From: Terriglobia bacterium
GTDB taxonomy: Bacteria; Acidobacteriota; Terriglobia; Bryobacterales; Bryobacteraceae
Assembly: GCA_021324185.1 (NCBI GenBank)
Contig: JAJPJN010000002.1
Coordinates: 1 to 56,222, forward strand
Length of the DNA stretch: 56,222 bases
Reading direction: 5' to 3'
The translations under genes were made by a program, and so were the position numbers. Under the pieces are notes generated by a model that did not search any database, had not been told where the DNA came from, and worked only from the letters and a program-made list of their open reading frames with translations. This document shows positions 1-56,222 of the stretch, piece by piece; the stretch's first letter is position 1; the number at the start of each line of letters is the position of its first letter.

Positions 1-981
1 CAGTTTCACAAATGGTTGCAGTGGATCTTGGATGTGCAGCTTGCCCGTTGCGCAGATCACTTGGAACTGATGCAGGATTTGCCGATCGGGGTGGATCCGG
101 ATGGGGCGGATGCCTGGGCGTGGCAGGACGTATTTGCGCAAGGAATCGGCGTGGGCGCGCCGCCGGACGAGTTCAATACGCAAGGCCAGAGCTGGGGTCT
201 GCCGCCGTTCGTGCCCTGGAAATTGCGCGCGGCGGGGTACGAGCCGTTTATCCAGACGCTGCGCGGTGCTTTCCGGCATGGCGGAGGATTGCGTATCGAT
301 CACGTAATGGGTTTGTTCCGGCTGTTTTGGATACCGAATGGAATGGCGGCGTCGCAAGGCGCCTACGTCCGCTATAACGCCGGGGAGATGCTTGCCATTG
401 TGGCGCTGGAAAGCGAGCGCGCCAAAGCGTACGTGGTGGGCGAGGACCTGGGAACCGTGGAGCAAAGCGCGCGCGAAAAGTTGGCCGAGCATAAGATTCT
501 TTCCTACCGGCTGTTGTGGTTTGAAAAAGAGCCGCCTGAAACATATCCCAAAGAAGCGCTGGCGGCAGTGACTACCCATGACCTGCCCACGATTGCCGGA
601 CAATGGACCGGATCGGATCTGGAGGCGCAGCGCAAGTTGAAACTGAAGCCGAACGAGGAAAGCACGGCGGAGATCAACGAGCGGCTGAAATCGATGGCCA
701 ATCTCAGTTCCGATTCGCCGATTGAAGAAGTGATCACCGGCGCCTATCGTCTGCTTGCGCGCGCGCCTTCGCGAATCGTGACGGCAGCGCTCGAGGATGC
801 GGCCGCCGTGAAGGAACGGCCGAACATGCCGGCCACTACGCCCGACCAGCATCCGAACTGGTCTATGGCCTTGCCCGTTCCGATTGAAGCGCTGATGCAA
901 GCCGAACTGCCGCGCAAGATAGCGGAGGTGCTGAAGCGCGAAACTCCGGCGGAGACTCAGGCGCGCGCCGGGGGCAGGTAA
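1..981 (+). CDS. malQ: 4-alpha-glucanotransferase (amylomaltase), 3' part
   Basis: GH77 enzyme that transfers alpha-1,4-glucan segments between maltodextrins in the cytoplasm (glycogen and maltodextrin metabolism). The frame is open from base 1, so the gene begins upstream of the window; the first in-frame start-like codon at 16 lies inside the domain. All three GH77 catalytic acids are visible, numbered from the first codon here: the nucleophile Asp100 in RIDH, the acid/base Glu148 in GEDLG and Asp194 in THDLP. The motif QSWGLPPF is also typical of the family. The C-terminus is complete, and the last 25 bases overlap the convergent racemase gene. Confidence 0.95.
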   Translation, partial: QFHKWLQWILDVQLARCADHLELMQDLPIGVDPDGADAWAWQDVFAQGIGVGAPPDEFNTQGQSWGLPPFVPWKLRAAGYEPFIQTLRGAFRHGGGLRIDHVMGLFRLFWIPNGMAASQGAYVRYNAGEMLAIVALESERAKAYVVGEDLGTVEQSAREKLAEHKILSYRLLWFEKEPPETYPKEALAAVTTHDLPTIAGQWTGSDLEAQRKLKLKPNEESTAEINERLKSMANLSSDSPIEEVITGAYRLLARAPSRIVTAALEDAAAVKERPNMPATTPDQHPNWSMALPVPIEALMQAELPRKIAEVLKRETPAETQARAGGR

Positions 982-1784
982 CGCCCCAAAATGAAATCGA
1001 CGCCCATGCGCGCGTGCAGGTAAGTGGTATCGAATACCGGAAACGGCAGATCGGCCTGTTTGATGATCAACGGGAACTCGGTGCAGCCGAGGACGACGCC
1101 TTGGGCGCCGTGCCGGTGCAGATTCTCGATTTGCGCCAGTATGTAGCGCTTCGATTCGGGTTTGAAAATTCCGAGCGCAAGCTCTTTGATGATGATCCGC
1201 TGTAGCTCGAATCGAACCGCAGGCGATTCAGGCACGATGCAATCGATGGCGTAGCGCTGTTGGAGCCATTGCGCGATGAAGCCGTCCTGTATGGTGTAGA
1301 GAGTGCCGATCAGGCCCACTTTCTTGAGGCCGGCTTTTTGAATCGCAAGCCCGGTGGCATCTGCAATGTGCAGCACGGGAAGACCGGCGCCGCGGCAAAC
1401 GGCATCGTACACTTTGTGCGCCGTGTTCGAGCACAGTATCAGCGCTTGCGCACCGGCGCCGCGCAGCTTGAGGCCGGCTGCAGAAAAAATGCCGGCAATA
1501 TCATTCCAGCGATTTTGGGCTTGTAGAGCATTGATGCGCTGCTGGTTGACGTTGTAGAGGATCAGAGGCGGATTGGTGTTGTCTCCGTAAACGTCGTTGA
1601 TGGCCTGGTTGATGTATTGGTAGTACTCGGCTGTGGAATGCCAGGAAATGCCACCTACCAGGCCGAGCATTTTCATCTGCTCCGGCGGGATCGGCCGGAG
1701 GGGTGGCGATTTCGCTGCGAGCGCGGAAGATGCCAATACCAGCGAGCCAAAGCTTCGCCGGGTCAGAGATCCAGGGGATCGCAT
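957..1784 (-). CDS. Aspartate/glutamate racemase family protein with Tat signal
   Basis: A 275-residue Asp/Glu racemase-superfamily protein. The N-terminal LVGGISWHST motif and the two catalytic cysteines, Cys118 in CSNTAH and Cys234 in GCTEFP, are present, so the two-cysteine racemization chemistry looks intact. The chosen ATG (1784) gives a twin-arginine leader (TRRSFGSLVLASSALA), which predicts Tat export; this is unusual because these racemases are normally cytoplasmic. The start lies two bases after the stop of the RNase T2 gene (TAG-AC-ATG), suggesting coupled translation. A longer open frame reaches 2102 but is only a shadow of the RNase gene. A downstream Met (MKMLGLVGG) would give a leaderless cytoplasmic form. 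The true substrate is unknown. Confidence 0.85.
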   Translation of the reverse strand: MRSPGSLTRRSFGSLVLASSALAAKSPPLRPIPPEQMKMLGLVGGISWHSTAEYYQYINQAINDVYGDNTNPPLILYNVNQQRINALQAQNRWNDIAGIFSAAGLKLRGAGAQALILCSNTAHKVYDAVCRGAGLPVLHIADATGLAIQKAGLKKVGLIGTLYTIQDGFIAQWLQQRYAIDCIVPESPAVRFELQRIIIKELALGIFKPESKRYILAQIENLHRHGAQGVVLGCTEFPLIIKQADLPFPVFDTTYLHARMGVDFILGRYLPPARA

Positions 1785-1786
1785 GT

Positions 1787-2413
1787 CTACTGGACCGGAG
1801 GCACGCGGATCGTGCGCGCTGTACAATCGCGCGGCGCAGGGCACGCCATCGGACTCAAGCTCTTGGTCAGGCAGATCTCGACAGCCTTGAGATAGGTGCC
1901 GGAACATTGGATCATGATGTCGCGATCCTGCAGTTTCGGGTTCGACTGCTCGAAGGCGGCCTTGATCTGAAGAGGCGTAACGCTCTGCGTCATGGCCGGC
2001 GCTTTGAACTGATTCGGTATGTGGATGGACGTGAACGCCTGCCGGATCAGGTTGAAATAGTCTTGCGCGCTCAGGCCGCTGCAGGTGCCGTGCGTGGTCC
2101 ATTCATGCTGGATCAGGCTCAAATCGGGCATAATGTCCAGAAAACTGGAGGGATTGGTCAGGCCCGGAGCGTTGGAACAATGTTCGGGGTAGCCGCCTTT
2201 TTGAAATTCGGGCCAAAGTCCATGCACGATGAAGCCGAAATGGCGGCTGCCTCTGCATTCGCTGTTGGTGGGATTCGAATGGCAGTATTCAGGTGACCAG
2301 GAAAGCGTCAGCAGATAGTAATCAAACTGCCCCGGAGAGCCGCCTTGCTGTGCCGCGGCACGGCCATCGAAAGCGAGGACGGTGAACACCAGGCAACAGA
2401 AGAAACGCGTCAT
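1787..2413 (-). CDS. Secreted ribonuclease T2 family protein
   Basis: A 208-residue endoribonuclease of the RNase T2 family, which cleaves RNA through 2',3'-cyclic phosphates. It has an N-terminal signal peptide ending near AAAQ, so it should act in the periplasm or outside the cell. Both active-site segments are present: CAS1 as FIVHGLWPE (His64) and CAS2 as HEWTTHGTC (His103, Glu104, His108). Several cysteines fit the disulfides of the family. It is first in a two-gene unit with the racemase, whose ATG starts two bases after this stop. A TATGCT box lies six bases before the ATG with no Shine-Dalgarno, so the mRNA may be leaderless. Confidence 0.92.
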   Translation of the reverse strand: MTRFFCCLVFTVLAFDGRAAAQQGGSPGQFDYYLLTLSWSPEYCHSNPTNSECRGSRHFGFIVHGLWPEFQKGGYPEHCSNAPGLTNPSSFLDIMPDLSLIQHEWTTHGTCSGLSAQDYFNLIRQAFTSIHIPNQFKAPAMTQSVTPLQIKAAFEQSNPKLQDRDIMIQCSGTYLKAVEICLTKSLSPMACPAPRDCTARTIRVPPVQ

Positions 2414-2425
2414 GAATTCAGCATA
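2414..2425 (-). promoter_or_regulatory. Possible -10 box of the RNase T2 gene, leaderless arrangement
   Basis: On the minus strand TATGCT is followed by six bases (GAATTC) and then the ATG at 2413. A start seven bases after the -10 would place the mRNA 5' end at or next to the ATG. No convincing -35 is visible. Confidence 0.35.
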
Positions 2426-2450
2426 CGAACTGCCGGAGCGGCATTGGGTA

Positions 2451-2495
2451 TTGACAGCTCCCCCGGTTAGTGCTAGTTTTTTAGCATGGTGCTAA
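2451..2495 (+). promoter_or_regulatory. Promoter and probable BlaI-type operator of the repressor/M56 operon
   Basis: A consensus -35 TTGACA (2451-2456) is followed after 17 bases by TAGTTT (2474-2479) as -10. Six bases later is the ATG at 2486, so the mRNA is probably leaderless; no Shine-Dalgarno exists. Two overlapping dyads cover the -10 to start region: TGCTA/TAGCA (2471-2475, 2482-2486) and TTAGC/GCTAA (2481-2485, 2491-2495). Dyads over the promoter and start codon fit autorepression by the BlaI-like product. Confidence 0.7.
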
Positions 2496-2872
2496 AGAAC
2501 CAGCACAAGCTCAGCCGCCGGGAACGGCAGATTATGGACGTTTTATACCGTCGCGGCAAAGCGACGGCGGCCGAAGTTCACGCGGCGATACCCGATCCGC
2601 CGAGTTACTCGGCGGTGCGGGCCATGCTACGGGTTCTCGAAGAGAAGGGGCACATCCGGCACGAAGCGCAGGATCTGCGCTATATCTTCATACCCGTTGT
2701 GCCGCGCGAGAAAGCGCGGCGCTCCGCCGTGCGGCATCTGCTCGAGACCTTTTTCGAGGGCTCGCCGGAGCAGGCCGTGGCTACTTTGCTCGATGTATCG
2801 CGAGACCTCTCCCCGGAAGAATTGGACCGGCTGGCGGCGCTCATTGAAAAGGCCCGAAAGGAAGGTCGCTGA
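2486..2872 (+). CDS. BlaI/MecI/CopY family transcriptional repressor
   Basis: A 128-residue winged-helix repressor. The N-terminal half (LSRRERQIMDVLY, then a helix-turn-helix around residues 24-55 with YSAVRAMLRVLEEKG) is the BlaI DNA-binding domain, and the C-terminal half is the helical dimerization region. The last base of its TGA is the first base of the next gene's ATG, so it forms a translationally coupled operon with an M56 peptidase. Known BlaI/BlaR pairs release repression when the membrane peptidase senses a signal. No beta-lactamase is nearby, so the inducer here is unknown. It probably represses its own promoter. Confidence 0.93.
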   Translation: MVLKNQHKLSRRERQIMDVLYRRGKATAAEVHAAIPDPPSYSAVRAMLRVLEEKGHIRHEAQDLRYIFIPVVPREKARRSAVRHLLETFFEGSPEQAVATLLDVSRDLSPEELDRLAALIEKARKEGR

Positions 2873-4503
2873 TGTTGTGGGCCTGGATAAGTCTTTTCAT
2901 CCGGTCCGGCCTGATCCTGAGCGCGGCAAATCTTTTGTGCCGCAGCTCGCGCGAAAAGCTGGGCCCGTCTTATCGCTATCGCCTGATCGCGGCCGGATTT
3001 CTGCTGCTGCTGTTCTGGCCGGTGCTCTCGGCCTTTTTGCCGGAAATTGCGCTCCCGATTTGGCCGCATCATAGTGGCGGAATTGTCACGATCACGCAGA
3101 CGCTGCGCTCGTTTGAGGGCGCGGCGCCAAATTCTCCGCCTGGCAACCGGCCTTTATTGTTTTGGGCCCTGGGCGTTTTCTTATCCTTGCTTCCGATCTG
3201 TACCGGTTACGCCAGGATGCGGGCGGTAATCGCCGCAGCATCTCCGATTCAAGATGAGAACTGGCGCGATCTGTTGGCGCGTGAATGCGAACGTTTGCGA
3301 CTGTGCAGAAAACCGGAGTTGCTGGTAGCGGAGCACGATATCGTGCCGCTGACGTTCGGCTTGATAAGGCCACGCATTCTGCTTCCGGCCGGCTGTGCCG
3401 AATGGGATGCCTCGCAAAAGCGCATGGTATTGCTGCATGAACTCATGCACATCCGGCGAGGGGATCTCAGGTGGCAAGTTTTCGCCAATGTAGTAACGGC
3501 GTTGTGGTGGTTTCAGCCCTTGTGCTGGCTGAACCGCCGGCTACTGCGGCAGGAGAGCGAGGAGGCCTGTGATGAATGGGTGCTGCTTTCCGGTATTCGC
3601 CCATCGGAGTACGCCGCCCAGTTGCTTTCCTTCGCCCGGCAATTTGGCGCGCAGCGGTTCGGCAAATTCACGGTAACAACGGCAATGGTTCGCAGAGGCG
3701 ACTTGGAAGGGAGATTTCGCGCCATTCTGAATGCGAAGCTGCCGCCCAAAGCCTGCGCCTTTCCGGTTTTCAAAGTGCTGCTTTTAATTGTGCTGGCGAT
3801 CTCGGCATCGGCAGTCACGATCTTTTCCGGCCAGAACGAATTTCAAGGAGGACACGTCATGAAGAGGACAGTTATTTCAGGCCTGCTGGCATCGGCAGGT
3901 CTCACGGCAGCGACGATCGGCGGATCGGTCTTGGATCCCAACGGCGCTGCGATTTCCAACGCGCAGGCATTTCTCTATAACCCGGATACCGGCGCCCAGC
4001 AGGAGGTGACAACTACGGCGGACGGCAAGTTCACGTTCCAAAGCCTTCCCGCCGGGTCTTACATTCTGCGTATTCAGAAGCCGGGCTTTGCTGCGTTGTA
4101 TCGCGAATTCACGGTCAAGCCGGATTCCGATATACAACGCGGCTTGGTTTTAGGATCTGCCGGAGCGGCTCCGGCTTCTAACGCCGCGGGCGTGCAGGAA
4201 ACCAATGGACAGGCCATTCGAGTCGGCGGCGAATTCGAGCAAGCCAAACTGATCTATAAAGTGCAGCCGGTTTATCCGCCATCGGCCAAAGCGGCGGGGA
4301 TTCAGGGCAGGGTCACTCTGGACGTGACGATTTCGAAAGATGGTGTGCCGGAAGATATCCAGGTGATTTCTTCGCCCAGCGACGATCTGACGCAGTCTGC
4401 GCTCGAGGCGGTGCGGCAATGGCGTTACAGCTCGACATTATTGAACGGCCAGCCGGTGGCTGTAGCCGCGCAGGTGAATGTCAACTATACGCTTTTGAAA
4501 TAG
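2872..4503 (+). CDS. M56 (BlaR1-like) membrane metallopeptidase fused to carboxypeptidase-regulatory and TonB C-terminal domains
   Basis: A 543-residue multidomain protein. Residues 1-320 form a BlaR1/M56 domain with membrane segments (about 35-55, 95-110 and 300-318) and the zinc motif HELMH (His189, Glu190, His193) followed by the downstream acidic motif EEACDEW. Residues about 342-420 are a carboxypeptidase-regulatory beta-sandwich (GGSVLDPNGAAISNA, FQSLPAGSYILRI). Residues about 445-543 are a TonB C-terminal domain (YPPSAKAAGIQGRVTLDVTI). It is translationally coupled to the BlaI-like gene. Oddly, Met330 is preceded by a near-perfect Shine-Dalgarno and starts a signal-peptide-like stretch (MKRTVISGLLASAGLTAA), so the C-terminal part may also be made alone. 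Confidence 0.9.
   Translation: MLWAWISLFIRSGLILSAANLLCRSSREKLGPSYRYRLIAAGFLLLLFWPVLSAFLPEIALPIWPHHSGGIVTITQTLRSFEGAAPNSPPGNRPLLFWALGVFLSLLPICTGYARMRAVIAAASPIQDENWRDLLARECERLRLCRKPELLVAEHDIVPLTFGLIRPRILLPAGCAEWDASQKRMVLLHELMHIRRGDLRWQVFANVVTALWWFQPLCWLNRRLLRQESEEACDEWVLLSGIRPSEYAAQLLSFARQFGAQRFGKFTVTTAMVRRGDLEGRFRAILNAKLPPKACAFPVFKVLLLIVLAISASAVTIFSGQNEFQGGHVMKRTVISGLLASAGLTAATIGGSVLDPNGAAISNAQAFLYNPDTGAQQEVTTTADGKFTFQSLPAGSYILRIQKPGFAALYREFTVKPDSDIQRGLVLGSAGAAPASNAAGVQETNGQAIRVGGEFEQAKLIYKVQPVYPPSAKAAGIQGRVTLDVTISKDGVPEDIQVISSPSDDLTQSALEAVRQWRYSSTLLNGQPVAVAAQVNVNYTLLK
3845..3861 (+). promoter_or_regulatory. Internal Shine-Dalgarno and in-frame ATG inside the M56 gene
   Basis: AAGGAGG (3845-3851) lies seven bases before ATG 3859, in frame with the M56 gene (codon 330). 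It is among the strongest ribosome-binding sites in the window. Translation from it gives a 214-residue protein that starts with a charged and hydrophobic signal-like segment, then the carboxypeptidase-regulatory and TonB C-terminal domains. Confidence 0.6.
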
Positions 4504-4524
4504 CGGCGCGAGCGGCCGCAGAAT

Positions 4525-5283
4525 TCACACGCGCATCAGGTCGTTGATGGTCTCGAACGAATAACCGCGGTCGGTTAATGCGGGGACGATTTGGCGAACA
4601 GCGCGGATCGTCTCACGAATATCGGGATTCCGCTCGACGGCTCTGCCGTCATGGAGGCAAATGATGCCGCCCGGCGAGGCGTGGGAAACGACATGGTGGG
4701 AGATGCGATCTGCCGGCCAGCGCCAGTCGTAACCGATGACGGTCCACATCACATCCAATAAGGCCAGCTTGCGCTGTACTTCCCGCATCCCGACCCAGCG
4801 GAAGCCGTAGGGCGCGCGAAGAATCATGGGCGTAACACCCGTTTCAAAGGAAATGATGCGTTGCGCTTCACTGAATTCGAAGTCGATGAACTCGCGCGAT
4901 TTAAACGGCAGCTTCGGGTGTGAGTAGGTATGATTGCCGATCTGATGCCCGCAGGCCGCCACTTTGCCGGCGATGTGCGGAAGCCTGCGCACGTTCATGC
5001 CGCACTGGAAGAATGTCGCAGTGACGTTTTCCGATGCGAGGTAATCGAGCAGATCCTGCGTTTGTTCGCTGGGCCCGTCGTCGAAGGTAAGGGCAACGGA
5101 CTTTCTGCGTCCGGGGCCTCGATAGACAGAGGGGCCGAAGAGCTGAGAGGATTTCCCAACACTGCCGTAAGCGGCGGCTGCGGAGATTCCCGCCGCTACT
5201 GCTCCAGCGGTGATTCCTGCTACCGTCAGGGGTCGCATCGTCCTCAGACTACCACTGTTTACAAGTACAAACGGTGAGGGCAT
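4525..5283 (-). CDS. Polysaccharide deacetylase (NodB homology domain)
   Basis: A 252-residue carbohydrate esterase 4 family protein, expected to remove N-acetyl groups from a chitin-, peptidoglycan- or exopolysaccharide-like polymer. A hydrophobic N-terminal segment (about residues 18-40) anchors or exports it. The metal and catalytic residues are present: TFDDGPS (Asp68, Asp69), NHTYSHP (His118, His122), RAPYG, and LHDG near the C-terminus. Its ATG shares its first base with the last base of the ATP-grasp stop (TAATG), so the two are translationally coupled. The substrate cannot be told from sequence. Confidence 0.92.
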   Translation of the reverse strand: MPSPFVLVNSGSLRTMRPLTVAGITAGAVAAGISAAAAYGSVGKSSQLFGPSVYRGPGRRKSVALTFDDGPSEQTQDLLDYLASENVTATFFQCGMNVRRLPHIAGKVAACGHQIGNHTYSHPKLPFKSREFIDFEFSEAQRIISFETGVTPMILRAPYGFRWVGMREVQRKLALLDVMWTVIGYDWRWPADRISHHVVSHASPGGIICLHDGRAVERNPDIRETIRAVRQIVPALTDRGYSFETINDLMRV

Positions 5284-6497
5284 TATTCCCGAACCTTATC
5301 ACGTGGAGGCGCCGAAGCGTGGTATTCGGATTGAACGCGCTTCGCATAGAGGTCCAACAATTCGGTGATGCGGCTGTAATCCGGTGATTTCACAATAAAG
5401 CCGACATGATGGCGTTTGTGCAGCCGCCAGACCAGCTCCGGCTCTTGAAACCAGGAGGTGTCCGGCCATTCCTGGCGAGCGAGGGAGACCAGCAGTCCTG
5501 CATAATCATTGCGCGGCTGCGGCAGCTCGTAACTTCTGCCCAGCGCCGCGGCTACTTCCACGTTCGCCCACTCTGCCCACATGTTGATGCCTGTTGCCGC
5601 TTCAATCAGATCCGCAATGTTTGCACCGCCCACGCGGGCGGAGGTTTCGAGGAAGTAAATGCGGCCGCCCTCATGAGCACGAATAAATTCGGTGTGCGAG
5701 ACGCCGTTCTGCAGGTGGAACGCGCTGAGTACTTTCTCGTTTAGCCAGCGCAAGCCTCTGGCGTAGTCAGAATCCCATTCGAGCAGGCGCGTGGTAAAAA
5801 TTCCACCGGCGTGGGTCACTTCGAGCGGCGGGGTTCCGTATGCGCTGGCAACGGCATAAATCATGCGTCCACCGAACCAGATGGAATCGACGTGAAAGAT
5901 ATCGCCGGGTACAAAGCGCTCCAGAACGAAATACGACTGCTCGTCGCCCAAGCTGTGTATGCGGTCCCAGACTTCTTGCGCGTGCTGGTACTTCTTGATT
6001 CCGATGGCGCCTGCCAGTAGGCGCGGCTTGAGAACCCAGGGCGGCGGAACGTTTTCCAGGAAATGCGCGATATCGGCGTAGTGAATGGTTGCCGTGAACT
6101 CGGGGACCGGAATTTGGTGCTCGGAAGCGAGCATGCGCATGGCCAGCTTGTCGCGAAAAAAGCGTGTGGCCGACTCGCCCAGGCCAGGAATGCGCAAGTG
6201 CTCGCGCAGGAGGGCAGCTTTTTCGAGATCAAAATCGTCGAGCGGAATCAGGCGATCGAAGCGAATGGTCCGGCAGAGATGGCTGACGGCATGGATCAGG
6301 TCCTGCAGGTTCCATTCGTTGTCCTGATCCGGCATATAGAAGATGTCATCCAGGACGTCGCGCGGAAAATCCGCGTTATCTTTCAGACTGAGCGAGGTCA
6401 GCAGATAGACCCGGCAGCCCAACGCTTTGGTCTGTTGCATAAAGCGCTGGCCTTTTTCGTAACTCGCAAGGCAGAGAACGCTGAGCGGCTGATTCAT
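5283..6497 (-). CDS. ATP-grasp domain protein
   Basis: A 404-residue ATP-grasp protein, expected to join a carboxylate to an amine or thiol through an acyl-phosphate. Visible family features are a pre-ATP-grasp Rossmann-like N-terminus (SVLCLASYEKGQRF), the lysine strand PPWVLKPRLLAGAIGI, the ERFVPGDIFHVDS segment and the metal-binding FLETSARVGGANI region. The ATG at 6497 follows a GGAGG; a TTG at 6512 is possible but less likely. It is coupled to the deacetylase downstream, which suggests a shared cell-surface modification role. The substrate is unknown, and it is not an obvious biotin carboxylase or D-Ala ligase. Confidence 0.85.
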   Translation of the reverse strand: MNQPLSVLCLASYEKGQRFMQQTKALGCRVYLLTSLSLKDNADFPRDVLDDIFYMPDQDNEWNLQDLIHAVSHLCRTIRFDRLIPLDDFDLEKAALLREHLRIPGLGESATRFFRDKLAMRMLASEHQIPVPEFTATIHYADIAHFLENVPPPWVLKPRLLAGAIGIKKYQHAQEVWDRIHSLGDEQSYFVLERFVPGDIFHVDSIWFGGRMIYAVASAYGTPPLEVTHAGGIFTTRLLEWDSDYARGLRWLNEKVLSAFHLQNGVSHTEFIRAHEGGRIYFLETSARVGGANIADLIEAATGINMWAEWANVEVAAALGRSYELPQPRNDYAGLLVSLARQEWPDTSWFQEPELVWRLHKRHHVGFIVKSPDYSRITELLDLYAKRVQSEYHASAPPRDKVRE

Positions 6498-6581
6498 CTT
6501 CCTCCACGCCAAATCACGATACGCTTAAGTTAACTCATTCCAGTAGGAGCCCATTCAGCTTCTGTTCCTCTGAGCGCCAGA

Positions 6582-7226
6582 ATGCCCAAGCTCAAATTGA
6601 AACATCTTCTTGCGATCCGGTGGTTTCATTGGATCAACTTCCCACTGCTTGCTCTGATGATCTGGAGCGGTTTTCTCATTTACTGGGCATACCCGGTCTA
6701 CAGTATCGGTCCGGTCCGTTTTCCGCAGGGGCTCTTTCGGGCTCTGCACATGAATCAGCGGCTGGCCGATGGAATGGCGATGCACTTCTTCTTCATGTGG
6801 CTGTTCGTGATCAATGGAGTACTGTACATCGTTTACACCATTGTGTCGGGCGAGTGGAGGTTGCTTGTGCCCACGTCATTTGGGGCATTGCGCGATGCCT
6901 GGCAGGTTGTGCTGCATGATCTGCACATTCGCCGGGAGCGGCCGCCGCAGCAGAAGTACAACGCGGCGCAACAGATCAGCTATACGGCGATTCTCGTCAT
7001 GGGAATCGGTTCAGTGCTTACGGGTTTGGCCATCTACAAACCGGCGCAACTGAACTGGCTGGCGGCGTGGTTCGGCGGGTATCCGGGCGCGCGATTGATC
7101 CATTTTGCGTTGACCATCGGGTACTGCGTGTTTTTTGTGGTGCACGTGATTCAGGTGATCGTGGCGGGATGGAATAATTTTCGGAGCATGATTATCGGAT
7201 ACGAACTGGTTGACGAGCATGAATAA
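6582..7226 (+). CDS. Cytochrome b561-type membrane subunit
   Basis: A 214-residue integral membrane b-type cytochrome with about five hydrophobic segments. Histidines likely to ligate heme lie within or next to them (His16 in RWFHW, His68 in MAMHFFF, and later LIHFAL and VVHVIQV). It resembles the thiosulfate-reductase/Ni-hydrogenase cytochrome b family. It overlaps the start of the molybdopterin oxidoreductase gene by eight bases, so the pair should form a membrane-anchored redox complex passing electrons between quinol and the exported molybdoenzyme, in the manner of MsrPQ-type systems. Confidence 0.88.
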   Translation: MPKLKLKHLLAIRWFHWINFPLLALMIWSGFLIYWAYPVYSIGPVRFPQGLFRALHMNQRLADGMAMHFFFMWLFVINGVLYIVYTIVSGEWRLLVPTSFGALRDAWQVVLHDLHIRRERPPQQKYNAAQQISYTAILVMGIGSVLTGLAIYKPAQLNWLAAWFGGYPGARLIHFALTIGYCVFFVVHVIQVIVAGWNNFRSMIIGYELVDEHE

Positions 7227-7992
7227 GAAACGGCATCCCGAGATTGTGCTCAACAGTCAAGACCTGAAGCAGGAACTGCGCCGGCGCACGCGACGCGATT
7301 TTTTGATTGCCGGGCTGGCTGCCGCCGGCGCAGTTGGCGGGTACGAATGGCTGACGCACGCCAAAGAAGATAACGGGCAGCCGTGGCCGGAGCGGCGCGT
7401 TCTCGACGCGAATGGCCGCCTGTGGCGGGCTTATGTGAACAACCGGCATTTAATGCCTTCCTATTCAACAGACCAGATTCAATATTTGAAAGTGAACGGG
7501 GATGTCGGCTTAGGCCAGGATTTCGATCCCGGCGCATGGAAGCTGCGGGTGCAGACAGGAGTGCCGGGTGAGCAGTTTGACCTACATTTATTCGACATTC
7601 AATCGCTGCCGCGATACCAGATGATCACGCGCTTTTGCTGCATCGAAGGCTGGAGCGTGATCACGCAATGGGCCGGTGCGCGGTTTTCCGATTTCACGAA
7701 AAAATATTTTCCGGCCGCCCGCCCGTTGCCGCAGTATGTCTATATGGCGACGCCGGATGAAGAGTATTATGTCGGTCTCGACCTAAAGAGCGCGTTGCAC
7801 CCGCAAACGCTGCTTGCGTACGAGCAAAACGGTAAGCCGCTCGAGGCGGCACATGGCGCGCCGTTGCGCCTGGTAATTCCCGTCAAATATGGAATCAAGA
7901 ACATCAAGAGGATCGGTATGATTCAGTACACGGATACCCGGCCGGGCGATTACTGGTACGAAGAAGGGTACGACTGGTTTGCGGGCCTCTAA
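7219..7992 (+). CDS. Tat-exported molybdopterin-dependent oxidoreductase (sulfite oxidase/MsrP-like fold)
   Basis: A 257-residue oxidoreductase of the sulfite-oxidase-like molybdopterin family. A twin-arginine signal (RRRTRRDFLIAGLAA, residues 21-35) sends it across the membrane already folded. The molybdenum-ligating cysteine is Cys141 in CCIEGWSV, and the C-terminal VPVKYG/IKNIKRIG-like region matches MsrP relatives. ATG 7219 is chosen; a TTG at 7210 is the alternative. Co-translation with a cytochrome b gene supports a membrane-coupled reductase or oxidase. Whether it repairs methionine sulfoxide like MsrP is not shown. Confidence 0.88.
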   Translation: MNKKRHPEIVLNSQDLKQELRRRTRRDFLIAGLAAAGAVGGYEWLTHAKEDNGQPWPERRVLDANGRLWRAYVNNRHLMPSYSTDQIQYLKVNGDVGLGQDFDPGAWKLRVQTGVPGEQFDLHLFDIQSLPRYQMITRFCCIEGWSVITQWAGARFSDFTKKYFPAARPLPQYVYMATPDEEYYVGLDLKSALHPQTLLAYEQNGKPLEAAHGAPLRLVIPVKYGIKNIKRIGMIQYTDTRPGDYWYEEGYDWFAGL

Positions 7993-7994
7993 TT

Positions 7995-8726
7995 ATGAAT
8001 CAAGTCAAACTCTATTGCGGAACGTCCGGATTCGCTTACGACAGTTGGAAGCCGGATTTTTACCCTGAGAATCTTCCCTCCAGCAAATTTCTTTCTTATT
8101 ACGCGACGCGTTTGAATGCGGTAGAGGTGAACTATACCTACCGGCGGCTGGCATCGGCTGCCACGTTTGAAAAGTGGATTGCAGCCACGCCCGATGATTT
8201 TTTGTTTTTGCCGAAGGCGCACATGAAAATCACGCATTCCTTCAAGCTGGAGGGAGCCGAAGAGTTTACGCGCGCTTTTCTTGAATCGCTGAATCCATTG
8301 CGGGATGCGGCGCGCTTGGGCCCGATTCTGTTTCAGCTCCCGCCATCTCTTAAAAAAGATCTCAGCCGGCTCTCGCGGTTTTGCAAACTGCTACCTAAAA
8401 ACCTAAGGGCGGCTTTCGAATTCCGGAATGCAACTTGGTTCGATGATGATGTCTATGAGGTCCTGCGCGATTGCAATATCGCGCTTTGCCTGGCAGAAAA
8501 CGAGAATTTGGAAACGCCCCACGTGATCACGGCAGATTTTGTTTATTTGCGGCTGCGCAAGCCGGAGTACGCGGAATCGGAGTTAGAGAGTATTGCGTAT
8601 CGCGTATCGCAGTATCTGCGTAATACGTACCCGACCTTTGCGATCTTCAAGCACGAAGAGACGCCCGCAGGCGCATTGAACGCGGAGAAATTGCTGGTCA
8701 GCCAGACGCAGAGCGCGCCGGCATAG
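7995..8726 (+). CDS. DUF72 (YecE-like) protein
   Basis: A 243-residue DUF72 family protein with a predicted TIM-barrel-like fold. Typical features are the N-terminal YCGTSGFAYDSWKPDFYPENLP, the VEVNYTYRR segment, PILFQLPPSLKKD and AFEFRNATWF. The gene starts two bases after the molybdoenzyme stop and probably belongs to the same transcript. The biochemical role of DUF72 proteins is not firmly established. An opposite-strand open frame over its 3' end is treated as a shadow. Confidence 0.92.
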   Translation: MNQVKLYCGTSGFAYDSWKPDFYPENLPSSKFLSYYATRLNAVEVNYTYRRLASAATFEKWIAATPDDFLFLPKAHMKITHSFKLEGAEEFTRAFLESLNPLRDAARLGPILFQLPPSLKKDLSRLSRFCKLLPKNLRAAFEFRNATWFDDDVYEVLRDCNIALCLAENENLETPHVITADFVYLRLRKPEYAESELESIAYRVSQYLRNTYPTFAIFKHEETPAGALNAEKLLVSQTQSAPA

Positions 8727-8842
8727 CGGGCAACGCAGAAACAGTTGTAGATTTCTTACGGAAGTTACCGGGAACCTCTTCTTCGGATACTGAGGAGGCA
8801 CGTCCGCGATAAACAGAGATCGCGCGCTGGGATCGTCAAAGA

Positions 8843-9838
8843 TTACTTAAATAGCACCCGCCACGTAGTTACGACGAGCGCGTGCGTCACCATCGGCGCC
8901 CGCACGCTACCGCTGCGCCAGTAGGCGATCCCGCAGGCGATTCCAAGCAGAAATGCCACGCAGGCCCGGCGCCAGTTCGGGAACTGGTGAAACCACAAAT
9001 GAGCCGCGCCGAACAGCAGCGACGATAGGACAATCGCAAGCGCAGGGGATGCGGAACGATTCAGCACGGCCCTTTCGATGACGCCCCGAAAAAAAAGTTC
9101 CTCCCCCAGAGCCACGACCCATAAGATGCCAAAGAAGGTGCCTATGGCGATCGCGGTCACTTGCCACCAGCCGCCGCGCAAGGGCTCGAAGCGGCTATCG
9201 TGCAATGCGAGGTCGAGCGCGATAATCGGCAAAACGAAAAGCAGAAACCAGGTGAACCCGCTACTCCATTCGCGCCGCTGCGGCCAGAGACTGAAGGGGC
9301 CGGGTTTCCAGCCGCGCAGGACCAATAAGGCGAGCACGCCCAGCCGGATCCACATGAGATGGCCCAGAATATCGAGCCGGACGTGCGGATCCGGTGCGAG
9401 ATAGATCCGCTGGAAAACGTGCAGCAGGATGGGCGCGGCAGCCACAATTAAAAATCCGGCATCATAGGCGAACCGCCTGGGCAGCACCGCATACCAGAAC
9501 GAAAAGACGGCGGTAAGCAGCGCCAGCACGAAAAATGCGTTGCGCAAAAATGTTCCGGCAGACAGACTAAACACCAGGTACGGTAACAGCGCGCTGATCC
9601 ACAGCAGGCCGGCTTGCGCCCGCCATGATGAAAGCCGAGCGAAGAAATCGCGTATGCTTTGAAACATGGAGGCGAGGTAGAAAGTCACTTCTAATAGGAG
9701 CGCCGGAAGCGCGGCTGTCATGATCCAATGAAGCTCGGGATGCCGGCTCGAATAGATGCGCGCGGCCACGAACAAAGCGAGCCACGAGCACACTAAAGCC
9801 ATGAAAAACGGACGATTTGTCCGAAACATCGCCCTCAT
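8843..9838 (-). CDS. CPBP family intramembrane glutamic protease
   Basis: A 331-residue membrane protein with about eight hydrophobic segments. The C-terminal third is a CPBP (Abi/CAAX-type) domain with the EELFFRG motif (EExxxR), the second motif FGAAHLWFH and the third around THALV. Family members are intramembrane proteases linked to prenyl-protein processing, bacteriocin immunity or signalling; no partner is evident here. The start is uncertain: ATG codons at 9838, 9829 and 9802 are in frame. With 9838 the gene overlaps the divergent gene at 9801 by 38 bases. Confidence 0.88.
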   Translation of the reverse strand: MRAMFRTNRPFFMALVCSWLALFVAARIYSSRHPELHWIMTAALPALLLEVTFYLASMFQSIRDFFARLSSWRAQAGLLWISALLPYLVFSLSAGTFLRNAFFVLALLTAVFSFWYAVLPRRFAYDAGFLIVAAAPILLHVFQRIYLAPDPHVRLDILGHLMWIRLGVLALLVLRGWKPGPFSLWPQRREWSSGFTWFLLFVLPIIALDLALHDSRFEPLRGGWWQVTAIAIGTFFGILWVVALGEELFFRGVIERAVLNRSASPALAIVLSSLLFGAAHLWFHQFPNWRRACVAFLLGIACGIAYWRSGSVRAPMVTHALVVTTWRVLFK

Positions 9839-10595
9839 CGTAGCATCGGGGGTGCTGTTACCCGCTGTTGTGGTGGAAGCGGCAGATCCGCCTGCGGGAT
9901 TACTGAAAAAGATCGCTGAGCGCGAAACCGAATTTGCGCACGCCCGGGAGAATTATACGTACCGGCAGTCGGTCACGATACAGGAGTTTAACGATCAGGG
10001 CGTGGTTACGGGCGAATTCCATGAAGTGCGTGACGTGACATTTTCGCCCAATCTGGTTCGCTATGAAGAGGTCGTCGAGCGCACCCGCAATACCCTGACG
10101 CGCATCAAGCTGACGCCCGAGGATTTCGCCGATATCCGGAATGTCAATCCGTTTTTATTAACAACCGACAAGGTCTGGCTCTATGAAGGCCAGTACAAGG
10201 GCGAACAGCCGATAGACGGCGAGCAGTGCTTTGTGGAATATATACGGCCGAAACAGATTCTTTCGACGCAACGTTTCTTCGAAGGCACGCTCTGGGTGCG
10301 CGAATCCGATTTAGCGGTGATTCGCAGCGAGGGTCAGGCTGTGCCCCAGATCGACACGTTAGCCCAACAAAATCTGTTCCCGCACTTCACGACAATTTAT
10401 AAGCCGGTGGACGGGAAATGGTTTTTCCCGGTGGAAACTTATGCCGACGATACGCTTTTCTTCCGCGATTGGCCGCAGCGGATACGCATTGTGATCCGGT
10501 ATATGGACTATAAAAAGTTCGGCTCGGAATCGACCATCACCTTCGGAACGCAACCACCACCACCCGCACCGCCTCAAAAGCCAATCAAGCAGTGA
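9801..10595 (+). CDS. Secreted conserved protein, outer-membrane lipoprotein-sorting-like
   Basis: A 264-residue protein with a signal peptide (residues 1-28, ending near VVEAAD) and a mature part rich in beta-strand pattern (YTYRQSVTIQEF, VRYEEVVERT, LWVRESDLAVIRSEGQ, KWFFPVETYADD). The pattern recalls LolA/outer-membrane lipoprotein-sorting-like proteins common in Acidobacteriota, but I do not recognise a named family. The C-terminus is a proline-rich tail. ATG 9801 is preferred over 9756 because it begins the signal peptide. It overlaps the convergent nucleotidyltransferase by 11 bases. Confidence 0.75.
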   Translation: MKNGRFVRNIALIVASGVLLPAVVVEAADPPAGLLKKIAERETEFAHARENYTYRQSVTIQEFNDQGVVTGEFHEVRDVTFSPNLVRYEEVVERTRNTLTRIKLTPEDFADIRNVNPFLLTTDKVWLYEGQYKGEQPIDGEQCFVEYIRPKQILSTQRFFEGTLWVRESDLAVIRSEGQAVPQIDTLAQQNLFPHFTTIYKPVDGKWFFPVETYADDTLFFRDWPQRIRIVIRYMDYKKFGSESTITFGTQPPPPAPPQKPIKQ

Positions 10596-11187
10596 TGCGC
10601 GCGTAATCTTCCGGCGTGTCTATATCGACCGCTGCTTCAGCGAGAGGAAAGGCAACCACGTTGGCGGTGGAGTTGCCCAGCAGGCGCTTTGCTCCTTCCT
10701 GAGGCGCAAGAGACATCAGGGCGGGAAACATGGCACGCGTGAAGATGGCAGGCACGCCGAGGCTGCCGGCATATTCGGCTGCAACCGCGGCTGCGCCCGG
10801 CGATAACAGAGCACGCATTTGCTGCAAATGCCGGGCGGTAACGAGCGGTTGATCGGCGAGTAGAATGGCGGCTGCAGAAAGCTCGCTCGCCACATCCGAG
10901 AGGGCACGCATGCCGCAAGCAATCGACGATCCTATGCCAAGCTGCCAGTTCGGATTTTCCACGATCTGAACAGGCATTCCGGCGAGCGCCTGGCGAACTT
11001 TGGCGGCTTCTGCTCCGGCGACCACAAAAACGGGATCGAAACCAGCGCTTAGCGCTTGTTCCGCCGCATATTGCACCAGTGTTGCGCCGCGGAACTCGAG
11101 CACCTGTTTGAGCTGCCGCATGCGCGTTGCCGAGCCCGCCGCCAGAATAATTGCACCAGCGGATGGGAGGCTGTTATTAGAGGTCAA
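10585..11187 (-). CDS. MobA-like nucleotidyltransferase (MocA-type)
   Basis: A 200-residue NTP transferase with the signature AGAIILAAGSATRM (nucleotide loop), the LKQVLEF lysine segment, the metal-binding LLADQPLVT and a C-terminal DIDTPEDY. It most resembles MocA/MobA-like proteins that attach CTP or GTP to molybdopterin, which would fit the molybdoenzyme at 7219; a purine-catabolism homologue is possible. No ATG exists near the domain start. A TTG at 11187 overlaps the upstream gene's stop (TTGA) and is the likely coupled start. The longer open frame to 11286 is a shadow of the TPR gene. Confidence 0.85.
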   Translation of the reverse strand: MTSNNSLPSAGAIILAAGSATRMRQLKQVLEFRGATLVQYAAEQALSAGFDPVFVVAGAEAAKVRQALAGMPVQIVENPNWQLGIGSSIACGMRALSDVASELSAAAILLADQPLVTARHLQQMRALLSPGAAAVAAEYAGSLGVPAIFTRAMFPALMSLAPQEGAKRLLGNSTANVVAFPLAEAAVDIDTPEDYARITA

Positions 11188-12167
11188 ACGGTGTCGCCTT
11201 TGACCAGTTGCAGGCTGGGACGGCTGCCTTTCACGACGGTAGCCGATTCCAGTTTTTCCAATTCCCGGCGCGCAATTTGGGACCAACTGCTGTGGGGATC
11301 GAGTTTCAAGTAAGCGCGCCAGTGCCGCATGGCGTTGAGATTGTCCCGCATGCCCTGATATAGAAGCGCCAGATTGTAGTGCGCATCGGCATAATGCGCG
11401 TGGTGTTTCAGCGCCTCGTGATAATGATGGAGCGCGCTCTCGAAATCCCCGCGCTCGTCATACAGATTCCCCAAGTTGAAGTGCGCCAGCGCGTAGGTTG
11501 GGTCGACTTCGAGCGCTTTCTTGTAGTGCTTCTCTGCATCCGCCCAGGCATGTCCATTGAAAAATACGGTGCCTAGATTCACCAGGGCCCCGGCCGACTG
11601 CGGATCGAGATCCGCCGCCTTTTGATATGCCTCAATCACCTGCTCGTATGGCGCGCCGGTCTGCTCCAGTTCAAGCCCGCGTTCAAACCACTGGTCTGCT
11701 TCGAGCTTCGTGCGCAGGCGTTCTGCAATGGTTGTGTTGCTTTTCTGCGAAACCGGTAACTGGAGCAGCTTGTTGATTTCGGCCTCTGCGAAATCAAAAA
11801 GCAACTGGCCTGAGGCGGGCTCCATCTTTTGCTTGCCGATCTGAATCAGGATGCGCCGGCCCTCTTTGTAAACCTGAACGTCGCGTTCGAGTTCAGGCAG
11901 TTTCCGCAGAACCTCGCGTACCTTGTGTAACGCCTGTTTCATTAAGCGAGGATGGGCGTGCTCGCTGCGCAAGCGCGCCAGTTTCTTCAAGACGAGCAGG
12001 TCGGAAAAACTGTAAAGGGTTGCCTCGGGGATGAGTTGCTGGCGTTCCCAGCTTCTCAGTTGCCGGTTTTCGATTTTGAGCAACCGGCAAACTTCTTTAC
12101 GGGTATAAGCGCCACAGGTTTCGCGCTCGGAAGCGGGCGAAAGATGTTGCGAGGGTTCTCGCAGCAC
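11184..12167 (-). CDS. MerR-type HTH and TPR repeat fusion protein
   Basis: A 327-residue protein with an N-terminal MerR-like helix-turn-helix (YTRKEVCRLLKIENRQLRSWE, about residues 20-65), a middle helical linker, and at least four tetratricopeptide repeats from about residue 160 to 300 (ALVNLGTVFFNGHAWADAEKHYKKALEVDP and similar). It is likely a DNA-binding regulator with a protein-interaction tail; no metal-binding cysteines of classical MerR sensors are seen. The start is GTG 12167. A TATTAT box lies six bases before it. It overlaps the nucleotidyltransferase start by four bases. Confidence 0.82.
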   Translation of the reverse strand: MLREPSQHLSPASERETCGAYTRKEVCRLLKIENRQLRSWERQQLIPEATLYSFSDLLVLKKLARLRSEHAHPRLMKQALHKVREVLRKLPELERDVQVYKEGRRILIQIGKQKMEPASGQLLFDFAEAEINKLLQLPVSQKSNTTIAERLRTKLEADQWFERGLELEQTGAPYEQVIEAYQKAADLDPQSAGALVNLGTVFFNGHAWADAEKHYKKALEVDPTYALAHFNLGNLYDERGDFESALHHYHEALKHHAHYADAHYNLALLYQGMRDNLNAMRHWRAYLKLDPHSSWSQIARRELEKLESATVVKGSRPSLQLVKGDTV

Positions 12168-12179
12168 AGGTTGATAATA
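12168..12179 (-). promoter_or_regulatory. Possible -10 box of the MerR-TPR gene, leaderless arrangement
   Basis: On the minus strand TATTAT (12174-12179) is followed by six bases and the GTG start at 12167. No Shine-Dalgarno precedes the GTG. No clear -35 is visible. Confidence 0.4.
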
Positions 12180-12274
12180 CCACCCAGAGTTTTAGAGGGT
12201 GCAGGTAAGGGCAGCCGGACGCCTCCAGGCCGCCGCGGATGGCTTCGGGCCCGGTTTTAAGCCGTTGAATCCTT

Positions 12275-12280
12275 TAGTAT
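12275..12280 (+). promoter_or_regulatory. Possible -10 box upstream of feoA
   Basis: TAGTAT lies nine bases before the first ATG of feoA (12290), which would give a leader of only two or three bases. The -35 region is not recognisable, and no Fur-box-like palindrome was seen. Confidence 0.3.
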
Positions 12281-12289
12281 CCCGTTGGA

Positions 12290-12643
12290 ATGAAAGCAGT
12301 TGGTGGTTACCTTGGAGGAACTCATACTAAAATGGTCGTATATCGTATGAGCCGCAAGAAAAGGCTGACGAAGCAGTGCGGTACCGGGCCGCGTACACTG
12401 GCGGATCTGTCAACCGGAGAGCGCTGCATTCTGGACCGGCTTGACCTGCCTGAAGATGCCGCCCGGCGGCTCATGGAGCTTGGATTTCTTCCCGGCAACG
12501 AGATTGTGCCGGGTCGGCGGGCGCCGGGAGGCGGCCCGCGGGTATTCCAGGTAGACGGTTCCGAAGTAGCACTGCGCGACGATACAGCGGCCCGGCTTTA
12601 CATACGGCGCGATCCGGAATCGGATCTGGTTGTGCTTCGATGA
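12290..12643 (+). CDS. feoA: Ferrous iron transport protein A
   Basis: A small SH3-like protein that works with the FeoB transporter. The domain runs from about residue 35 (LADLSTGERCILDRLDLPEDAARRLMELGFLPG) to the end, where VALRDDTAARLYIR matches the family. The product is 117 residues from ATG 12290, longer than the usual 75-90. Start codons at 12332 (13 bases after GGAGG) or 12347 would give a more typical size. Its TGA overlaps the FeoB ATG by four bases, so the two are coupled. Confidence 0.9.
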   Translation: MKAVGGYLGGTHTKMVVYRMSRKKRLTKQCGTGPRTLADLSTGERCILDRLDLPEDAARRLMELGFLPGNEIVPGRRAPGGGPRVFQVDGSEVALRDDTAARLYIRRDPESDLVVLR

Positions 12644-14565
12644 GTACTTGTCACGGGGACGCGCCGCGGGCGGGTCTTCTCCCCAATCCCACGATCCCGC
12701 CGCCTCGTGCTCCCGGCGACCGGCCGATTATTGTGGCTATTGTCGGGCCGCCCAATTCGGGAAAATCGACGCTTTTCAATCGCCTCACCGGATTGCGTCA
12801 AAAAGTGGCAAATTTTCCGGGCGTCACGGTGGAGCATCGCATGGGGAAGGCGAAGCTCAAAGAGCCGCACGAGGTATTTCTTGTCGATTTGCCCGGCGTC
12901 TACAGCCTGAACCCTCGCGCCGAAGACGAGCAAGTAACGCACGATGTGCTCAAAGGCGAGCGTGCCGATTTCCCGAAACCCGACGCCGTTATCCTGATTC
13001 TGGATTCCACTAACCTGGGCCGCAATCTGGTGCTGGCGGCTCCGATACTGAGCTTGGAACTGCCGACTCTGGTGCTGCTGAACATGGCTGACGATTTGAA
13101 GCAGCGCGGCGGCAAGGTAGATGTGGCGGCGCTGGCATCGGAATTAAATTGTCCGGTTGCGCTCATCAGCGCGGCCAAAGGCGAGGGCATTGACCGCATC
13201 CAGCAGTTTCTGGTTGGCACAGCGGTGCGCTTGAATGCGCCGCCGCCTAAGATCGAGCTACCGGTTTTGCAGGACGTACCGAAGTGCCGGCAATGGGCTG
13301 CGAAATTGGGAGTGCGTGCTTCCTATCAGGCTCCTGCCCCGCCGCTATGGACGCGCCGTCTGGATGCAGTTTTCCTGAACCCGGTAGCTGGGCCGCTTAT
13401 CTTTATTGCGGTGGTGATCGGCGTTTTCCAGACAATCTTTTCCTGGGCGCAACCGCTCATGAACGGCCTGCAAAGCGCGATTCTGATATCGGGTTCCTGG
13501 ATGTCGTCAGTACTTCCGGACAGCCCCTTGCGATCGCTACTGATTGACGGAGTTTGGAGCGGCGTAGGATCGGTGATCGTGTTTTTGCCGCAGATACTGT
13601 TGCTGTTTCTGTTTATTGGCATCCTGGAGGATTCCGGTTATCTTGCCCGCGCGGCGCTGATTGCAGATCGAACCATGGCAAAAATCGGTTTGCAGGGCAA
13701 ATCGTTTATCCCGCTGTTATCCGCTTACGCCTGTGCCGTGCCAGCCGTGATGGCGACCCGGGTGATCGAGAATAAGCGGGACCGCATTGCGACAATCATG
13801 ATCGCGCCACTGATGACGTGCTCGGCGCGGCTGCCTGTTTATACGCTGCTGATTGCGGCGTTCGTTCCGAATATTCCAGTGATTCACGGCGTGCTTTCGC
13901 TTCCGGCGACCGTCATGCTGGGCCTGTATTTCCTTGGTTTCCTGGCGGCAGTTGTGATTGCCCGGTTGCTGAAATCGACGGTTTTGAAAAGCAACCGGTC
14001 TTCGTTTGTGTTGGAGATGCCACCTTACCGCTGGCCAACCTGGCAATCGCTCGGCTTACGGCTTGTTGATCGCGGCAAGATTTTTCTGCGGCGCGCCGGG
14101 ACGGTTATTTTGGCCGTGGCCGTGGTGCTTTGGATTCTGGCGCATGTTCCGCTTCAGCATGGCGCGACGCCGCCCTTGGAACAGAGTGTTGCCGGATTGA
14201 TCGGCAAAACGATTGAACCGGCGATCAAGCCGCTGGGGTTTAACTGGAAGATCGGGATCGGCTTGATCACCTCGCTTTTTGCTCGCGAAGTGATCGTGGG
14301 GACACTGGGCACGATCTATGGAATCGAGGGCGACGAACATTCCCTCGGCTTGCAGCAGGCCGTACATCATGACCTGAGTGTGGCAGGAGCCGTTGCCCTG
14401 TTGGTCTTCTTCGCCTTTGCGATGCAATGCTTTTCCACTCTGGCGGTTGTTAAACGCGAGACCGGCGGCTGGAAGTGGCCTGTTTTTCAATTCTGCTATA
14501 TGCTGGCGCTAGCGTACAGTGGATCTTGGATCGCGTTTCACATCACCAACATCTTCTTAAGGTAG
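12640..14565 (+). CDS. feoB: Ferrous iron transporter B
   Basis: A 641-residue Fe(II) transporter of the inner membrane. The N-terminal G domain has G1 GPPNSGKS (36-43), the G2 Thr in PGVTVE (about 63), G3 DLPG (83-86) and G4 NMAD (148-151). The membrane part has two gate repeats: LLSAYACAVPAVMATR and LMTCSARLPVY, then LFAREVIVGTLGTIYG. The first gate reads AYACAVP where many FeoB proteins have GFGCNVP, so the conserved cysteine is kept but the flanking residues differ. It follows feoA with a four-base overlap. No feoC is present. Confidence 0.96.
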   Translation: MSTCHGDAPRAGLLPNPTIPPPRAPGDRPIIVAIVGPPNSGKSTLFNRLTGLRQKVANFPGVTVEHRMGKAKLKEPHEVFLVDLPGVYSLNPRAEDEQVTHDVLKGERADFPKPDAVILILDSTNLGRNLVLAAPILSLELPTLVLLNMADDLKQRGGKVDVAALASELNCPVALISAAKGEGIDRIQQFLVGTAVRLNAPPPKIELPVLQDVPKCRQWAAKLGVRASYQAPAPPLWTRRLDAVFLNPVAGPLIFIAVVIGVFQTIFSWAQPLMNGLQSAILISGSWMSSVLPDSPLRSLLIDGVWSGVGSVIVFLPQILLLFLFIGILEDSGYLARAALIADRTMAKIGLQGKSFIPLLSAYACAVPAVMATRVIENKRDRIATIMIAPLMTCSARLPVYTLLIAAFVPNIPVIHGVLSLPATVMLGLYFLGFLAAVVIARLLKSTVLKSNRSSFVLEMPPYRWPTWQSLGLRLVDRGKIFLRRAGTVILAVAVVLWILAHVPLQHGATPPLEQSVAGLIGKTIEPAIKPLGFNWKIGIGLITSLFAREVIVGTLGTIYGIEGDEHSLGLQQAVHHDLSVAGAVALLVFFAFAMQCFSTLAVVKRETGGWKWPVFQFCYMLALAYSGSWIAFHITNIFLR

Positions 14566-14617
14566 GTCGAAAGAACCGCAGCCGACGAACAGCGCCGGCC
14601 TGCGCCACCGATCCTCA

Positions 14618-15553
14618 ATGAGTGAACTTCTAGATGTAGTCATCCTGGGCTCCGGGTGCGCGGGGAATACAGCCGCCATTTATACAGCGAGAGCCAATTT
14701 GAAACCGCTGGTGTTCGAAGGACACGAGCCGGGTGGCCAGCTCTCCATCACGACGGAAGTGGAAAATTTCCCCGGTTTTCCTGAAGGAATTCACGGCCCG
14801 GCGCTGATCGAAAACATGAAGCAGCAGGCGCAGAGATTCGGCGCCGAATACCGGCATGGGCGCGTCGTGCATGCTGATCTTTGTCAAAGGCCGCTCAAGC
14901 TGGAAACGGACAACGGAGAGCAGATCTGGACGCGCACGCTGATCATTGCGACTGGCGCTTCGGCGCGCTGGCTGAATCTCCCAAACGAGCAGAAGCTGAT
15001 TGGGCACGGCGTCAGTTCCTGCGCCACTTGCGATGGCTTTTTCTTTCGCAACAAAAAGATTATGGTGGTCGGCGGCGGCGATTCCGCCATGGAGGAAGCG
15101 AATTTCCTGAGCCGTTTCGGCAGCGAAGTCGCACTGGTACACCGTAGCGACAATTTCCGAGCGTCCAAGATCATGCTGGAGCGTGCTCAGGCGAATCCGA
15201 AGATCAAGTTCATCACACACACGGTTGTGGAAGACATTTACGATGTCGAGAAAGGCCACGTGACGGGCGTGAAGCTGCGCAATTTAAAGACGCACGAGGT
15301 GTATGACCGCGAAGTGGACGGCTTTTTTGTCGCCATCGGGCACATTCCCAACACGAAGCCGTTCGCGGGACAGCTTGACCTGGATGCGGACGGCTATATC
15401 GTGACTCACGGCGGCGCCAGAACGAACATCAGCGAGGTTTTTCACGCAGGGGATGTGCAGGACCGGACGTATCGGCAGGCGATTACGGCTGCGGGAGCCG
15501 GCTGCATGGCCGCGATTGAAGCGGAACGTTTTCTGGAAGCTGAAGGGCATTAG
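14618..15553 (+). CDS. trxB: Thioredoxin reductase
   Basis: A 311-residue FAD/NADPH enzyme that reduces thioredoxin. The FAD-binding motif is GSGCAG (11-16), where GSGPAG is usual. The redox disulfide is CATC (Cys135, Cys138), the NADPH site is VVGGGDSAMEEA with HRSDNFRAS, and the C-terminal FAD motif is HAGDVQDRTYRQAITAAGAGC. Length and domain order are normal. It lies 52 bases after feoB on the same strand, possibly co-transcribed, and converges with the MFS gene. Confidence 0.95.
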   Translation: MSELLDVVILGSGCAGNTAAIYTARANLKPLVFEGHEPGGQLSITTEVENFPGFPEGIHGPALIENMKQQAQRFGAEYRHGRVVHADLCQRPLKLETDNGEQIWTRTLIIATGASARWLNLPNEQKLIGHGVSSCATCDGFFFRNKKIMVVGGGDSAMEEANFLSRFGSEVALVHRSDNFRASKIMLERAQANPKIKFITHTVVEDIYDVEKGHVTGVKLRNLKTHEVYDREVDGFFVAIGHIPNTKPFAGQLDLDADGYIVTHGGARTNISEVFHAGDVQDRTYRQAITAAGAGCMAAIEAERFLEAEGH

Positions 15554-15582
15554 GCGTTCGCAGCCCTCCAGGCCGGCGCGGC

Positions 15583-16875
15583 TCACCCCACCGGATCGCC
15601 GTGAATCTCAATCGCCTCGTCTTCCGGAGCGAGCGCGGGCTCGGGCAGTTTGCCACTCCAGTTGGCCCATCCCCAGAAGATTGCCGTCGAGGAACTCAGC
15701 AGGCCGGAGGCGGCGCCGATTGCTCGTATGCTGAAATATTGCGAGGCTGTTCCGGCGCCCAACATGGAAAGCATCAAGGTAGACCAACTCATGGTCTCAA
15801 TGGTGGCGAATACGCGGCCGCGAAAACGATCTTCGACGTGCCGGAGTAAATTCGACCAGTTCAACACTGAACTCACCGCCACGGCACCCCGGGATAAGCC
15901 CATAAAAAACAGGGCCCACCCCCAGTTCGGCATCTGGCTGAAAACAACGTAGGCGGCGCCATGCAGCAGATGGCAAACGAAAACGGTACGCTTATATGTC
16001 TTGAAGCCAATTGTTTTGCCCAGGTAATTGCCAACGATGCCGCCGATCAGCAGACCTACGCCTGCGACGCTCCAGAGTTGCCCCAAGCCCTCCGCTCCGC
16101 GCTTGAACACAAGTTCGCTAAAAAGCGTAAACAGCACTTGCGCAGCGCCTCCACCGCTGGCCCATCCGACTGCAATGAGTCCGATGCCCAGAATCAAAGG
16201 CGTCTTTGCCATGTAAGCAAGGCCGTCGCGGTAGTCGTGCCAGGGACGGGCGATGTCCGTTTCGTCCAGACTGCGCTTCATGGCGCGAAAGTGCCCGTGC
16301 ACGGAGCGCAGATTGGCAATGCAGAAGGCCGAAAAAAAGAACGAGAGTGAATTGAAAAGGAACGCGATCTGATAGCCAAAGCGGGCCACAGTGGCGCCAC
16401 CGAAAAATGCGCCAAGAGCCAAGGTCATCCAGCCGGTGGTCTGAGTCAACGAATTGGCTGTATGGAGTTCATCCTCGGTGGCTATGGCCGGCAAGATGGC
16501 CGAACGGCCGCTGGTGAAGAACGGTGATGCCAGCATGAGCAGAGCGCTAAGGACATAGAGCAGCCAAATCTGATTGCGACCCAAGGCCAAAATGAATCCG
16601 AGCGCGACGACACCGCGGATCAGATCACTCGCGATCATAATGCGGCGGCGATCGAAACGATCGAGAACGATACCGGCCAAAGGCCCGGCTAAAACGGCGG
16701 GGATGGCACGCGACAACATCAATGCAGCGATGACGCCGCCATTGTGCGTCTTTTCAATCGCGAGACTCAGGACGGCAACGTTATTGAAGTGATCGCCGGC
16801 CTCGCTGACAATCTGGCCAAACCAAGTGAAGCGATAGTTATGGTTTCGCCTCAAAAGCTGTGTGAAGCCGGACAT
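15583..16875 (-). CDS. Major facilitator superfamily exporter (EntS-like MFS_3 type)
   Basis: A 430-residue transporter with about 12 predicted membrane segments. The start (RRNHNYRFTWFGQIVSEAGDHFNNVAVLSLA) and the loop motif LDRFDRRRIMIASDLIRG are typical of the MFS_3 group, which includes the enterobactin exporter EntS and macrolide-type efflux proteins. The cytoplasmic C-terminus is acidic. Its substrate cannot be told. It is a single gene between convergent trxB and the YncE-like gene, 19 bases from the latter. Confidence 0.9.
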   Translation of the reverse strand: MSGFTQLLRRNHNYRFTWFGQIVSEAGDHFNNVAVLSLAIEKTHNGGVIAALMLSRAIPAVLAGPLAGIVLDRFDRRRIMIASDLIRGVVALGFILALGRNQIWLLYVLSALLMLASPFFTSGRSAILPAIATEDELHTANSLTQTTGWMTLALGAFFGGATVARFGYQIAFLFNSLSFFFSAFCIANLRSVHGHFRAMKRSLDETDIARPWHDYRDGLAYMAKTPLILGIGLIAVGWASGGGAAQVLFTLFSELVFKRGAEGLGQLWSVAGVGLLIGGIVGNYLGKTIGFKTYKRTVFVCHLLHGAAYVVFSQMPNWGWALFFMGLSRGAVAVSSVLNWSNLLRHVEDRFRGRVFATIETMSWSTLMLSMLGAGTASQYFSIRAIGAASGLLSSSTAIFWGWANWSGKLPEPALAPEDEAIEIHGDPVG

Positions 16876-16894
16876 AAGTGCCGGTTTCGTTCAT

Positions 16895-18061
16895 TTAGCG
16901 CATATTTCCGGTGTGGCCGAGCGAGTACCGGCCCGGTTGCGGATAGACACAAAGGCCGTGCGGCGATTCACCCACCTTGATGCGAGCCCTCAAGTTGCCA
17001 TTGCTGGTATCGAAGACATAGACTTCGCTGTTATAACGGCCGCTCAGCCATAGCGATTTCCCATCTGCAGAGACGCCGCCCATATCGGGGCTGCCGCCGC
17101 CTGGAATCTGCCATTTCGCGATCAGCTTTTCTGTGGCGAGATCCATAACGGAAACAGAGCCCTCGCCGCGATTGGAAATGTAGAGAACTTTCGCGTCGCG
17201 GCTGAAATACAGGCCGTGCGCGCCCTTTCCGGTCGGGATAAAATTCACCTGCCTGAAGGCATCGCCGTCGATGACATGTACGCCGTTTGAGTCCATGTTG
17301 GCGACATAGAAGCGCTTTCCGTCCGGAGAGATGCGGCAATCCTGCGGCATGCCTTTCGGGGTTAGAGGCAGATGGGCGAGCACCTTCTGAGCGGCGACAT
17401 CAACTTTGATGAGTTCGCTTGAAAATTCGCAGGTTGCGATCATGTAGCGGCCATCGATCGAAAAATCGGCATGATTGACGCCCCGGCAATCCACCGGAAC
17501 GCGCTTTACCACCTGCATGCTCTGAGCGTCCCGAAAATCGATTCGCTTCTCGCGCTCCGCCATAACGACAGCATACTTACCGTCGGGTGTGTAGTACATG
17601 TTGTAGGGATCGTCGACGTGAATCGTCTCGCCCTCTTTGCCGGTGGCTGGATCAATCATCGTCAACTGGTCGCCTAGGTCCTGGGCCACCCAAAGTTTCT
17701 TCAGGTCCCAGGAAGGGACAACGTGCTGCGGTTCGAGCAACCCCCTTGTATGCTTAGGCAGCGCGAAGTGCCCGATGATCTTGTACGTATTCGGATCGAT
17801 GATGTCGACGGTGTCGCTTTTGGAGTTGGGAACGTAGACGCGCGCCGGGAAGTTCTTCACCACCGGGCTCAGCATCCCGGCACCGGTTTCCGAATACAGG
17901 TTGTTCGGATTCTTCACCGGCGGCATACCGGGTAGAACATTGATCTGATCGGGGCCGCCGGCCGAGGCGCGGACGATTTTTTGCTGTCCATCCCGCACGA
18001 TCAAGTACGCGGCCAGCAGCGTGGCGGCTGCAACGGCAGGAGCGCCGCGAAGGAAACGCAT
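16895..18061 (-). CDS. YncE-like seven-bladed beta-propeller protein
   Basis: A 388-residue exported protein with repeated YVTN-type propeller blades, each with a 'xVxVIDxxTxKVxxxI'-like strand pattern: KSDTVDIIDPNTYKIIGHF, GDQLTMIDPATGKEGETI, NGVHVIDGDAFRQVNF, EGSVSVMDLATEKLIAKW and NSEVYVFDTSNGNLRARI. The N-terminus is a membrane or signal segment (about residues 5-25). ATG 18061 is chosen for the AGGA at good spacing; an ATG at 18073 also exists, and a TTG at 18139 is unlikely. Function is probably binding or scaffolding; no enzyme residues are recognisable. Confidence 0.85.
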   Translation of the reverse strand: MRFLRGAPAVAAATLLAAYLIVRDGQQKIVRASAGGPDQINVLPGMPPVKNPNNLYSETGAGMLSPVVKNFPARVYVPNSKSDTVDIIDPNTYKIIGHFALPKHTRGLLEPQHVVPSWDLKKLWVAQDLGDQLTMIDPATGKEGETIHVDDPYNMYYTPDGKYAVVMAEREKRIDFRDAQSMQVVKRVPVDCRGVNHADFSIDGRYMIATCEFSSELIKVDVAAQKVLAHLPLTPKGMPQDCRISPDGKRFYVANMDSNGVHVIDGDAFRQVNFIPTGKGAHGLYFSRDAKVLYISNRGEGSVSVMDLATEKLIAKWQIPGGGSPDMGGVSADGKSLWLSGRYNSEVYVFDTSNGNLRARIKVGESPHGLCVYPQPGRYSLGHTGNMR

Positions 18062-18128
18062 CGAAATCCTCATGACTATACGTAGAGTAACGCGGTCATC
18101 TTTCTTCGTCGAAAGTGAAATTCTTGAG

Positions 18129-18134
18129 TACAAT
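18129..18134 (+). promoter_or_regulatory. Possible -10 box upstream of the SPOR-domain gene
   Basis: TACAAT is 11 bases before ATG 18146 and would give a leader of about four or five bases. There is no Shine-Dalgarno. The -35 is unclear. Confidence 0.35.
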
Positions 18135-18145
18135 TTCAATTAGAA

Positions 18146-18769
18146 ATGTTGCGAACGGACGAAAGCGAGACGGAGATTTTGCTGGGAAACAAGCAACTTC
18201 TCGGAATTTTCTTCGTAGTAGCGATTCTCCTGGGAATTGCGTTTTACGGCGGCTACATGGTTGGCAAAGCAGGGGCCGGCAAAACCGCAGTTGCGACGGG
18301 CGCCAGCCAGCAAGTCGCTTCCACTTCAACGTCTACCGGCGGCGAGACGCATACGATTGCCGGCGATACCTCGACGCGAAGTGAAGTAAATCCTACCGAT
18401 GCCACGGAGCCGGATACCACGCCAGCGGCTGAACCCCCTTTGGGCACGCCGAAAACAAAGAAGACAGCGCCGGCGGCACCGGCTTCCAACTCCGCGGTTG
18501 CGCCCGCTGGCGCGCAGGCAACAGACAACTTCACTCCCGAACCTGGACAGGAGTTTTTGCAAGTAACAGCGGTGGGGCGGGATGAGGCGCTCGGCGTGGC
18601 GCACGTCCTGCGCAGCGAGGGGTTTCGCGCGCACGCCGTTCCTAAGCCGGGTAACTCAAAGATCTATCGAGTGCTGGTCGGCCCTCTGCGCGACGCGGGC
18701 GATCTTTCGACCACCCGCGAGGCGCTGAGAAGGACTGGCTTTCGCGAGGTAATCGTCCAGAAGTACTGA
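18146..18769 (+). CDS. SPOR-domain membrane protein
   Basis: A 207-residue bitopic inner membrane protein. It has a short cytoplasmic N-terminus and one membrane segment (about residues 18-40, LLGIFFVVAILLGIAFYGGYMVG). A low-complexity periplasmic linker rich in Ala, Thr and Pro runs from about 50 to 130. The C-terminal SPOR domain (about 135-207) contains FLQVTAVGRDEALGVAHVLRSEGF and YRVLVGPLRDAGDLSTTREAL. SPOR domains bind denuded peptidoglycan at the division site, so a role near the septum is likely. It is divergent from the YncE-like gene. Confidence 0.88.
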   Translation: MLRTDESETEILLGNKQLLGIFFVVAILLGIAFYGGYMVGKAGAGKTAVATGASQQVASTSTSTGGETHTIAGDTSTRSEVNPTDATEPDTTPAAEPPLGTPKTKKTAPAAPASNSAVAPAGAQATDNFTPEPGQEFLQVTAVGRDEALGVAHVLRSEGFRAHAVPKPGNSKIYRVLVGPLRDAGDLSTTREALRRTGFREVIVQKY

Positions 18770-18899
18770 TTGCCGCCCGGAGAAAGTAACTACGCTCTTC
18801 ACGTTCTAAGACTCCGAATCCGTTTGCTTCTGCACGGGTTTCGCGGCGCCATCCTCGGCTCAGACTGCAAGGCGTAAGATACCGAGTGCGGGCGCTGAA

Positions 18900-21800
18900 A
18901 TGTTTTATGCTTCACGTCTGATCGTGGTTTCCGCATTCCTTGTTTATCCCCTGTGCGCGTTTGAATTAACTTTCACCGGCCGTGTTGTGAACGAAAATGA
19001 AGCGCCCGTGGGTGGCGCTGAAGTTTCGGTACGTTCTGCGGGAACTGCTGCGGCCACACCAGGGCTATGGCATGCGCAGACAGACGCAACCGGCAGTTTC
19101 AAAATTTTGCTCCCAGGGCCCGGAGATTTTTGGATAAGCGTGGACCGGCAGGGCTACTATGCGCTGCAAGACCGCCCCATCCATATTGAGCCGGGGCAGG
19201 GGATCACGCTGGTTGTTAACAGCGTTCGTGAGGTATTTCAATCGGAAAACGTCAATGCTTCGGTTTCGCCGCTGGAAACGGCCGAGACGCAGAACCAGCA
19301 ACGCCTGAGCGGAACTGAAGTGAACGATATTCCATACGCCAACAGCCACAGCCTTCTCAATGGGCTGCAACTCCTGCCCGACGTCGTTCAGGACCAAACC
19401 GGCGGCGTCCATGTGAACGGGGCATCGCAGAATCAGGTGCTTTATCTGCTCAACGGGTTCAATCTCACGAATCCGATCACGGGCCAGTTTCAAACCGCGC
19501 TGGCAGTGGAGGGGATTCGTTCTATTGATCTTTCTTCCGGACGATACTCGCCGGAATACGGGAAAGGCGAAGCCGGCGTCCTGGCCATCAACACAGAAAA
19601 CGGCACCGATAAACTCCATTACACAGCAACCGACTTCATTCCCGGATTGAGCTTGCAGCACGGGCTTCATCTGGGCAGTTGGTATCCGCGGCTCGGGATT
19701 TCGGGACCAATTATCAAAGGGAAAGCCTGGTTTTCCGATACGTTCTATTCCGCTTATACGGAGTCGCTGGTCACCGGGCTTCCCAGCGGCCAGAACACCC
19801 GCAGCGGATTGTTGGGCAGCAATCTGTTTCACGCACAGGTAAACCTAAGGCCATCCAACATACTTTTTGCCGATTTTCTGATCAATATCGATAACGAGGG
19901 GCGAGTGGGCCTGTCGCCTTTGAATCCAGTGTCGACTACGTCGAGTGTGCACACGCGCCAGTACTTCGGCAGCATTAAGGACCAGATCTCTTTCTCACGA
20001 GGTGCGCTGGTGGAATTCGGATACGCTCACAACGAGTTTCTGAACACGCAGACGCCGCAGGGACAGGGTTTCTACATAATCACTCCGCAAGGAAACAGCG
20101 GTAACTATTTTGGACATTCCACACAGCAGGCGTCGCGTGATGAGGGACGGGCTCATGTCTACTTTCCCGAGTTTCAGTTTTTGGGTCTGCATCAGGTGGA
20201 AGCCGGCGTGGACGCGGATCGCTTATATTACGCCGGTGATTTCCGCCGCACCGGTTACGAGGTGTTCGGGAATTCCGGGCAGCTCATTTCGCAAACCGTG
20301 TTCCCTGCGCCCGCTATTTTTCACACCAGCGATGCCGAGATCGCTTCCTGGGCTCTCGACAACTGGCACGTTTCGAACCGCTTTCTGGTTACGTTAGGTC
20401 TCCGCCAGGATTGGGACCGGCGCCTGGCCGCGCTCGCATGGTCACCGCGCGCCGGCTTTGCATGGTCTCCCTTTGCATCAGGCCGCACCAGAATCTCAGG
20501 AGGCTACGCGCTCACGCACGATGCGGTCACGATGGATATACTTGGCCAGCCACTGGATGAAGTCGCGGTGACCACGTTTTACAACGCCAATGGCGCACCG
20601 GTAAGTCCTGCCGCTTCCACTACGTTCACTCTTGGCAACTCCCCGCTCGTTTTGCCTCGGGCCACCAATTGGAACTTTGATGTCGACCATCAGGTTTCGC
20701 CACATATTTACGCTGCGCTGAAATATCTGCGGCGGCGGGGCAGCGACGGGTTCGCGTTTATTAATACGCTGGCTCCGAATGCGCCGCCATCGTTGTTGCC
20801 GCTGCCGACCGACTATATCCCCGGTATTTATCAACTCGAAAACGTGCGCCGCGATGATTATGATTCCGTCCAGTTTTCTATACGCCAGACGTTTTCCGGC
20901 CAGTATGAGTGGATGGCCGCCTATACGCGATCCCGCGCGCTCTCGAATGCCGTTCTCGATCAAAACACCGCGCAGCCACTGCAAGTGCTTCCGACGCTTG
21001 TGCCTATGCCGTGGGATGCGCCAAACCGATTTTTGGCCTGGACGTATCTTCCCCTGCCGTGGAGAAACTGGGCTATTTCGGCTCTGGCCGATATGCGATC
21101 CGGCTTTCCCTTTTCCGTTCGCGACCAGAACGGCACAGTTATAGGTCCGGTCGATTCGTACCGGTATCCGTTGAACTTCGATCTGAATCTGGCTATTGAG
21201 CGCATGGTTACACTTCATGGCTACCGGTTCGCGCTGCGCGGGGGAGTCAATAATCTGACGAATCAATTGAATCCCACGGCCGTCAACAACGTTGTGGGCG
21301 CACCGCGGTACCTGCAGTTTCTGGGCGGCGAAGGGCGGCACTTCGTTGTGAGAATCCGGTTCTTTGGGCGAGCCGAAGCTGCGCCCGTGGCCGCGCGCCG
21401 AGCCCCAGAAAAACCGGCTGCTCAGCCTGTCACCCCAGCGAATCCGGCGCAGCCTGCAACCGCACCCGCACCTGCAGAAACCACGCCTCGCGCTGTTGCG
21501 ACTATCTATGGGAATACGGGCTTATGGAAAGTCTTCAGCGCCGATACGCTGTCACGCCATCAGTTTGCTGCGTCGATCTGGTATGACCGGATTAACCGTA
21601 ATCCAGGGGAACTGGTCGTCAGCACGTTTGGCTTCGGCGGCGCAGTTGGGCTCACCAACCGGCTGGAGCTAGGCATCAGTCTCGAAGCTGATCGCGAGGT
21701 CACGACCGGGCGCCCGGACCAGTTAAGTTTCGGCCAGCAGGCACTGGGATTCTTCGGCAACAAAACTCCAGGATCGGCGCCGCTCTCCTCCGAACTGATG

Positions 21801-22460
21801 CCGGGTAGCAGCAAGGTGCCGCAACTGCGCTCTCCGGCAACTCCAACTGGCGCGCTGACGGGCGCGGCCGGATATTTCAATCTCTATCCTTTTGCTGGTT
21901 TGGTATCCTCCGGCAGCGCAATGGGTGACGTGCTGTTCGGGCTAAAAATCAAGCTCTTGTCGGAATCAAACGGCGCACCCTTTGGACTGGCGATTCGGCC
22001 CTATTTTGATTTGCCGATTCACAAGGCGATAACGTTTCTTGAAACGCATCCAGTAGGCACCGCGGATTTGCAGGGAGGCGCGGATGGCATCATCAGCAAA
22101 AATATTGGCGACAATGCGGAACTGTTCCTGAATGCGGGGTATCGCTATATTAGCCAGCCGGTCCATGTGAGTGTGTTCCGGCTGGCTAAAGATGCGCCGC
22201 TTGGATTCGGCATTACTGTGCCGCGGTCCACCCGAATTCAGTTTGTGGCGGAATCAACGGCTGATGTGTTTATTGGCGCGCACACGCCAAACACGACATT
22301 CGGTGCGCAAGATCCGGTGGATCTCACCGTTGGGGCTCGCGGCTCCTTGAAACGCTCATTCACTTTCAGCGCCGGATACCGGAGGCCACTGAATCAATTT
22401 GGCGGTAATAAGAATGGCTTTGTTCTGAGCTTTGGATTTACCAGCCGGAACCGCTTTTAA
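18900..22460 (+). CDS. TonB-dependent receptor (Oar-like) with a second C-terminal beta-barrel-like domain
   Basis: A 1186-residue outer-membrane protein. Order: signal peptide (1-20), carboxypeptidase-regulatory domain (about 22-110, FTGRVVNENEAPVGGAEVSV), plug (about 120-230, NDIPYANSHSLLNGLQLLPDV), TonB-dependent barrel (about 235-823) ending in an aromatic strand HFVVRIRFFG, a Pro/Ala-rich linker (824-868), then about 315 residues of new beta-rich sequence (GNTGLWKVFSADTLSRHQF to the end). The last residues FVLSFGFTSRNRF end in Phe, the classic outer-membrane signal. A terminal strand in the middle and another at the end suggest two barrels in one chain. It shares a TTAA stop with the convergent SDR gene. 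The ligand is unknown. Confidence 0.88.
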   Translation: MFYASRLIVVSAFLVYPLCAFELTFTGRVVNENEAPVGGAEVSVRSAGTAAATPGLWHAQTDATGSFKILLPGPGDFWISVDRQGYYALQDRPIHIEPGQGITLVVNSVREVFQSENVNASVSPLETAETQNQQRLSGTEVNDIPYANSHSLLNGLQLLPDVVQDQTGGVHVNGASQNQVLYLLNGFNLTNPITGQFQTALAVEGIRSIDLSSGRYSPEYGKGEAGVLAINTENGTDKLHYTATDFIPGLSLQHGLHLGSWYPRLGISGPIIKGKAWFSDTFYSAYTESLVTGLPSGQNTRSGLLGSNLFHAQVNLRPSNILFADFLINIDNEGRVGLSPLNPVSTTSSVHTRQYFGSIKDQISFSRGALVEFGYAHNEFLNTQTPQGQGFYIITPQGNSGNYFGHSTQQASRDEGRAHVYFPEFQFLGLHQVEAGVDADRLYYAGDFRRTGYEVFGNSGQLISQTVFPAPAIFHTSDAEIASWALDNWHVSNRFLVTLGLRQDWDRRLAALAWSPRAGFAWSPFASGRTRISGGYALTHDAVTMDILGQPLDEVAVTTFYNANGAPVSPAASTTFTLGNSPLVLPRATNWNFDVDHQVSPHIYAALKYLRRRGSDGFAFINTLAPNAPPSLLPLPTDYIPGIYQLENVRRDDYDSVQFSIRQTFSGQYEWMAAYTRSRALSNAVLDQNTAQPLQVLPTLVPMPWDAPNRFLAWTYLPLPWRNWAISALADMRSGFPFSVRDQNGTVIGPVDSYRYPLNFDLNLAIERMVTLHGYRFALRGGVNNLTNQLNPTAVNNVVGAPRYLQFLGGEGRHFVVRIRFFGRAEAAPVAARRAPEKPAAQPVTPANPAQPATAPAPAETTPRAVATIYGNTGLWKVFSADTLSRHQFAASIWYDRINRNPGELVVSTFGFGGAVGLTNRLELGISLEADREVTTGRPDQLSFGQQALGFFGNKTPGSAPLSSELMPGSSKVPQLRSPATPTGALTGAAGYFNLYPFAGLVSSGSAMGDVLFGLKIKLLSESNGAPFGLAIRPYFDLPIHKAITFLETHPVGTADLQGGADGIISKNIGDNAELFLNAGYRYISQPVHVSVFRLAKDAPLGFGITVPRSTRIQFVAESTADVFIGAHTPNTTFGAQDPVDLTVGARGSLKRSFTFSAGYRRPLNQFGGNKNGFVLSFGFTSRNRF

Positions 22461-23350
22461 GGCAGCATCTTGCCGCCCGTAAGATCGAAAATTCCGCCGG
22501 TTATATAGCGCGAATCGTTTGAACAAAGAAACACGTAAATGGGCGCGAGATCGGCCGGTTGCGCCGGGCGTTCCATGGGCGAGCTCTTGCCGAATTCCTT
22601 TACGCTCTTGTCCGGCATCGTTGACGGAATCAGTGGGGTCCAAACGGGTCCCGGGGCAACTGCGTTGACGCGTATGCCCTGCTTAATCGCGAGCGCTGAA
22701 AGCGACTTTGTGAATGTCACGATGGCGCCTTTGGTGGACGAATAAGCAAGCAGCGTCGGGCTCGGGTCGTACGCCTGGACCGAGGTAGTGTTGACAATCG
22801 TGCTGCCCTGTTTCATCTTCGGCAGCGCCGCGCGGCAGAGATAAAACATCGCAAAGACATTCGTGCGGAAGGTTTTGTCCCATTCTTCAGGAGTAAGTTC
22901 CTCAATGGATTCATGAGTCATCTGGAAGGCGGCGTTGTTAATGAGGATGTCCAGCCCTCCGAACTCGTCGAAGGCTCGCTCGACAAGCTGCTCGCAATGG
23001 CGCGGGTCCTGAATATCGCCAGGGGCGATCACGGCTTTGCGGCCCGCGTCGCGCACCAGGCGTTCCGTCTCTCTTGCATCTTCGTCCTCGTTGAGATACG
23101 AAATCAGAACATCGGCGCCTTCACGCGCGAAGGCCAACGCCACTGCGCGCCCAATGCCGCTGTCTGCGCCCGTGATGATTGCTCTGCGGCCTTGCAGACG
23201 GCCGAAGCCTTTGTAGGATGACTCGCCGTAATCAGGCTAGTTCTGCATCTGCTCAGAACTGCCAGGAGGCGATTGTTTTGGTTCATCAAAAGGCGGTTTC
23301 GGCCCCTGTTCGCGAGGATCACGCCGTTCTTGTGTTTGTGTGCTGTTCAT
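22457..23350 (-). pseudogene. SDR-family oxidoreductase (glucose/ribitol dehydrogenase-like) interrupted by an in-frame TAG
   Basis: Read from ATG 23350, the frame encodes a 297-codon short-chain dehydrogenase of the general-stress YdaD-like type, with an N-terminal Pro/Gln-rich extension. Codon 38 (23237-23239) is TAG in the same frame. The sequence after it (PDYGESSYKGFG, then the NAD motif TGADSGIG) continues the family pattern, and the remainder is intact: NNAAF, NTTSVQAYDPS, the catalytic YSSTK and the C-terminal ITGGIFDLTGGKMLP. The only later start, GTG 23143, would remove the NAD-binding glycines. It is a recent nonsense mutation, a sequencing error, or read through. Confidence 0.75.
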
Positions 23351-23367
23351 GCGGGTTAGACACCCGC
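23351..23367 (-). promoter_or_regulatory. Six-base-pair hairpin directly before the SDR start
   Basis: GCGGGT and ACCCGC flank a five-base loop, between the VWFA stop and the SDR ATG. There is no T tract, so it is not a standard terminator. It occupies the position of a ribosome-binding site. Confidence 0.35.
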
Positions 23368-23373
23368 TCGAAA

Positions 23374-24291
23374 TCACATGCCTGCTCGCACAAATACGCG
23401 ATCTGGAGCGGCGACGCTTGCGTCCTTTTCGGGTATTGAGACTTTCAGGGGTTGCAGTCCTGATTTGTCTTCCGGCTTAGCCAGGAACGTCAGCAGGTAC
23501 TGGTTTTGCCACTGCGCCGCAATCTGCTGAAGGAAAGGTTGAAAGCTCACCGGCGAGCCAAAGCCAATCATGTAGGATTCGGCGCCCGTTTCGTCGGACA
23601 GCATCGATAGAAAATTCTGTCCCCATGTGTTGCGCCAGTAGCCGTGGCCCATGTGTCCGACGCTGGGGCTGTAGATGGTGTAAACAAGCACCCCGGCCTG
23701 TTGCGCGCTGCGGATGCCGGCTTCGACGTAGGGATTGTCCGGATTCCAGCCGCCGCCCAGTGCTTCGATGCCGCTGCTGATCATAATGATTTCCTTGCGC
23801 TCGTTACGGTTCGCCGGCCATTTCTTAATAGCGTCTGTGATTGAATCATACGGGCTCACGTCGGCGCCACCGGGCCCGAATGCAACGCGAATGCCGTTTG
23901 CCGCTGCGGCGTGATCGCGCGTCCAGTTAGCCGTAATTTGCGCCATGCCGTTTCGCATGTAAGCTACCGCGACTTCGAAATTCGGCGGAAGCGAGGTGAC
24001 GAACTGTTTCAACGTGGAGATTTCGGTGCCGAAAGTTCCGCGAGCGGAGTCGTCAATCAGCAGCATCAATTGCATTCCGCTGTTTGCCAGCGGCTTCAGC
24101 GACTCGACGGGTCTTTGTTCGCCGGCTTCCTTAACCCGAATATCTTGCATTTCGATCGGCGGAATCGTCGTTCCATGCTTGGGCTCGAGCGTGATGACGA
24201 CCGATGCCGGAACTCCAGAGGCGTTTGATTGCGCTGTGCCGGCCAGAGCCGCAACCAGGCAGACTAAGCCCCCGGTAAGTAGGTACTTCAT
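23374..24291 (-). CDS. VWFA-related secreted protein of the acidobacterial type
   Basis: A 305-residue protein with a signal peptide (residues 1-20) and a von Willebrand A-like domain. The metal-site-like segment is LMLLIDDSARGTFGTEISTLK, followed by VAVAYMRNGMAQI, IIMISSGIEALGGG and AGVLVYTIYSPSVG. This matches the VWFA-related family that is greatly expanded in Acidobacteriota. The DxSxS motif is modified to DDSARG. GGAG sits at good spacing before the ATG. It lies 21 bases after the last glycosyltransferase of the glycan operon and could share its transcript. Function unknown; likely adhesion or protein interaction at the surface. Confidence 0.87.
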   Translation of the reverse strand: MKYLLTGGLVCLVAALAGTAQSNASGVPASVVITLEPKHGTTIPPIEMQDIRVKEAGEQRPVESLKPLANSGMQLMLLIDDSARGTFGTEISTLKQFVTSLPPNFEVAVAYMRNGMAQITANWTRDHAAAANGIRVAFGPGGADVSPYDSITDAIKKWPANRNERKEIIMISSGIEALGGGWNPDNPYVEAGIRSAQQAGVLVYTIYSPSVGHMGHGYWRNTWGQNFLSMLSDETGAESYMIGFGSPVSFQPFLQQIAAQWQNQYLLTFLAKPEDKSGLQPLKVSIPEKDASVAAPDRVFVRAGM

Positions 24292-24312
24292 AGTTGAATA
24301 CTCCGTGATGTG

Positions 24313-25446
24313 CTACAGAAGTGCAGCGGTGGGAGAAGCTTTGAGCGCTGTCCCCTGCCTCTTTGAGCACGCCATGCTGTCCAAAGATGCAAGAACGTAC
24401 GTTTCGAGCTGTTCAGCCCGAACGGCAGCGGTGTGAAAATGCAGAGTGCGTTTGCGCGCCCGTTCGCCGATCTCGACACGATCGTCCTCGCTCATCTGTA
24501 AATAGGACGTAACATCGGCGGCGTTGCGTACCGGAAGTATTTCGCGGCCCGGAGTGAAGGTGGTTTCGAGACCAGGCCAGATGTCGGTGAGTATCGGTGT
24601 TCCGCAGGCCGCCGCCTCAAACAGCCGCACACTCGGCGAGTACCCTGCGCGTATCATGTCCTGGCGAGTCAGATTCAGTGTGAAGCGTTGCGAGTTATAG
24701 AATGAGCGATGCTCCTTAGCCGGTAAATGATTGCAGCGCTGGACGTTTTCCGGCCATGCAATGTATTCGGGGTATTGGGGTCCGGCAACCGCAAACCGGT
24801 AAGACGGATGGCTCTTGGCAACGTCCAGCATCAGATTCTGTAGCGCGGGTTGCCGGTCGGGCGCATACGTTCCGAGGTAGGCCAGATCCCATTTCTTAGC
24901 TGTTTTTTCCGGGTAATAAAGCGATGGGTCCACCGAACAATAGAGCTCCAGCGCACGGGGAGAACCAAGCCTTTGCTCGATGTAGCGGAGTGTCGGGCCT
25001 CCTGTAAACGACAAATATAGATGGTATTTAGGATAGAGATTGCGGCTGATGTACTCGCACTTACCGGTCCGCAAGTTAGCTAGCGTAACTGGGGTATCGA
25101 TGTCGTAAAAGGCGCAGCAGTTGCGAGCTACGGAAAGAACCCAACGGCCGACCGCTATACCTTCCGGCACGTAAGACCCCACGATTACAACGTCGGCGGA
25201 GCGGATCAAGCCCGCATAGGTGTCCTTCAACTCTTCGAGGCTGCTATAGAGCAAGATGCGGCAATAAGAGACGTGATCGAATTCGCGATTCTCTGCATAC
25301 CACGGGACATCGCGCTCGAGAAAAGTCACCGAATGCCCACGTCGCGAAAGTTCCTTGAGTAGCCCCCGGTAAGTGGTAGCGTGGCCGTTTCCCCAACTGG
25401 AGGTTATCGAGAGCCCCAAAAATACGAAGTTCAGGCGCGGATACAT
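24313..25446 (-). CDS. CgeB-like glycosyltransferase 1
   Basis: A 377-residue GT-B fold glycosyltransferase of the CgeB-like type. The N-terminal half has an acceptor-site motif (SSWGNGHATTYRGLLKELSRRG). The C-terminal half has the donor-site region RLFEAAACGTPILTDIWPGLETTF and REILPVRN. It is the last gene of the glycan operon and shares one base with the upstream gene. It is clearly paralogous to the next two genes, and the N- and C-terminal motifs line up in all three. No signal peptide, so it acts in the cytoplasm. Donor and acceptor unknown. Confidence 0.88.
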   Translation of the reverse strand: MYPRLNFVFLGLSITSSWGNGHATTYRGLLKELSRRGHSVTFLERDVPWYAENREFDHVSYCRILLYSSLEELKDTYAGLIRSADVVIVGSYVPEGIAVGRWVLSVARNCCAFYDIDTPVTLANLRTGKCEYISRNLYPKYHLYLSFTGGPTLRYIEQRLGSPRALELYCSVDPSLYYPEKTAKKWDLAYLGTYAPDRQPALQNLMLDVAKSHPSYRFAVAGPQYPEYIAWPENVQRCNHLPAKEHRSFYNSQRFTLNLTRQDMIRAGYSPSVRLFEAAACGTPILTDIWPGLETTFTPGREILPVRNAADVTSYLQMSEDDRVEIGERARKRTLHFHTAAVRAEQLETYVLASLDSMACSKRQGTALKASPTAALL

Positions 25447-26546
25447 CAGCGTTGCAACTCCAACTCAGGCGTGCGCTCGGAAAACAATTGCTGCAGCGTG
25501 GAATCCACAAGAGCGCCCCGTTGTGTGTACGTGTGATCGGCTAAAACGCGTCGGCGCGCCGCTTCGCCCATAACGCGCGCGCGGCGTGGCTCGACTTCCT
25601 GCACGAGCCGCGCGACTTCATCCCCCGAATGCGCGACCAGAACTTCCTCACCGGGCGTAAGAAACGAATCAATGCCTTCCCAGTAGTCGGTGATCAGGCA
25701 GGCAGCGGCGCCGGCTGCTTCGAATACGCGTGTCGCAGGCGAATAGCCGTTGCGCGCCATGCTTTCGCGGCTGATATTCAGAACCAGACGTGAGGAACAA
25801 TTGAACGCATTGTGATCTGCGGTGTAGACGTGCCCGGCATAACGAACGTTGGGCGGTAAGGGCTTGCCGGACCAGCCATTGCCGCCGAGCAGGAACTGCC
25901 GTTCGGGGGTAAGCCGGGCGGCATGCAGGAAGAATTCGTCGACGCGGGCCTCCCGATCCGGGAGGCGATTGCCGAGAAACGACAGGTCGCATGCGAAGCG
26001 CGGATCGGGATCGACCGGAAAATGAACGTCGGGGTCGAATGCGTTGTAGACCGGGATGCAATTGCGCGCTCCCAGCGCGCGATAGCGGTTGACGACGGGA
26101 TGACCGCCGCCGTAGGTGAAGATCAGATCGAATTTGGGAAGAGCGGCGCGGAAGGGATCGGCTGGATTGGCCGATATGCGATCAAGCGTCGCAGGCGCGT
26201 CTACATCCCAAAAAATCTTGCTGGCCGGCGCAGCTAGACTCGCGATACGCTGTTCCAAAAATTCATCCAAAACACCGACGCCACTTGCTTTCACGAGCAC
26301 GTCCGCCTGCATTGAAATGGCCAAATGCCGGTTGACCTGCGCCAGATCCGTAGGATCGTACACGACAACACGAGCCCAGTCAGGGTCCGGAATATCGCGG
26401 TGCTTTTGCCGGTCATACGCATCGGGCTCGTAGAAGGTAATTTCATAGCCGCGATGAGCGAGGGCGCGAAGCACGCCACGATAGTATGTCGCTGCGCCGT
26501 TCCAATAAGCCGAAACCAGGCTGGAACCCCAAAAGGCGATCTTCAT
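25446..26546 (-). CDS. CgeB-like glycosyltransferase 2
   Basis: A 366-residue paralogue of the flanking genes. The N-terminal motif is SAYWNGAATYYRGVLRALAHRG and the C-terminal one is RVFEAAGAAACLITDYWEGI with a following GEEVLVAHSG. It overlaps gene 3 by four bases (26543-26546) and gene 1 by one base, so all are translated from one message. It should add one sugar to a carrier-linked oligosaccharide. The specificity probably differs from its sisters, since the donor-site loop is Ala-rich here where the others have ACG. Confidence 0.88.
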   Translation of the reverse strand: MKIAFWGSSLVSAYWNGAATYYRGVLRALAHRGYEITFYEPDAYDRQKHRDIPDPDWARVVVYDPTDLAQVNRHLAISMQADVLVKASGVGVLDEFLEQRIASLAAPASKIFWDVDAPATLDRISANPADPFRAALPKFDLIFTYGGGHPVVNRYRALGARNCIPVYNAFDPDVHFPVDPDPRFACDLSFLGNRLPDREARVDEFFLHAARLTPERQFLLGGNGWSGKPLPPNVRYAGHVYTADHNAFNCSSRLVLNISRESMARNGYSPATRVFEAAGAAACLITDYWEGIDSFLTPGEEVLVAHSGDEVARLVQEVEPRRARVMGEAARRRVLADHTYTQRGALVDSTLQQLFSERTPELELQR

Positions 26547-27667
26547 GCGTGCACCTCTTCGGGCACGGATACCGGGCGAATGCTTTCGTAGATACCGAGC
26601 AGCTCGTCTACTCGACGCGCACAGGTGTGGCGTGACCGAATGGTTTCGAGCCCGTGCACGGCGAGACTTTCCGCCAGTGCGGGATCGTTTAGGACATCTT
26701 GCAAATATTGCCGCATCTGCTGGCCGCTTTGAGCCATCAAGAAATCTTCGCCGACGCGAAACAATCCTTCTTCATCGCGCCAGGGCGCCGATACGAGCGG
26801 GATGCCGCACGCTAAAGCCTCAAACGGGCGGATGGTCGGAATGCCAGGCAATTCGCGTGTATAAGGCCGCCGCGGAACGTGCACTGTCGCGCGGAACTGC
26901 GCAAACACCGCCGGTACTTCGAAATTCGGCAGCCAGCCGCCGTAGCGAACCCCGCATCGGCCCAGTTCCTCTAGTGCCTCCGCCGGATAGCGCACGCCGT
27001 ACACCTCCGCTTGTAGCTTCAGGTTGTGTACGGGTTCCAGAAAAAACTCGCGCAGTTCTTCGCTACGCTCCTCATCGCCCCAGTTGCCTATCCAGACTAC
27101 GTCTCCGTTTTTTTGCGCTCCCGGACGCGGATAGAACACGCGCGCGTCGGCGGCCTCATGCCATACATGCGCCTGCCGTCCCCAGCCATGCCGTTCGTAT
27201 GCCCGCTTGAGCGAGGCACCGTAGACGAGCACGCCATCGTAATTGGAAAGATCGAAGCGCGACAGTTCCTGCCGGGCGGTGAGGGCGCGGTGATGGGTGT
27301 CATGAAAGAACGCGCGAAGCCGCGTGTTGTACCGCCGGTACTCGCCGATTGCGGAAACAACCTGCGGCTCATTCCATTCATGGACTAGCACCAGGTCGAT
27401 ACCGTCCAACCACTTGTCTAAAGCGAGATGATCCGGTAAGTAGCGCGTACTTCTCAGATGCGGGAATGCACGGTCAAAGGCGGCGAGAGCGCCAAGGCCC
27501 CGTTCTTCGATCAGATTCCGCCGGCTCCACGAGTTCTCCGGCTCAAATATGCGGACCTCATATCCCCGGCTTTGCAGCTCCGACGCTACCCCGCGCAAGA
27601 AATGTGCATTGCCATGGTTCCAATCGGAAACTAGCGAGTGATAGAACATCGCAATACGCAGTTTCAT
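26543..27667 (-). CDS. CgeB-like glycosyltransferase 3
   Basis: A 374-residue paralogue with N-terminal SDWNHGNAHFLRGVASELQSRG and C-terminal RPFEALACGIPLVSAPWRDEEGLF. It overlaps the GT4 gene by four bases upstream and CgeB-like gene 2 by four bases downstream. It lies in the middle of the glycosyltransferase block. Fold and role are inferred as for the sister genes; the sugar is not predictable. Confidence 0.87.
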   Translation of the reverse strand: MKLRIAMFYHSLVSDWNHGNAHFLRGVASELQSRGYEVRIFEPENSWSRRNLIEERGLGALAAFDRAFPHLRSTRYLPDHLALDKWLDGIDLVLVHEWNEPQVVSAIGEYRRYNTRLRAFFHDTHHRALTARQELSRFDLSNYDGVLVYGASLKRAYERHGWGRQAHVWHEAADARVFYPRPGAQKNGDVVWIGNWGDEERSEELREFFLEPVHNLKLQAEVYGVRYPAEALEELGRCGVRYGGWLPNFEVPAVFAQFRATVHVPRRPYTRELPGIPTIRPFEALACGIPLVSAPWRDEEGLFRVGEDFLMAQSGQQMRQYLQDVLNDPALAESLAVHGLETIRSRHTCARRVDELLGIYESIRPVSVPEEVHA

Positions 27668-28695
27668 GCGAGCGCGCCTTCCCGAACTGCTAACGATTCA
27701 TAAGCCCGGCAATATTGCTCCACGGCAACTGCTGGGCAATATTTCCCTGCATGAATTTGCGCCCGGCGCGCGAGCGACTCGCGTTCAGCCGCATCGTTCG
27801 CGATGCGCGAAAGGACTCGAACCCACTCCCCCGCATCTCGCGGGTTCACAAAGATTGCCGCGCCGTCCCACAGTTCGCGAAGCGAAGGGATATCGGACAG
27901 AATCAGGCAGCATTGCGCGCGCGCGGCTTCGAGCACCGCCAGCCCGAACGGTTCATAGAGGGCCGGGTGAACGTAAAGCGCTGCGTGCTGCATCTGGTGC
28001 AGCAATTCTTCATGTGAAAGCGAGCCGAAAATTCGAACCGGCCAAGGCAGTCGAGCGGAGATCTGCTCTAGCATTTCTATGTTTTTGCCTTTATCCCAGA
28101 TCCGGCCGGCGGCCAGGTAGAACGGCTCCTTCGTTTGGCCGCGGTAAAGCGGTGACAGGCTGAAATTGTGTATCACAGTCACGCGGCTCGCCGGAAGCCC
28201 GTAATGGGCCGTGAGCGCGCTCGCCATAGCGGCCGATGGCGCCACTACCAGGCCGGCGGCACGCAATCCGGCGCTGACCCGCGCATGATATTCGCCCCAA
28301 TCGCTTTCTGGAGGGACGGCGCCGAAGACTGCCTGCCACCAGGAGTACACGCACGAGTGCGCCACCACCAATACCGGAGCTTGCCACCGCAAAGCGGCAT
28401 GTGTGTAGCCGTTGAGATGAATGACGTCCGGTTCAAATTTCGCCGCTAGCTGCAGTAGCCAGGATCCGGCGCGATCGACATCCGCCCAGGGCTGCTGCAT
28501 CCATTCGAGTTTGTAGTCGCTTTCACAAAGCGTGACGCCGGGCAAAGCTGCCAGGCGTTGTTTCTTCGCACTATCCGGGCGCGGGCCCATGGTCGCGAGC
28601 AGGATTTCGGCGCCGCGTTGAGTTAACTGTTCGATGAGATCGAGCGAATATTGCCAAACACCGCCGGCCGCATCGGCCGTCATCAGGATTCTCAT
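27664..28695 (-). CDS. Glycosyltransferase family 4 protein
   Basis: A 343-residue GT-B retaining glycosyltransferase. It begins MRILMTADAAGGVWQYSLDLI, the glycine-rich acceptor loop of GT4 enzymes. Further motifs are VLVVAHSCVYSWW, TVIHNFSLSPLY, LAAGRIWDKGKNIEML and the donor-nucleotide segment PALYEPFGLAVLEAARAQCCLILSDI, which carries the EPFGxxxxE (EX7E) signature. It overlaps its neighbours on both sides by four bases. As the only GT4 member it may add the first or a branching sugar. Confidence 0.92.
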   Translation of the reverse strand: MRILMTADAAGGVWQYSLDLIEQLTQRGAEILLATMGPRPDSAKKQRLAALPGVTLCESDYKLEWMQQPWADVDRAGSWLLQLAAKFEPDVIHLNGYTHAALRWQAPVLVVAHSCVYSWWQAVFGAVPPESDWGEYHARVSAGLRAAGLVVAPSAAMASALTAHYGLPASRVTVIHNFSLSPLYRGQTKEPFYLAAGRIWDKGKNIEMLEQISARLPWPVRIFGSLSHEELLHQMQHAALYVHPALYEPFGLAVLEAARAQCCLILSDIPSLRELWDGAAIFVNPRDAGEWVRVLSRIANDAAERESLARRAQIHAGKYCPAVAVEQYCRAYESLAVREGALA

Positions 28696-29978
28696 CGGAG
28701 ATGACCGCTGACTTCCAACTCGATCAGGGGCTGCGGGCGCTGCTCTTGAATGTCGCTAAAATGCTCGAACCCTTTGAGATAGGCTTCGTGCGCGCGTTCC
28801 CATGCGAAATCGTCGGGCGGTCCCCACATGCGCGTGTATTCCGGCGAGCCTGGATACGGGAACAGCGGAACGGGCTTGTTGGCCCAGACGCCATGAGCTT
28901 CCAGACTCACGCGCCAGGACTCCACGGCATCGGCATCATCTTCGCTCATGGCGAGAAGGTTCGCCTGAACAAAAGGAACCAGCCGCTTCGCGAATACGAG
29001 CCGGCTTGTCAGTTCTTCAGTCGACATTTTGCACTTTTTGTCGAGATATGCCCGGCCCGCCTCGGTGATGCTCTCGACGCCGGCTTCAATCGAGACACAG
29101 CCGGCTTTTGCCAGAGCTCTGATCGCGTCTTCGCTCCAGAGATCGATGCGCGTTTGCACACCGATCTTGATCTTGCGTTCTGCCAACGCGGCGAGAAGCG
29201 CAGCATCCGGAAGAAAAATCTCGTCAATGAAGTATAGATACTCGATCCCTTGCGCAATCAGGCGATCGAGTTCTTCCAGAATCACCGGCAACGGGCGTTT
29301 GCGGTAATTATTCCGGAAATTATCCTTGGCGCAAAACGTGCAGTGATAGGGGCAGCCGCGCGAGGCCTCCATTTCCGCTCCCGGCCCTGCCGGTTCCGCG
29401 TCGAATCGATGGTGATGATGGTGGTGTTTCGCGATAGCTTCGTCCGGCCAGACGAGCGCAGGCAGGCGTTTCATGTCGGCTGCGCGGTTAGGACCGCGAA
29501 CGACGATCTCTTCTCCCCGGCGAAATGCAATAGATTGAACCGAATCGAGATCGTCCGCCAGTTGCGGCAGAATCTCTTCGCACTCGCCGAGCACCACGAA
29601 ATCGGCATTCAGTTTGCGCAAGGCGGCGCGCGGGGTGGTCGAACCATGCGGGCCCACAATCACCTGTTTCGCCGGAATAGCGCGCAGTTCGGACGCCAAT
29701 TCCTGCGGCACACGTAATTCCGGTGGTGCACAGCGCCAAAACAGATAAGTCGGAGCAGTGGTGATGACGACGAAATCCGGCGCATAGGCGTCGGCTCGCT
29801 TCACGATATCGCTGTAACTAAGATCGTCCAGGTGCCCGTCGATCAGCAACGCATCGTGCCCGCTTTGCTCGAGCAGAGCTTTCGAGTAACCGAATTCCAA
29901 TGGTAAGTGTGGCTCGCGGCAGCCGAAATAGATGCTGCCCTCAAAGGTCCACGGGGGATTTATGAGTGCATAGCGCAT
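28692..29978 (-). CDS. B12-binding domain radical SAM protein with a natural His6 tract
   Basis: A 428-residue enzyme. Residues about 1-165 form a B12-binding-like domain (LIDGHLDDLSYSD, VIVGPHGSTTPRAAL, FVVLGECEEILP). The radical SAM domain follows with the cluster motif SRGCPYHCTFC (Cys209, Cys213, Cys216) and EYLYFIDEIF and VSIEAGVESI strands. Six consecutive histidines (185-190) lie between the domains. I recall a TIGRFAM-style family of oligosaccharide-cluster B12 radical SAM proteins ('rhizo-twelve' system) with this architecture, but could not verify it. ATG 29978 shares its first base with the upstream stop. Likely reaction: C-methylation or a radical rearrangement on a sugar or lipid of the pathway. 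Confidence 0.9.
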   Translation of the reverse strand: MRYALINPPWTFEGSIYFGCREPHLPLEFGYSKALLEQSGHDALLIDGHLDDLSYSDIVKRADAYAPDFVVITTAPTYLFWRCAPPELRVPQELASELRAIPAKQVIVGPHGSTTPRAALRKLNADFVVLGECEEILPQLADDLDSVQSIAFRRGEEIVVRGPNRAADMKRLPALVWPDEAIAKHHHHHHRFDAEPAGPGAEMEASRGCPYHCTFCAKDNFRNNYRKRPLPVILEELDRLIAQGIEYLYFIDEIFLPDAALLAALAERKIKIGVQTRIDLWSEDAIRALAKAGCVSIEAGVESITEAGRAYLDKKCKMSTEELTSRLVFAKRLVPFVQANLLAMSEDDADAVESWRVSLEAHGVWANKPVPLFPYPGSPEYTRMWGPPDDFAWERAHEAYLKGFEHFSDIQEQRPQPLIELEVSGHLR

Positions 29979-31039
29979 CAAGCCACCATCACTTTCGATT
30001 GCTCTATCAGCCGGGGCCGCTCGAGGTACCACTCAAATAATGCCCGGATTCCCTCACGGATTCCGATGGCCGGCGCCCACCCGAGCGCTTTGCGGAACTT
30101 CGATGTGTCCGCCACATACCATTTCTGGTCGCCCAAGCGCTCAGGCCCCCAATCGATTTCGACACGTTTTCCTATCAGCGCGCTAATTTCATCGATTAAC
30201 TCGAGCAGGCTTGTGCTGTTCGCCGGGCCCCCTCCTAAGTTGAACGGCTCTCCCGCTGTTCTATCTATATGCTCGATTGCGAGTTGCATGGCGCGCACCA
30301 GGTCATCTACGAAGAGCAGATCTCGCACCTGCTTGCCATCACCGTAGATGGTGATGGGCTCACCCTTCATCGCCTGGCGAATGAAATGCGCCACCCATCC
30401 CTGATCTTCGGAGCCGAGTTGATACCTTCCATAGATACAACTCATGCGAAAGATAGTTGCGGGAAGTGCATAAGAGCGCGCGTAATCGAGGACGTACTGG
30501 TCGGCTGCACCCTTTGAGCAACCATATGGTGAAAGAAACGCTAACTGCTGCCGCTCGCTGATTCCGGATGCCGCGAGGGGTACGTCTTGCGGTTCCCAAC
30601 GTGTCGCAGTTTTTCGCAGTGCAACTCCGGCGAGTTTGCCATAAACCTTATTGGTAGATGTAAACAGCAGCGGCGGCGGGTCGTTCGAACGCCGGATCGC
30701 TTCGAGCACGTTCAGCGTGCCGGTAAGATTCGAATGGAAGTCGAGCAGCGGATCCTCAAGGCTGGTGGTAACAGCAACCTGCGCGGCGAAGTGATAAACC
30801 GCTTTCGCGCTCTGCACCGCTTTAAACAATTCTTCCGAATTGCGCACATCCGCGTGCGTAAAGCATACGCGCCCGGAGTATCTATTTTGCAACTCGCTCA
30901 GGTTCTGTTCGACACCTGGCCGGCTCAAGTTATCGAGTATATGGACCGCTTCTCCGGACTGCAGGTAGTGGCGGGCGACGTTAGTTCCGATAAATCCTGC
31001 GCCGCCGGTGATGAGTATGTAACGGCGCTGCATTTCCAT
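29978..31039 (-). CDS. NAD-dependent sugar-nucleotide epimerase/dehydratase (CDP-paratose 2-epimerase-like)
   Basis: A 353-residue extended SDR. The NAD motif is GGAGFIG (12-18), and the catalytic YGCSK has Tyr172 and Lys176 after FTSTNKVYG. The segments GAADQYVLDYARSYALPATIFRMSCIYG, EDQGWVAHF and YGDGKQVRDLLFVDDLVRA strongly recall CDP-tyvelose/paratose epimerases. The start may be ATG 31039 or 31033, the latter better spaced from the AGGA overlapping the upstream stop. It is three bases from the other epimerase gene. It should make an activated sugar for the glycosyltransferases of the cluster; the exact base and sugar are inferred only. Confidence 0.9.
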   Translation of the reverse strand: MEMQRRYILITGGAGFIGTNVARHYLQSGEAVHILDNLSRPGVEQNLSELQNRYSGRVCFTHADVRNSEELFKAVQSAKAVYHFAAQVAVTTSLEDPLLDFHSNLTGTLNVLEAIRRSNDPPPLLFTSTNKVYGKLAGVALRKTATRWEPQDVPLAASGISERQQLAFLSPYGCSKGAADQYVLDYARSYALPATIFRMSCIYGRYQLGSEDQGWVAHFIRQAMKGEPITIYGDGKQVRDLLFVDDLVRAMQLAIEHIDRTAGEPFNLGGGPANSTSLLELIDEISALIGKRVEIDWGPERLGDQKWYVADTSKFRKALGWAPAIGIREGIRALFEWYLERPRLIEQSKVMVA

Positions 31040-31042
31040 GTC

Positions 31043-32161
31043 CTAAACCACCAGACCCCGCGAAGTAAGTTCTTCGCGCATTTCGTTAAAACGATCGTGG
31101 GCAGTTTGTTGCTCCAGCCAACCGGCGAGATCGCGGATACCCTGTTCCAAACTAATCTTCGGCCTGAAGCCAAGCACTTCGCGCGCACGCGAAATATCTG
31201 GAAAGCAATGACGGATATCGCCGACGCGATACTTGCCGGTAATTTCCGGCTCGATATTCGTGCCGAGGACGCGCGCCAATTTGCGCGCCACATTGCTCAC
31301 GCTTATTGTTTGGCCGCTACCGACATTGAAAACCATGTCGTGCGCCGCATCTACTTCGAGCGCCAGCCGGCAGGCCTGCGCCACGTCGTATACGCTCACG
31401 AAATCGCGTAGCTGCTCGCCGTCTTCGAAGATCATCGGCCGCTTGCGATTGAGCAGGCGCGACGCAAAGATAGCTAGCACGCCGGTGTAAGGATTTGAGA
31501 GCGATTGAAAGGGACCGTAGGCGTTAAAGAATCGCAGCGCCACTGTAGGAATGCCATAGGCGCGGCCGACCACGAGGCACATCTGTTCCTGATCGTATTT
31601 GGAAAGGGCGTAGATAGAAGCGAGCGAAGGTTGCTTTGTTTCCGGCGTTGCCACCGGGCGCAAAGGGCGTCCATCCGGCGTGGCCATTTCCCACTCGTGC
31701 GCCTTCAACTGCGCAGCCGTACGGCTCGCAAACGGATAGGGATCCCCTTCGGGAGTAACATAGAGGCCCTCGCCGTAAATGCTCATACTGGAGGCGACAA
31801 TCAGCTTGCGAACGGAACTCTTGACCAAGCGTTCCAGCAAAACTGCCGTGCCCAGATTGTTGACGCTGGTGTATTCGGCAATCTGATACATGCTCTGGCC
31901 GACTCCCACCAACGCCACAAAGTGATAGACGGCATCGACGCCTTTGAGAACTTCGTCGACGATCTCCGGGTTACGGACATCTCCCAGGATAAATTCGACG
32001 TTCTTGTTGAGATAGTCAGGGCGATCCGGGTTATCGCCATGCACCTGGGTAACTAGATTGTCGAGGACTCGTACGTGATATCCGGCCTTCAATAACTCCG
32101 TTGCTACATGTGAACCAATAAAGCCAGCACCGCCTGTAATGAGAACGGTTCTTGTTTTCAT
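31043..32161 (-). CDS. NAD-dependent epimerase (dTDP-L-rhamnose 4-epimerase-like)
   Basis: A 372-residue extended SDR. The NAD motif is GGAGFIG (10-16), followed by the SSMSIYGEG segment and the catalytic pair Tyr184/Lys188 in YALSK. The long insert between them (EGLYVTPEGDPYPFASR) and the LRFFNAYGPFQSLSNPYTGVLAIF segment resemble the dTDP-rhamnose 4-epimerase and related group. It is the first gene of the tightly packed part of the operon, preceded by a 217-base gap where a promoter may lie. No clear Shine-Dalgarno is seen. Confidence 0.9.
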   Translation of the reverse strand: MKTRTVLITGGAGFIGSHVATELLKAGYHVRVLDNLVTQVHGDNPDRPDYLNKNVEFILGDVRNPEIVDEVLKGVDAVYHFVALVGVGQSMYQIAEYTSVNNLGTAVLLERLVKSSVRKLIVASSMSIYGEGLYVTPEGDPYPFASRTAAQLKAHEWEMATPDGRPLRPVATPETKQPSLASIYALSKYDQEQMCLVVGRAYGIPTVALRFFNAYGPFQSLSNPYTGVLAIFASRLLNRKRPMIFEDGEQLRDFVSVYDVAQACRLALEVDAAHDMVFNVGSGQTISVSNVARKLARVLGTNIEPEITGKYRVGDIRHCFPDISRAREVLGFRPKISLEQGIRDLAGWLEQQTAHDRFNEMREELTSRGLVV

Positions 32162-32378
32162 GTTGTTGGTCTGTGTGTCCTTTTAAGAAAATGCACAGCA
32201 ACTCCCGCAAAAGTACTTACGTACCTGATAACGACAGAGACGCGAGTTCGCCGGAGGTGTTTGCGTTTAACACCAGAACTATAAGAGCCTCATGTACATA
32301 GAAAGCTTTGTAGCTTCCTTTGTTACTACTTACCTTTGTTGAAGCTAAAAGCGCATCCGTATAAATACCGGGTGTGCT
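32162..32378 (-). promoter_or_regulatory. 217-base intergenic region inside the glycan cluster
   Basis: This AT-richer gap is the only real break in the cluster and may hold a promoter for the eight downstream genes. An imperfect dyad GAAAGCTTTGTAGCTTCC and GTACTTACGTAC are seen, but no sigma70-type pair is convincing. No RNA gene or ORF is recognised. Confidence 0.3.
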
Positions 32379-33293
32379 CTAGTGTTGGGCGTAGCGCCGA
32401 GTCATGGCTGCGCAGAAATCCGCGTATTGTTGCGGGTTTGATGGTGGGCTGGTGTGGTGCGCCCGAACGCCGCAGTGCTCGGGAGTAAAACAAAACGTAA
32501 CCGTGAGGTCGAAGCCTTCCAACAATTTCATCTGGCGATCAAACCAATGGAGCGCATTCGGACGAAACGAATCCGCCCAGCTCAAGCCCGTTCGCAGTTT
32601 GCGCACGTTAAAGTCGCGCAGCGCGTTCACACCGGCTTCAAGGCGGTGGTCTTCAAAATGGAACCATTGGCATACCCCCAAATCGGGAACAAATTGCGAA
32701 AAAGAACGCGCCGCCAGCTTAGGGCTGCCGTCTTCCCGAAAAAGGCCCATATAGAAGTGACGGTAATAAGAAGAACCCTCGCTCTCACGATGGCGCGTGG
32801 TAGCGGGCCAGGCGCGCGGCAAATCGAAGAGGCTGTACCAGTAGACGTGATCGGAGCGCGGAAGCAATAGCTCCGCCGTGCGTTTTAGTCCGAACTCCTG
32901 CACTTCCTCAGCTCCGAATGAGGAAGCGCCCACTTCTGAAATCCAGATCGGCTTATCGGTCACGGCTCGGACTTCCGCTAACTTGTCCGGCCATTCGTGA
33001 ATCGTCCAATGATTCCAGTCGAGCGGAAAACCGTGCACCGCTACAACGTCCACGTGATCGAGCACGCCGAACTCGCCCATGCGGGTGATGAACGCGGGGT
33101 CGATTGGCGAAATACCCCCAAGTACGCGCTTTACTGACCGGTTCTCTGCGCGTACCGCCTGCGCGGCCAGTTTTACCATTTCGGCGTAGACAGACCAGTC
33201 TTTATCGATCTCGAAATCCCAGTGCGAGAGGTTGTTCGGCTCATTCCAGAGCATGACGGCTTCGATCATAGTTGGCAGTACGGAAGTGAGCAA
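32379..33293 (-). CDS. GH39-like glycoside hydrolase (beta-xylosidase-like) with permuted motif order
   Basis: A 304-residue clan GH-A-like protein. The acid/base motif LWNEPNN (Glu18) is almost at the N-terminus, the probable nucleophile strand KPIWISEVGASSFG (Glu120) follows, and YWYSLFDLPRAWP is near 150. From about 205 comes sequence that normally opens such a barrel: CQWFHFEDH, VRKLRTGLSWAD (232-241) and TVTFCFTPE, ending in FCAAMTRRYA, which in ordinary GH39 proteins runs into the LWNEPN strand. This indicates a circularly permuted barrel. Start: TTG 33293 or ATG 33269; neither has a good ribosome site. It has no signal peptide and lies 15 bases after the methyltransferase gene, in the same frame. 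Confidence 0.8.
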   Translation of the reverse strand: MLTSVLPTMIEAVMLWNEPNNLSHWDFEIDKDWSVYAEMVKLAAQAVRAENRSVKRVLGGISPIDPAFITRMGEFGVLDHVDVVAVHGFPLDWNHWTIHEWPDKLAEVRAVTDKPIWISEVGASSFGAEEVQEFGLKRTAELLLPRSDHVYWYSLFDLPRAWPATTRHRESEGSSYYRHFYMGLFREDGSPKLAARSFSQFVPDLGVCQWFHFEDHRLEAGVNALRDFNVRKLRTGLSWADSFRPNALHWFDRQMKLLEGFDLTVTFCFTPEHCGVRAHHTSPPSNPQQYADFCAAMTRRYAQH

Positions 33294-33308
33294 CTCAGCG
33301 GCAAAAAC

Positions 33309-34049
33309 CTAAAGAGCGGCCACGGGAATTGGATGCAGATAAGCGCCTTCATCGCACCTGCAAATGAATACTTCCGGTTCAGGATTCGATTCAATTCGGA
33401 AGCCTGCGCTGCGCAACACAGCTTCTGCGCAGGCGCGATTCGGAATCCACCAGTTCGTTGGATCCTGCGAGTAGTAGTGTTCCACGAAATGCATTTTGGG
33501 GAATCCGGGATGGTCGAAAATCGCGTGTTCCCAGAACGGGTAATCTTCTTCGACGTGCGGGCGCGTCCGGCTGCCGCGCAACATCGACTGAAAAATGAAC
33601 CAATCTTTGGTTACATGCTGGCGCAGAAGGTCGAGCGCAAGCAGCGGGTAGCGCAAGTGGTAAAAAACGCCCATAAACAAGACCAGGTCGAAACGTTCTT
33701 TCAATTTTGGGACCTCATAGACAGACATGTTCCGGAACTCGATATTCATTCCGAGTACGCCTGCGGCAAAACGTGCCTGCGCCAGGTAGCCTTCGTCGTG
33801 ATCAATGCCGACTACGCGCTGCGCTCCGCGCCGTTTCATCTCAATGGAATAGAATCCGCCGTTACATCCGATGTCCAGAACAGTCAATCCAGTGAGATCC
33901 GCCGGAAGGCTCTCGCGAAACTTCTGCCATTTAGTAGACGGATAGTCTCCCAGGAAATGATCCGGGGCCGTTTGGACGCCTCGCAAGTTTAGATTGTGAA
34001 ACCATGGTCCTAACGCTGTAACCTTTTGCTCGATTTCGGTGGTTGTCAC
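33309..34049 (-). CDS. SAM-dependent methyltransferase of the glycan cluster
   Basis: A 246-residue class I methyltransferase. Motif I is LDIGCNGGFYSIEMKRRG, followed by VVGIDHDEGYLAQA, then FDLVLFMGVFYHLRYPLLAL, a form like tRNA U34 carboxymethyltransferase or sugar methyltransferases. The C-terminus has WWIPNRACAEAVLRSAGF. I recall a family of this type ('Rta_06860' methyltransferases) linked to the same kind of gene cluster. The start is taken as GTG 34049; the longer frame to 34124 runs into the divergent gene. TAGAAT at 34066-34071 on the minus strand may be its -10. The target is probably a sugar hydroxyl or carboxyl. Confidence 0.87.
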   Translation of the reverse strand: MTTTEIEQKVTALGPWFHNLNLRGVQTAPDHFLGDYPSTKWQKFRESLPADLTGLTVLDIGCNGGFYSIEMKRRGAQRVVGIDHDEGYLAQARFAAGVLGMNIEFRNMSVYEVPKLKERFDLVLFMGVFYHLRYPLLALDLLRQHVTKDWFIFQSMLRGSRTRPHVEEDYPFWEHAIFDHPGFPKMHFVEHYYSQDPTNWWIPNRACAEAVLRSAGFRIESNPEPEVFICRCDEGAYLHPIPVAAL

Positions 34050-34056
34050 TGTTGTT

Positions 34057-34653
34057 ATGACTCGTATTCTACTGATCCGGCATGCGCATACCGATCTGTC
34101 GGGCAAAGTTTTGTATGGCCGCATGCCTGGTATTCATCTGAGCGAGCAAGGACGGCAGGAAGCGATGAAACTTGCCCGCGCGCTTCACGACCGGTACGAA
34201 ATCAGCCAGATTGTATCCAGTCCGATGGATCGGGCCAGGGAAACAGCCGAAGAGATTGCTGCCCTCTATCGCATTCAGGTCGAGGTTGACGAAGAATTCG
34301 AGGAGTTGGACTTCGGTGAATGGATGGGTAAATCCTTTACGGAACTGATGCAGGACGAGCGCTGGAAGCTATATAATCGCCGCCGCTCGTTGACCGGTGC
34401 TCCCGGTGGCGAATTTATGCTGCAAGTACAAATTCGCGCCTGGAACGCGATTGAACGGCTCGTAGGAGATACAGAGCGGGAATCGACGTTCGCTATCATC
34501 ACTCACGGTGACGTAGTACGCGGCTTGCTCATGCTGTTTCTCGGTATGCCGATTGATCACATACACCGGCTGGAAGTCTCGACTGCATCCCTGAGCGAAG
34601 TCATTTTAGGCCGGGCATTTCCACAAGTAATCCGGGTGAATCAGACGTTCTGA
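34057..34653 (+). CDS. Histidine phosphatase family protein
   Basis: A 198-residue phosphoglycerate-mutase-like phosphatase. The catalytic RHAHT motif (Arg8, His9) is at the N-terminus. The second basic site has SSPMDRARETAEEI, the acid donor is in EELDFGEWMG, and the second histidine is in THGDVVRG. It may dephosphorylate a sugar phosphate or a phosphorylated carrier. The gene is divergent from the methyltransferase, with only seven bases between their start codons, so their control regions lie inside each other. A GTG at 34039 is an alternative start. Confidence 0.92.
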   Translation: MTRILLIRHAHTDLSGKVLYGRMPGIHLSEQGRQEAMKLARALHDRYEISQIVSSPMDRARETAEEIAALYRIQVEVDEEFEELDFGEWMGKSFTELMQDERWKLYNRRRSLTGAPGGEFMLQVQIRAWNAIERLVGDTERESTFAIITHGDVVRGLLMLFLGMPIDHIHRLEVSTASLSEVILGRAFPQVIRVNQTF

Positions 34654-34682
34654 AGTCATGAGTGCAAGTCAAGTAAGGAAAC

Positions 34683-36173
34683 ATGCTGACTGAAAACATT
34701 GAAGCAAGCAGAAGATATTTGCTGGACCTGCTGCTCGCTGAACTTCGAGAGTTCGTTATTGTTCTGCTCGACGTAGACGGAAGATTTTTATCCTGGCATC
34801 CTGGCGTGCGTGTTTACTTCGGTTATGAAGCACACGAATTTATTGGAAAGCCGTTACACATTCTTTTCCCGGAGCCTGACCGCTCCTCCGGTGCGGTGGA
34901 GCGGGAATTGGAAACAGCCGCGGCCGCGGGAAAAGCCTCAGATACGCGTTTGTTGGTTGATAAGCACGGTAAAGCCTTACTGGTTGAGGGTGTAACTGTG
35001 GGCCTGCGGGAAGAAGCCGGTAACTTAGCCGGTTTCGGCAAAGTCATACGTGACGTCACAGAACGGCGCGCCACGGAAGAACGACTAAAGGCGCTAACCA
35101 GGGCATTAGAGCAATCGACTGTTTTTATAAGGCACTTAGATGGAGAGATTACGCACTGGACAAAAGGCTGCGAAAGACTCTATGGCTGGACGGCTGCTGA
35201 AGCAGTAGGCGCAAATTCCTGGGCACTGCTCAATACGACATTCCCACAATCGGTGGAATCGATCAAAGACCAGTTATTGAGGAGCGGGTTTTGGCGCGGA
35301 GAATTGGGCCAGACTCGTCGCGATGGCAGCTACGTGTACGTCTCGGCCGACTGGGTCTTGTTTTCCAATGAAAAGGGCGAGCCCTCGACCGTCATCTGCA
35401 CTCACACCGACATTACTCCCCGGTTACAGATTCAGGGCGAGCTCGAAGTAGCGAACGCGCAATTAGAAAAAATGACGCTCGAATTGGAGCGTTCGAACAG
35501 TGAACTGGAGGAGTTTGCGCGGATAGCATCGCACGATCTAAGCGCGCCCATTACCAGCACACGCTGGCTAGTGGATCTTCTGTCCGCAAAGCACGGCAAG
35601 AACCTGAACGAGGATGGTCAAAAGATCCTCAAGCAAATTGCAACCGGTTTGCAGCGGATGGGCGAGCTTATTGATGCCGTTTTACAGCACGCCACAATCG
35701 GAACGGCACCCATCGGCTCCGCGGAGGGTTCGGATTCCAGCGCCGCTCTGCTGGCAGCTATGGAAAATCTTAGAAGAGATATTGAAACTTCGGAAGCGAA
35801 TATCTCTTATGGAGAGCTTCCGGCGGTGCCCATTACGCTTCAGGCCATGACGCAACTGTTCCAAAATTTGCTATCGAACGCAATCAAGTATCGGAAACCG
35901 CAAACCGCTCCGCAGGTGACGATCAGTGCTGAGCGCGAAGGCACGGATTGGAAATTCAGTGTGATGGATAACGGCATCGGTATTGAGCCGGAATGGCTGG
36001 AGCGCATCTTTCAACCGATGCAGCGCCGGCACGGCCCGGAAATCGCAGGCAGCGGTATTGGCCTGGCAACCTGTAGAAAAATTGTGACCCGGGCAGGCGG
36101 GAAAATTTGGGCCGAATCCGATCTGGGCCAGGGTTCAACTTTTTATTTCACGCTGCCGGCGCCCGCGGAATAG
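34683..36173 (+). CDS. PAS-domain sensor histidine kinase
   Basis: A 496-residue soluble kinase with two PAS domains (about 15-128 and 130-255), a short coiled coil (ELEVANAQLEKMTLELERSNSELEEF), a HisKA domain with the phospho-accepting His284 in ASHDLSAPI, and a HATPase domain with N-box NLLSNAIKY, G1 DNGIGI and G2 GSGIGLATC. There are no membrane segments, so it senses a cytoplasmic cue. The AAGGAAAC before the ATG is a good ribosome site. The closest regulator gene is the NarL-type one at 37278, separated by the opposite-strand GT9-like gene, so the pairing is uncertain. It converges with that gene with 39 bases of overlap. Confidence 0.93.
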   Translation: MLTENIEASRRYLLDLLLAELREFVIVLLDVDGRFLSWHPGVRVYFGYEAHEFIGKPLHILFPEPDRSSGAVERELETAAAAGKASDTRLLVDKHGKALLVEGVTVGLREEAGNLAGFGKVIRDVTERRATEERLKALTRALEQSTVFIRHLDGEITHWTKGCERLYGWTAAEAVGANSWALLNTTFPQSVESIKDQLLRSGFWRGELGQTRRDGSYVYVSADWVLFSNEKGEPSTVICTHTDITPRLQIQGELEVANAQLEKMTLELERSNSELEEFARIASHDLSAPITSTRWLVDLLSAKHGKNLNEDGQKILKQIATGLQRMGELIDAVLQHATIGTAPIGSAEGSDSSAALLAAMENLRRDIETSEANISYGELPAVPITLQAMTQLFQNLLSNAIKYRKPQTAPQVTISAEREGTDWKFSVMDNGIGIEPEWLERIFQPMQRRHGPEIAGSGIGLATCRKIVTRAGGKIWAESDLGQGSTFYFTLPAPAE

Positions 36174-37151
36174 AATCAATTCCCCGATCAGCCGGTCTAC
36201 GGCTGCGCTCCAGTTACCCGCTTCCGGCTGGCGAAAAAGCTTCATCGTCGGATACCAGGGCGAATCATCACGGTTGAGCATCCATCGCCAATCGCATTCG
36301 TAGGGCAACAGCGTCCACACCGGAACAGCTAATGCGCCTGCCAGATGGGCGGTCATAGTATCAACGCTGATCACCAGATCTAAATTCCTGAGCACGCGCG
36401 CCGTGGCATGCAACGTGGATACCTGGTCATGGAGGTCACAAACATTCGGCCATGCCGCTAATTCTTCGTGTTCAGGACCAGCCTGCAATCCAAAAAAAGA
36501 AATGCCGGGAATGCCGAAAGCGCGCGAGAGTTGTTCGAGTGCAATCGAACGAGCCGGATTAAATGTGCTGGAGGTCCATGCGATGCCTACGCACAAGTTG
36601 TTTGAGGCACGGGAAGCTAAGGTGCTAGCCTCCCCCTGTGCGTAGATATAGGGCACATTGCGAGGAATGGTATCTACCGTGGTTCGGAAAATACGTGGCA
36701 GCTCCATAATTTCAATCTGTTGATCCCATCCGGGGTCAGGGTCCGACCAGGTGATCACGTCGTGCGCCAGATTCGACTGCGATAACAGCACCTTCAATTT
36801 CGGCGGTGCCTCGATGACCACGGACCGGGCGATTCCGGCCACGAGCGGCGCGTAGCGAATGAACTGAATCGTATCCCCCAGGCCGTGAAGGCAACGGATC
36901 AAAACGCGATTTCCATTGAGCGGGCGCCCGTCCCAAAAACGGTTGGGATCGTGCCTGGCGCGTCCGTTAATCCGGTCGCTTTCCCGCCAGGCTTTTTCAA
37001 AATCGCCGAGGAGCATATGGCATTGCCAGCGTCCTGCAGCACACAAATCCGGGTCACACTGAGCATTTTCTGCGGCATCAAATTGAAGCAGCGCCTCGTG
37101 GACTCGCAGCGCCCGCAAGGAGTTTTCAGCTTCGGCTAGCCAACTCTGCAT
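36135..37151 (-). CDS. TPR/glycosyltransferase family 9-like protein
   Basis: A 338-residue protein. The N-terminal ~85 residues look like two or three TPR-type helical pairs. The remainder resembles GT9 heptosyltransferase-like domains: RVLIRCLHGLGDTIQFIRYAPLV, VGIAWTSSTFNPARSIALEQL, ISFFGLQAGPE and LDLVISVDTMTAHLAGALAVPVWTLLPYECDWRW. It is likely a glycosyltransferase acting on a surface glycan or protein. It lies near the glycan operon on the same strand but separated by two plus-strand genes, so membership is uncertain. No Shine-Dalgarno is evident. Confidence 0.87.
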   Translation of the reverse strand: MQSWLAEAENSLRALRVHEALLQFDAAENAQCDPDLCAAGRWQCHMLLGDFEKAWRESDRINGRARHDPNRFWDGRPLNGNRVLIRCLHGLGDTIQFIRYAPLVAGIARSVVIEAPPKLKVLLSQSNLAHDVITWSDPDPGWDQQIEIMELPRIFRTTVDTIPRNVPYIYAQGEASTLASRASNNLCVGIAWTSSTFNPARSIALEQLSRAFGIPGISFFGLQAGPEHEELAAWPNVCDLHDQVSTLHATARVLRNLDLVISVDTMTAHLAGALAVPVWTLLPYECDWRWMLNRDDSPWYPTMKLFRQPEAGNWSAAVDRLIGELILFRGRRQREIKS

Positions 37152-37277
37152 CTTTCAGCCGCAGGGAGAAAAATTGTGGCTTCAAACTAGTAACTTCTAC
37201 GGGGTTTTAGTGTATCTAACAAAGCGGGAACTCTCGCCCGCCTATGTTGGATGTACCACTCTCGGTGGAGGCAACAT

Positions 37278-37913
37278 ATGACATCGGCTCAGCCAATTCA
37301 AGCCTGTGAAAGCCCCCGGCGTCGCGTCCTGTTTTCCGACGACCACCAGATTATTTTGGACGCCCTGTCGTACGTCGCGCAGGATGAGTACGATGTCCGG
37401 GCGGTAGGCACACTCGCCGGGTTAAGTGAGGCGGTGGAGAGTTTCAATCCCGACCTGGCTGTGATCGACATTCGCATGCCCGACGGAGACGGTATTGAAT
37501 CCGCCCGTCAATTGTTGCAGCGGCGGCCCGGCATGAAGGTGCTTTTTTTGTCCATGCACCACGAAGCCCAGTTGGTGAAGCGGGCTAAGGAAACGGGAGC
37601 GCACGGCTACATATCGAAACGCGCTCCGGCCGATGAATTGATGCTGGCCATCCGTACGGTTCTAAACGGCGGAAAATACTTTGCGCGCACGCAAGAGCAG
37701 CAGCAGAACGGCAGCGGCGAGCCGGTTTTGACCGACCGCCAGAAGGAGGTCCTCAGATTAATTGCGCAAGGCTGTTCCGCAAAGGAGATCGCGAACCGGC
37801 TGAATATATCCGTGCGGACGGCTGAATTTCACAGAGCGGCCATTATGGAGCGCCTCAAACTGCACTCGACGGCCATGATGACGCGCTATGCCGTAGAAAA
37901 AGGCCTGGATTAA
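37278..37913 (+). CDS. NarL/FixJ-type response regulator
   Basis: A 211-residue regulator. The receiver domain (about 15-130) has the acidic pair DDH (Asp21, Asp22), the phospho-accepting Asp64 in VIDIRMPDGDG and the conserved lysine in YISKRAP. The C-terminal LuxR-type helix-turn-helix (about 150-210) reads LTDRQKEVLRLIAQGCSAKEIANRL. GGAGG (37267-37271) lies six bases before ATG 37278. A GCGGG/CCCGC dyad is seen in the upstream leader. It may be the partner of the PAS kinase at 34683. Confidence 0.93.
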   Translation: MTSAQPIQACESPRRRVLFSDDHQIILDALSYVAQDEYDVRAVGTLAGLSEAVESFNPDLAVIDIRMPDGDGIESARQLLQRRPGMKVLFLSMHHEAQLVKRAKETGAHGYISKRAPADELMLAIRTVLNGGKYFARTQEQQQNGSGEPVLTDRQKEVLRLIAQGCSAKEIANRLNISVRTAEFHRAAIMERLKLHSTAMMTRYAVEKGLD

Positions 37914-37937
37914 CCAGCGGGGTCGCGCGCGCCCGGA

Positions 37938-38108
37938 TCAGGACGGATCCTTTTGACGCGTGCGGGCGACGCCGCTTGCAATCCCGATCCCCACCAAAAT
38001 CAGTACGCCCACACCAATCCAACGCGGAGCTACATGCAGATAATAAGCTCCCAACGCCAGGCCAATGATCAAGATGATGTACCCCACAAGGTACAGCGTG
38101 AACGACAT
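37938..38108 (-). CDS. Small two-helix membrane protein
   Basis: A 56-residue protein with two hydrophobic segments (about residues 6-27 and 33-48) and a basic C-terminal tail (VARTRQKDPS). A strong Shine-Dalgarno (GGAGGAGGAG, 4 bases from the ATG) supports translation from 38108 rather than from the longer frame. The gene converges with the NarL regulator and diverges from the DHA2 exporter. I do not recognise a family; small DUF-type inner membrane proteins of this design are common. Confidence 0.75.
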   Translation of the reverse strand: MSFTLYLVGYIILIIGLALGAYYLHVAPRWIGVGVLILVGIGIASGVARTRQKDPS

Positions 38109-38197
38109 GAATCTCCTCCTCCGGGAACGATGCATCTCTCATGCCAAGCTGCTAAGTAGTTGTTCTGGCGTACTCTTCAGGTTCATAAGAAGTAAAT

Positions 38198-39832
38198 TTG
38201 CTCGGCCCCCAGTGCAATAAATCCAGCGAAGCTGTGCGCAGGGGTAGGGCATCCAAGAACTTGGCTTCCGTTCCTGAACAGTGGGAACCGTCGACAAATC
38301 CCTGGATTATCGCCGTTTCCGTAATGCTAGCGACCTTCATGGAGGTGCTGGATACTTCCATTGCCTCGGTAGCGCTGCCCTACATCGCAGGAAGCGTTTC
38401 AGCCACGAACGACGAAGCCACATGGGTACTGACCAGTTACCTGGTTGCCAACGCTGTCGTTTTGCCGGCAAGCAGTTGGTTCAGCCTGCGCTTTGGGCGC
38501 AAGCGTTTCCTGCTCATTTGCATCGTTATCTTCACTGTCTCGTCGTTCTTGTGCGGCGCCGCCCCGAGCTTGGGAATTCTGCTGATCGCGCGTGCCGTTC
38601 AAGGCGCGGGCGGAGGCGCGTTGCAACCGCTATCACAGGCCATTCTTCTGGAAAGTTTTCCGCCGCAGAAGCGCGGCATGGCAATGGCTGTATTTGCCCT
38701 AGGCGTTGTAGTCGCGCCTATCCTGGGGCCCACTTTCGGAGGCTGGCTGACGGACCACTACTCCTGGCGTTGGAGCTTCTACATCAATATTCCGATCGGG
38801 ATTCTAGCGGTTATTCTCATCGCGCGCTTTGTCGAGGATCCGCCCTACATTGCGAACGCAAAACCCGGTCGCTTTGATGCTTGGGGGCTGGGGCTGCTGG
38901 CAGTTTGGCTCGGATGTTCGCAGATCATTCTGGACAAAGGCCAGGAAGAGGATTGGTTCAGCGCAGTCTGGATCCGCTGGACGTCGGCAATTCTGCTGGT
39001 TTGCTTTGTGCTGTTTCTCGTTTGGGAGTGGTTCGGCGCGAAACCTCTGGTCGATTTGAAGGTTTTCAAGAACCGGAATTTCGCGCTGGGCTGCCTGCTG
39101 ATCGGGCTGTTCGGGGCATCTATATACGGCCTCATCACGTTACTGCCGCTGTTCTATCAGGAACTCATGGGCTACACGGCGGAAATCGCCGGCATCGCCG
39201 TGGCGCCGCGCGGTATCGGCGCCATTTGCGCCATGCCGATTATCGGGATACTGACGGCGCGCATGGATAATCGCTGGTTGATCATCGGCGGTTTCGGCAT
39301 CTTCGCTATCTGCAGCCTCTGGTTCGGCCAAGTCAACCTTTTCATAGGACAGTGGACGTTCATCTGGGCGATCATCCTGAGCGGATTTGGATCAGGCATG
39401 GTATTTGTGCCGCTTTCGACGATTACGATGGGGACTCTGACGAACGAGCAGATCGGCAATGCCAGCGGGCTCTACAATCTGTTGCGTAACGTGGGAGGCA
39501 GCATCGGAATTTCCATCGTGAACACGATTGTGGCGCGGCATGAGCAACTGCACCGCAGCGAACTCGTCCGCAACCTGCAGGCCTCCAACCCTCTGGCCGA
39601 GAACCGGCTGGCGGTGCTGCAGAATTATGTGGCGACGCATAACGCCTTGGGGCCGGTTGGTTCCAGCAACGCTGCCCTTCAGTTGCTCAATCAGACCTTG
39701 CATGCCCAGGCACGGTTATGGGCCTATGTGGACGATTTCCGCTATATGGCGCTGGCCTGTTTTGCCTGTATTCCTATTGTGTTTTTCTTTAAGCGGGCCC
39801 GAGCGCGGCCCGGCGTGGTGCATGCTGAGTGA
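38198..39832 (+). CDS. DHA2 family MFS drug exporter (EmrB/QacA type)
   Basis: A transporter of up to 544 residues with about 14 membrane segments. DHA2 features are the opening NPWIIAVSVMLATFMEVLDTSIASVALPYIAG, the motif RFGRKRFLL and ARAVQGAGGGALQPLSQAILLE, with the antiporter motif C region GVVVAPILGPTFGGWL. It should expel hydrophobic compounds by proton antiport. The start is uncertain: TTG 38198, GTG 38234 and TTG 38261 are in frame and no ATG precedes the first membrane segment. The start is in a divergent region with the small membrane protein. No EmrA-type partner is present. Confidence 0.9.
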   Translation: MLGPQCNKSSEAVRRGRASKNLASVPEQWEPSTNPWIIAVSVMLATFMEVLDTSIASVALPYIAGSVSATNDEATWVLTSYLVANAVVLPASSWFSLRFGRKRFLLICIVIFTVSSFLCGAAPSLGILLIARAVQGAGGGALQPLSQAILLESFPPQKRGMAMAVFALGVVVAPILGPTFGGWLTDHYSWRWSFYINIPIGILAVILIARFVEDPPYIANAKPGRFDAWGLGLLAVWLGCSQIILDKGQEEDWFSAVWIRWTSAILLVCFVLFLVWEWFGAKPLVDLKVFKNRNFALGCLLIGLFGASIYGLITLLPLFYQELMGYTAEIAGIAVAPRGIGAICAMPIIGILTARMDNRWLIIGGFGIFAICSLWFGQVNLFIGQWTFIWAIILSGFGSGMVFVPLSTITMGTLTNEQIGNASGLYNLLRNVGGSIGISIVNTIVARHEQLHRSELVRNLQASNPLAENRLAVLQNYVATHNALGPVGSSNAALQLLNQTLHAQARLWAYVDDFRYMALACFACIPIVFFFKRARARPGVVHAE

Positions 39833-39889
39833 AAGCCAGCCGCTGATCTTCACATGAAAGCGCGATCAGCCGCGAAAGCCTGCCTTCCG

Positions 39890-40636
39890 TCAGAGGCGGT
39901 TGATCAAACTTGCTACGTACCCGGCGCCAAAGCCATTATCGATATTCACCACCGTCACATTACTCGCGCAGCTATTCAGCATTCCAAGTAGCGCCGCCAA
40001 TCCGTTGAAGCTGGCGCCGTAGCCGATGCTTGTGGGTACAGCGATAACCGGACAGCCGACCAGCCCTCCAACCACGCTCGGAAGTGCTCCCTCCATGCCG
40101 GCGCACACGATCGCAACGCGTGCCTCCACCAGGCGATCGCGCTGATGCAGCAGCCGGTGAATACCCGCGACCCCGACGTCGCAAATCGAATCCACTGGAT
40201 TGCCCATCACTTCGGCCGTGAGGCACGCCTCTTCGAGTACGGGGAAGTCGCTGGTCCCGGCACACACAGCAACGATCTTGCCTTTACCGCGAATGGTCCG
40301 GTCGCGCCAGACTCGTATCACACGCGATGCCTGGAAATATTCGGCTTCGGCGCAGAGCTTCCGAACTTGTTCCGCCGCTTCCGGAGTTGCGCGCGTGACC
40401 AGCAGATTTTGCGATCGTGCCAGCAGAGCCTGGGCAATTCCCGCCACCTGTTCCGGTGTTTTGCCCTGCCCCAGAATCACTTCTGGTGCGCCGTGCCGTA
40501 AGACGCGGTGGTGATCCACCTTGGCAAACCCGAGATCTTCAAACGGCAGATGGCGCAATTGCGCTATCGCTTCCGAAATGTCCGTGCGGCCGTCGCGAAC
40601 GCCTTCGAGTAGTATTTGTAGCTGCTGAAGGTCCAT
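39890..40636 (-). CDS. larB: Nickel pincer cofactor biosynthesis protein LarB
   Basis: A 248-residue LarB (AIR carboxylase-like fold) protein. LarB carboxylates the pyridinium ring of NaAD and cleaves the phosphoanhydride in nickel-pincer nucleotide synthesis. The PurE-like core is clear: [72 protein letters not shown] and [16 protein letters not shown] lies before the ATG. LarC, LarE and a lactate racemase are not in the window, so it is an orphan here. Divergent from the prenyltransferase. Confidence 0.93.
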
Positions 40637-40693
40637 TGTGTAGATCCCCTAGAATGGTAGCGATACCGCTGGGTAGACGTTTCCGTATTCATC

Positions 40694-41590
40694 ATGCAGC
40701 GCTTTTGGAGGCGATTACGGCTGACGCTCGAGATGATTAAGTTCGAGCACTCTGTGTTTGCTCTGCCTTTCGCGCTCACCGGCGCATTACTCGCCTGGCG
40801 GGAAAGCGGCTTCCAAATGGCGGGATTGGGTTTCCGGCTGCTGTGGATTGTTATAGCCATGGTGGCCGCCCGATCGGCGGCTATGACGTTCAACCGTATT
40901 CTCGATGCCGATATCGATCGGCGCAATCGCCGCACGGCTAACAGGCACCTGCCCACCGGTCTTCTCTCACCGCGATTCGCCTGGGGCTTCACCTTCGCCG
41001 CAATGGCTCTCTTTCTTTGGGCCGCGCGCGAATTGGGGCCACTGTGTTTTGCTCTCGCACCGGTGGCGCTCGCGATCATTTTTTTCTATTCGTTCTCGAA
41101 GCGCTTCACGATGTTTGCCCACCTGATACTGGGCTTCTCGTTAGGCATAGCGCCGGCGGCTGCCTGGATTGCTATGCGTGGAACGCTCGATCCGAAGATT
41201 CTCTGGCTCACCGCGGCGGTGATGTTCTGGACGGCCGGCTTCGACGTGATCTACGCCTGCCAGGACTTCGAGTTCGATTGCGCCGAAGGACTATGCAGCA
41301 TTCCGCGAACGTTTGGGATTCGCGGCGCATTGCTGATTGCTCGCCTCTTGCACCTTGCCATGATCGCCTGCTTGCTGATGCTGATTTACTCATTTCATCT
41401 GGGCATGTTGAGTCTCGCGGGCGTACTGGCGGTGATTTTACTGCTGGTTTATGAACATGGGCTAGTTAAACCGGACGATCTCTCGCGTGTCAATGCCGCG
41501 TTCTTCACCGTGAATGGCTACGTGAGCGTTTTGTTCTTTGTCTTCTGGGCTGCCGATATTTTTCTGCACCGGACTTACTTTCTCAAATGA
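40694..41590 (+). CDS. mqnP: UbiA-type prenyltransferase (menaquinone, futalosine pathway)
   Basis: A 298-residue integral membrane prenyltransferase of the UbiA family. It has the prenyl-diphosphate motif NRILDADIDRRN (N/DxxxD type) in the first loop and a second acidic motif in YACQDFEFDCAEG (DFEFDxxxG). It should attach a polyprenyl chain to a quinone head group. Its ATGA overlap with mqnE makes it a likely MqnP acting in the futalosine menaquinone route rather than a 4-hydroxybenzoate enzyme. It has about eight membrane segments. Confidence 0.88.
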   Translation: MQRFWRRLRLTLEMIKFEHSVFALPFALTGALLAWRESGFQMAGLGFRLLWIVIAMVAARSAAMTFNRILDADIDRRNRRTANRHLPTGLLSPRFAWGFTFAAMALFLWAARELGPLCFALAPVALAIIFFYSFSKRFTMFAHLILGFSLGIAPAAAWIAMRGTLDPKILWLTAAVMFWTAGFDVIYACQDFEFDCAEGLCSIPRTFGIRGALLIARLLHLAMIACLLMLIYSFHLGMLSLAGVLAVILLLVYEHGLVKPDDLSRVNAAFFTVNGYVSVLFFVFWAADIFLHRTYFLK

Positions 41591-42729
41591 TTCCTGACCG
41601 CCCTGCTCCTCGCTTTACAAAAATAGAAGACACGCGTCTTAAGCCGATCGTCGAGAAAGTGGAAGCCGGCGAGCGGCTCAACTTTGAGGACGGAGTCACC
41701 ATGTATCGCTCGCCCGACCTGCTTACGCTCGCCTACATGGCGAATATGGTTCGCGAGCGGCTTCACGGCGATATTACTTATTTCAACGTCAATCGCCATA
41801 TCAACCCCACAGATGTCTGCGTCGCAAGCTGCCGCTTATGCGCCTTCGGTAAGAGAGTCAGAGATCCACATGCCTACACCATGTCGCTCGAGCAGGTGTG
41901 GGAAGTCGCAGGAAAAGGCTACAGCGAAGCGGTAACGGAATTTCACATCGTGGGCGGCCTGCACCCCGAGCTGAGTCTGGATTGGTTTTGCCGGATGATT
42001 GCGGGGCTCAAAGAGCGCTACCCTGCCGTACACCTGAAAGCCTTCACGATGGTCGAAGTGGCGTACCTTGCAAAACGGGCGCGGCTGTCTGTCCGGGAAA
42101 CTTTGGAGCGGCTGAAAGATGCCGGCGTCGATTCCCTGCCTGGCGGTGGAGCGGAAATTTTTTCAGAACGTGTGCGGCGCATCATCTGCGACCACAAGAT
42201 CGATGGAGACGAATGGCTGGAAACGGCGCGAACCGCGCATGAGATCGGGCTAAGGAGTAACTGCACGATGCTCTATGGACACATCGAAACGGCCGAGGAT
42301 CTCGCCGATCACCTGGTGCGCCTCAGGGCCGTTCAGGACCAAACAAACGGCTTCGTTACGTTCATCCCGTTGGCATTTCATCCAGCCAATACGGCCTTAG
42401 CACACCTTCCGCAAACCAGCGGATTCAACGATCTGAAGCAGATTGCGATTTCGCGCCTTATGCTGGACAACATTCCACACATTAAGGCTTACTGGATCAT
42501 GATGACTCCGGCGGTGGCGCAGATTGCCCAGCGCTTCGGAGCCAATGATATCGACGGCACGGTCGTCGAAGAGAAGATTTACCATGATGCGGGGGCGACT
42601 ACGGCGCAGCATTTGCGGCGTTCGGATCTCTTGCGGCTCATACGGGAAGCGGGGCGGGAGCCAGTCGAACGGGATACCAGCTACCGGCCAGTCTCGCGTA
42701 CCGAATCGGCCTTTACTGTTCTTGTGTAA
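41587..42729 (+). CDS. mqnE: Aminofutalosine synthase
   Basis: A 380-residue radical SAM enzyme that converts 3-(carboxyvinyloxy)benzoate and SAM to aminofutalosine in menaquinone synthesis. The cluster motif is CVASCRLCAF (Cys78, Cys82, Cys85), inside FNVNRHINPTDVC. Other matching segments are EFHIVGGLHPEL, SLPGGGAEIFSE, RSNCTMLYGHIET and DGTVVEEKIYHDAGA. It starts with a four-base ATGA overlap with the prenyltransferase. The other futalosine genes (mqnA, B, C, D) are not in the window. Confidence 0.95.
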   Translation: MIPDRPAPRFTKIEDTRLKPIVEKVEAGERLNFEDGVTMYRSPDLLTLAYMANMVRERLHGDITYFNVNRHINPTDVCVASCRLCAFGKRVRDPHAYTMSLEQVWEVAGKGYSEAVTEFHIVGGLHPELSLDWFCRMIAGLKERYPAVHLKAFTMVEVAYLAKRARLSVRETLERLKDAGVDSLPGGGAEIFSERVRRIICDHKIDGDEWLETARTAHEIGLRSNCTMLYGHIETAEDLADHLVRLRAVQDQTNGFVTFIPLAFHPANTALAHLPQTSGFNDLKQIAISRLMLDNIPHIKAYWIMMTPAVAQIAQRFGANDIDGTVVEEKIYHDAGATTAQHLRRSDLLRLIREAGREPVERDTSYRPVSRTESAFTVLV

Positions 42730-42733
42730 TGGC

Positions 42734-43168
42734 TCAGGTTTCCGCCGGCGAGCCACGGAAGAGCGCTACTAACTTCGAAAAAAATCCGGCGCGCGGGGAG
42801 ATTTCGACCCGCGAGTGATCGCCCGCCAGCCCGTCGCGTAGATACGATTCCGGAACAAACAGCGCGCCCTCTGCCGCCATTTCGATGAGCCATCTCTTCG
42901 CAAGCTCATCTGTGGCGTGCATTTGGCGGACGTCCAGCACAAGTTTGCGTGCCCCCAAAGTGGTTTTTACGGTATTCCAGCAACCGGTCAGGTCAGGTAC
43001 CTGCGTTTCCGTGAATTCTCCGAAAAGCTGTAACCGGCAACAGTCCACTCCGTCATGAATGTAATACTTGAAAAAAGCAGAACGTGTGGAGTTTTTTTGC
43101 TCCAAGCTCCCGGCGAATGAAAAGTCTCGCGGCTTCGCCGGACCGTTCTGAGTTGTAGGTTCAGCCAT
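42734..43168 (-). CDS. STAS-like domain protein
   Basis: A protein of 144 residues from ATG 43168; alternatives at 43210 and 43237 would lengthen it. The middle part (about 35-110: DCCRLQLFGEFTETQVPDLTGCWN, KLVLDVRQMHATDELAKRWLIEM) has the strand-helix pattern of STAS/anti-sigma antagonist-like domains, but without a clear conserved phospho-serine motif. AGGAG lies two bases before ATG 43168, which is close. It converges with mqnE and is divergent from the secreted gene at 43286. Function unknown. Confidence 0.65.
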   Translation of the reverse strand: MAEPTTQNGPAKPRDFSFAGSLEQKNSTRSAFFKYYIHDGVDCCRLQLFGEFTETQVPDLTGCWNTVKTTLGARKLVLDVRQMHATDELAKRWLIEMAAEGALFVPESYLRDGLAGDHSRVEISPRAGFFSKLVALFRGSPAET

Positions 43169-43285
43169 AACTCCTGTTGTTGGATCAACTGAAGGCAATC
43201 GGAGTTCCATAAATTGTGTTTTGCCTGGGGGCGGCACTGTGGGCGGTTGCCAGAGTCTTTATCGGTGCTTCAGGATAAATCTTCA

Positions 43286-44116
43286 ATGATCGTTCACCAA
43301 AACGATAAAAACGGCTTCTGCTCGCTTCTGTATTACGTCTCATTTGCTTTTTTGTTTACGGTACTACCGGCCTTCTCCCAAACTTCCACACAACAGGCGT
43401 CGCCTTCGCCGCAAACCCCGCCAGTGAGCCAGCTACCGCCTAAGCAGCAGCCAGGGGTTCCCGCTCCGGGCAAAACGGCCCAGGGAGAGGACAAGTATGT
43501 TTTCGGCGTGCTACCCAACTACCGTACGGCGGAACTGAACGCCGTCGGCCATCCGCTTACACCCAAACAAAAGCTGACCATCGCTGCAAAAGATTCCTTC
43601 GCATTGCCGCTGATAGGTCTTGGCGCGGCCTATGCAGGTCTTTATCAACTGGAAAATAATCACCCTGAGTTTGGGCAAGGCGTGGAAGGCTATGCGAAGC
43701 GGTTCGGCACATCTTATTGCGATCAGGTGACTGGAAATTTCATGACGGAAGGCATTTTCCCAACCATCTTGAAACAGGACCCGCGCTACTTCCGAATGGC
43801 GCACGGACCGAAAAGCAAACGCACCTGGTATGCCCTCAGCCGCATTGTGATCAGTAAGACGGACTCCGGCAAGAGCGTAGTCAATGTTTCCGAATTAGCG
43901 GGGAACGCCACTGCGGCGGCCATCGGCTTGTCCTACTATCCCGACAATCGTGACGTGCCGGATTACCTGCTGAACTGGGGAACGCAGTTGGGAACAGACG
44001 CCGCTTCTCAGGTCCTCAAAGAATTTTGGCCGGATGTCAAGGCGTGGTGGTACAAAAAGCATCACCGTGCTGAGATCGCGCCCATGAGCGAAGTCCCTCC
44101 TGGCCAGCGCCGCTAG
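43286..44116 (+). CDS. Conserved secreted protein of unknown function
   Basis: A 276-residue protein with a signal peptide (YYVSFAFLFTVLPAFSQ), a Pro/Gln/Ser-rich linker (about 35-70) and a globular part from about residue 75 (YVFGVLPNYRTAELNAVGHPLTPKQK). Later segments are YCDQVTGNFMTEGIFPTILKQDPRYFRMAHG, SELAGNATAAAIGLSYYPDNRDVPDYLLNWGTQLG and FWPDVKAWWYKKHH. I recall very similar uncharacterised proteins in Acidobacteriota, but no named domain. It may associate with the cell envelope. The upstream frame to 43214 is not needed. Confidence 0.75.
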   Translation: MIVHQNDKNGFCSLLYYVSFAFLFTVLPAFSQTSTQQASPSPQTPPVSQLPPKQQPGVPAPGKTAQGEDKYVFGVLPNYRTAELNAVGHPLTPKQKLTIAAKDSFALPLIGLGAAYAGLYQLENNHPEFGQGVEGYAKRFGTSYCDQVTGNFMTEGIFPTILKQDPRYFRMAHGPKSKRTWYALSRIVISKTDSGKSVVNVSELAGNATAAAIGLSYYPDNRDVPDYLLNWGTQLGTDAASQVLKEFWPDVKAWWYKKHHRAEIAPMSEVPPGQRR

Positions 44117-44130
44117 GCTCACAGCGGTGA

Positions 44131-44136
44131 TACGCT
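44131..44136 (+). promoter_or_regulatory. Possible -10 box of the ankyrin gene, leaderless arrangement
   Basis: TACGCT is followed by six bases and ATG 44143. No Shine-Dalgarno exists; the -35 is not clear. Confidence 0.3.
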
Positions 44137-44142
44137 GTGGGC

Positions 44143-45474
44143 ATGTTCGGGCGGATGGTTGGGGCGGCACTCTGGCTCGGGCTGGCTCTGAATTCCATCT
44201 GCTCCCCGCAGTCACAGCGCTCATCGACTGTGGACGCCATCCAGGCTTCAGCTATTAGCCCCACCGAACAGCTACACGCCGCGGTACGGAGCGGAAAACT
44301 GGCCGAAGTCGCGCGGCTGCTCGCCCAAGGCGTCGATCCCAACGCGCAGGATGCACTCGGTAGCACGCCACTGCTCGCGGCGGCGTGGGCCGGCAACACA
44401 GAGATTTGCGAGCTCCTGATTCAGCATGGAGCCGATGTCAATGCACAACATCGCGAAGCTGGCTCGACGCCGCTTCAGTATGCCGTAATCACAGGCAGAG
44501 TTGCGGTGGTGAAAATCCTGCTGGCGGCCGGCGCACGCGTCGATGCTCTGTATCGTGATCGCCAGACTCTCCTGCATATCGCCGCCGCGCGCGGCAATCC
44601 GCAAATTGTTGAACTGTTACTCGGCGCGCGCGCAGACGTTCGCGCTGTGGACGCCAATGACAACACTCCGCTTGATGAAGCCATTCTTCACGGCCAGGTA
44701 CAAGTCGTCACTTTGTTAATCGCGCGCGGCGCCGACGTGAAGCGCGTGCATGCTTTGGACAACAGAGGCGGTTTGCACGAAGCCGCAATGAAGGGTTTCG
44801 CCAGCATGGTGGAACCGCTGGTCAACGCTGGCGCCGATCCCACCGCACACGACCGCTCGGGGCAAACTCCGCTGGATCTTGCCCTGGATTACAAAAACGG
44901 AAATGTGGTCGCTGCGCTGCTGAAAGCGGGCGCGCACTTGAAAGAATCTCAAGAAGCAGCAGATCACGCCATGGAAGCGGCGACGATGCGTGGCCAGACA
45001 GAGATCGCCCGCATTCTAATCGATAGCGGTTTCGATATTACGAAGCCGACCGCATCCGGATCGACCTATTTGCACGATGCCGCCTTGAAGGGCCAAAGAA
45101 AAATGGCCGAGTTGCTCCTGGCGCATGGCGCCTCGGTCGATTCGCTGAACAGCAGCGGCGCTACTCCTTTGCACGATGCGGCGCTGGGTGGAAATCCGGA
45201 CGTGATCGCATTGTTGCTGGATCACGGAGCAAGCATTGACGCCAGAGATAGGGAAGAACGGGCGACTCCTTTGATGCTTGCTGCCTCGCTCGGCCGCAGT
45301 AAAGCCGTAGCCCTCCTGCTGGCGCGCGGTGCAAATCCGGCACTGCGTGACTGCGCCGGGCATACAGCACTCGACCGGGCCCGCGAAACAGACGACGAGA
45401 TCACGCAGGCGCTGCTGAAAGACGCGTTGGCGCAGTCCGCAGCCGCCCCGAAAAACAAAGGTTCAGTGAACTGA
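44143..45474 (+). CDS. Secreted ankyrin-repeat protein
   Basis: A 443-residue protein with a signal peptide (FGRMVGAALWLGLALNSICS) and about eleven ankyrin repeats from residue 40 to 430, each with the GxTPLxxAxxxGxxxVVxxLLxxGA pattern. Examples are GSTPLLAAAWAGNTEICELLIQHG and GATPLHDAALGGNPDVIALLLDHG. The repeats fill the whole mature protein, so it is probably a pure binding scaffold in the periplasm or outside. One repeat (about 195-225, DNRGGLHEAAMKGF) is altered. A GTG at 44137 is an alternative start. Confidence 0.88.
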   Translation: MFGRMVGAALWLGLALNSICSPQSQRSSTVDAIQASAISPTEQLHAAVRSGKLAEVARLLAQGVDPNAQDALGSTPLLAAAWAGNTEICELLIQHGADVNAQHREAGSTPLQYAVITGRVAVVKILLAAGARVDALYRDRQTLLHIAAARGNPQIVELLLGARADVRAVDANDNTPLDEAILHGQVQVVTLLIARGADVKRVHALDNRGGLHEAAMKGFASMVEPLVNAGADPTAHDRSGQTPLDLALDYKNGNVVAALLKAGAHLKESQEAADHAMEAATMRGQTEIARILIDSGFDITKPTASGSTYLHDAALKGQRKMAELLLAHGASVDSLNSSGATPLHDAALGGNPDVIALLLDHGASIDARDREERATPLMLAASLGRSKAVALLLARGANPALRDCAGHTALDRARETDDEITQALLKDALAQSAAAPKNKGSVN

Positions 45475-45711
45475 AAGAAGTGGGTTCGCAAATGATCTTC
45501 CATCAGGGAACACCGGCCAAGGTTCAGCGGAAATGCCAGAAATTTGCGGCGGCCGCCGGCGGAACCAGCACCCTGGCGGTCAGTTGTACGAGCTTGAGGC
45601 GCGCTCGCGATCGGCACGGCAATAGGCCAAAAATACATCCGCCATGCGGAATTCAGCGTCCTGAGTATGTCATAGAACGCACTGAAACGGGGCTCGAGAT
45701 GTACGTCAAAA
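45475..45711. other. Gene-free stretch between the ankyrin and CsgG-like genes
   Basis: No recognisable gene, RNA or repeat. A 78-codon plus-strand open frame and a long minus-strand frame cross it, but neither looks like a known protein. The promoter of the CsgG-like gene is at its right end. Confidence 0.5.
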
Positions 45712-45717
45712 TATAAT
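45712..45717 (+). promoter_or_regulatory. Perfect TATAAT -10 of the CsgG-like gene
   Basis: TATAAT lies ten bases before ATG 45728, giving a predicted leader of only about three or four bases. No good -35 or Shine-Dalgarno is present. Confidence 0.45.
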
Positions 45718-45727
45718 AAATCCTCGG

Positions 45728-46726
45728 ATGCGCATTTTCCTTCTCGAACGAGTACTGGCGTTGGCGCTCGCCTCGGGATTCGCGGTTCAGGGCCAGACGC
45801 CCGCCCAGCAGGCTGGAAGCTCACAAAAGCGCCGTGTGGCGGTATTCGAATTTAGTAACGACGCTCGCTCCAGCACAGCGACTCCGTATCCCTTCCTGCA
45901 AAACGCCGGGCCCGACCTTGGCAAAGCGGCGGCGGACCTCCTGATCACGCGCCTCGTGCAGAACGGCTCCGTCGTCGTGATCGAACGTGATGCCATCAAC
46001 AAGCTCTTAGCGGAACAAAATCTCACAAATAGCGACCGGACAGATCCCCGAACGGCCGCTAAACTCGGCCAGATTCTGGGCGTCGATGCGATTGTGTTAG
46101 GGAGCGTTACCAAATACGATTTCGAGGACAAAACAACAACCAGCGGAGGCAGGCGGGCCCCATTCGCCGGTATCGGCGGTTCTTCACCGAAGATCAAGCA
46201 CGATTTGAGCGGTCACGTCGAGATCACTGCGCGCGTGGTTAGTCCGGATACCGCGCAAGTGCTGACGGTGTCACAAGGGCAAGGTGTCGTCGAGCGCAGC
46301 GAGAAATTGGATTATTCCCAGATGGCGGCGCTCATGCAAGGCCGAGGCGAGTTCCATGACTCCATAATGAGCGAGGCGATGGATAAGGCGCTGGCACAGC
46401 TCGCAGCGGATTTAGACAAGAGTTTGCCACAAGTTCCCGTCCATGCGGTTGTTATCAACGGACTCGTTGCCGATGCAAGCGATTCCGGAAGGCTTATCTT
46501 GAACGTGGGCGCTCTTAACGGCGTCAAGCCCGGGGATCACGTGCAAATTTGGAGATCCGGGAAAGAGATCCGCGATCCCGCCACAGGTCGCGTATTAACC
46601 CGAGACGATACATTGCTTGGTGAAGCGGTGGTAGTGAGCGCCGAAAACGCCTTCTCCGTTGCTTCCTATAAAGGCACGCAACCGGTAAAAGTCGGCGACA
46701 TCGTCAAAGGCCCGGTAAAGCAGTAG
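45728..46726 (+). CDS. CsgG/LpoB-like secreted protein
   Basis: A 332-residue protein with a signal peptide (1-22) and a CsgG-like fold: RVAVFEFSND, LGKAAADLLITRLVQNGSVVVIERDAINKLLAEQN and LGQILGVDAIVLGSVTKYDFEDK. The C-terminal part (about 240-330) has a FlgT-like beta-domain (RLILNVGALNGVKPGDHVQIWRSG). There is no lipobox cysteine in the signal, so it is not an evident lipoprotein. Family members form secretion pores or activate penicillin-binding proteins; the role here is open. Confidence 0.8.
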   Translation: MRIFLLERVLALALASGFAVQGQTPAQQAGSSQKRRVAVFEFSNDARSSTATPYPFLQNAGPDLGKAAADLLITRLVQNGSVVVIERDAINKLLAEQNLTNSDRTDPRTAAKLGQILGVDAIVLGSVTKYDFEDKTTTSGGRRAPFAGIGGSSPKIKHDLSGHVEITARVVSPDTAQVLTVSQGQGVVERSEKLDYSQMAALMQGRGEFHDSIMSEAMDKALAQLAADLDKSLPQVPVHAVVINGLVADASDSGRLILNVGALNGVKPGDHVQIWRSGKEIRDPATGRVLTRDDTLLGEAVVVSAENAFSVASYKGTQPVKVGDIVKGPVKQ

Positions 46727-46755
46727 TTGCCAGGCCTCAAGCCTGCGGTAGCTAG

Positions 46756-46899
46756 CGGGCAATAACGGGCACCGCCGTCTCGAGGCTCATTCTTGGCGCG
46801 GCCGCGATGATCCTGGGCATCTGCGCCGCGATTGCGGGCCTTATTCCAGCCGCCCGCGCGGCTAAAGTCGATCCGATGATCGCCCTGGGCTACGAGTAG
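46756..46899 (+). pseudogene. Remnant of a MacB/FtsX-type ABC permease C-terminus
   Basis: In the frame ending with TAG at 46897 the translation includes MILGICAAIAGLIPAARAAK followed by VDPMIALGYE. This is the characteristic C-terminal end of MacB-type FtsX permeases (GLxPArxAaxxdPxxALryE). The frame is cut upstream by a TAG at 46753, only about 47 codons away, so the rest of the gene is gone. It is probably a deletion remnant of one of the abundant acidobacterial permeases (the ADOP group). Confidence 0.75.
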
Positions 46900-46980
46900 G
46901 TCAGCCAAGGCCAACCACACTTTCCTAAAGTCTTCTCAACTTTACTGCCGATAAGGGTAAGTGACTGGACGAAAATAGCC

Positions 46981-47655
46981 TTGGTACGCGGAAAACGGAT
47001 TAGTCAAATATTGCTCGCGGACCGCAACTTGCTCTTTCGGCGCGGACTGCGAACCCTACTTTCAGCCGAAAACGACTTTCGAGTTGTGGGCGAAGCCTCT
47101 GACGCGGCGGAAACACTCGCTAAAGTGCGGATGACTTTACCAGATGTGTTGGTGATGGACCTGTCGCTGATTGAGGATGCGGGCCAGCAGACCGCTTTTG
47201 CATTGCGCCACGCTCACCCTCAGATGGCTATCCTGTTCCTGACCCAAACGGATGGAGCCGAGCAGTTAGATGTCGCCGTCGCTGCCGGAGGCCGTGGCTA
47301 CATGTTGAAAAACAGCACCCCGCAGCAGCTTATCGCTGGCATACGCCAAGTCGCCTTTTCGGATGACCAAAACAATCGCGGGCTGTCGCGAATTGTGCCC
47401 GATCTACGCGCTCTTGCGGAATCCAACGACAGCTATTCGCGTGTAGCCGTGCTTACGCCTCGCGAACAAGAGGTCGCGCGGTTGCTCGCCGAAGGCCGCA
47501 CTGTTCGGGAAGTTTCCTCCGAACTCGCCTTAAGTGTCAAGACTGTTGAAGCCCACAAGCTGAACCTGATGCGGAAGCTGGACATCCATAATCGCGCCAG
47601 CCTGGTGGAATACGCGGTCCAAAAAGGCCTCGTCCAAGCCCAACTTACCCGCTAG
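46981..47655 (+). CDS. NarL/FixJ-type response regulator
   Basis: A 224-residue regulator. The receiver (about 8-125) has the acidic residue in LLADRN, the phospho-acceptor Asp60 in VLVMDLSLIED and the lysine in YMLKNS. The acidic pair is reduced to a single Asp (ADRN where DDH is common). The C-terminal LuxR-type domain is LTPREQEVARLLAEGRTVREVSSELALSVKTVEAHK. It begins with TTG 46981; no ATG lies before the receiver core. No kinase gene is adjacent. Confidence 0.9.
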   Translation: MVRGKRISQILLADRNLLFRRGLRTLLSAENDFRVVGEASDAAETLAKVRMTLPDVLVMDLSLIEDAGQQTAFALRHAHPQMAILFLTQTDGAEQLDVAVAAGGRGYMLKNSTPQQLIAGIRQVAFSDDQNNRGLSRIVPDLRALAESNDSYSRVAVLTPREQEVARLLAEGRTVREVSSELALSVKTVEAHKLNLMRKLDIHNRASLVEYAVQKGLVQAQLTR

Positions 47656-47664
47656 CACGGCCAA

Positions 47665-47691
47665 TCCGGTTTGCCGGACTAAAGCTCCGGC
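47665..47691 (+). promoter_or_regulatory. Two mutually exclusive hairpins upstream of sppA
   Basis: TCCGG (47665-47669) can pair with CCGGA (47674-47678). The overlapping GCCGGA (47673-47678) can pair instead with TCCGGC (47686-47691). Both use the same CCGGA strand, so only one can form. No T tract follows. Confidence 0.4.
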
Positions 47692-47738
47692 ACGGGCGAC
47701 CCTAACAGCCAACTTGCTACCCTTCCAAAAGGAGAAGA

Positions 47739-47789
47739 ATGTCGCCATGCGAGCGCAGTGGCCGCTTGGTGGCCGTTGCGCGCGTCTAA
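47739..47789 (+). CDS. Possible 16-residue leader peptide before sppA
   Basis: ATG 47739 is preceded by AAAAGGAG at four-base spacing, a strong ribosome site. The frame reads MSPCERSGRLVAVARV and stops at TAA 47787-47789, three bases before the sppA ATG, in the same frame. SppA itself has no ribosome site, so re-initiation or coupling is plausible. It could also be a chance ORF. Confidence 0.4.
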   Translation: MSPCERSGRLVAVARV

Positions 47790-47792
47790 ATT

Positions 47793-49517
47793 ATGGGTAA
47801 GTTTCTATTGGGAGTTCTGGTTGGCGGCATTGTCACGGTTCTTGTTCTTATCATTTGCGCGCTGGCCATCAGCAAGATTTTTGCAACCAAGCAGCCTACC
47901 GTTGCAGCCAACTCCGTCTTGGTCCTCTCTCTCAGCGGTGAAGTGCCTGAAGCCGCGCCTATCGGTATCGACATCCCTCTTTTACAAACGCAGCCAACGC
48001 CCACCGTTCGCGATGTCTGGACCTCGCTTCATGAGGCAGCAACCGACAGCCGCATCAAAGCGCTGGTAATCCAGCCGCGCATGCTGTTGGCCGGCTGGGC
48101 GCGCCTGGAAGAGATTCGCCAGGATATCGCAGATTTTAAGAAGTCCGGCAAGCCCGTCTACGCCTTTCTCCAGGGGCCCGGGTCGCGCGAATACTATCTC
48201 GCCACGGCCGCCGATAAGATCTTCCTTTCTCCCGGCGACATGCTCGATGTTAAGGGCTTCCATGTGGAAGAGCTGTATTTCAAAGGCACGCTGGAAAAGC
48301 TTGGAATCGGCGTGCAAGTCGACCACATCGGGCGCTTCAAGGATGCCGGGGATATCTTCACGCGAACTAACATGACGCCTGAAACGCGGGAAGTGCTCAA
48401 CCAGGTGCTCGACCAGATTTACGGAGATTTCTGCACCACCACAGGTTCGGGCCGCCGTAAGTCCGCCGATGATATGAAAGCACTGATCGACATGGGCCCG
48501 TTTCTGGCTGCCCAGGCAAAGGCGACAGGATTAGTCGACGAATTGGGCTATGAAGATGAGGTCTACGCGGATTTGAAAAAGAAGACGGGAGTCTCGAACC
48601 TGAACAAAACCAGAATTCAGACGTATTTCCGCGCGGTTCCGGGCAGTGGCGATCATCTCGCCATGCTGGTCGGCGAGGGCGATATCCTGCGCGGCGATCT
48701 CAGCGACTCGCCCCAAAGCGGGGACACGCTTTCTTCAGGGCCGTTCATCAAATTGGTGCGGCAGCTTCGCGATGACCACAACGTCAAAGGCGTTCTACTC
48801 CGTATCGATTCGCCCGGCGGAGATGCCGTGGCATCGGATGAAATTTTGCATGAATTGAAGTTGCTATCGAGTAAAAAGCCGCTGGTGATCTCCATGTCAG
48901 ACGTGGCTGCTTCGGGAGGTTACTATATTTCACTGACCGGAACCAGCGTTATTTCTTATCCCAATACGCTCACTGGCTCCATCGGGGTCCTTTATGTCCG
49001 GCCCAATATTCATGGTCTTTTAGATAAGATCGGCATAGCCGAAGACGGCATCAGCCGGGGCAAGCTCGCCGATATGGAAGATCTCAGCCAGCCGCTTTCC
49101 GATGCCGCGCAGCAGAAGCTGCACGAATCCATTTCGGCTACCTACCGTATTTTCGTCACCAAGGTAGCGGCGGCGCGGAAAAAGACTTACGATCAAATCG
49201 ACGCTTTGGCGCAAGGCCGCGTCTGGATGGGTGCGCAGGCTGAGCAGAACGGCCTCGTCGATCAGCTTGGCGGCCTCGATCAAGCCGTCGCCCTCCTGCG
49301 GCAGAAAGCTCATTTGCCAGCACAGGGCAAAACCAATCTCATACTTTATCCGGCGCGCAAGAGTCTTCTCGAACTACTGACCGGGGCCTCGACCGAATCG
49401 TACGCGGATGCGGCCGCTACCGCGAAGCTGCGCAAAATGCTTCCCGAACTACCAGGTCCCGCGATCCTCAAAGGCGGCATCATGCGCCTGATGCCCTATC
49501 GTTTCGTCATTCAGTAA
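47793..49517 (+). CDS. sppA: Signal peptide peptidase SppA, 67K type
   Basis: A 574-residue membrane-anchored Ser/Lys protease with tandem SppA halves, matching the E. coli-type 67K enzyme. It has an N-terminal anchor (about 1-30, LLGVLVGGIVTVLVLIICALA). The general-base lysine is Lys183 in GRFKDAGD of the first half. The nucleophile is Ser374 in DVAASGGYY of the second half, preceded by LLRIDSPGGDAVASDEI. It should degrade signal peptides after release or process membrane proteins on the periplasmic side. It is a single gene between the NarL regulator and the FliA-type sigma gene. Confidence 0.94.
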   Translation: MGKFLLGVLVGGIVTVLVLIICALAISKIFATKQPTVAANSVLVLSLSGEVPEAAPIGIDIPLLQTQPTPTVRDVWTSLHEAATDSRIKALVIQPRMLLAGWARLEEIRQDIADFKKSGKPVYAFLQGPGSREYYLATAADKIFLSPGDMLDVKGFHVEELYFKGTLEKLGIGVQVDHIGRFKDAGDIFTRTNMTPETREVLNQVLDQIYGDFCTTTGSGRRKSADDMKALIDMGPFLAAQAKATGLVDELGYEDEVYADLKKKTGVSNLNKTRIQTYFRAVPGSGDHLAMLVGEGDILRGDLSDSPQSGDTLSSGPFIKLVRQLRDDHNVKGVLLRIDSPGGDAVASDEILHELKLLSSKKPLVISMSDVAASGGYYISLTGTSVISYPNTLTGSIGVLYVRPNIHGLLDKIGIAEDGISRGKLADMEDLSQPLSDAAQQKLHESISATYRIFVTKVAAARKKTYDQIDALAQGRVWMGAQAEQNGLVDQLGGLDQAVALLRQKAHLPAQGKTNLILYPARKSLLELLTGASTESYADAAATAKLRKMLPELPGPAILKGGIMRLMPYRFVIQ

Positions 49518-49534
49518 ATCTGCGATTAGCCAAA

Positions 49535-50305
49535 TCAGAACGCAGCCGCCGAATGGATGCCATTCAGATCCAGGGCCACGTGCATCCGTTCGAGCGCGCT
49601 TTTGTGGATCTGCGACACACGGCTTTCATTTACACCCAGAAGGTCGCCGATTTCTTTCATGGTCATCTCGTTGTGATAGTAAAGTTCCACCACTTTGCGA
49701 TAGCGGGCCGGTAACGCCCCCATAGCGGAAATGAGCTTCTCGCGTAATTCCGATCGGGCAAAAACGCGGTCCGGGTTTTGGGCCGGCGTGCACGGCATTT
49801 CCATATTTTGCTGCTCTTCCCGCTCTCCTCTTGCTTGAGCCGCTGCATTGCCCAAACTGCGGAAATCCACCATCAGCGAGCGCCAGCGCTTCGCATCCAA
49901 TCCCATAGCCGAGGCAATCTCGGTTTCCGTCGGCTCGCGCTGCAACTTCGCCGTCAAGTTTGCTTTGACGCACTCCATTTGCTTGTAGCGCTTGCGCAGA
50001 TCGCGCGAAGCCCAGTCTAACTGCCGCAAGCTATCCAGAATCGCGCCGCGAATCCGGTGTTTTGCATAGGTTGAAAACGCAACTTTCTTATCCGCCTGAT
50101 ATTTAACTGCAGCATCGAACAGCCCCATCATCCCCGCGTGCACCAGGTCGTCCAGTTCGATATGTACCGGCAAGGAGCGCTGTACATGGGCTGCAATTGC
50201 AGATACCAACGTCATGTGCTCCATGATCAATGCATCACGCCGGGCGGTCTCTTCCGCCTGTTTGGAAACCGGGCTAATGGCTCGTTTGCTCGCTGTAGTG
50301 CTCAT
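49535..50305 (-). CDS. FliA/WhiG-type RNA polymerase sigma factor
   Basis: A 256-residue group 3 sigma factor. Region 2 (about 24-95) contains ELDDLVHAGMMGLFDAAVKYQADKKVAFSTYAKHRIRGAILDSLRQLDW, the typical FliA signature. Region 3 includes TETEIASAMGL and region 4 (about 205-250) YYHNEMTMKEIGDLLGVNESRVSQIHKSAL. It is diverged in the spacer between regions 3 and 4, which is Gln/Glu-rich. FliA-type factors drive flagellar genes, but there are none in the window. AGGTG lies before the ATG at reasonable spacing. Confidence 0.9.
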   Translation of the reverse strand: MSTTASKRAISPVSKQAEETARRDALIMEHMTLVSAIAAHVQRSLPVHIELDDLVHAGMMGLFDAAVKYQADKKVAFSTYAKHRIRGAILDSLRQLDWASRDLRKRYKQMECVKANLTAKLQREPTETEIASAMGLDAKRWRSLMVDFRSLGNAAAQARGEREEQQNMEMPCTPAQNPDRVFARSELREKLISAMGALPARYRKVVELYYHNEMTMKEIGDLLGVNESRVSQIHKSALERMHVALDLNGIHSAAAF

Positions 50306-50600
50306 GTGTTCTGTTCACCTGCCGGAGCGCTTCTGTCAGCTCCTGCGAGCGTGAAAGGGCATTCAGAACACCAGCGAAAAAAGCTTCAGTGCGAAGCCGG
50401 GTCTCGGTCGCTTAGTCCCGTCAATTCAGCGGATTACCTGCCATCGCAGATCAGGCGCTCGAAAGCGTCTTCGACGTTCAGGTTCAAAGCGAAACGGCCG
50501 CCGGTGGGGGCCGTGTTTCAAAGCGAAAATTTGAAATCGATTCGGAACGCGCTGCCCCGCAGAAGCGAGTCACAACTCCGAGACTAGGATTAATCCTGCC
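50306..50600. other. Longest gene-free stretch; paired direct repeats
   Basis: No gene is recognised in these 295 bases. A 12-base direct repeat TTCAAAGCGAAA occurs at 50483-50494 and 50517-50528 with a GGCC/GGCC-containing dyad between them. A short protein-like minus-strand stretch (LNVEDAFERLICDGR) sits nearby but is closed by stops. No tRNA or riboswitch can be defended. Confidence 0.5.
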
Positions 50601-51050
50601 TCAGGCAGTTTTCGTCCAACTCGATTTGCGGGGAGTAGTCTCGGACGCGGGCCTTTTGTGGGGTATGTCGGGATTTTGGGCCGGGGAGGAAACTTTGGAA
50701 TCGGGGTCAATGCCGTCCTCCAACGGCATAGGAGACATCGGGCCGCCAGATTGGGGCGTGAGGTGCACTTTCAGTTCAGGCGATTCCAGCAGATCCAGAA
50801 CCGAGATTTCAAAACGCGCGAGTATCCGGTCAGCCAGATCGGACGTGAGTTTCCTCTCGCCTTTCAACACTTTATGAAGCTGTGGCTGCGAGACGCGCAA
50901 CAATCTTGCCAGCCCGCGTTCGCTGAATTCGCCGTTCGAGATGCGAGTGACGATAAACCGGATCAACCGCGCCTTCAGCGTGCTAAACACCACGCCGCAA
51001 GGTGCTGAAAATGAATCCACGTAGGAATAGGGTATCTCAATTCGAGGCAC
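50601..51050 (-). CDS. XRE-type helix-turn-helix protein
   Basis: A 149-residue protein with a central helix-turn-helix (about 30-80: FSERGLARLLRVSQPQLHKVLKGERKLTSDLADRIL) of the Cro/C1 class and a proline- and serine-rich C-terminal tail without evident structure. The start is GTG 51050; TAATTT lies nine bases upstream of it. It may be a DNA-binding regulator. It is divergent from the Cys-motif protein at 51272 across an AT-rich gap of 221 bases that may be a shared control region. Confidence 0.8.
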   Translation of the reverse strand: MPRIEIPYSYVDSFSAPCGVVFSTLKARLIRFIVTRISNGEFSERGLARLLRVSQPQLHKVLKGERKLTSDLADRILARFEISVLDLLESPELKVHLTPQSGGPMSPMPLEDGIDPDSKVSSPAQNPDIPHKRPASETTPRKSSWTKTA

Positions 51051-51119
51051 GTTGGGAGTAAATTACACGGATTCGTCAAATGCGCAGGGCCAGATCTAAA
51101 TTGTTAGTTATCTATCAAT

Positions 51120-51128
51120 TGTGGATAA
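51120..51128 (-). other. Isolated consensus DnaA box
   Basis: The minus strand reads TTATCCACA, a perfect DnaA box, in an AT-rich intergenic region. There is only one copy and no dnaA or dnaN gene nearby. It may be a chance match or a titration/regulatory site. Confidence 0.3.
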
Positions 51129-51271
51129 ACAACTGAAAAACTCTCAAATTTGCTTAGGAAAAAATACTCGGGGTTTTTTGCACACATCCAAAGTACCAGT
51201 ATCTTGGTCCTATCAACACCGAAGAGTTTGCCGGGTTTCTGGAAAACTCTGGAGGAAAAACAAAAAAATAA

Positions 51272-51856
51272 ATGGAATGGACCCGTTCAGAAACTCTTGC
51301 CCTCGCGCAGCAGTCGTGCACGTTCTGCCACGGTCTCGGTTTAAGACCTGGCCGGGCAGGATCATCAGCTCCTTGCAATTGCGTGTTCCGCGCTATCTTC
51401 CGTGCTTGTTATACACGGTTCATCAAGTGTACTTCGAAAGAGAAGTACGTTAGCCGCGTTTCGTTGGAGGCGAATCCCGGACGGTTGCGAAAATCCGTTT
51501 GGGGCCTGAAGAACGAAGAATTTATCGCCGATTTTTGTTTAGTAAGCCGGCGAGTTTTGGACGAGCAGCAGTACAAGCTGTTCAAATTCCACTTCCTGCT
51601 AGGAGCGGACTGGAAATTATGTTGCCGCCGGCTCAACCTCGATCGGGGTGAATTCTTTCACGAAGTGTATCGAATTCAGCAGAAACTCGGCCGGGCCTTC
51701 CGGGAACTCGAACCCTATGCGCTTTATCCAGTGGATGAGTACTTTGCTGGTCCAACGAGGGAAAAGGCACGGCCGGTAACTATATTTCCAGTTGAAACGG
51801 AAAAACCACCGCAAGCCAAGCCGGTTTTAACCTTTCCGGTTCGGCGAGCTGCCTGA
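51272..51856 (+). CDS. Cys-motif protein of unknown function
   Basis: A 194-residue protein. The N-terminus has a possible zinc site of the type CTFCxGxG...PCNC (Cys16, Cys19, Cys35, Cys37), like a short DnaJ-type or ribbon motif, followed by FRAIFRACY. The middle (about 75-150) is helical, with FCLVSRRVLDEQQYKLFKFHFLLGADWKLCCRRL, and may be DNA-binding. The C-terminus is Pro-rich. I recall similar acidobacterial proteins of unknown role. A GGAGG lies 16 bases before the ATG, which is too far for an ideal ribosome site. A terminator follows. Confidence 0.7.
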   Translation: MEWTRSETLALAQQSCTFCHGLGLRPGRAGSSAPCNCVFRAIFRACYTRFIKCTSKEKYVSRVSLEANPGRLRKSVWGLKNEEFIADFCLVSRRVLDEQQYKLFKFHFLLGADWKLCCRRLNLDRGEFFHEVYRIQQKLGRAFRELEPYALYPVDEYFAGPTREKARPVTIFPVETEKPPQAKPVLTFPVRRAA

Positions 51857-51891
51857 TATCGGCGAGAAGTTATCGCGACAGGGTCGGTAGG

Positions 51892-51924
51892 GCCAGGCTT
51901 GTCAAGCCTGGCTTTTTCTTTTTT
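51892..51924 (+). terminator. Rho-independent terminator
   Basis: GCCAGGCTT (51892-51900) and AAGCCTGGC (51904-51912) form a perfect nine-base-pair stem with a three-base loop, followed by TTTTTCTTTTTT. It ends the transcript of the Cys-motif gene. No T tract exists on the minus strand. Confidence 0.92.
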
Positions 51925-51935
51925 AGGGACCCTGT

Positions 51936-52430
51936 TCAAGTCCCTGCCTTTGTGTTCGCTCGTCTGGCTTGAAAAAATCCGGCCAGCAGTTCGCCGGCTT
52001 CCACCGCCAGCAGCCCCTCCTCGATACGCACACGGTGATTCAGCAGGTCCGAATCCGCCAAGCTGAATTTACTCCGAACCGCGCCGAAGCGCAGATCGCG
52101 CGCCGCAAACACCAACCGGTCGATACGCGCCAGCACAATCGCACCCGCGCACATCACGCAAGGTTCCAGAGTCACATAGAGAGCTGATCCTGGAAACCGG
52201 TAATTGCGCAATTGAGCGGCCGCTTGGCGCAATGCTTCGATCTCGGCATGAGAAGTCGGGTCGCATGCCGCAATGGGGCGATTCCAGCCTTCACCCGCGA
52301 TCACATCATTGATCACTAAGACTGCTCCAACCGGCACTTCGCCTGCCGCTTCTGCCTGAGCTGCAAGTGCCAAGGCACGTCGCATAAAGCATTCATCCGA
52401 GTCACTCCAATTTGCTTCCGGCAGATGCAT
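51936..52430 (-). CDS. tadA: tRNA-specific adenosine deaminase
   Basis: A 164-residue zinc deaminase that converts A34 to inosine in the tRNA-Arg anticodon. The active site is HAEIEAL (His61, Glu63) and LEPCVMCAGAI (Cys91, Cys94), with the family segments DPTSHAE and FGAVRSKFSLAD. Length is normal. The start at 52430 gives a short N-terminal extension; ATG 52385 is also possible. It converges with the Cys-motif gene and overlaps only the unused upstream part of the Asp-box frame on the other strand. Confidence 0.95.
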   Translation of the reverse strand: MHLPEANWSDSDECFMRRALALAAQAEAAGEVPVGAVLVINDVIAGEGWNRPIAACDPTSHAEIEALRQAAAQLRNYRFPGSALYVTLEPCVMCAGAIVLARIDRLVFAARDLRFGAVRSKFSLADSDLLNHRVRIEEGLLAVEAGELLAGFFQARRANTKAGT

Positions 52431-52529
52431 CTTCGCCCGAGTTCGTTAACAGTACCGCCTGGAACTATTCAACCAACACCTCCATCGCTCGGCTGGGTTT
52501 ATGATAACGGGGTATTCGGATCAGGCAGT

Positions 52530-55500
52530 ATGAAACCCAAAATCTTTCGCTTTGCTGTGACGTCAGCGATCTGCGCGCTGATCTTTCAATCCGTCGCGCT
52601 CGCCCAGAGTTCCACCACATACAATCCATCTCTCTGGTCGGGGATGCGTTACCGCATGATCGGCCCTTATCGCGGCGGGCGTGTCACGGCCGTGACAGGA
52701 GTGCCGTCTCAGCCGCTGACCTTCTATATGGGTTCCACCGGTGGTGGTGTTTGGAAAACCACCGATGCCGGCCACACCTGGGTCAATGTCTCGGACGGCC
52801 ACTTTTCGGTCGCGTCAATGGGCGCACTGGATGTGTCGCTTTCGAATCCGGACATCGTTTATGCCGGAACCGGATCTTCGAAAATTCGCAGCAATGTATC
52901 GATCGGGCGCGGCATTTATAAATCGGCAAACGCAGGCAAGACATGGACCTACATCGGATTGCGCGATGTAGGCCAGATCGCAACCGTGCGCATCCATCCG
53001 GAAAATCCAAACATCGTTTATGTCGCCGCGATCGGTAATCCCTTCGTGCCAAATCCGGACCGCGGCGTATTCAAAACCACCGACGGCGGGAAGACCTGGA
53101 AAAAGGTTTTGTACCTCAGCGATGAACTCGGAGCCGCAGATCTGGAACTTCAGCCGGGCGATCCCAACGTGGTTTTCGCCTGCATGTGGCACGGGCAGAG
53201 GAAACCTTGGACGATCATCAGCGGTTCCAAAGATGGTGGCATCTACAAGAGCACCGATGGGGGCGAGCACTGGACCAAGCTCGGTGGCGGATTGCCTGAG
53301 GGCCTTTTCGGCCGCAGCAATGTCGCCATTTCGGCGGCCAATCCGTCTCGCATCTATGCCTTAATTGAGGCCAAACCGGGCGCGGGACTGTATCGTTCGG
53401 AGGATGCCGGAGCCACCTGGACGCTGATCAACAGCTCTGCCAATCTGATCACGCGGCCGTTCTATTACACGACTCTGGGCGTTGATCCGAACAATGCCGA
53501 CGTCGTTTGGGTGGGCGATGAGGGCTGGTACAAGAGCTCGGATGGCGGCAAGACTTTTCATAGCAGCCCGGTGCCGCATGGCGATAATCACGACGTTTGG
53601 ATTAATCCGAAGAATTCCAACTACATGATCCAGGCGAATGACGGGGGCGCCAACGTCTCAATCGATGGCGGGCGCACCTGGAGTACACAGGCCAATCAAC
53701 CGACGGCAGAAATTTATCAAGTGGCATTGGATGACCAGTTTCCTTACCAGGTCTATGGCGCGCAGCAGGACAACACGACGGTGATTGCGCCAAGTTTGCC
53801 GATGCCGGACGGCCAGGAGTTCCGGGTCGGCCCGGGTTGCGAAACCGGCCCCATAATTCCGGACCACACAAATCCCGAGATCGTCTACGGCGGCTGCAAA
53901 GGGCAGTTCAGTGTTCAGGACATGAACACGCGGGATGAAAAGCAGTACTGGGTCGGAGCCGAATCGTTATACGGGAACGGCGGCGGAACCTTGATTTATC
54001 GTTTCCAACGGGTTGCGCCGATGGAAGTTTCGCCGAACGAACCACACACGGCCTACTACGGTTCGCAATATCTGCATCGTACCCGCGATTTTGGCGTGAC
54101 TTGGGAAAAGATCAGTCCGGATCTGACCGCGAATCCTCCCGAGGGCCAGGGTCCCAGCGGAGAGCCCATTACGCGCGATGCAACCGGCGAAGAAGTCTAT
54201 AGCACGCTGTATGCGATTCGCGAATCTCCCATTCAAAAAGGTCTGATCTGGACCGGCTCGAACGATGGCCTTGTCTATGTTACGCGCGACGATGGCAAGA
54301 CATGGACAAACGTGACCCCGAAAGACCTTGCGCCCGGTGGCCGCGTGCAGAATATCGAACCCAGCCCGCATCATCCCGGTACAGCTTACGTCGCTATTTA
54401 CCGCTATTTACTGGGCGATTTCGCTCCTTATATCTACCGGACCGATGACTTTGGCAAGAACTGGAAGCGTTTAACCGATGGCACGAATGGGATTGCCAAA
54501 GACGAGCCGGCTCGCGTGGTGCGCGAAGATCCCGATCGTCCAGGTCTTCTTTATGCAGGAACTGAATTCGGCATTTACATCTCGTTCGATAACGGCGGTC
54601 GGTGGCAGTCGTTTCAAATGAATCTGCCCGTGACGCCGGTAACTGACATCAAAATCGGACATGGCGATCTTGTGTTATCCACGCAAGGCCGGTCGTTTTG
54701 GATTTTGGATGATCTGAGTCCGCTGCATCAACTGGATGCGAAAGTCGCATCGGCAGACGCATTTCTGTTTCAGCCTCGCACAGCCATTCGCATGCCGGCC
54801 CGCGGCGGCATTCCCGGATTGGGCCGCGGTACACCCAGCCCGCAGTATCCGCCAGTGGGCGCGATGATCGATTATTATCTCGGCAAAGCTCCCGAAGCTG
54901 ACGTTCAAATCGAGATTCTGGACAGCGCTGGAAAAACGGTTCGCAAGTTTTCGAGCGCCGAAGCAGCCAGCGCGCGCGGCAATCGCGAGAGCGAAGCCGA
55001 ACCGCCGGATGAAGAAGAAGGCGGGTTCCGCGCGCGCGGCGCGCCTGTTCGTCTCGACAAAACGCCCGGCATGCATCGATTTACTTGGGACCTGCGTTAT
55101 CCCGGGCCGTGGCAAAGCGCTTCCCGGCCCGAAGGCCCAAACGGCCCGGTAGCAGTGCCTGGAAAGTATTCCGTGAAGCTAACTGTGGGGACCTGGACAT
55201 CCACTCAGCCGCTGGTCATCGTAGAAGATCCGCGCATTGCGCACAGCGGCGTAACCACAGCCGATCTGCAGGAGCAGTTTAATCACAACATGCGCGTACG
55301 CGATTTAGTGAGCGAGGTCAACAAAGCTGTCGCGCGCGTGCGCGCCGCCCAAGCCAAAGTCAAAACCGGAAGCGCGCACGCCGATGCGGCGCAAATCGCC
55401 AGCCTGAACGATATCGCCGCGCGATTAATTACGCCGCCGATCCGCTATAGCCAGCCCGAACTGCAAACACACATCACCTACCTTTACGGCATGACCAATA

Positions 55501-55610
55501 TGGCCGATCAAAAAATCGGCCGCGACGCGATAGAGCGCTATCAGGTGCTCAAGAAACAGCTCGCGGAGATCGAATCCGAACTGGATAAAGTGTTGCCGGC
55601 ATTTGAGTGA
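52530..55610 (+). CDS. Secreted Asp-box (BNR/sortilin-like) beta-propeller protein
   Basis: A 1026-residue secreted protein. The signal peptide is residues 1-26 (KPKIFRFAVTSAICALIFQSVALA). It carries many Asp-boxes of the form SxDxGxTW across about residues 50-720: TTDAGHTW, SANAGKTW, TTDGGKTW, STDGGEHW, SEDAGATW, SSDGGKTF, SIDGGRTW, TRDFGVTW, TRDDGKTW and TDDFGKNW. This suggests a sortilin/Vps10-like propeller, often annotated as a glycosyl hydrolase, though catalysis is unproven. The C-terminal 250 residues contain an Ala/Glu-rich linker, then MHRFTWDLRYPGPW and a helical end. ATG 52530 is preferred over 52425 because it begins the signal peptide. Confidence 0.9.
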   Translation: MKPKIFRFAVTSAICALIFQSVALAQSSTTYNPSLWSGMRYRMIGPYRGGRVTAVTGVPSQPLTFYMGSTGGGVWKTTDAGHTWVNVSDGHFSVASMGALDVSLSNPDIVYAGTGSSKIRSNVSIGRGIYKSANAGKTWTYIGLRDVGQIATVRIHPENPNIVYVAAIGNPFVPNPDRGVFKTTDGGKTWKKVLYLSDELGAADLELQPGDPNVVFACMWHGQRKPWTIISGSKDGGIYKSTDGGEHWTKLGGGLPEGLFGRSNVAISAANPSRIYALIEAKPGAGLYRSEDAGATWTLINSSANLITRPFYYTTLGVDPNNADVVWVGDEGWYKSSDGGKTFHSSPVPHGDNHDVWINPKNSNYMIQANDGGANVSIDGGRTWSTQANQPTAEIYQVALDDQFPYQVYGAQQDNTTVIAPSLPMPDGQEFRVGPGCETGPIIPDHTNPEIVYGGCKGQFSVQDMNTRDEKQYWVGAESLYGNGGGTLIYRFQRVAPMEVSPNEPHTAYYGSQYLHRTRDFGVTWEKISPDLTANPPEGQGPSGEPITRDATGEEVYSTLYAIRESPIQKGLIWTGSNDGLVYVTRDDGKTWTNVTPKDLAPGGRVQNIEPSPHHPGTAYVAIYRYLLGDFAPYIYRTDDFGKNWKRLTDGTNGIAKDEPARVVREDPDRPGLLYAGTEFGIYISFDNGGRWQSFQMNLPVTPVTDIKIGHGDLVLSTQGRSFWILDDLSPLHQLDAKVASADAFLFQPRTAIRMPARGGIPGLGRGTPSPQYPPVGAMIDYYLGKAPEADVQIEILDSAGKTVRKFSSAEAASARGNRESEAEPPDEEEGGFRARGAPVRLDKTPGMHRFTWDLRYPGPWQSASRPEGPNGPVAVPGKYSVKLTVGTWTSTQPLVIVEDPRIAHSGVTTADLQEQFNHNMRVRDLVSEVNKAVARVRAAQAKVKTGSAHADAAQIASLNDIAARLITPPIRYSQPELQTHITYLYGMTNMADQKIGRDAIERYQVLKKQLAEIESELDKVLPAFE

Positions 55611-55652
55611 GTCTCACAGTTTGAAAGCCGTTCTTGCGGCATGAGGCTCACG

Positions 55653-56222
55653 TTACGCGAAGATTTTTTCGTTCAAAAAATCGTTCCGGAACTTGCCGTT
55701 CGGATCATATCTGCTGGCAAGCTTTACAAAATCGTCAAATCTCTCATAACGGGCCTTCAACTCAGTCGCGCCCATCGCGAATAGCTTGCCCCAGTGAGGG
55801 CGGGGGTGGAAAGGACTCAGCTCGCGTTCGAGAATCGGCAGCAGCCTGCGGACAGCCGGCCAGTCCTGCTTCCAAGTGAAATGGATTGCTACGCTGGGCT
55901 GCCGGTAGGCAGTGCTCATCCAGAGGTCGTCCGCTGCAATTGTGCGAATTTCCGAGACGAGTAAGTGCGGGCTGATCTCCTCTTGCAGGCGCTCCACAGC
56001 CAGGATTGCCTCAATGGCGTGTTTCCGCGGAATCAGGTATTCGCTTTGCAATTCTTTTCCGGCGCTCGGGGTGAACCCCATGCGGAAGTGAGGCAGGCGA
56101 TCATACCAGCAGCCCGGCACGCCCATTTGCTCTGTGCAGTTTTCAGCCGAAAGACCCGTGATTGGATGCAGATTGCGGTTTGCAAGTTTGGCGCCGAAAT
56201 ACTCTCCCGGCACGCTGAACAG
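55653..56222 (-). CDS. Sugar-1,4-lactone oxidase (FAD-linked), C-terminal part
   Basis: The frame is open to the window end, so the N-terminal FAD-binding domain lies outside. The 189 residues shown match the C-terminal ALO domain of D-arabinono-1,4-lactone oxidase-like enzymes: FGAKLANRNLHPITG, WYDRLPHFRMGFTPSAGKELQSEYLIPR, EIRTIAADDLWMS, FHPRPHWGK and SRYDPNGKFRNDFL. They oxidise sugar lactones or alcohols with oxygen or another acceptor. Whether this one is an aldonolactone or alditol oxidase cannot be told from this part. It converges with the Asp-box gene. Confidence 0.85.
   Translation of the reverse strand: MFSVPGEYFGAKLANRNLHPITGLSAENCTEQMGVPGCWYDRLPHFRMGFTPSAGKELQSEYLIPRKHAIEAILAVERLQEEISPHLLVSEIRTIAADDLWMSTAYRQPSVAIHFTWKQDWPAVRRLLPILERELSPFHPRPHWGKLFAMGATELKARYERFDDFVKLASRYDPNGKFRNDFLNEKIFA

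Follow-up and report, generated by a model that had tools for sequence, protein, structure and literature searches.

A conserved two-module gene set with a putatively B12-binding radical SAM enzyme and a circularly permuted glycosidase, probably building a small modified oligosaccharide

Introduction

The mycobacterial methylglucose and methylmannose polysaccharide pathways use glycosyltransferases that act in the cytosol, along with a histidine phosphatase, a methyltransferase and a hydrolase, and the mycothiol pathway uses a myo-inositol-phosphate synthase (INO1) together with a family 4 glycosyltransferase (GT4). The system described here, found in a window of 56,222 nucleotides from a Terriglobia bacterium (contig JAJPJN010000002.1), resembles the former in its glycosyltransferases, phosphatase (with GpgP among its PDB relatives), methyltransferase and hydrolase, and the latter in the pairing of INO1 and GT4. 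These likenesses concern gene content, and the system is set apart from the mycobacterial ones by its B12 radical SAM enzyme and its multiple CgeB transferases. Two of its proteins pass the cut-offs of NCBIfam families defined as hypothetical equivalogs, TIGR04295 (B12_rSAM_oligo) and TIGR04290 (meth_Rta_06860). The short name “oligo” suggests that the same gene neighbourhood had been noticed; the entries as returned give no product and mention neither two modules, nor a permuted glycosidase, nor a link to INO1. Our search of the accessible literature found no paper on this gene set. The label “rhizo-twelve”, which we take to designate B12 radical SAM clusters of this kind, was met neither in that search nor in the NCBIfam output for the window.

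The initial annotation proposed an oligosaccharide-type pathway organized around the B12-binding radical SAM protein. Conserved synteny supports this proposal, which requires revision in that the genes form two modules, lack a nucleotidyltransferase in the version of the window and include a permuted glycosidase.

Gene content of the locus

The nine minus-strand open reading frames and the divergent histidine phosphatase of the initial annotation all lie where it placed them (Table 1), and rSAM and MT both score above the curated cut-offs of their families. The gap of 217 bases, described as the only one among junctions of 15 bases or less, is indeed present; MT and GH are separated by 15 bases, EpiA and EpiB by 3, and the remaining genes overlap by 1–4 bases, with the exception of EpiB and rSAM, whose listed overlap of 55 bases departs from that description. 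This overlap shrinks to one base (TGATG) if rSAM starts at the ATG of codon 19 (29978), the probable true start, from which family similarity extends. Likewise, MT probably starts near 34049 (its TIGR04290 match covers 33360–34034) and HisP at the ATG at 34057. The 217-base gap contains no promoter-like match, and counts of consensus promoters (3 found against 6.1 expected) were uninformative. No Rfam model matched above its gathering threshold between window positions 20000 and 40000. In none of the pathway proteins does a 19-residue hydropathy window reach 1.6, so that no membrane helix is predicted by this rule, which does not extend to signal peptides.

Table 1. Features of the locus, in window coordinates
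Feature	Assignment	Coordinates	Strand	Evidence
CgeB3	CgeB-like glycosyltransferase	24313..25446	-	PF13524 9.3e-37
CgeB2	CgeB-like glycosyltransferase	25446..26546	-	PF13524 2.6e-40
CgeB1	CgeB-like glycosyltransferase	26543..27667	-	PF13524 3.9e-33
GT4	GT-B glycosyltransferase family 4	27664..28695	-	PF13439, PF00534
rSAM	B12-binding domain + radical SAM enzyme, TIGR04295	28692..30032	-	700.7 bits vs cut-off 400
EpiB	CDP-tyvelose 2-epimerase (TyvE)-like	29978..31039	-	PF01370; 9rl0 and 1orr matches; TNK
EpiA	NAD-dependent SDR, UDP-glucose 4-epimerase-like	31043..32161	-	PF01370; PDB 4zrm
Gap	Module B / module A border	32162..32378	-	Modules A and B separated in other genomes
GH	Circularly permuted clan GH-A (GH39/PslG-like) glycosidase	32379..33293	-	Swapped BLAST/HMM blocks, AF2 model, Foldseek
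MT	SAM-dependent methyltransferase, TIGR04290 family	33309..34124	-	380.5 bits vs cut-off 300
HisP	Histidine-phosphatase-family phosphatase	34039..34653	+	PF00300 3.8e-44
GT9-like	Possible accessory glycosyltransferase of the system	36135..37151	-	Linked in 20/80 loci

The phosphatase HisP has PhoE-type phosphatase, phosphoserine phosphatase and GpgP as PDB relatives. The GT9-like protein scores 19.3 bits against PF01075, under the cut-off of 22; its counterparts in the loci that have it share 32–56% identity, and in one of them (L128) the gene adjoins GH.

Radical SAM enzyme and epimerases

The TIGR04295 match of rSAM spans the entire model (positions 1–422 of 422), and the cysteines of the CxxxCxxC motif for the 4Fe-4S cluster (C227, C231 and C234) are invariant in 78 sequences, as is an HxHHRF segment ahead of the radical SAM domain. 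B12 binding is putative: the B12-binding domain PF02310 is matched (37.2 bits, cut-off 32.1), and the consensus lacks DxHxxG, the segment at D65 reading DAQLxxL. DxHxxG is the cobalamin-ligand motif, which is not universal in the B12-dependent radical SAM class. The nearest folds are those of TsrM, OxsB, MgmA and AprD4, which share the fold and the CxxxCxxC motif with rSAM; by contrast, rSAM has its own family and an oligosaccharide gene context.

EpiA finds its best PDB match in 4zrm (1.3e-47) and carries the motifs SSMSIYG and YALSK. EpiB is closest to CDP-tyvelose 2-epimerase (TyvE), matching the TaTyvE structure 9rl0 (1.6e-82) and 1orr (9e-77); the TNK segment occurs in all 70 EpiB sequences and YGCSK in 68 of them, with the Thr/Tyr/Lys triad of SDR enzymes present. 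These motifs agree with those of TaTyvE (PMC13098431), the difference being that the window and most relatives read VAV where TaTyvE has VAM. EpiB would probably catalyse the C2 epimerisation of a CDP-sugar; next to it, no tyvelose pathway genes were recognised.

A circularly permuted glycosidase

As shown by profiles and modelling, GH is a clan GH-A barrel whose halves are encoded in swapped order, which the initial annotation had missed. The permutation appears against a canonical-order homologue that, in 16 other loci, shares an open frame with EpiB: GH aligns to the canonical HMM in swapped blocks (103–288, then 2–103) and does not follow the canonical order in which beta1 comes first. The AF2 model (pLDDT 87.3) shows the eight strands of a (beta/alpha)8 barrel in an order rotated by three, beginning at beta4 and with beta1–3 at the C-terminus, and Foldseek returned partial GH10 and GH39 barrel matches with modest E-values from 1.5e-04. 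The acid/base Glu18 (WNEPN) follows the first strand (residues 10–15 of the model) and the nucleophile Glu120 (WISEVG) lies in the fourth (116–121), both invariant across 39 sequences and three strands apart (beta4 and beta7), as in clan GH-A and GH39. GH is predicted to be a retaining glycosidase. It shares the barrel, the acid/base in a WNEP motif and the nucleophile three strands later with GH39 enzymes (PslG; Caulobacter beta-xylosidase 4m29), from which it differs by its strand order and its length of about 300 residues. A misread start or a frameshift is ruled out because 41 of 42 copies carry the swap, the remaining one (L049) being truncated by the end of its locus.

The permuted GH stands in place of the canonical domain that is fused to EpiB in other genomes. 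Where a permuted GH is also present, the nucleophile of that fused domain is gone in 8 of 9 genomes; none of the 6 genomes lacking a permuted GH shows this loss. Permuted enzyme and decaying and intact canonical homologues thus coexist in one pathway, a natural experiment on the way in which a TIM barrel can be cut and re-joined and its role handed to the new form. It is also a warning that domain searches can catch only half of a permuted enzyme: the weak PF11790 match (23.6 bits, cut-off 21) spans only residues 6–156 of 304. Permutation of a glycosidase barrel is not new in itself, since GH70 is a known circular permutation of GH13; in the literature as far as it was accessible, we found no report of a circularly permuted clan GH-A glycosidase.

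Conservation of the gene set

The core of module A comprises seven genes, EpiA-EpiB-rSAM-GT4-CgeB1-3, which we compared in 80 relative loci, 53 of them longer than 21 kb. All seven lie on one strand in 49 of these 53 loci (six in the other four), with exactly the same order and strand in 48. This goes beyond the six syntenic genes that the initial annotation took as support for a single pathway. Over all 80 loci, from five phyla, the core genes present keep the order of the window in 78, more than expected by chance, and only L035 and L049 depart from it. The initial annotation also expected the genes to co-occur, and indeed, of 247 Acidobacteriota genomes, 3 pass the cut-offs of TIGR04295 and TIGR04290 and a permuted-GH profile, the genomes being identical for all three; two others have sub-cut-off MT relatives (253.5 and 173.8 bits) and pass for neither rSAM nor GH. 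Synteny and co-occurrence together imply that the genes of the block belong together, and an order kept across such distant bacteria suggests that the product should be something they need.

A surface polysaccharide locus (O-antigen, capsule or exopolysaccharide), with flippase, polymerase and ligase encoded elsewhere in the genome, would typically contain epimerases and several glycosyltransferases. The fused GH resembles PslG (5.8e-05), part of the Psl exopolysaccharide pathway, and the linked GT9-like gene is heptosyltransferase-like. Nevertheless, such loci are usually variable, whereas this gene set is uniform over five phyla. Moreover, neither Wzx nor Wzy was recognised, nor a polyprenyl-phosphate transferase or a dedicated exporter, among the 20 ORF families present in at least 5 of the 80 loci (family 13 excepted), nor among the 25 commonest of 144 Pfam families in 143 flanking ORFs of 25 chosen loci, where ABC_tran was found in 4 ORFs and ABC_membrane in 3. 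The absence of Wzx/Wzy and of a dedicated exporter noted in the initial annotation thus extends to the recurrent linked genes of the relatives. The presence of INO1 in module B, together with the inositol-fused structure of bradyrhizose, led us to consider also the proposed 11-gene bradyrhizose O-antigen operon (PMC4743980). The gdh primers given in that source, made for strain ORS285, were unmatched in L055 (strain STM 3809, credited there with the operon; 17 kb, 8 mismatches) and nine related loci, the best site having 6 mismatches of 23; the candidate is rejected as far as gdh and the stretches examined are concerned. Altogether, we regard a surface polysaccharide as unlikely.

In the rSAM tree, Pseudomonadota, Myxococcota and Cyanobacteriota require one change each and Acidobacteriota, which do not form a single clade, three. 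With so few changes per phylum, mainly vertical descent fits better than quick exchange, the bootstrap of that tree not having converged. This bears on whether the product is a specialised metabolite, such as an aminoglycoside-like pseudo-oligosaccharide exported as antibiotic or signal, an idea favoured by the natural-product enzymes AprD4, OxsB and TsrM among the folds nearest rSAM, by INO1 and a phosphatase in module B, which recall cyclitol antibiotics, and by the patchy presence in Acidobacteriota. Besides the tree, the identified families include no aminotransferase, and no resistance or exporter gene recurs in the flanks (the same ORF families less family 13, and the 25 commonest Pfams), which makes this alternative, too, unlikely.

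Two modules and the inositol link

Against the possibility of two unrelated operons, the initial annotation had favoured a single block. We find two separable modules joined at the 217-base gap, which nonetheless co-occur. Module B, (INO1-HisP-CgeB4-NTase-)MT-GH, may sit elsewhere in the genome, about 0.96 Mb from the core in one case (G274); its full order recurs away from the core, with every gene in place in 5 of the 8 module-B regions examined and HisP between INO1 and CgeB4. Permuted GH was missing from the stretch examined in 39 loci; in 29 of them searched genome-wide, MT was found above cut-off in 27 and permuted GH in 23, the remaining 6 genomes having the EpiB-fused GH instead. Two cyanobacterial genomes combine module A and the fused GH, with no MT at 1e-40.

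The INO1, NTase and CgeB4 genes of fuller module B suggest an inositol-phosphate acceptor. The window has a compact module B without NTase or CgeB4, whose orthologues were not found in its genome, and the sole INO1 of that genome is distant (24.5% over 163 residues), so that the inositol idea may fail for the window. For want of a nucleotidyltransferase in the block, sugar activation, listed in the initial annotation among the functions all present, is incomplete.

INO1, linked in 20 of the 80 loci, would also suit a glycolipid of the membrane or a glycan linked to a lipid, for instance a glycosylated inositol lipid. MT, GT4 and the CgeB enzymes could work at the membrane face, and in an Azospirillum region (L155) a PIG-L homologue and a GT4 are neighbours of module B. 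However, the identified families of the conserved set include no phosphatidylinositol synthase or acyltransferase, and the hydropathy rule predicts no membrane segment in any pathway protein; we consider a lipid product unlikely.

Proposed pathway

We favour a dedicated two-module cytosolic pathway that probably builds a small oligosaccharide, methylated or otherwise modified and, in its full form, perhaps inositol-headed. From the gene content we infer the following substrates and order of steps, with a soluble product. EpiA (GalE-like) and EpiB would supply nucleotide sugars, from which GT4 and CgeB1-3, four glycosyltransferases, would attach residues in succession. The rSAM enzyme would introduce a hard-to-reach sugar change, most likely C-methylation, deoxygenation or rearrangement being possible. 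In module B, HisP would act as phosphatase, MT probably in O-methylation and GH as retaining glycosidase; fuller versions would add the INO1 synthase, the nucleotidyltransferase and an extra CgeB transferase. There, an inositol-phosphate acceptor would be glycosylated, dephosphorylated by HisP and methylated, and GH would then trim or transglycosylate it. The product would be extracellular if an exporter or lipid carrier were encoded elsewhere. The gene list, including a separable second module, makes the system testable in Methylorubrum or Azospirillum.

We entertain a bolder version of this cytosolic pathway only tentatively, and hold it to be doubtful as a whole: an inositol-headed, C- and O-methylated oligosaccharide made in five phyla, in which an active permuted GH replaced the ancestral EpiB-fused domain, the latter decaying to a pseudoenzyme that may still bind substrate or guide it to the epimerase, and in which the sugar modification by rSAM would be without precedent.

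Other functions were set aside. PADLOC matches to defence systems were weak (17.7, 30.5 and 43.4 bits). A desiccation role by way of Ramlibacter was likewise rejected, the available text of PMC3164672 mentioning desiccation without “Rta_06” or “radical SAM”. In one locus (L156), an ABC transporter of the branched-chain-amino-acid type comes after the module-B region. The gene set occurs in Acidobacteriota, Bradyrhizobium, Methylobacterium, Sorangium, Nitrospira and cyanobacteria.

Conservation of the core

The nine genes and divergent histidine phosphatase (HisP) of the initial annotation were all found where it had placed them. Profile searches, which it had proposed for two of them, assigned the B12-binding radical SAM protein (rSAM) to TIGR04295 (700.7 bits; cut-off 400) and the methyltransferase (MT) to TIGR04290 (380.5 bits; cut-off 300). 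Both epimerases (EpiA, EpiB), the GT4 and the three CgeB-like transferases are backed by Pfam, and the glycosidase (GH) barely passes the PF11790 cut-off with a match spanning half of the protein. Since TIGR04295 and TIGR04290 are NCBIfam hypothetical equivalogs, the system was already recorded in part; our literature search found no publication mentioning 'rhizo-twelve' or either family, nor any joining B12-binding, radical SAM and CgeB.

A pattern scan of a collection of 84,980 species (as the tool describes it) found 272 rSAM relatives, and the best 80 loci, many of which end at contig ends, were searched for the remaining genes by tblastn (table). The synteny of at least six genes proposed as support for a single pathway is borne out: all seven core genes (EpiA-EpiB-rSAM-GT4-CgeB1-3, module A) lie on one strand in 49 of the 53 loci longer than 21 kb, and the other four carry six (EpiB is missing in L017 and L021, and CgeB3 from the shared strand in L026 and L029). 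Their order is exact in 48 of these 53, and in 78 of the 80 loci whichever core genes occur follow it (exceptions L035 and L049). Acidobacteriota, Alphaproteobacteria, Myxococcota, Cyanobacteriota and Nitrospirota are all represented among the loci. The rSAM tree (78 proteins, bootstrap not settled) places the window's protein among Acidobacteriota and requires one change each for Pseudomonadota, Myxococcota and Cyanobacteriota and three for Acidobacteriota.

Features of the cluster and its surroundings, with their occurrence in the best 80 loci (window coordinates unless stated)
Feature	Position	Loci (of 80, tblastn)
EpiA		75
EpiB		72
rSAM (HxHHRF at residues 203-210)	28692-30032; start probably ATG at 29978	80
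GT4		77
CgeB1		73
CgeB2		72
CgeB3		68
MT	start probably near 34049	44
GH, either form		51
HisP	start probably 34057	33
INO1 (myo-inositol-phosphate synthase)		20
NTase (nucleotidyltransferase)		20
CgeB4		19
Third epimerase		27
GT9-like gene	36135-37151	20
PAS histidine kinase	34683-36173	
LuxR-type response regulator	37251-37913	
VWA-like gene	22457-24291	
GT4 and PIG-L deacetylase, Azospirillum soli	L155, 6418-8301	
Run of B12-binding-domain ORFs	G000 contig C16, 29911-36211	

A circularly permuted glycosidase

The window's glycosidase is circularly permuted. This protein of 304 residues starts with the acid/base motif WNEPN (residues 16-20), which clan GH-A enzymes have on strand 4. A GH domain intervening between EpiA and EpiB in ten inspected loci matches the window's protein in two blocks of swapped order, which lie in one frame, are joined within about 10 bases (overlapping in L026) and share an open frame with EpiB. 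These ten fused domains gave a canonical profile of about 289 positions; run on the window and 82 loci, it found 42 permuted proteins and 16 canonical domains, all of the latter sharing one open frame with EpiB. Of the 42 permuted proteins, 41 have the block that starts at about 97-108 (219 in the cut L015) ahead of the one that ends at about 100-103, and the 42nd (L049) is cut by the locus end. When the window's protein was rotated at residue 202, its two matches of 127 and 62 bits became a single 196-bit match over positions 2-288.

An AlphaFold2 model from 39 sequences (pLDDT 87.3, pTM 0.87) shows eight strands; Glu18 directly follows the first and Glu120 lies in the fourth, and both residues are invariant in 39 sequences. 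Its best Foldseek matches (GH10 xylanase, GH39 xylosidase 4m29, galactanase and glucuronidase; E from 1.5e-04) span about 159-206 columns at TM 0.34-0.45, and full-length alignments have a large rmsd; such a pattern would be expected of a rotated barrel and is, alone, no proof of permutation. For the canonical fused domain, the best solved relative is PslG (5.8e-05). A limited literature search turned up no permuted enzyme of clan GH-A.

Two modules and their co-occurrence

The 217-base gap in the window is the border of two adjoining modules, the core and module B, to which MT and GH belong. The full module-B order, INO1-HisP-CgeB4-NTase-MT-GH, is complete in five wider stretches (L152, L155, L157, L158, L159) and partial in L153, L154 and L156, and in the other two (L160, L161) MT lies beside the core. 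Module B adjoins the core in L068 and lies about 37 kb away in the L064 genome and about 0.96 Mb away in that of L062. The permuted GH is absent from the stretch in 39 of the 80 loci, several by a contig end, and 29 of these genomes were searched whole: TIGR04290 was above cut-off in 27, MT not being found in two cyanobacterial genomes (L029, L030), and the permuted GH was present in 23 (442-532 bits; the match in G258 has an in-frame TGA), with NTase upstream of MT in 20 of these 23 stretches.

Of 247 evenly drawn genomes of Acidobacteriota, only three, the window's own (G000), G196 and G231, passed both TIGR cut-offs and the permuted-GH profile (threshold 1e-20); one three-of-three match by chance has odds of 1 in 2.48 million by a simple count that takes the genes as independent and ignores relatedness. 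MT relatives below cut-off occur in G188 (253.5 bits) and G197 (173.8 bits).

The window's cluster is a compact version. Its genome yielded no NTase orthologue (best match 27%, 22.9 bits) and a single, distant INO1, and for CgeB4 it gave only the cluster's own three CgeB genes. In the loci of the nearest relatives (L009-L014), tblastn saw neither NTase nor CgeB4 nor INO1. In Azospirillum soli, a GT4 and a PIG-L deacetylase adjoin module B, a pair that we take to resemble MshA/MshB of mycothiol synthesis.

Possible replacement and decay of the fused glycosidase

Catalytic positions were read in the 16 EpiB-fused domains. Both glutamates are retained in L026, L029, L030, L072, L074, L083 and L088, and the nucleophile is gone in L018, L022, L023, L024, L025, L031, L041 and L068, the acid/base residue having also gone in six of these eight (kept in L068, unaligned in L025); L027 retains the nucleophile with its front half outside the frame. 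Among 15 genomes compared (L026 left out), the fused nucleophile is lost in 8 of the 9 that also carry the permuted GH and kept in 6 of the 6 that do not (Fisher's test on clear cases, 8/9 versus 0/5 without L027: 0.003), although, because six of the eight are Acidobacteria, the independent losses may number only three (Acidobacteria, Nitrospira, Skermanella). The exception, L083 (genome G255), breaks the pattern, with a permuted GH and a fused GH bearing both glutamates in one genome. All six wholly searched genomes without the permuted form (L027, L029, L030, L072, L074, L088) have the fused one; since each of the 29 thus has one form or the other, the GH reaction seems to be needed.

Other enzymes and the putative product

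EpiB is nearest to CDP-tyvelose 2-epimerases (9RL0, 1.6e-82), and its TNK segment occurs in 70 of 70 sequences compared; PMC13098431 describes the activity of TaTyvE as abolished by N125A and by K126A. At the VAM segment, the window's EpiB reads VAV. EpiA is GalE-like. The rSAM model (pLDDT 88.6) resembles TsrM, OxsB, MgmA and AprD4, and from these fold relatives one might guess at C-methylation. Its CxxxCxxC and HxHHRF segments are invariant, and DxHxxG is not in the family consensus. The His-rich segment lies immediately ahead of the radical SAM domain and, with the further invariant cysteines C38, C101 and C312, could form a metal or substrate site. Solved structures related to HisP include those of phosphoserine phosphatase and glucosyl-3-phosphoglycerate phosphatase.

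The gene set fits stepwise assembly of a small glycan in the cytosol, in which nucleotide sugars would be remodelled, sugars added in four to five transfers, and the glycan methylated by radical and ordinary chemistry, dephosphorylated and remodelled by a retaining glycosidase. Because INO1 neighbours HisP in module B, the acceptor is suggested to be an inositol phosphate, a proposal that appears weaker for the window, whose version does not carry INO1. By a simple hydropathy rule, which does not cover signal peptides, no pathway protein has a predicted membrane helix, and no recurrent exporter was recognised among families recurring in the 80 loci or among the commonest families of 143 flank ORFs from 25 of the loci, though 4 of these ORFs are ABC ATPases. 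We consider a small cytosolic glycan a likelier product than a surface polysaccharide, antibiotic or glycolipid.

Neighbouring genes

The rSAM start probably overlaps the EpiB stop as TGATG. The likely MT and HisP starts nearly touch, about 8 bases apart, which would leave no room for promoters between them. Beyond the block delimited by the initial annotation, the GT9-like gene sits between the histidine kinase, which adjoins the cluster in L010, L011, L013 and L014 at 46-60%, and the response regulator, which does so in L010 and L011 at 63-64%; these two may regulate the cluster.

In 6 of the 80 loci (L026, L072, L076, L078, L083, L088) the core has a bacterial DNA topoisomerase IB family nearby (5 of 143 flank ORFs, two members Pfam-confirmed). 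Zn-alcohol dehydrogenase, SRPBCC and DUF1003 families each recur in 6-7 loci, and two flank ORFs encode Ku. All look like stress-response neighbours and might hint that the pathway helps in surviving drought or stress.

An SDR is retained at 78-80% in L010 and L012, and matches at 25-61% in six more loci may be general SDR matches. Elsewhere in the window's genome, four B12-binding-domain ORFs of 469-600 aa form a run, one under the Pfam cut-off. The downstream VWA-like gene, secreted-looking, is retained in five near relatives (L009, L010, L012, L013, L014).
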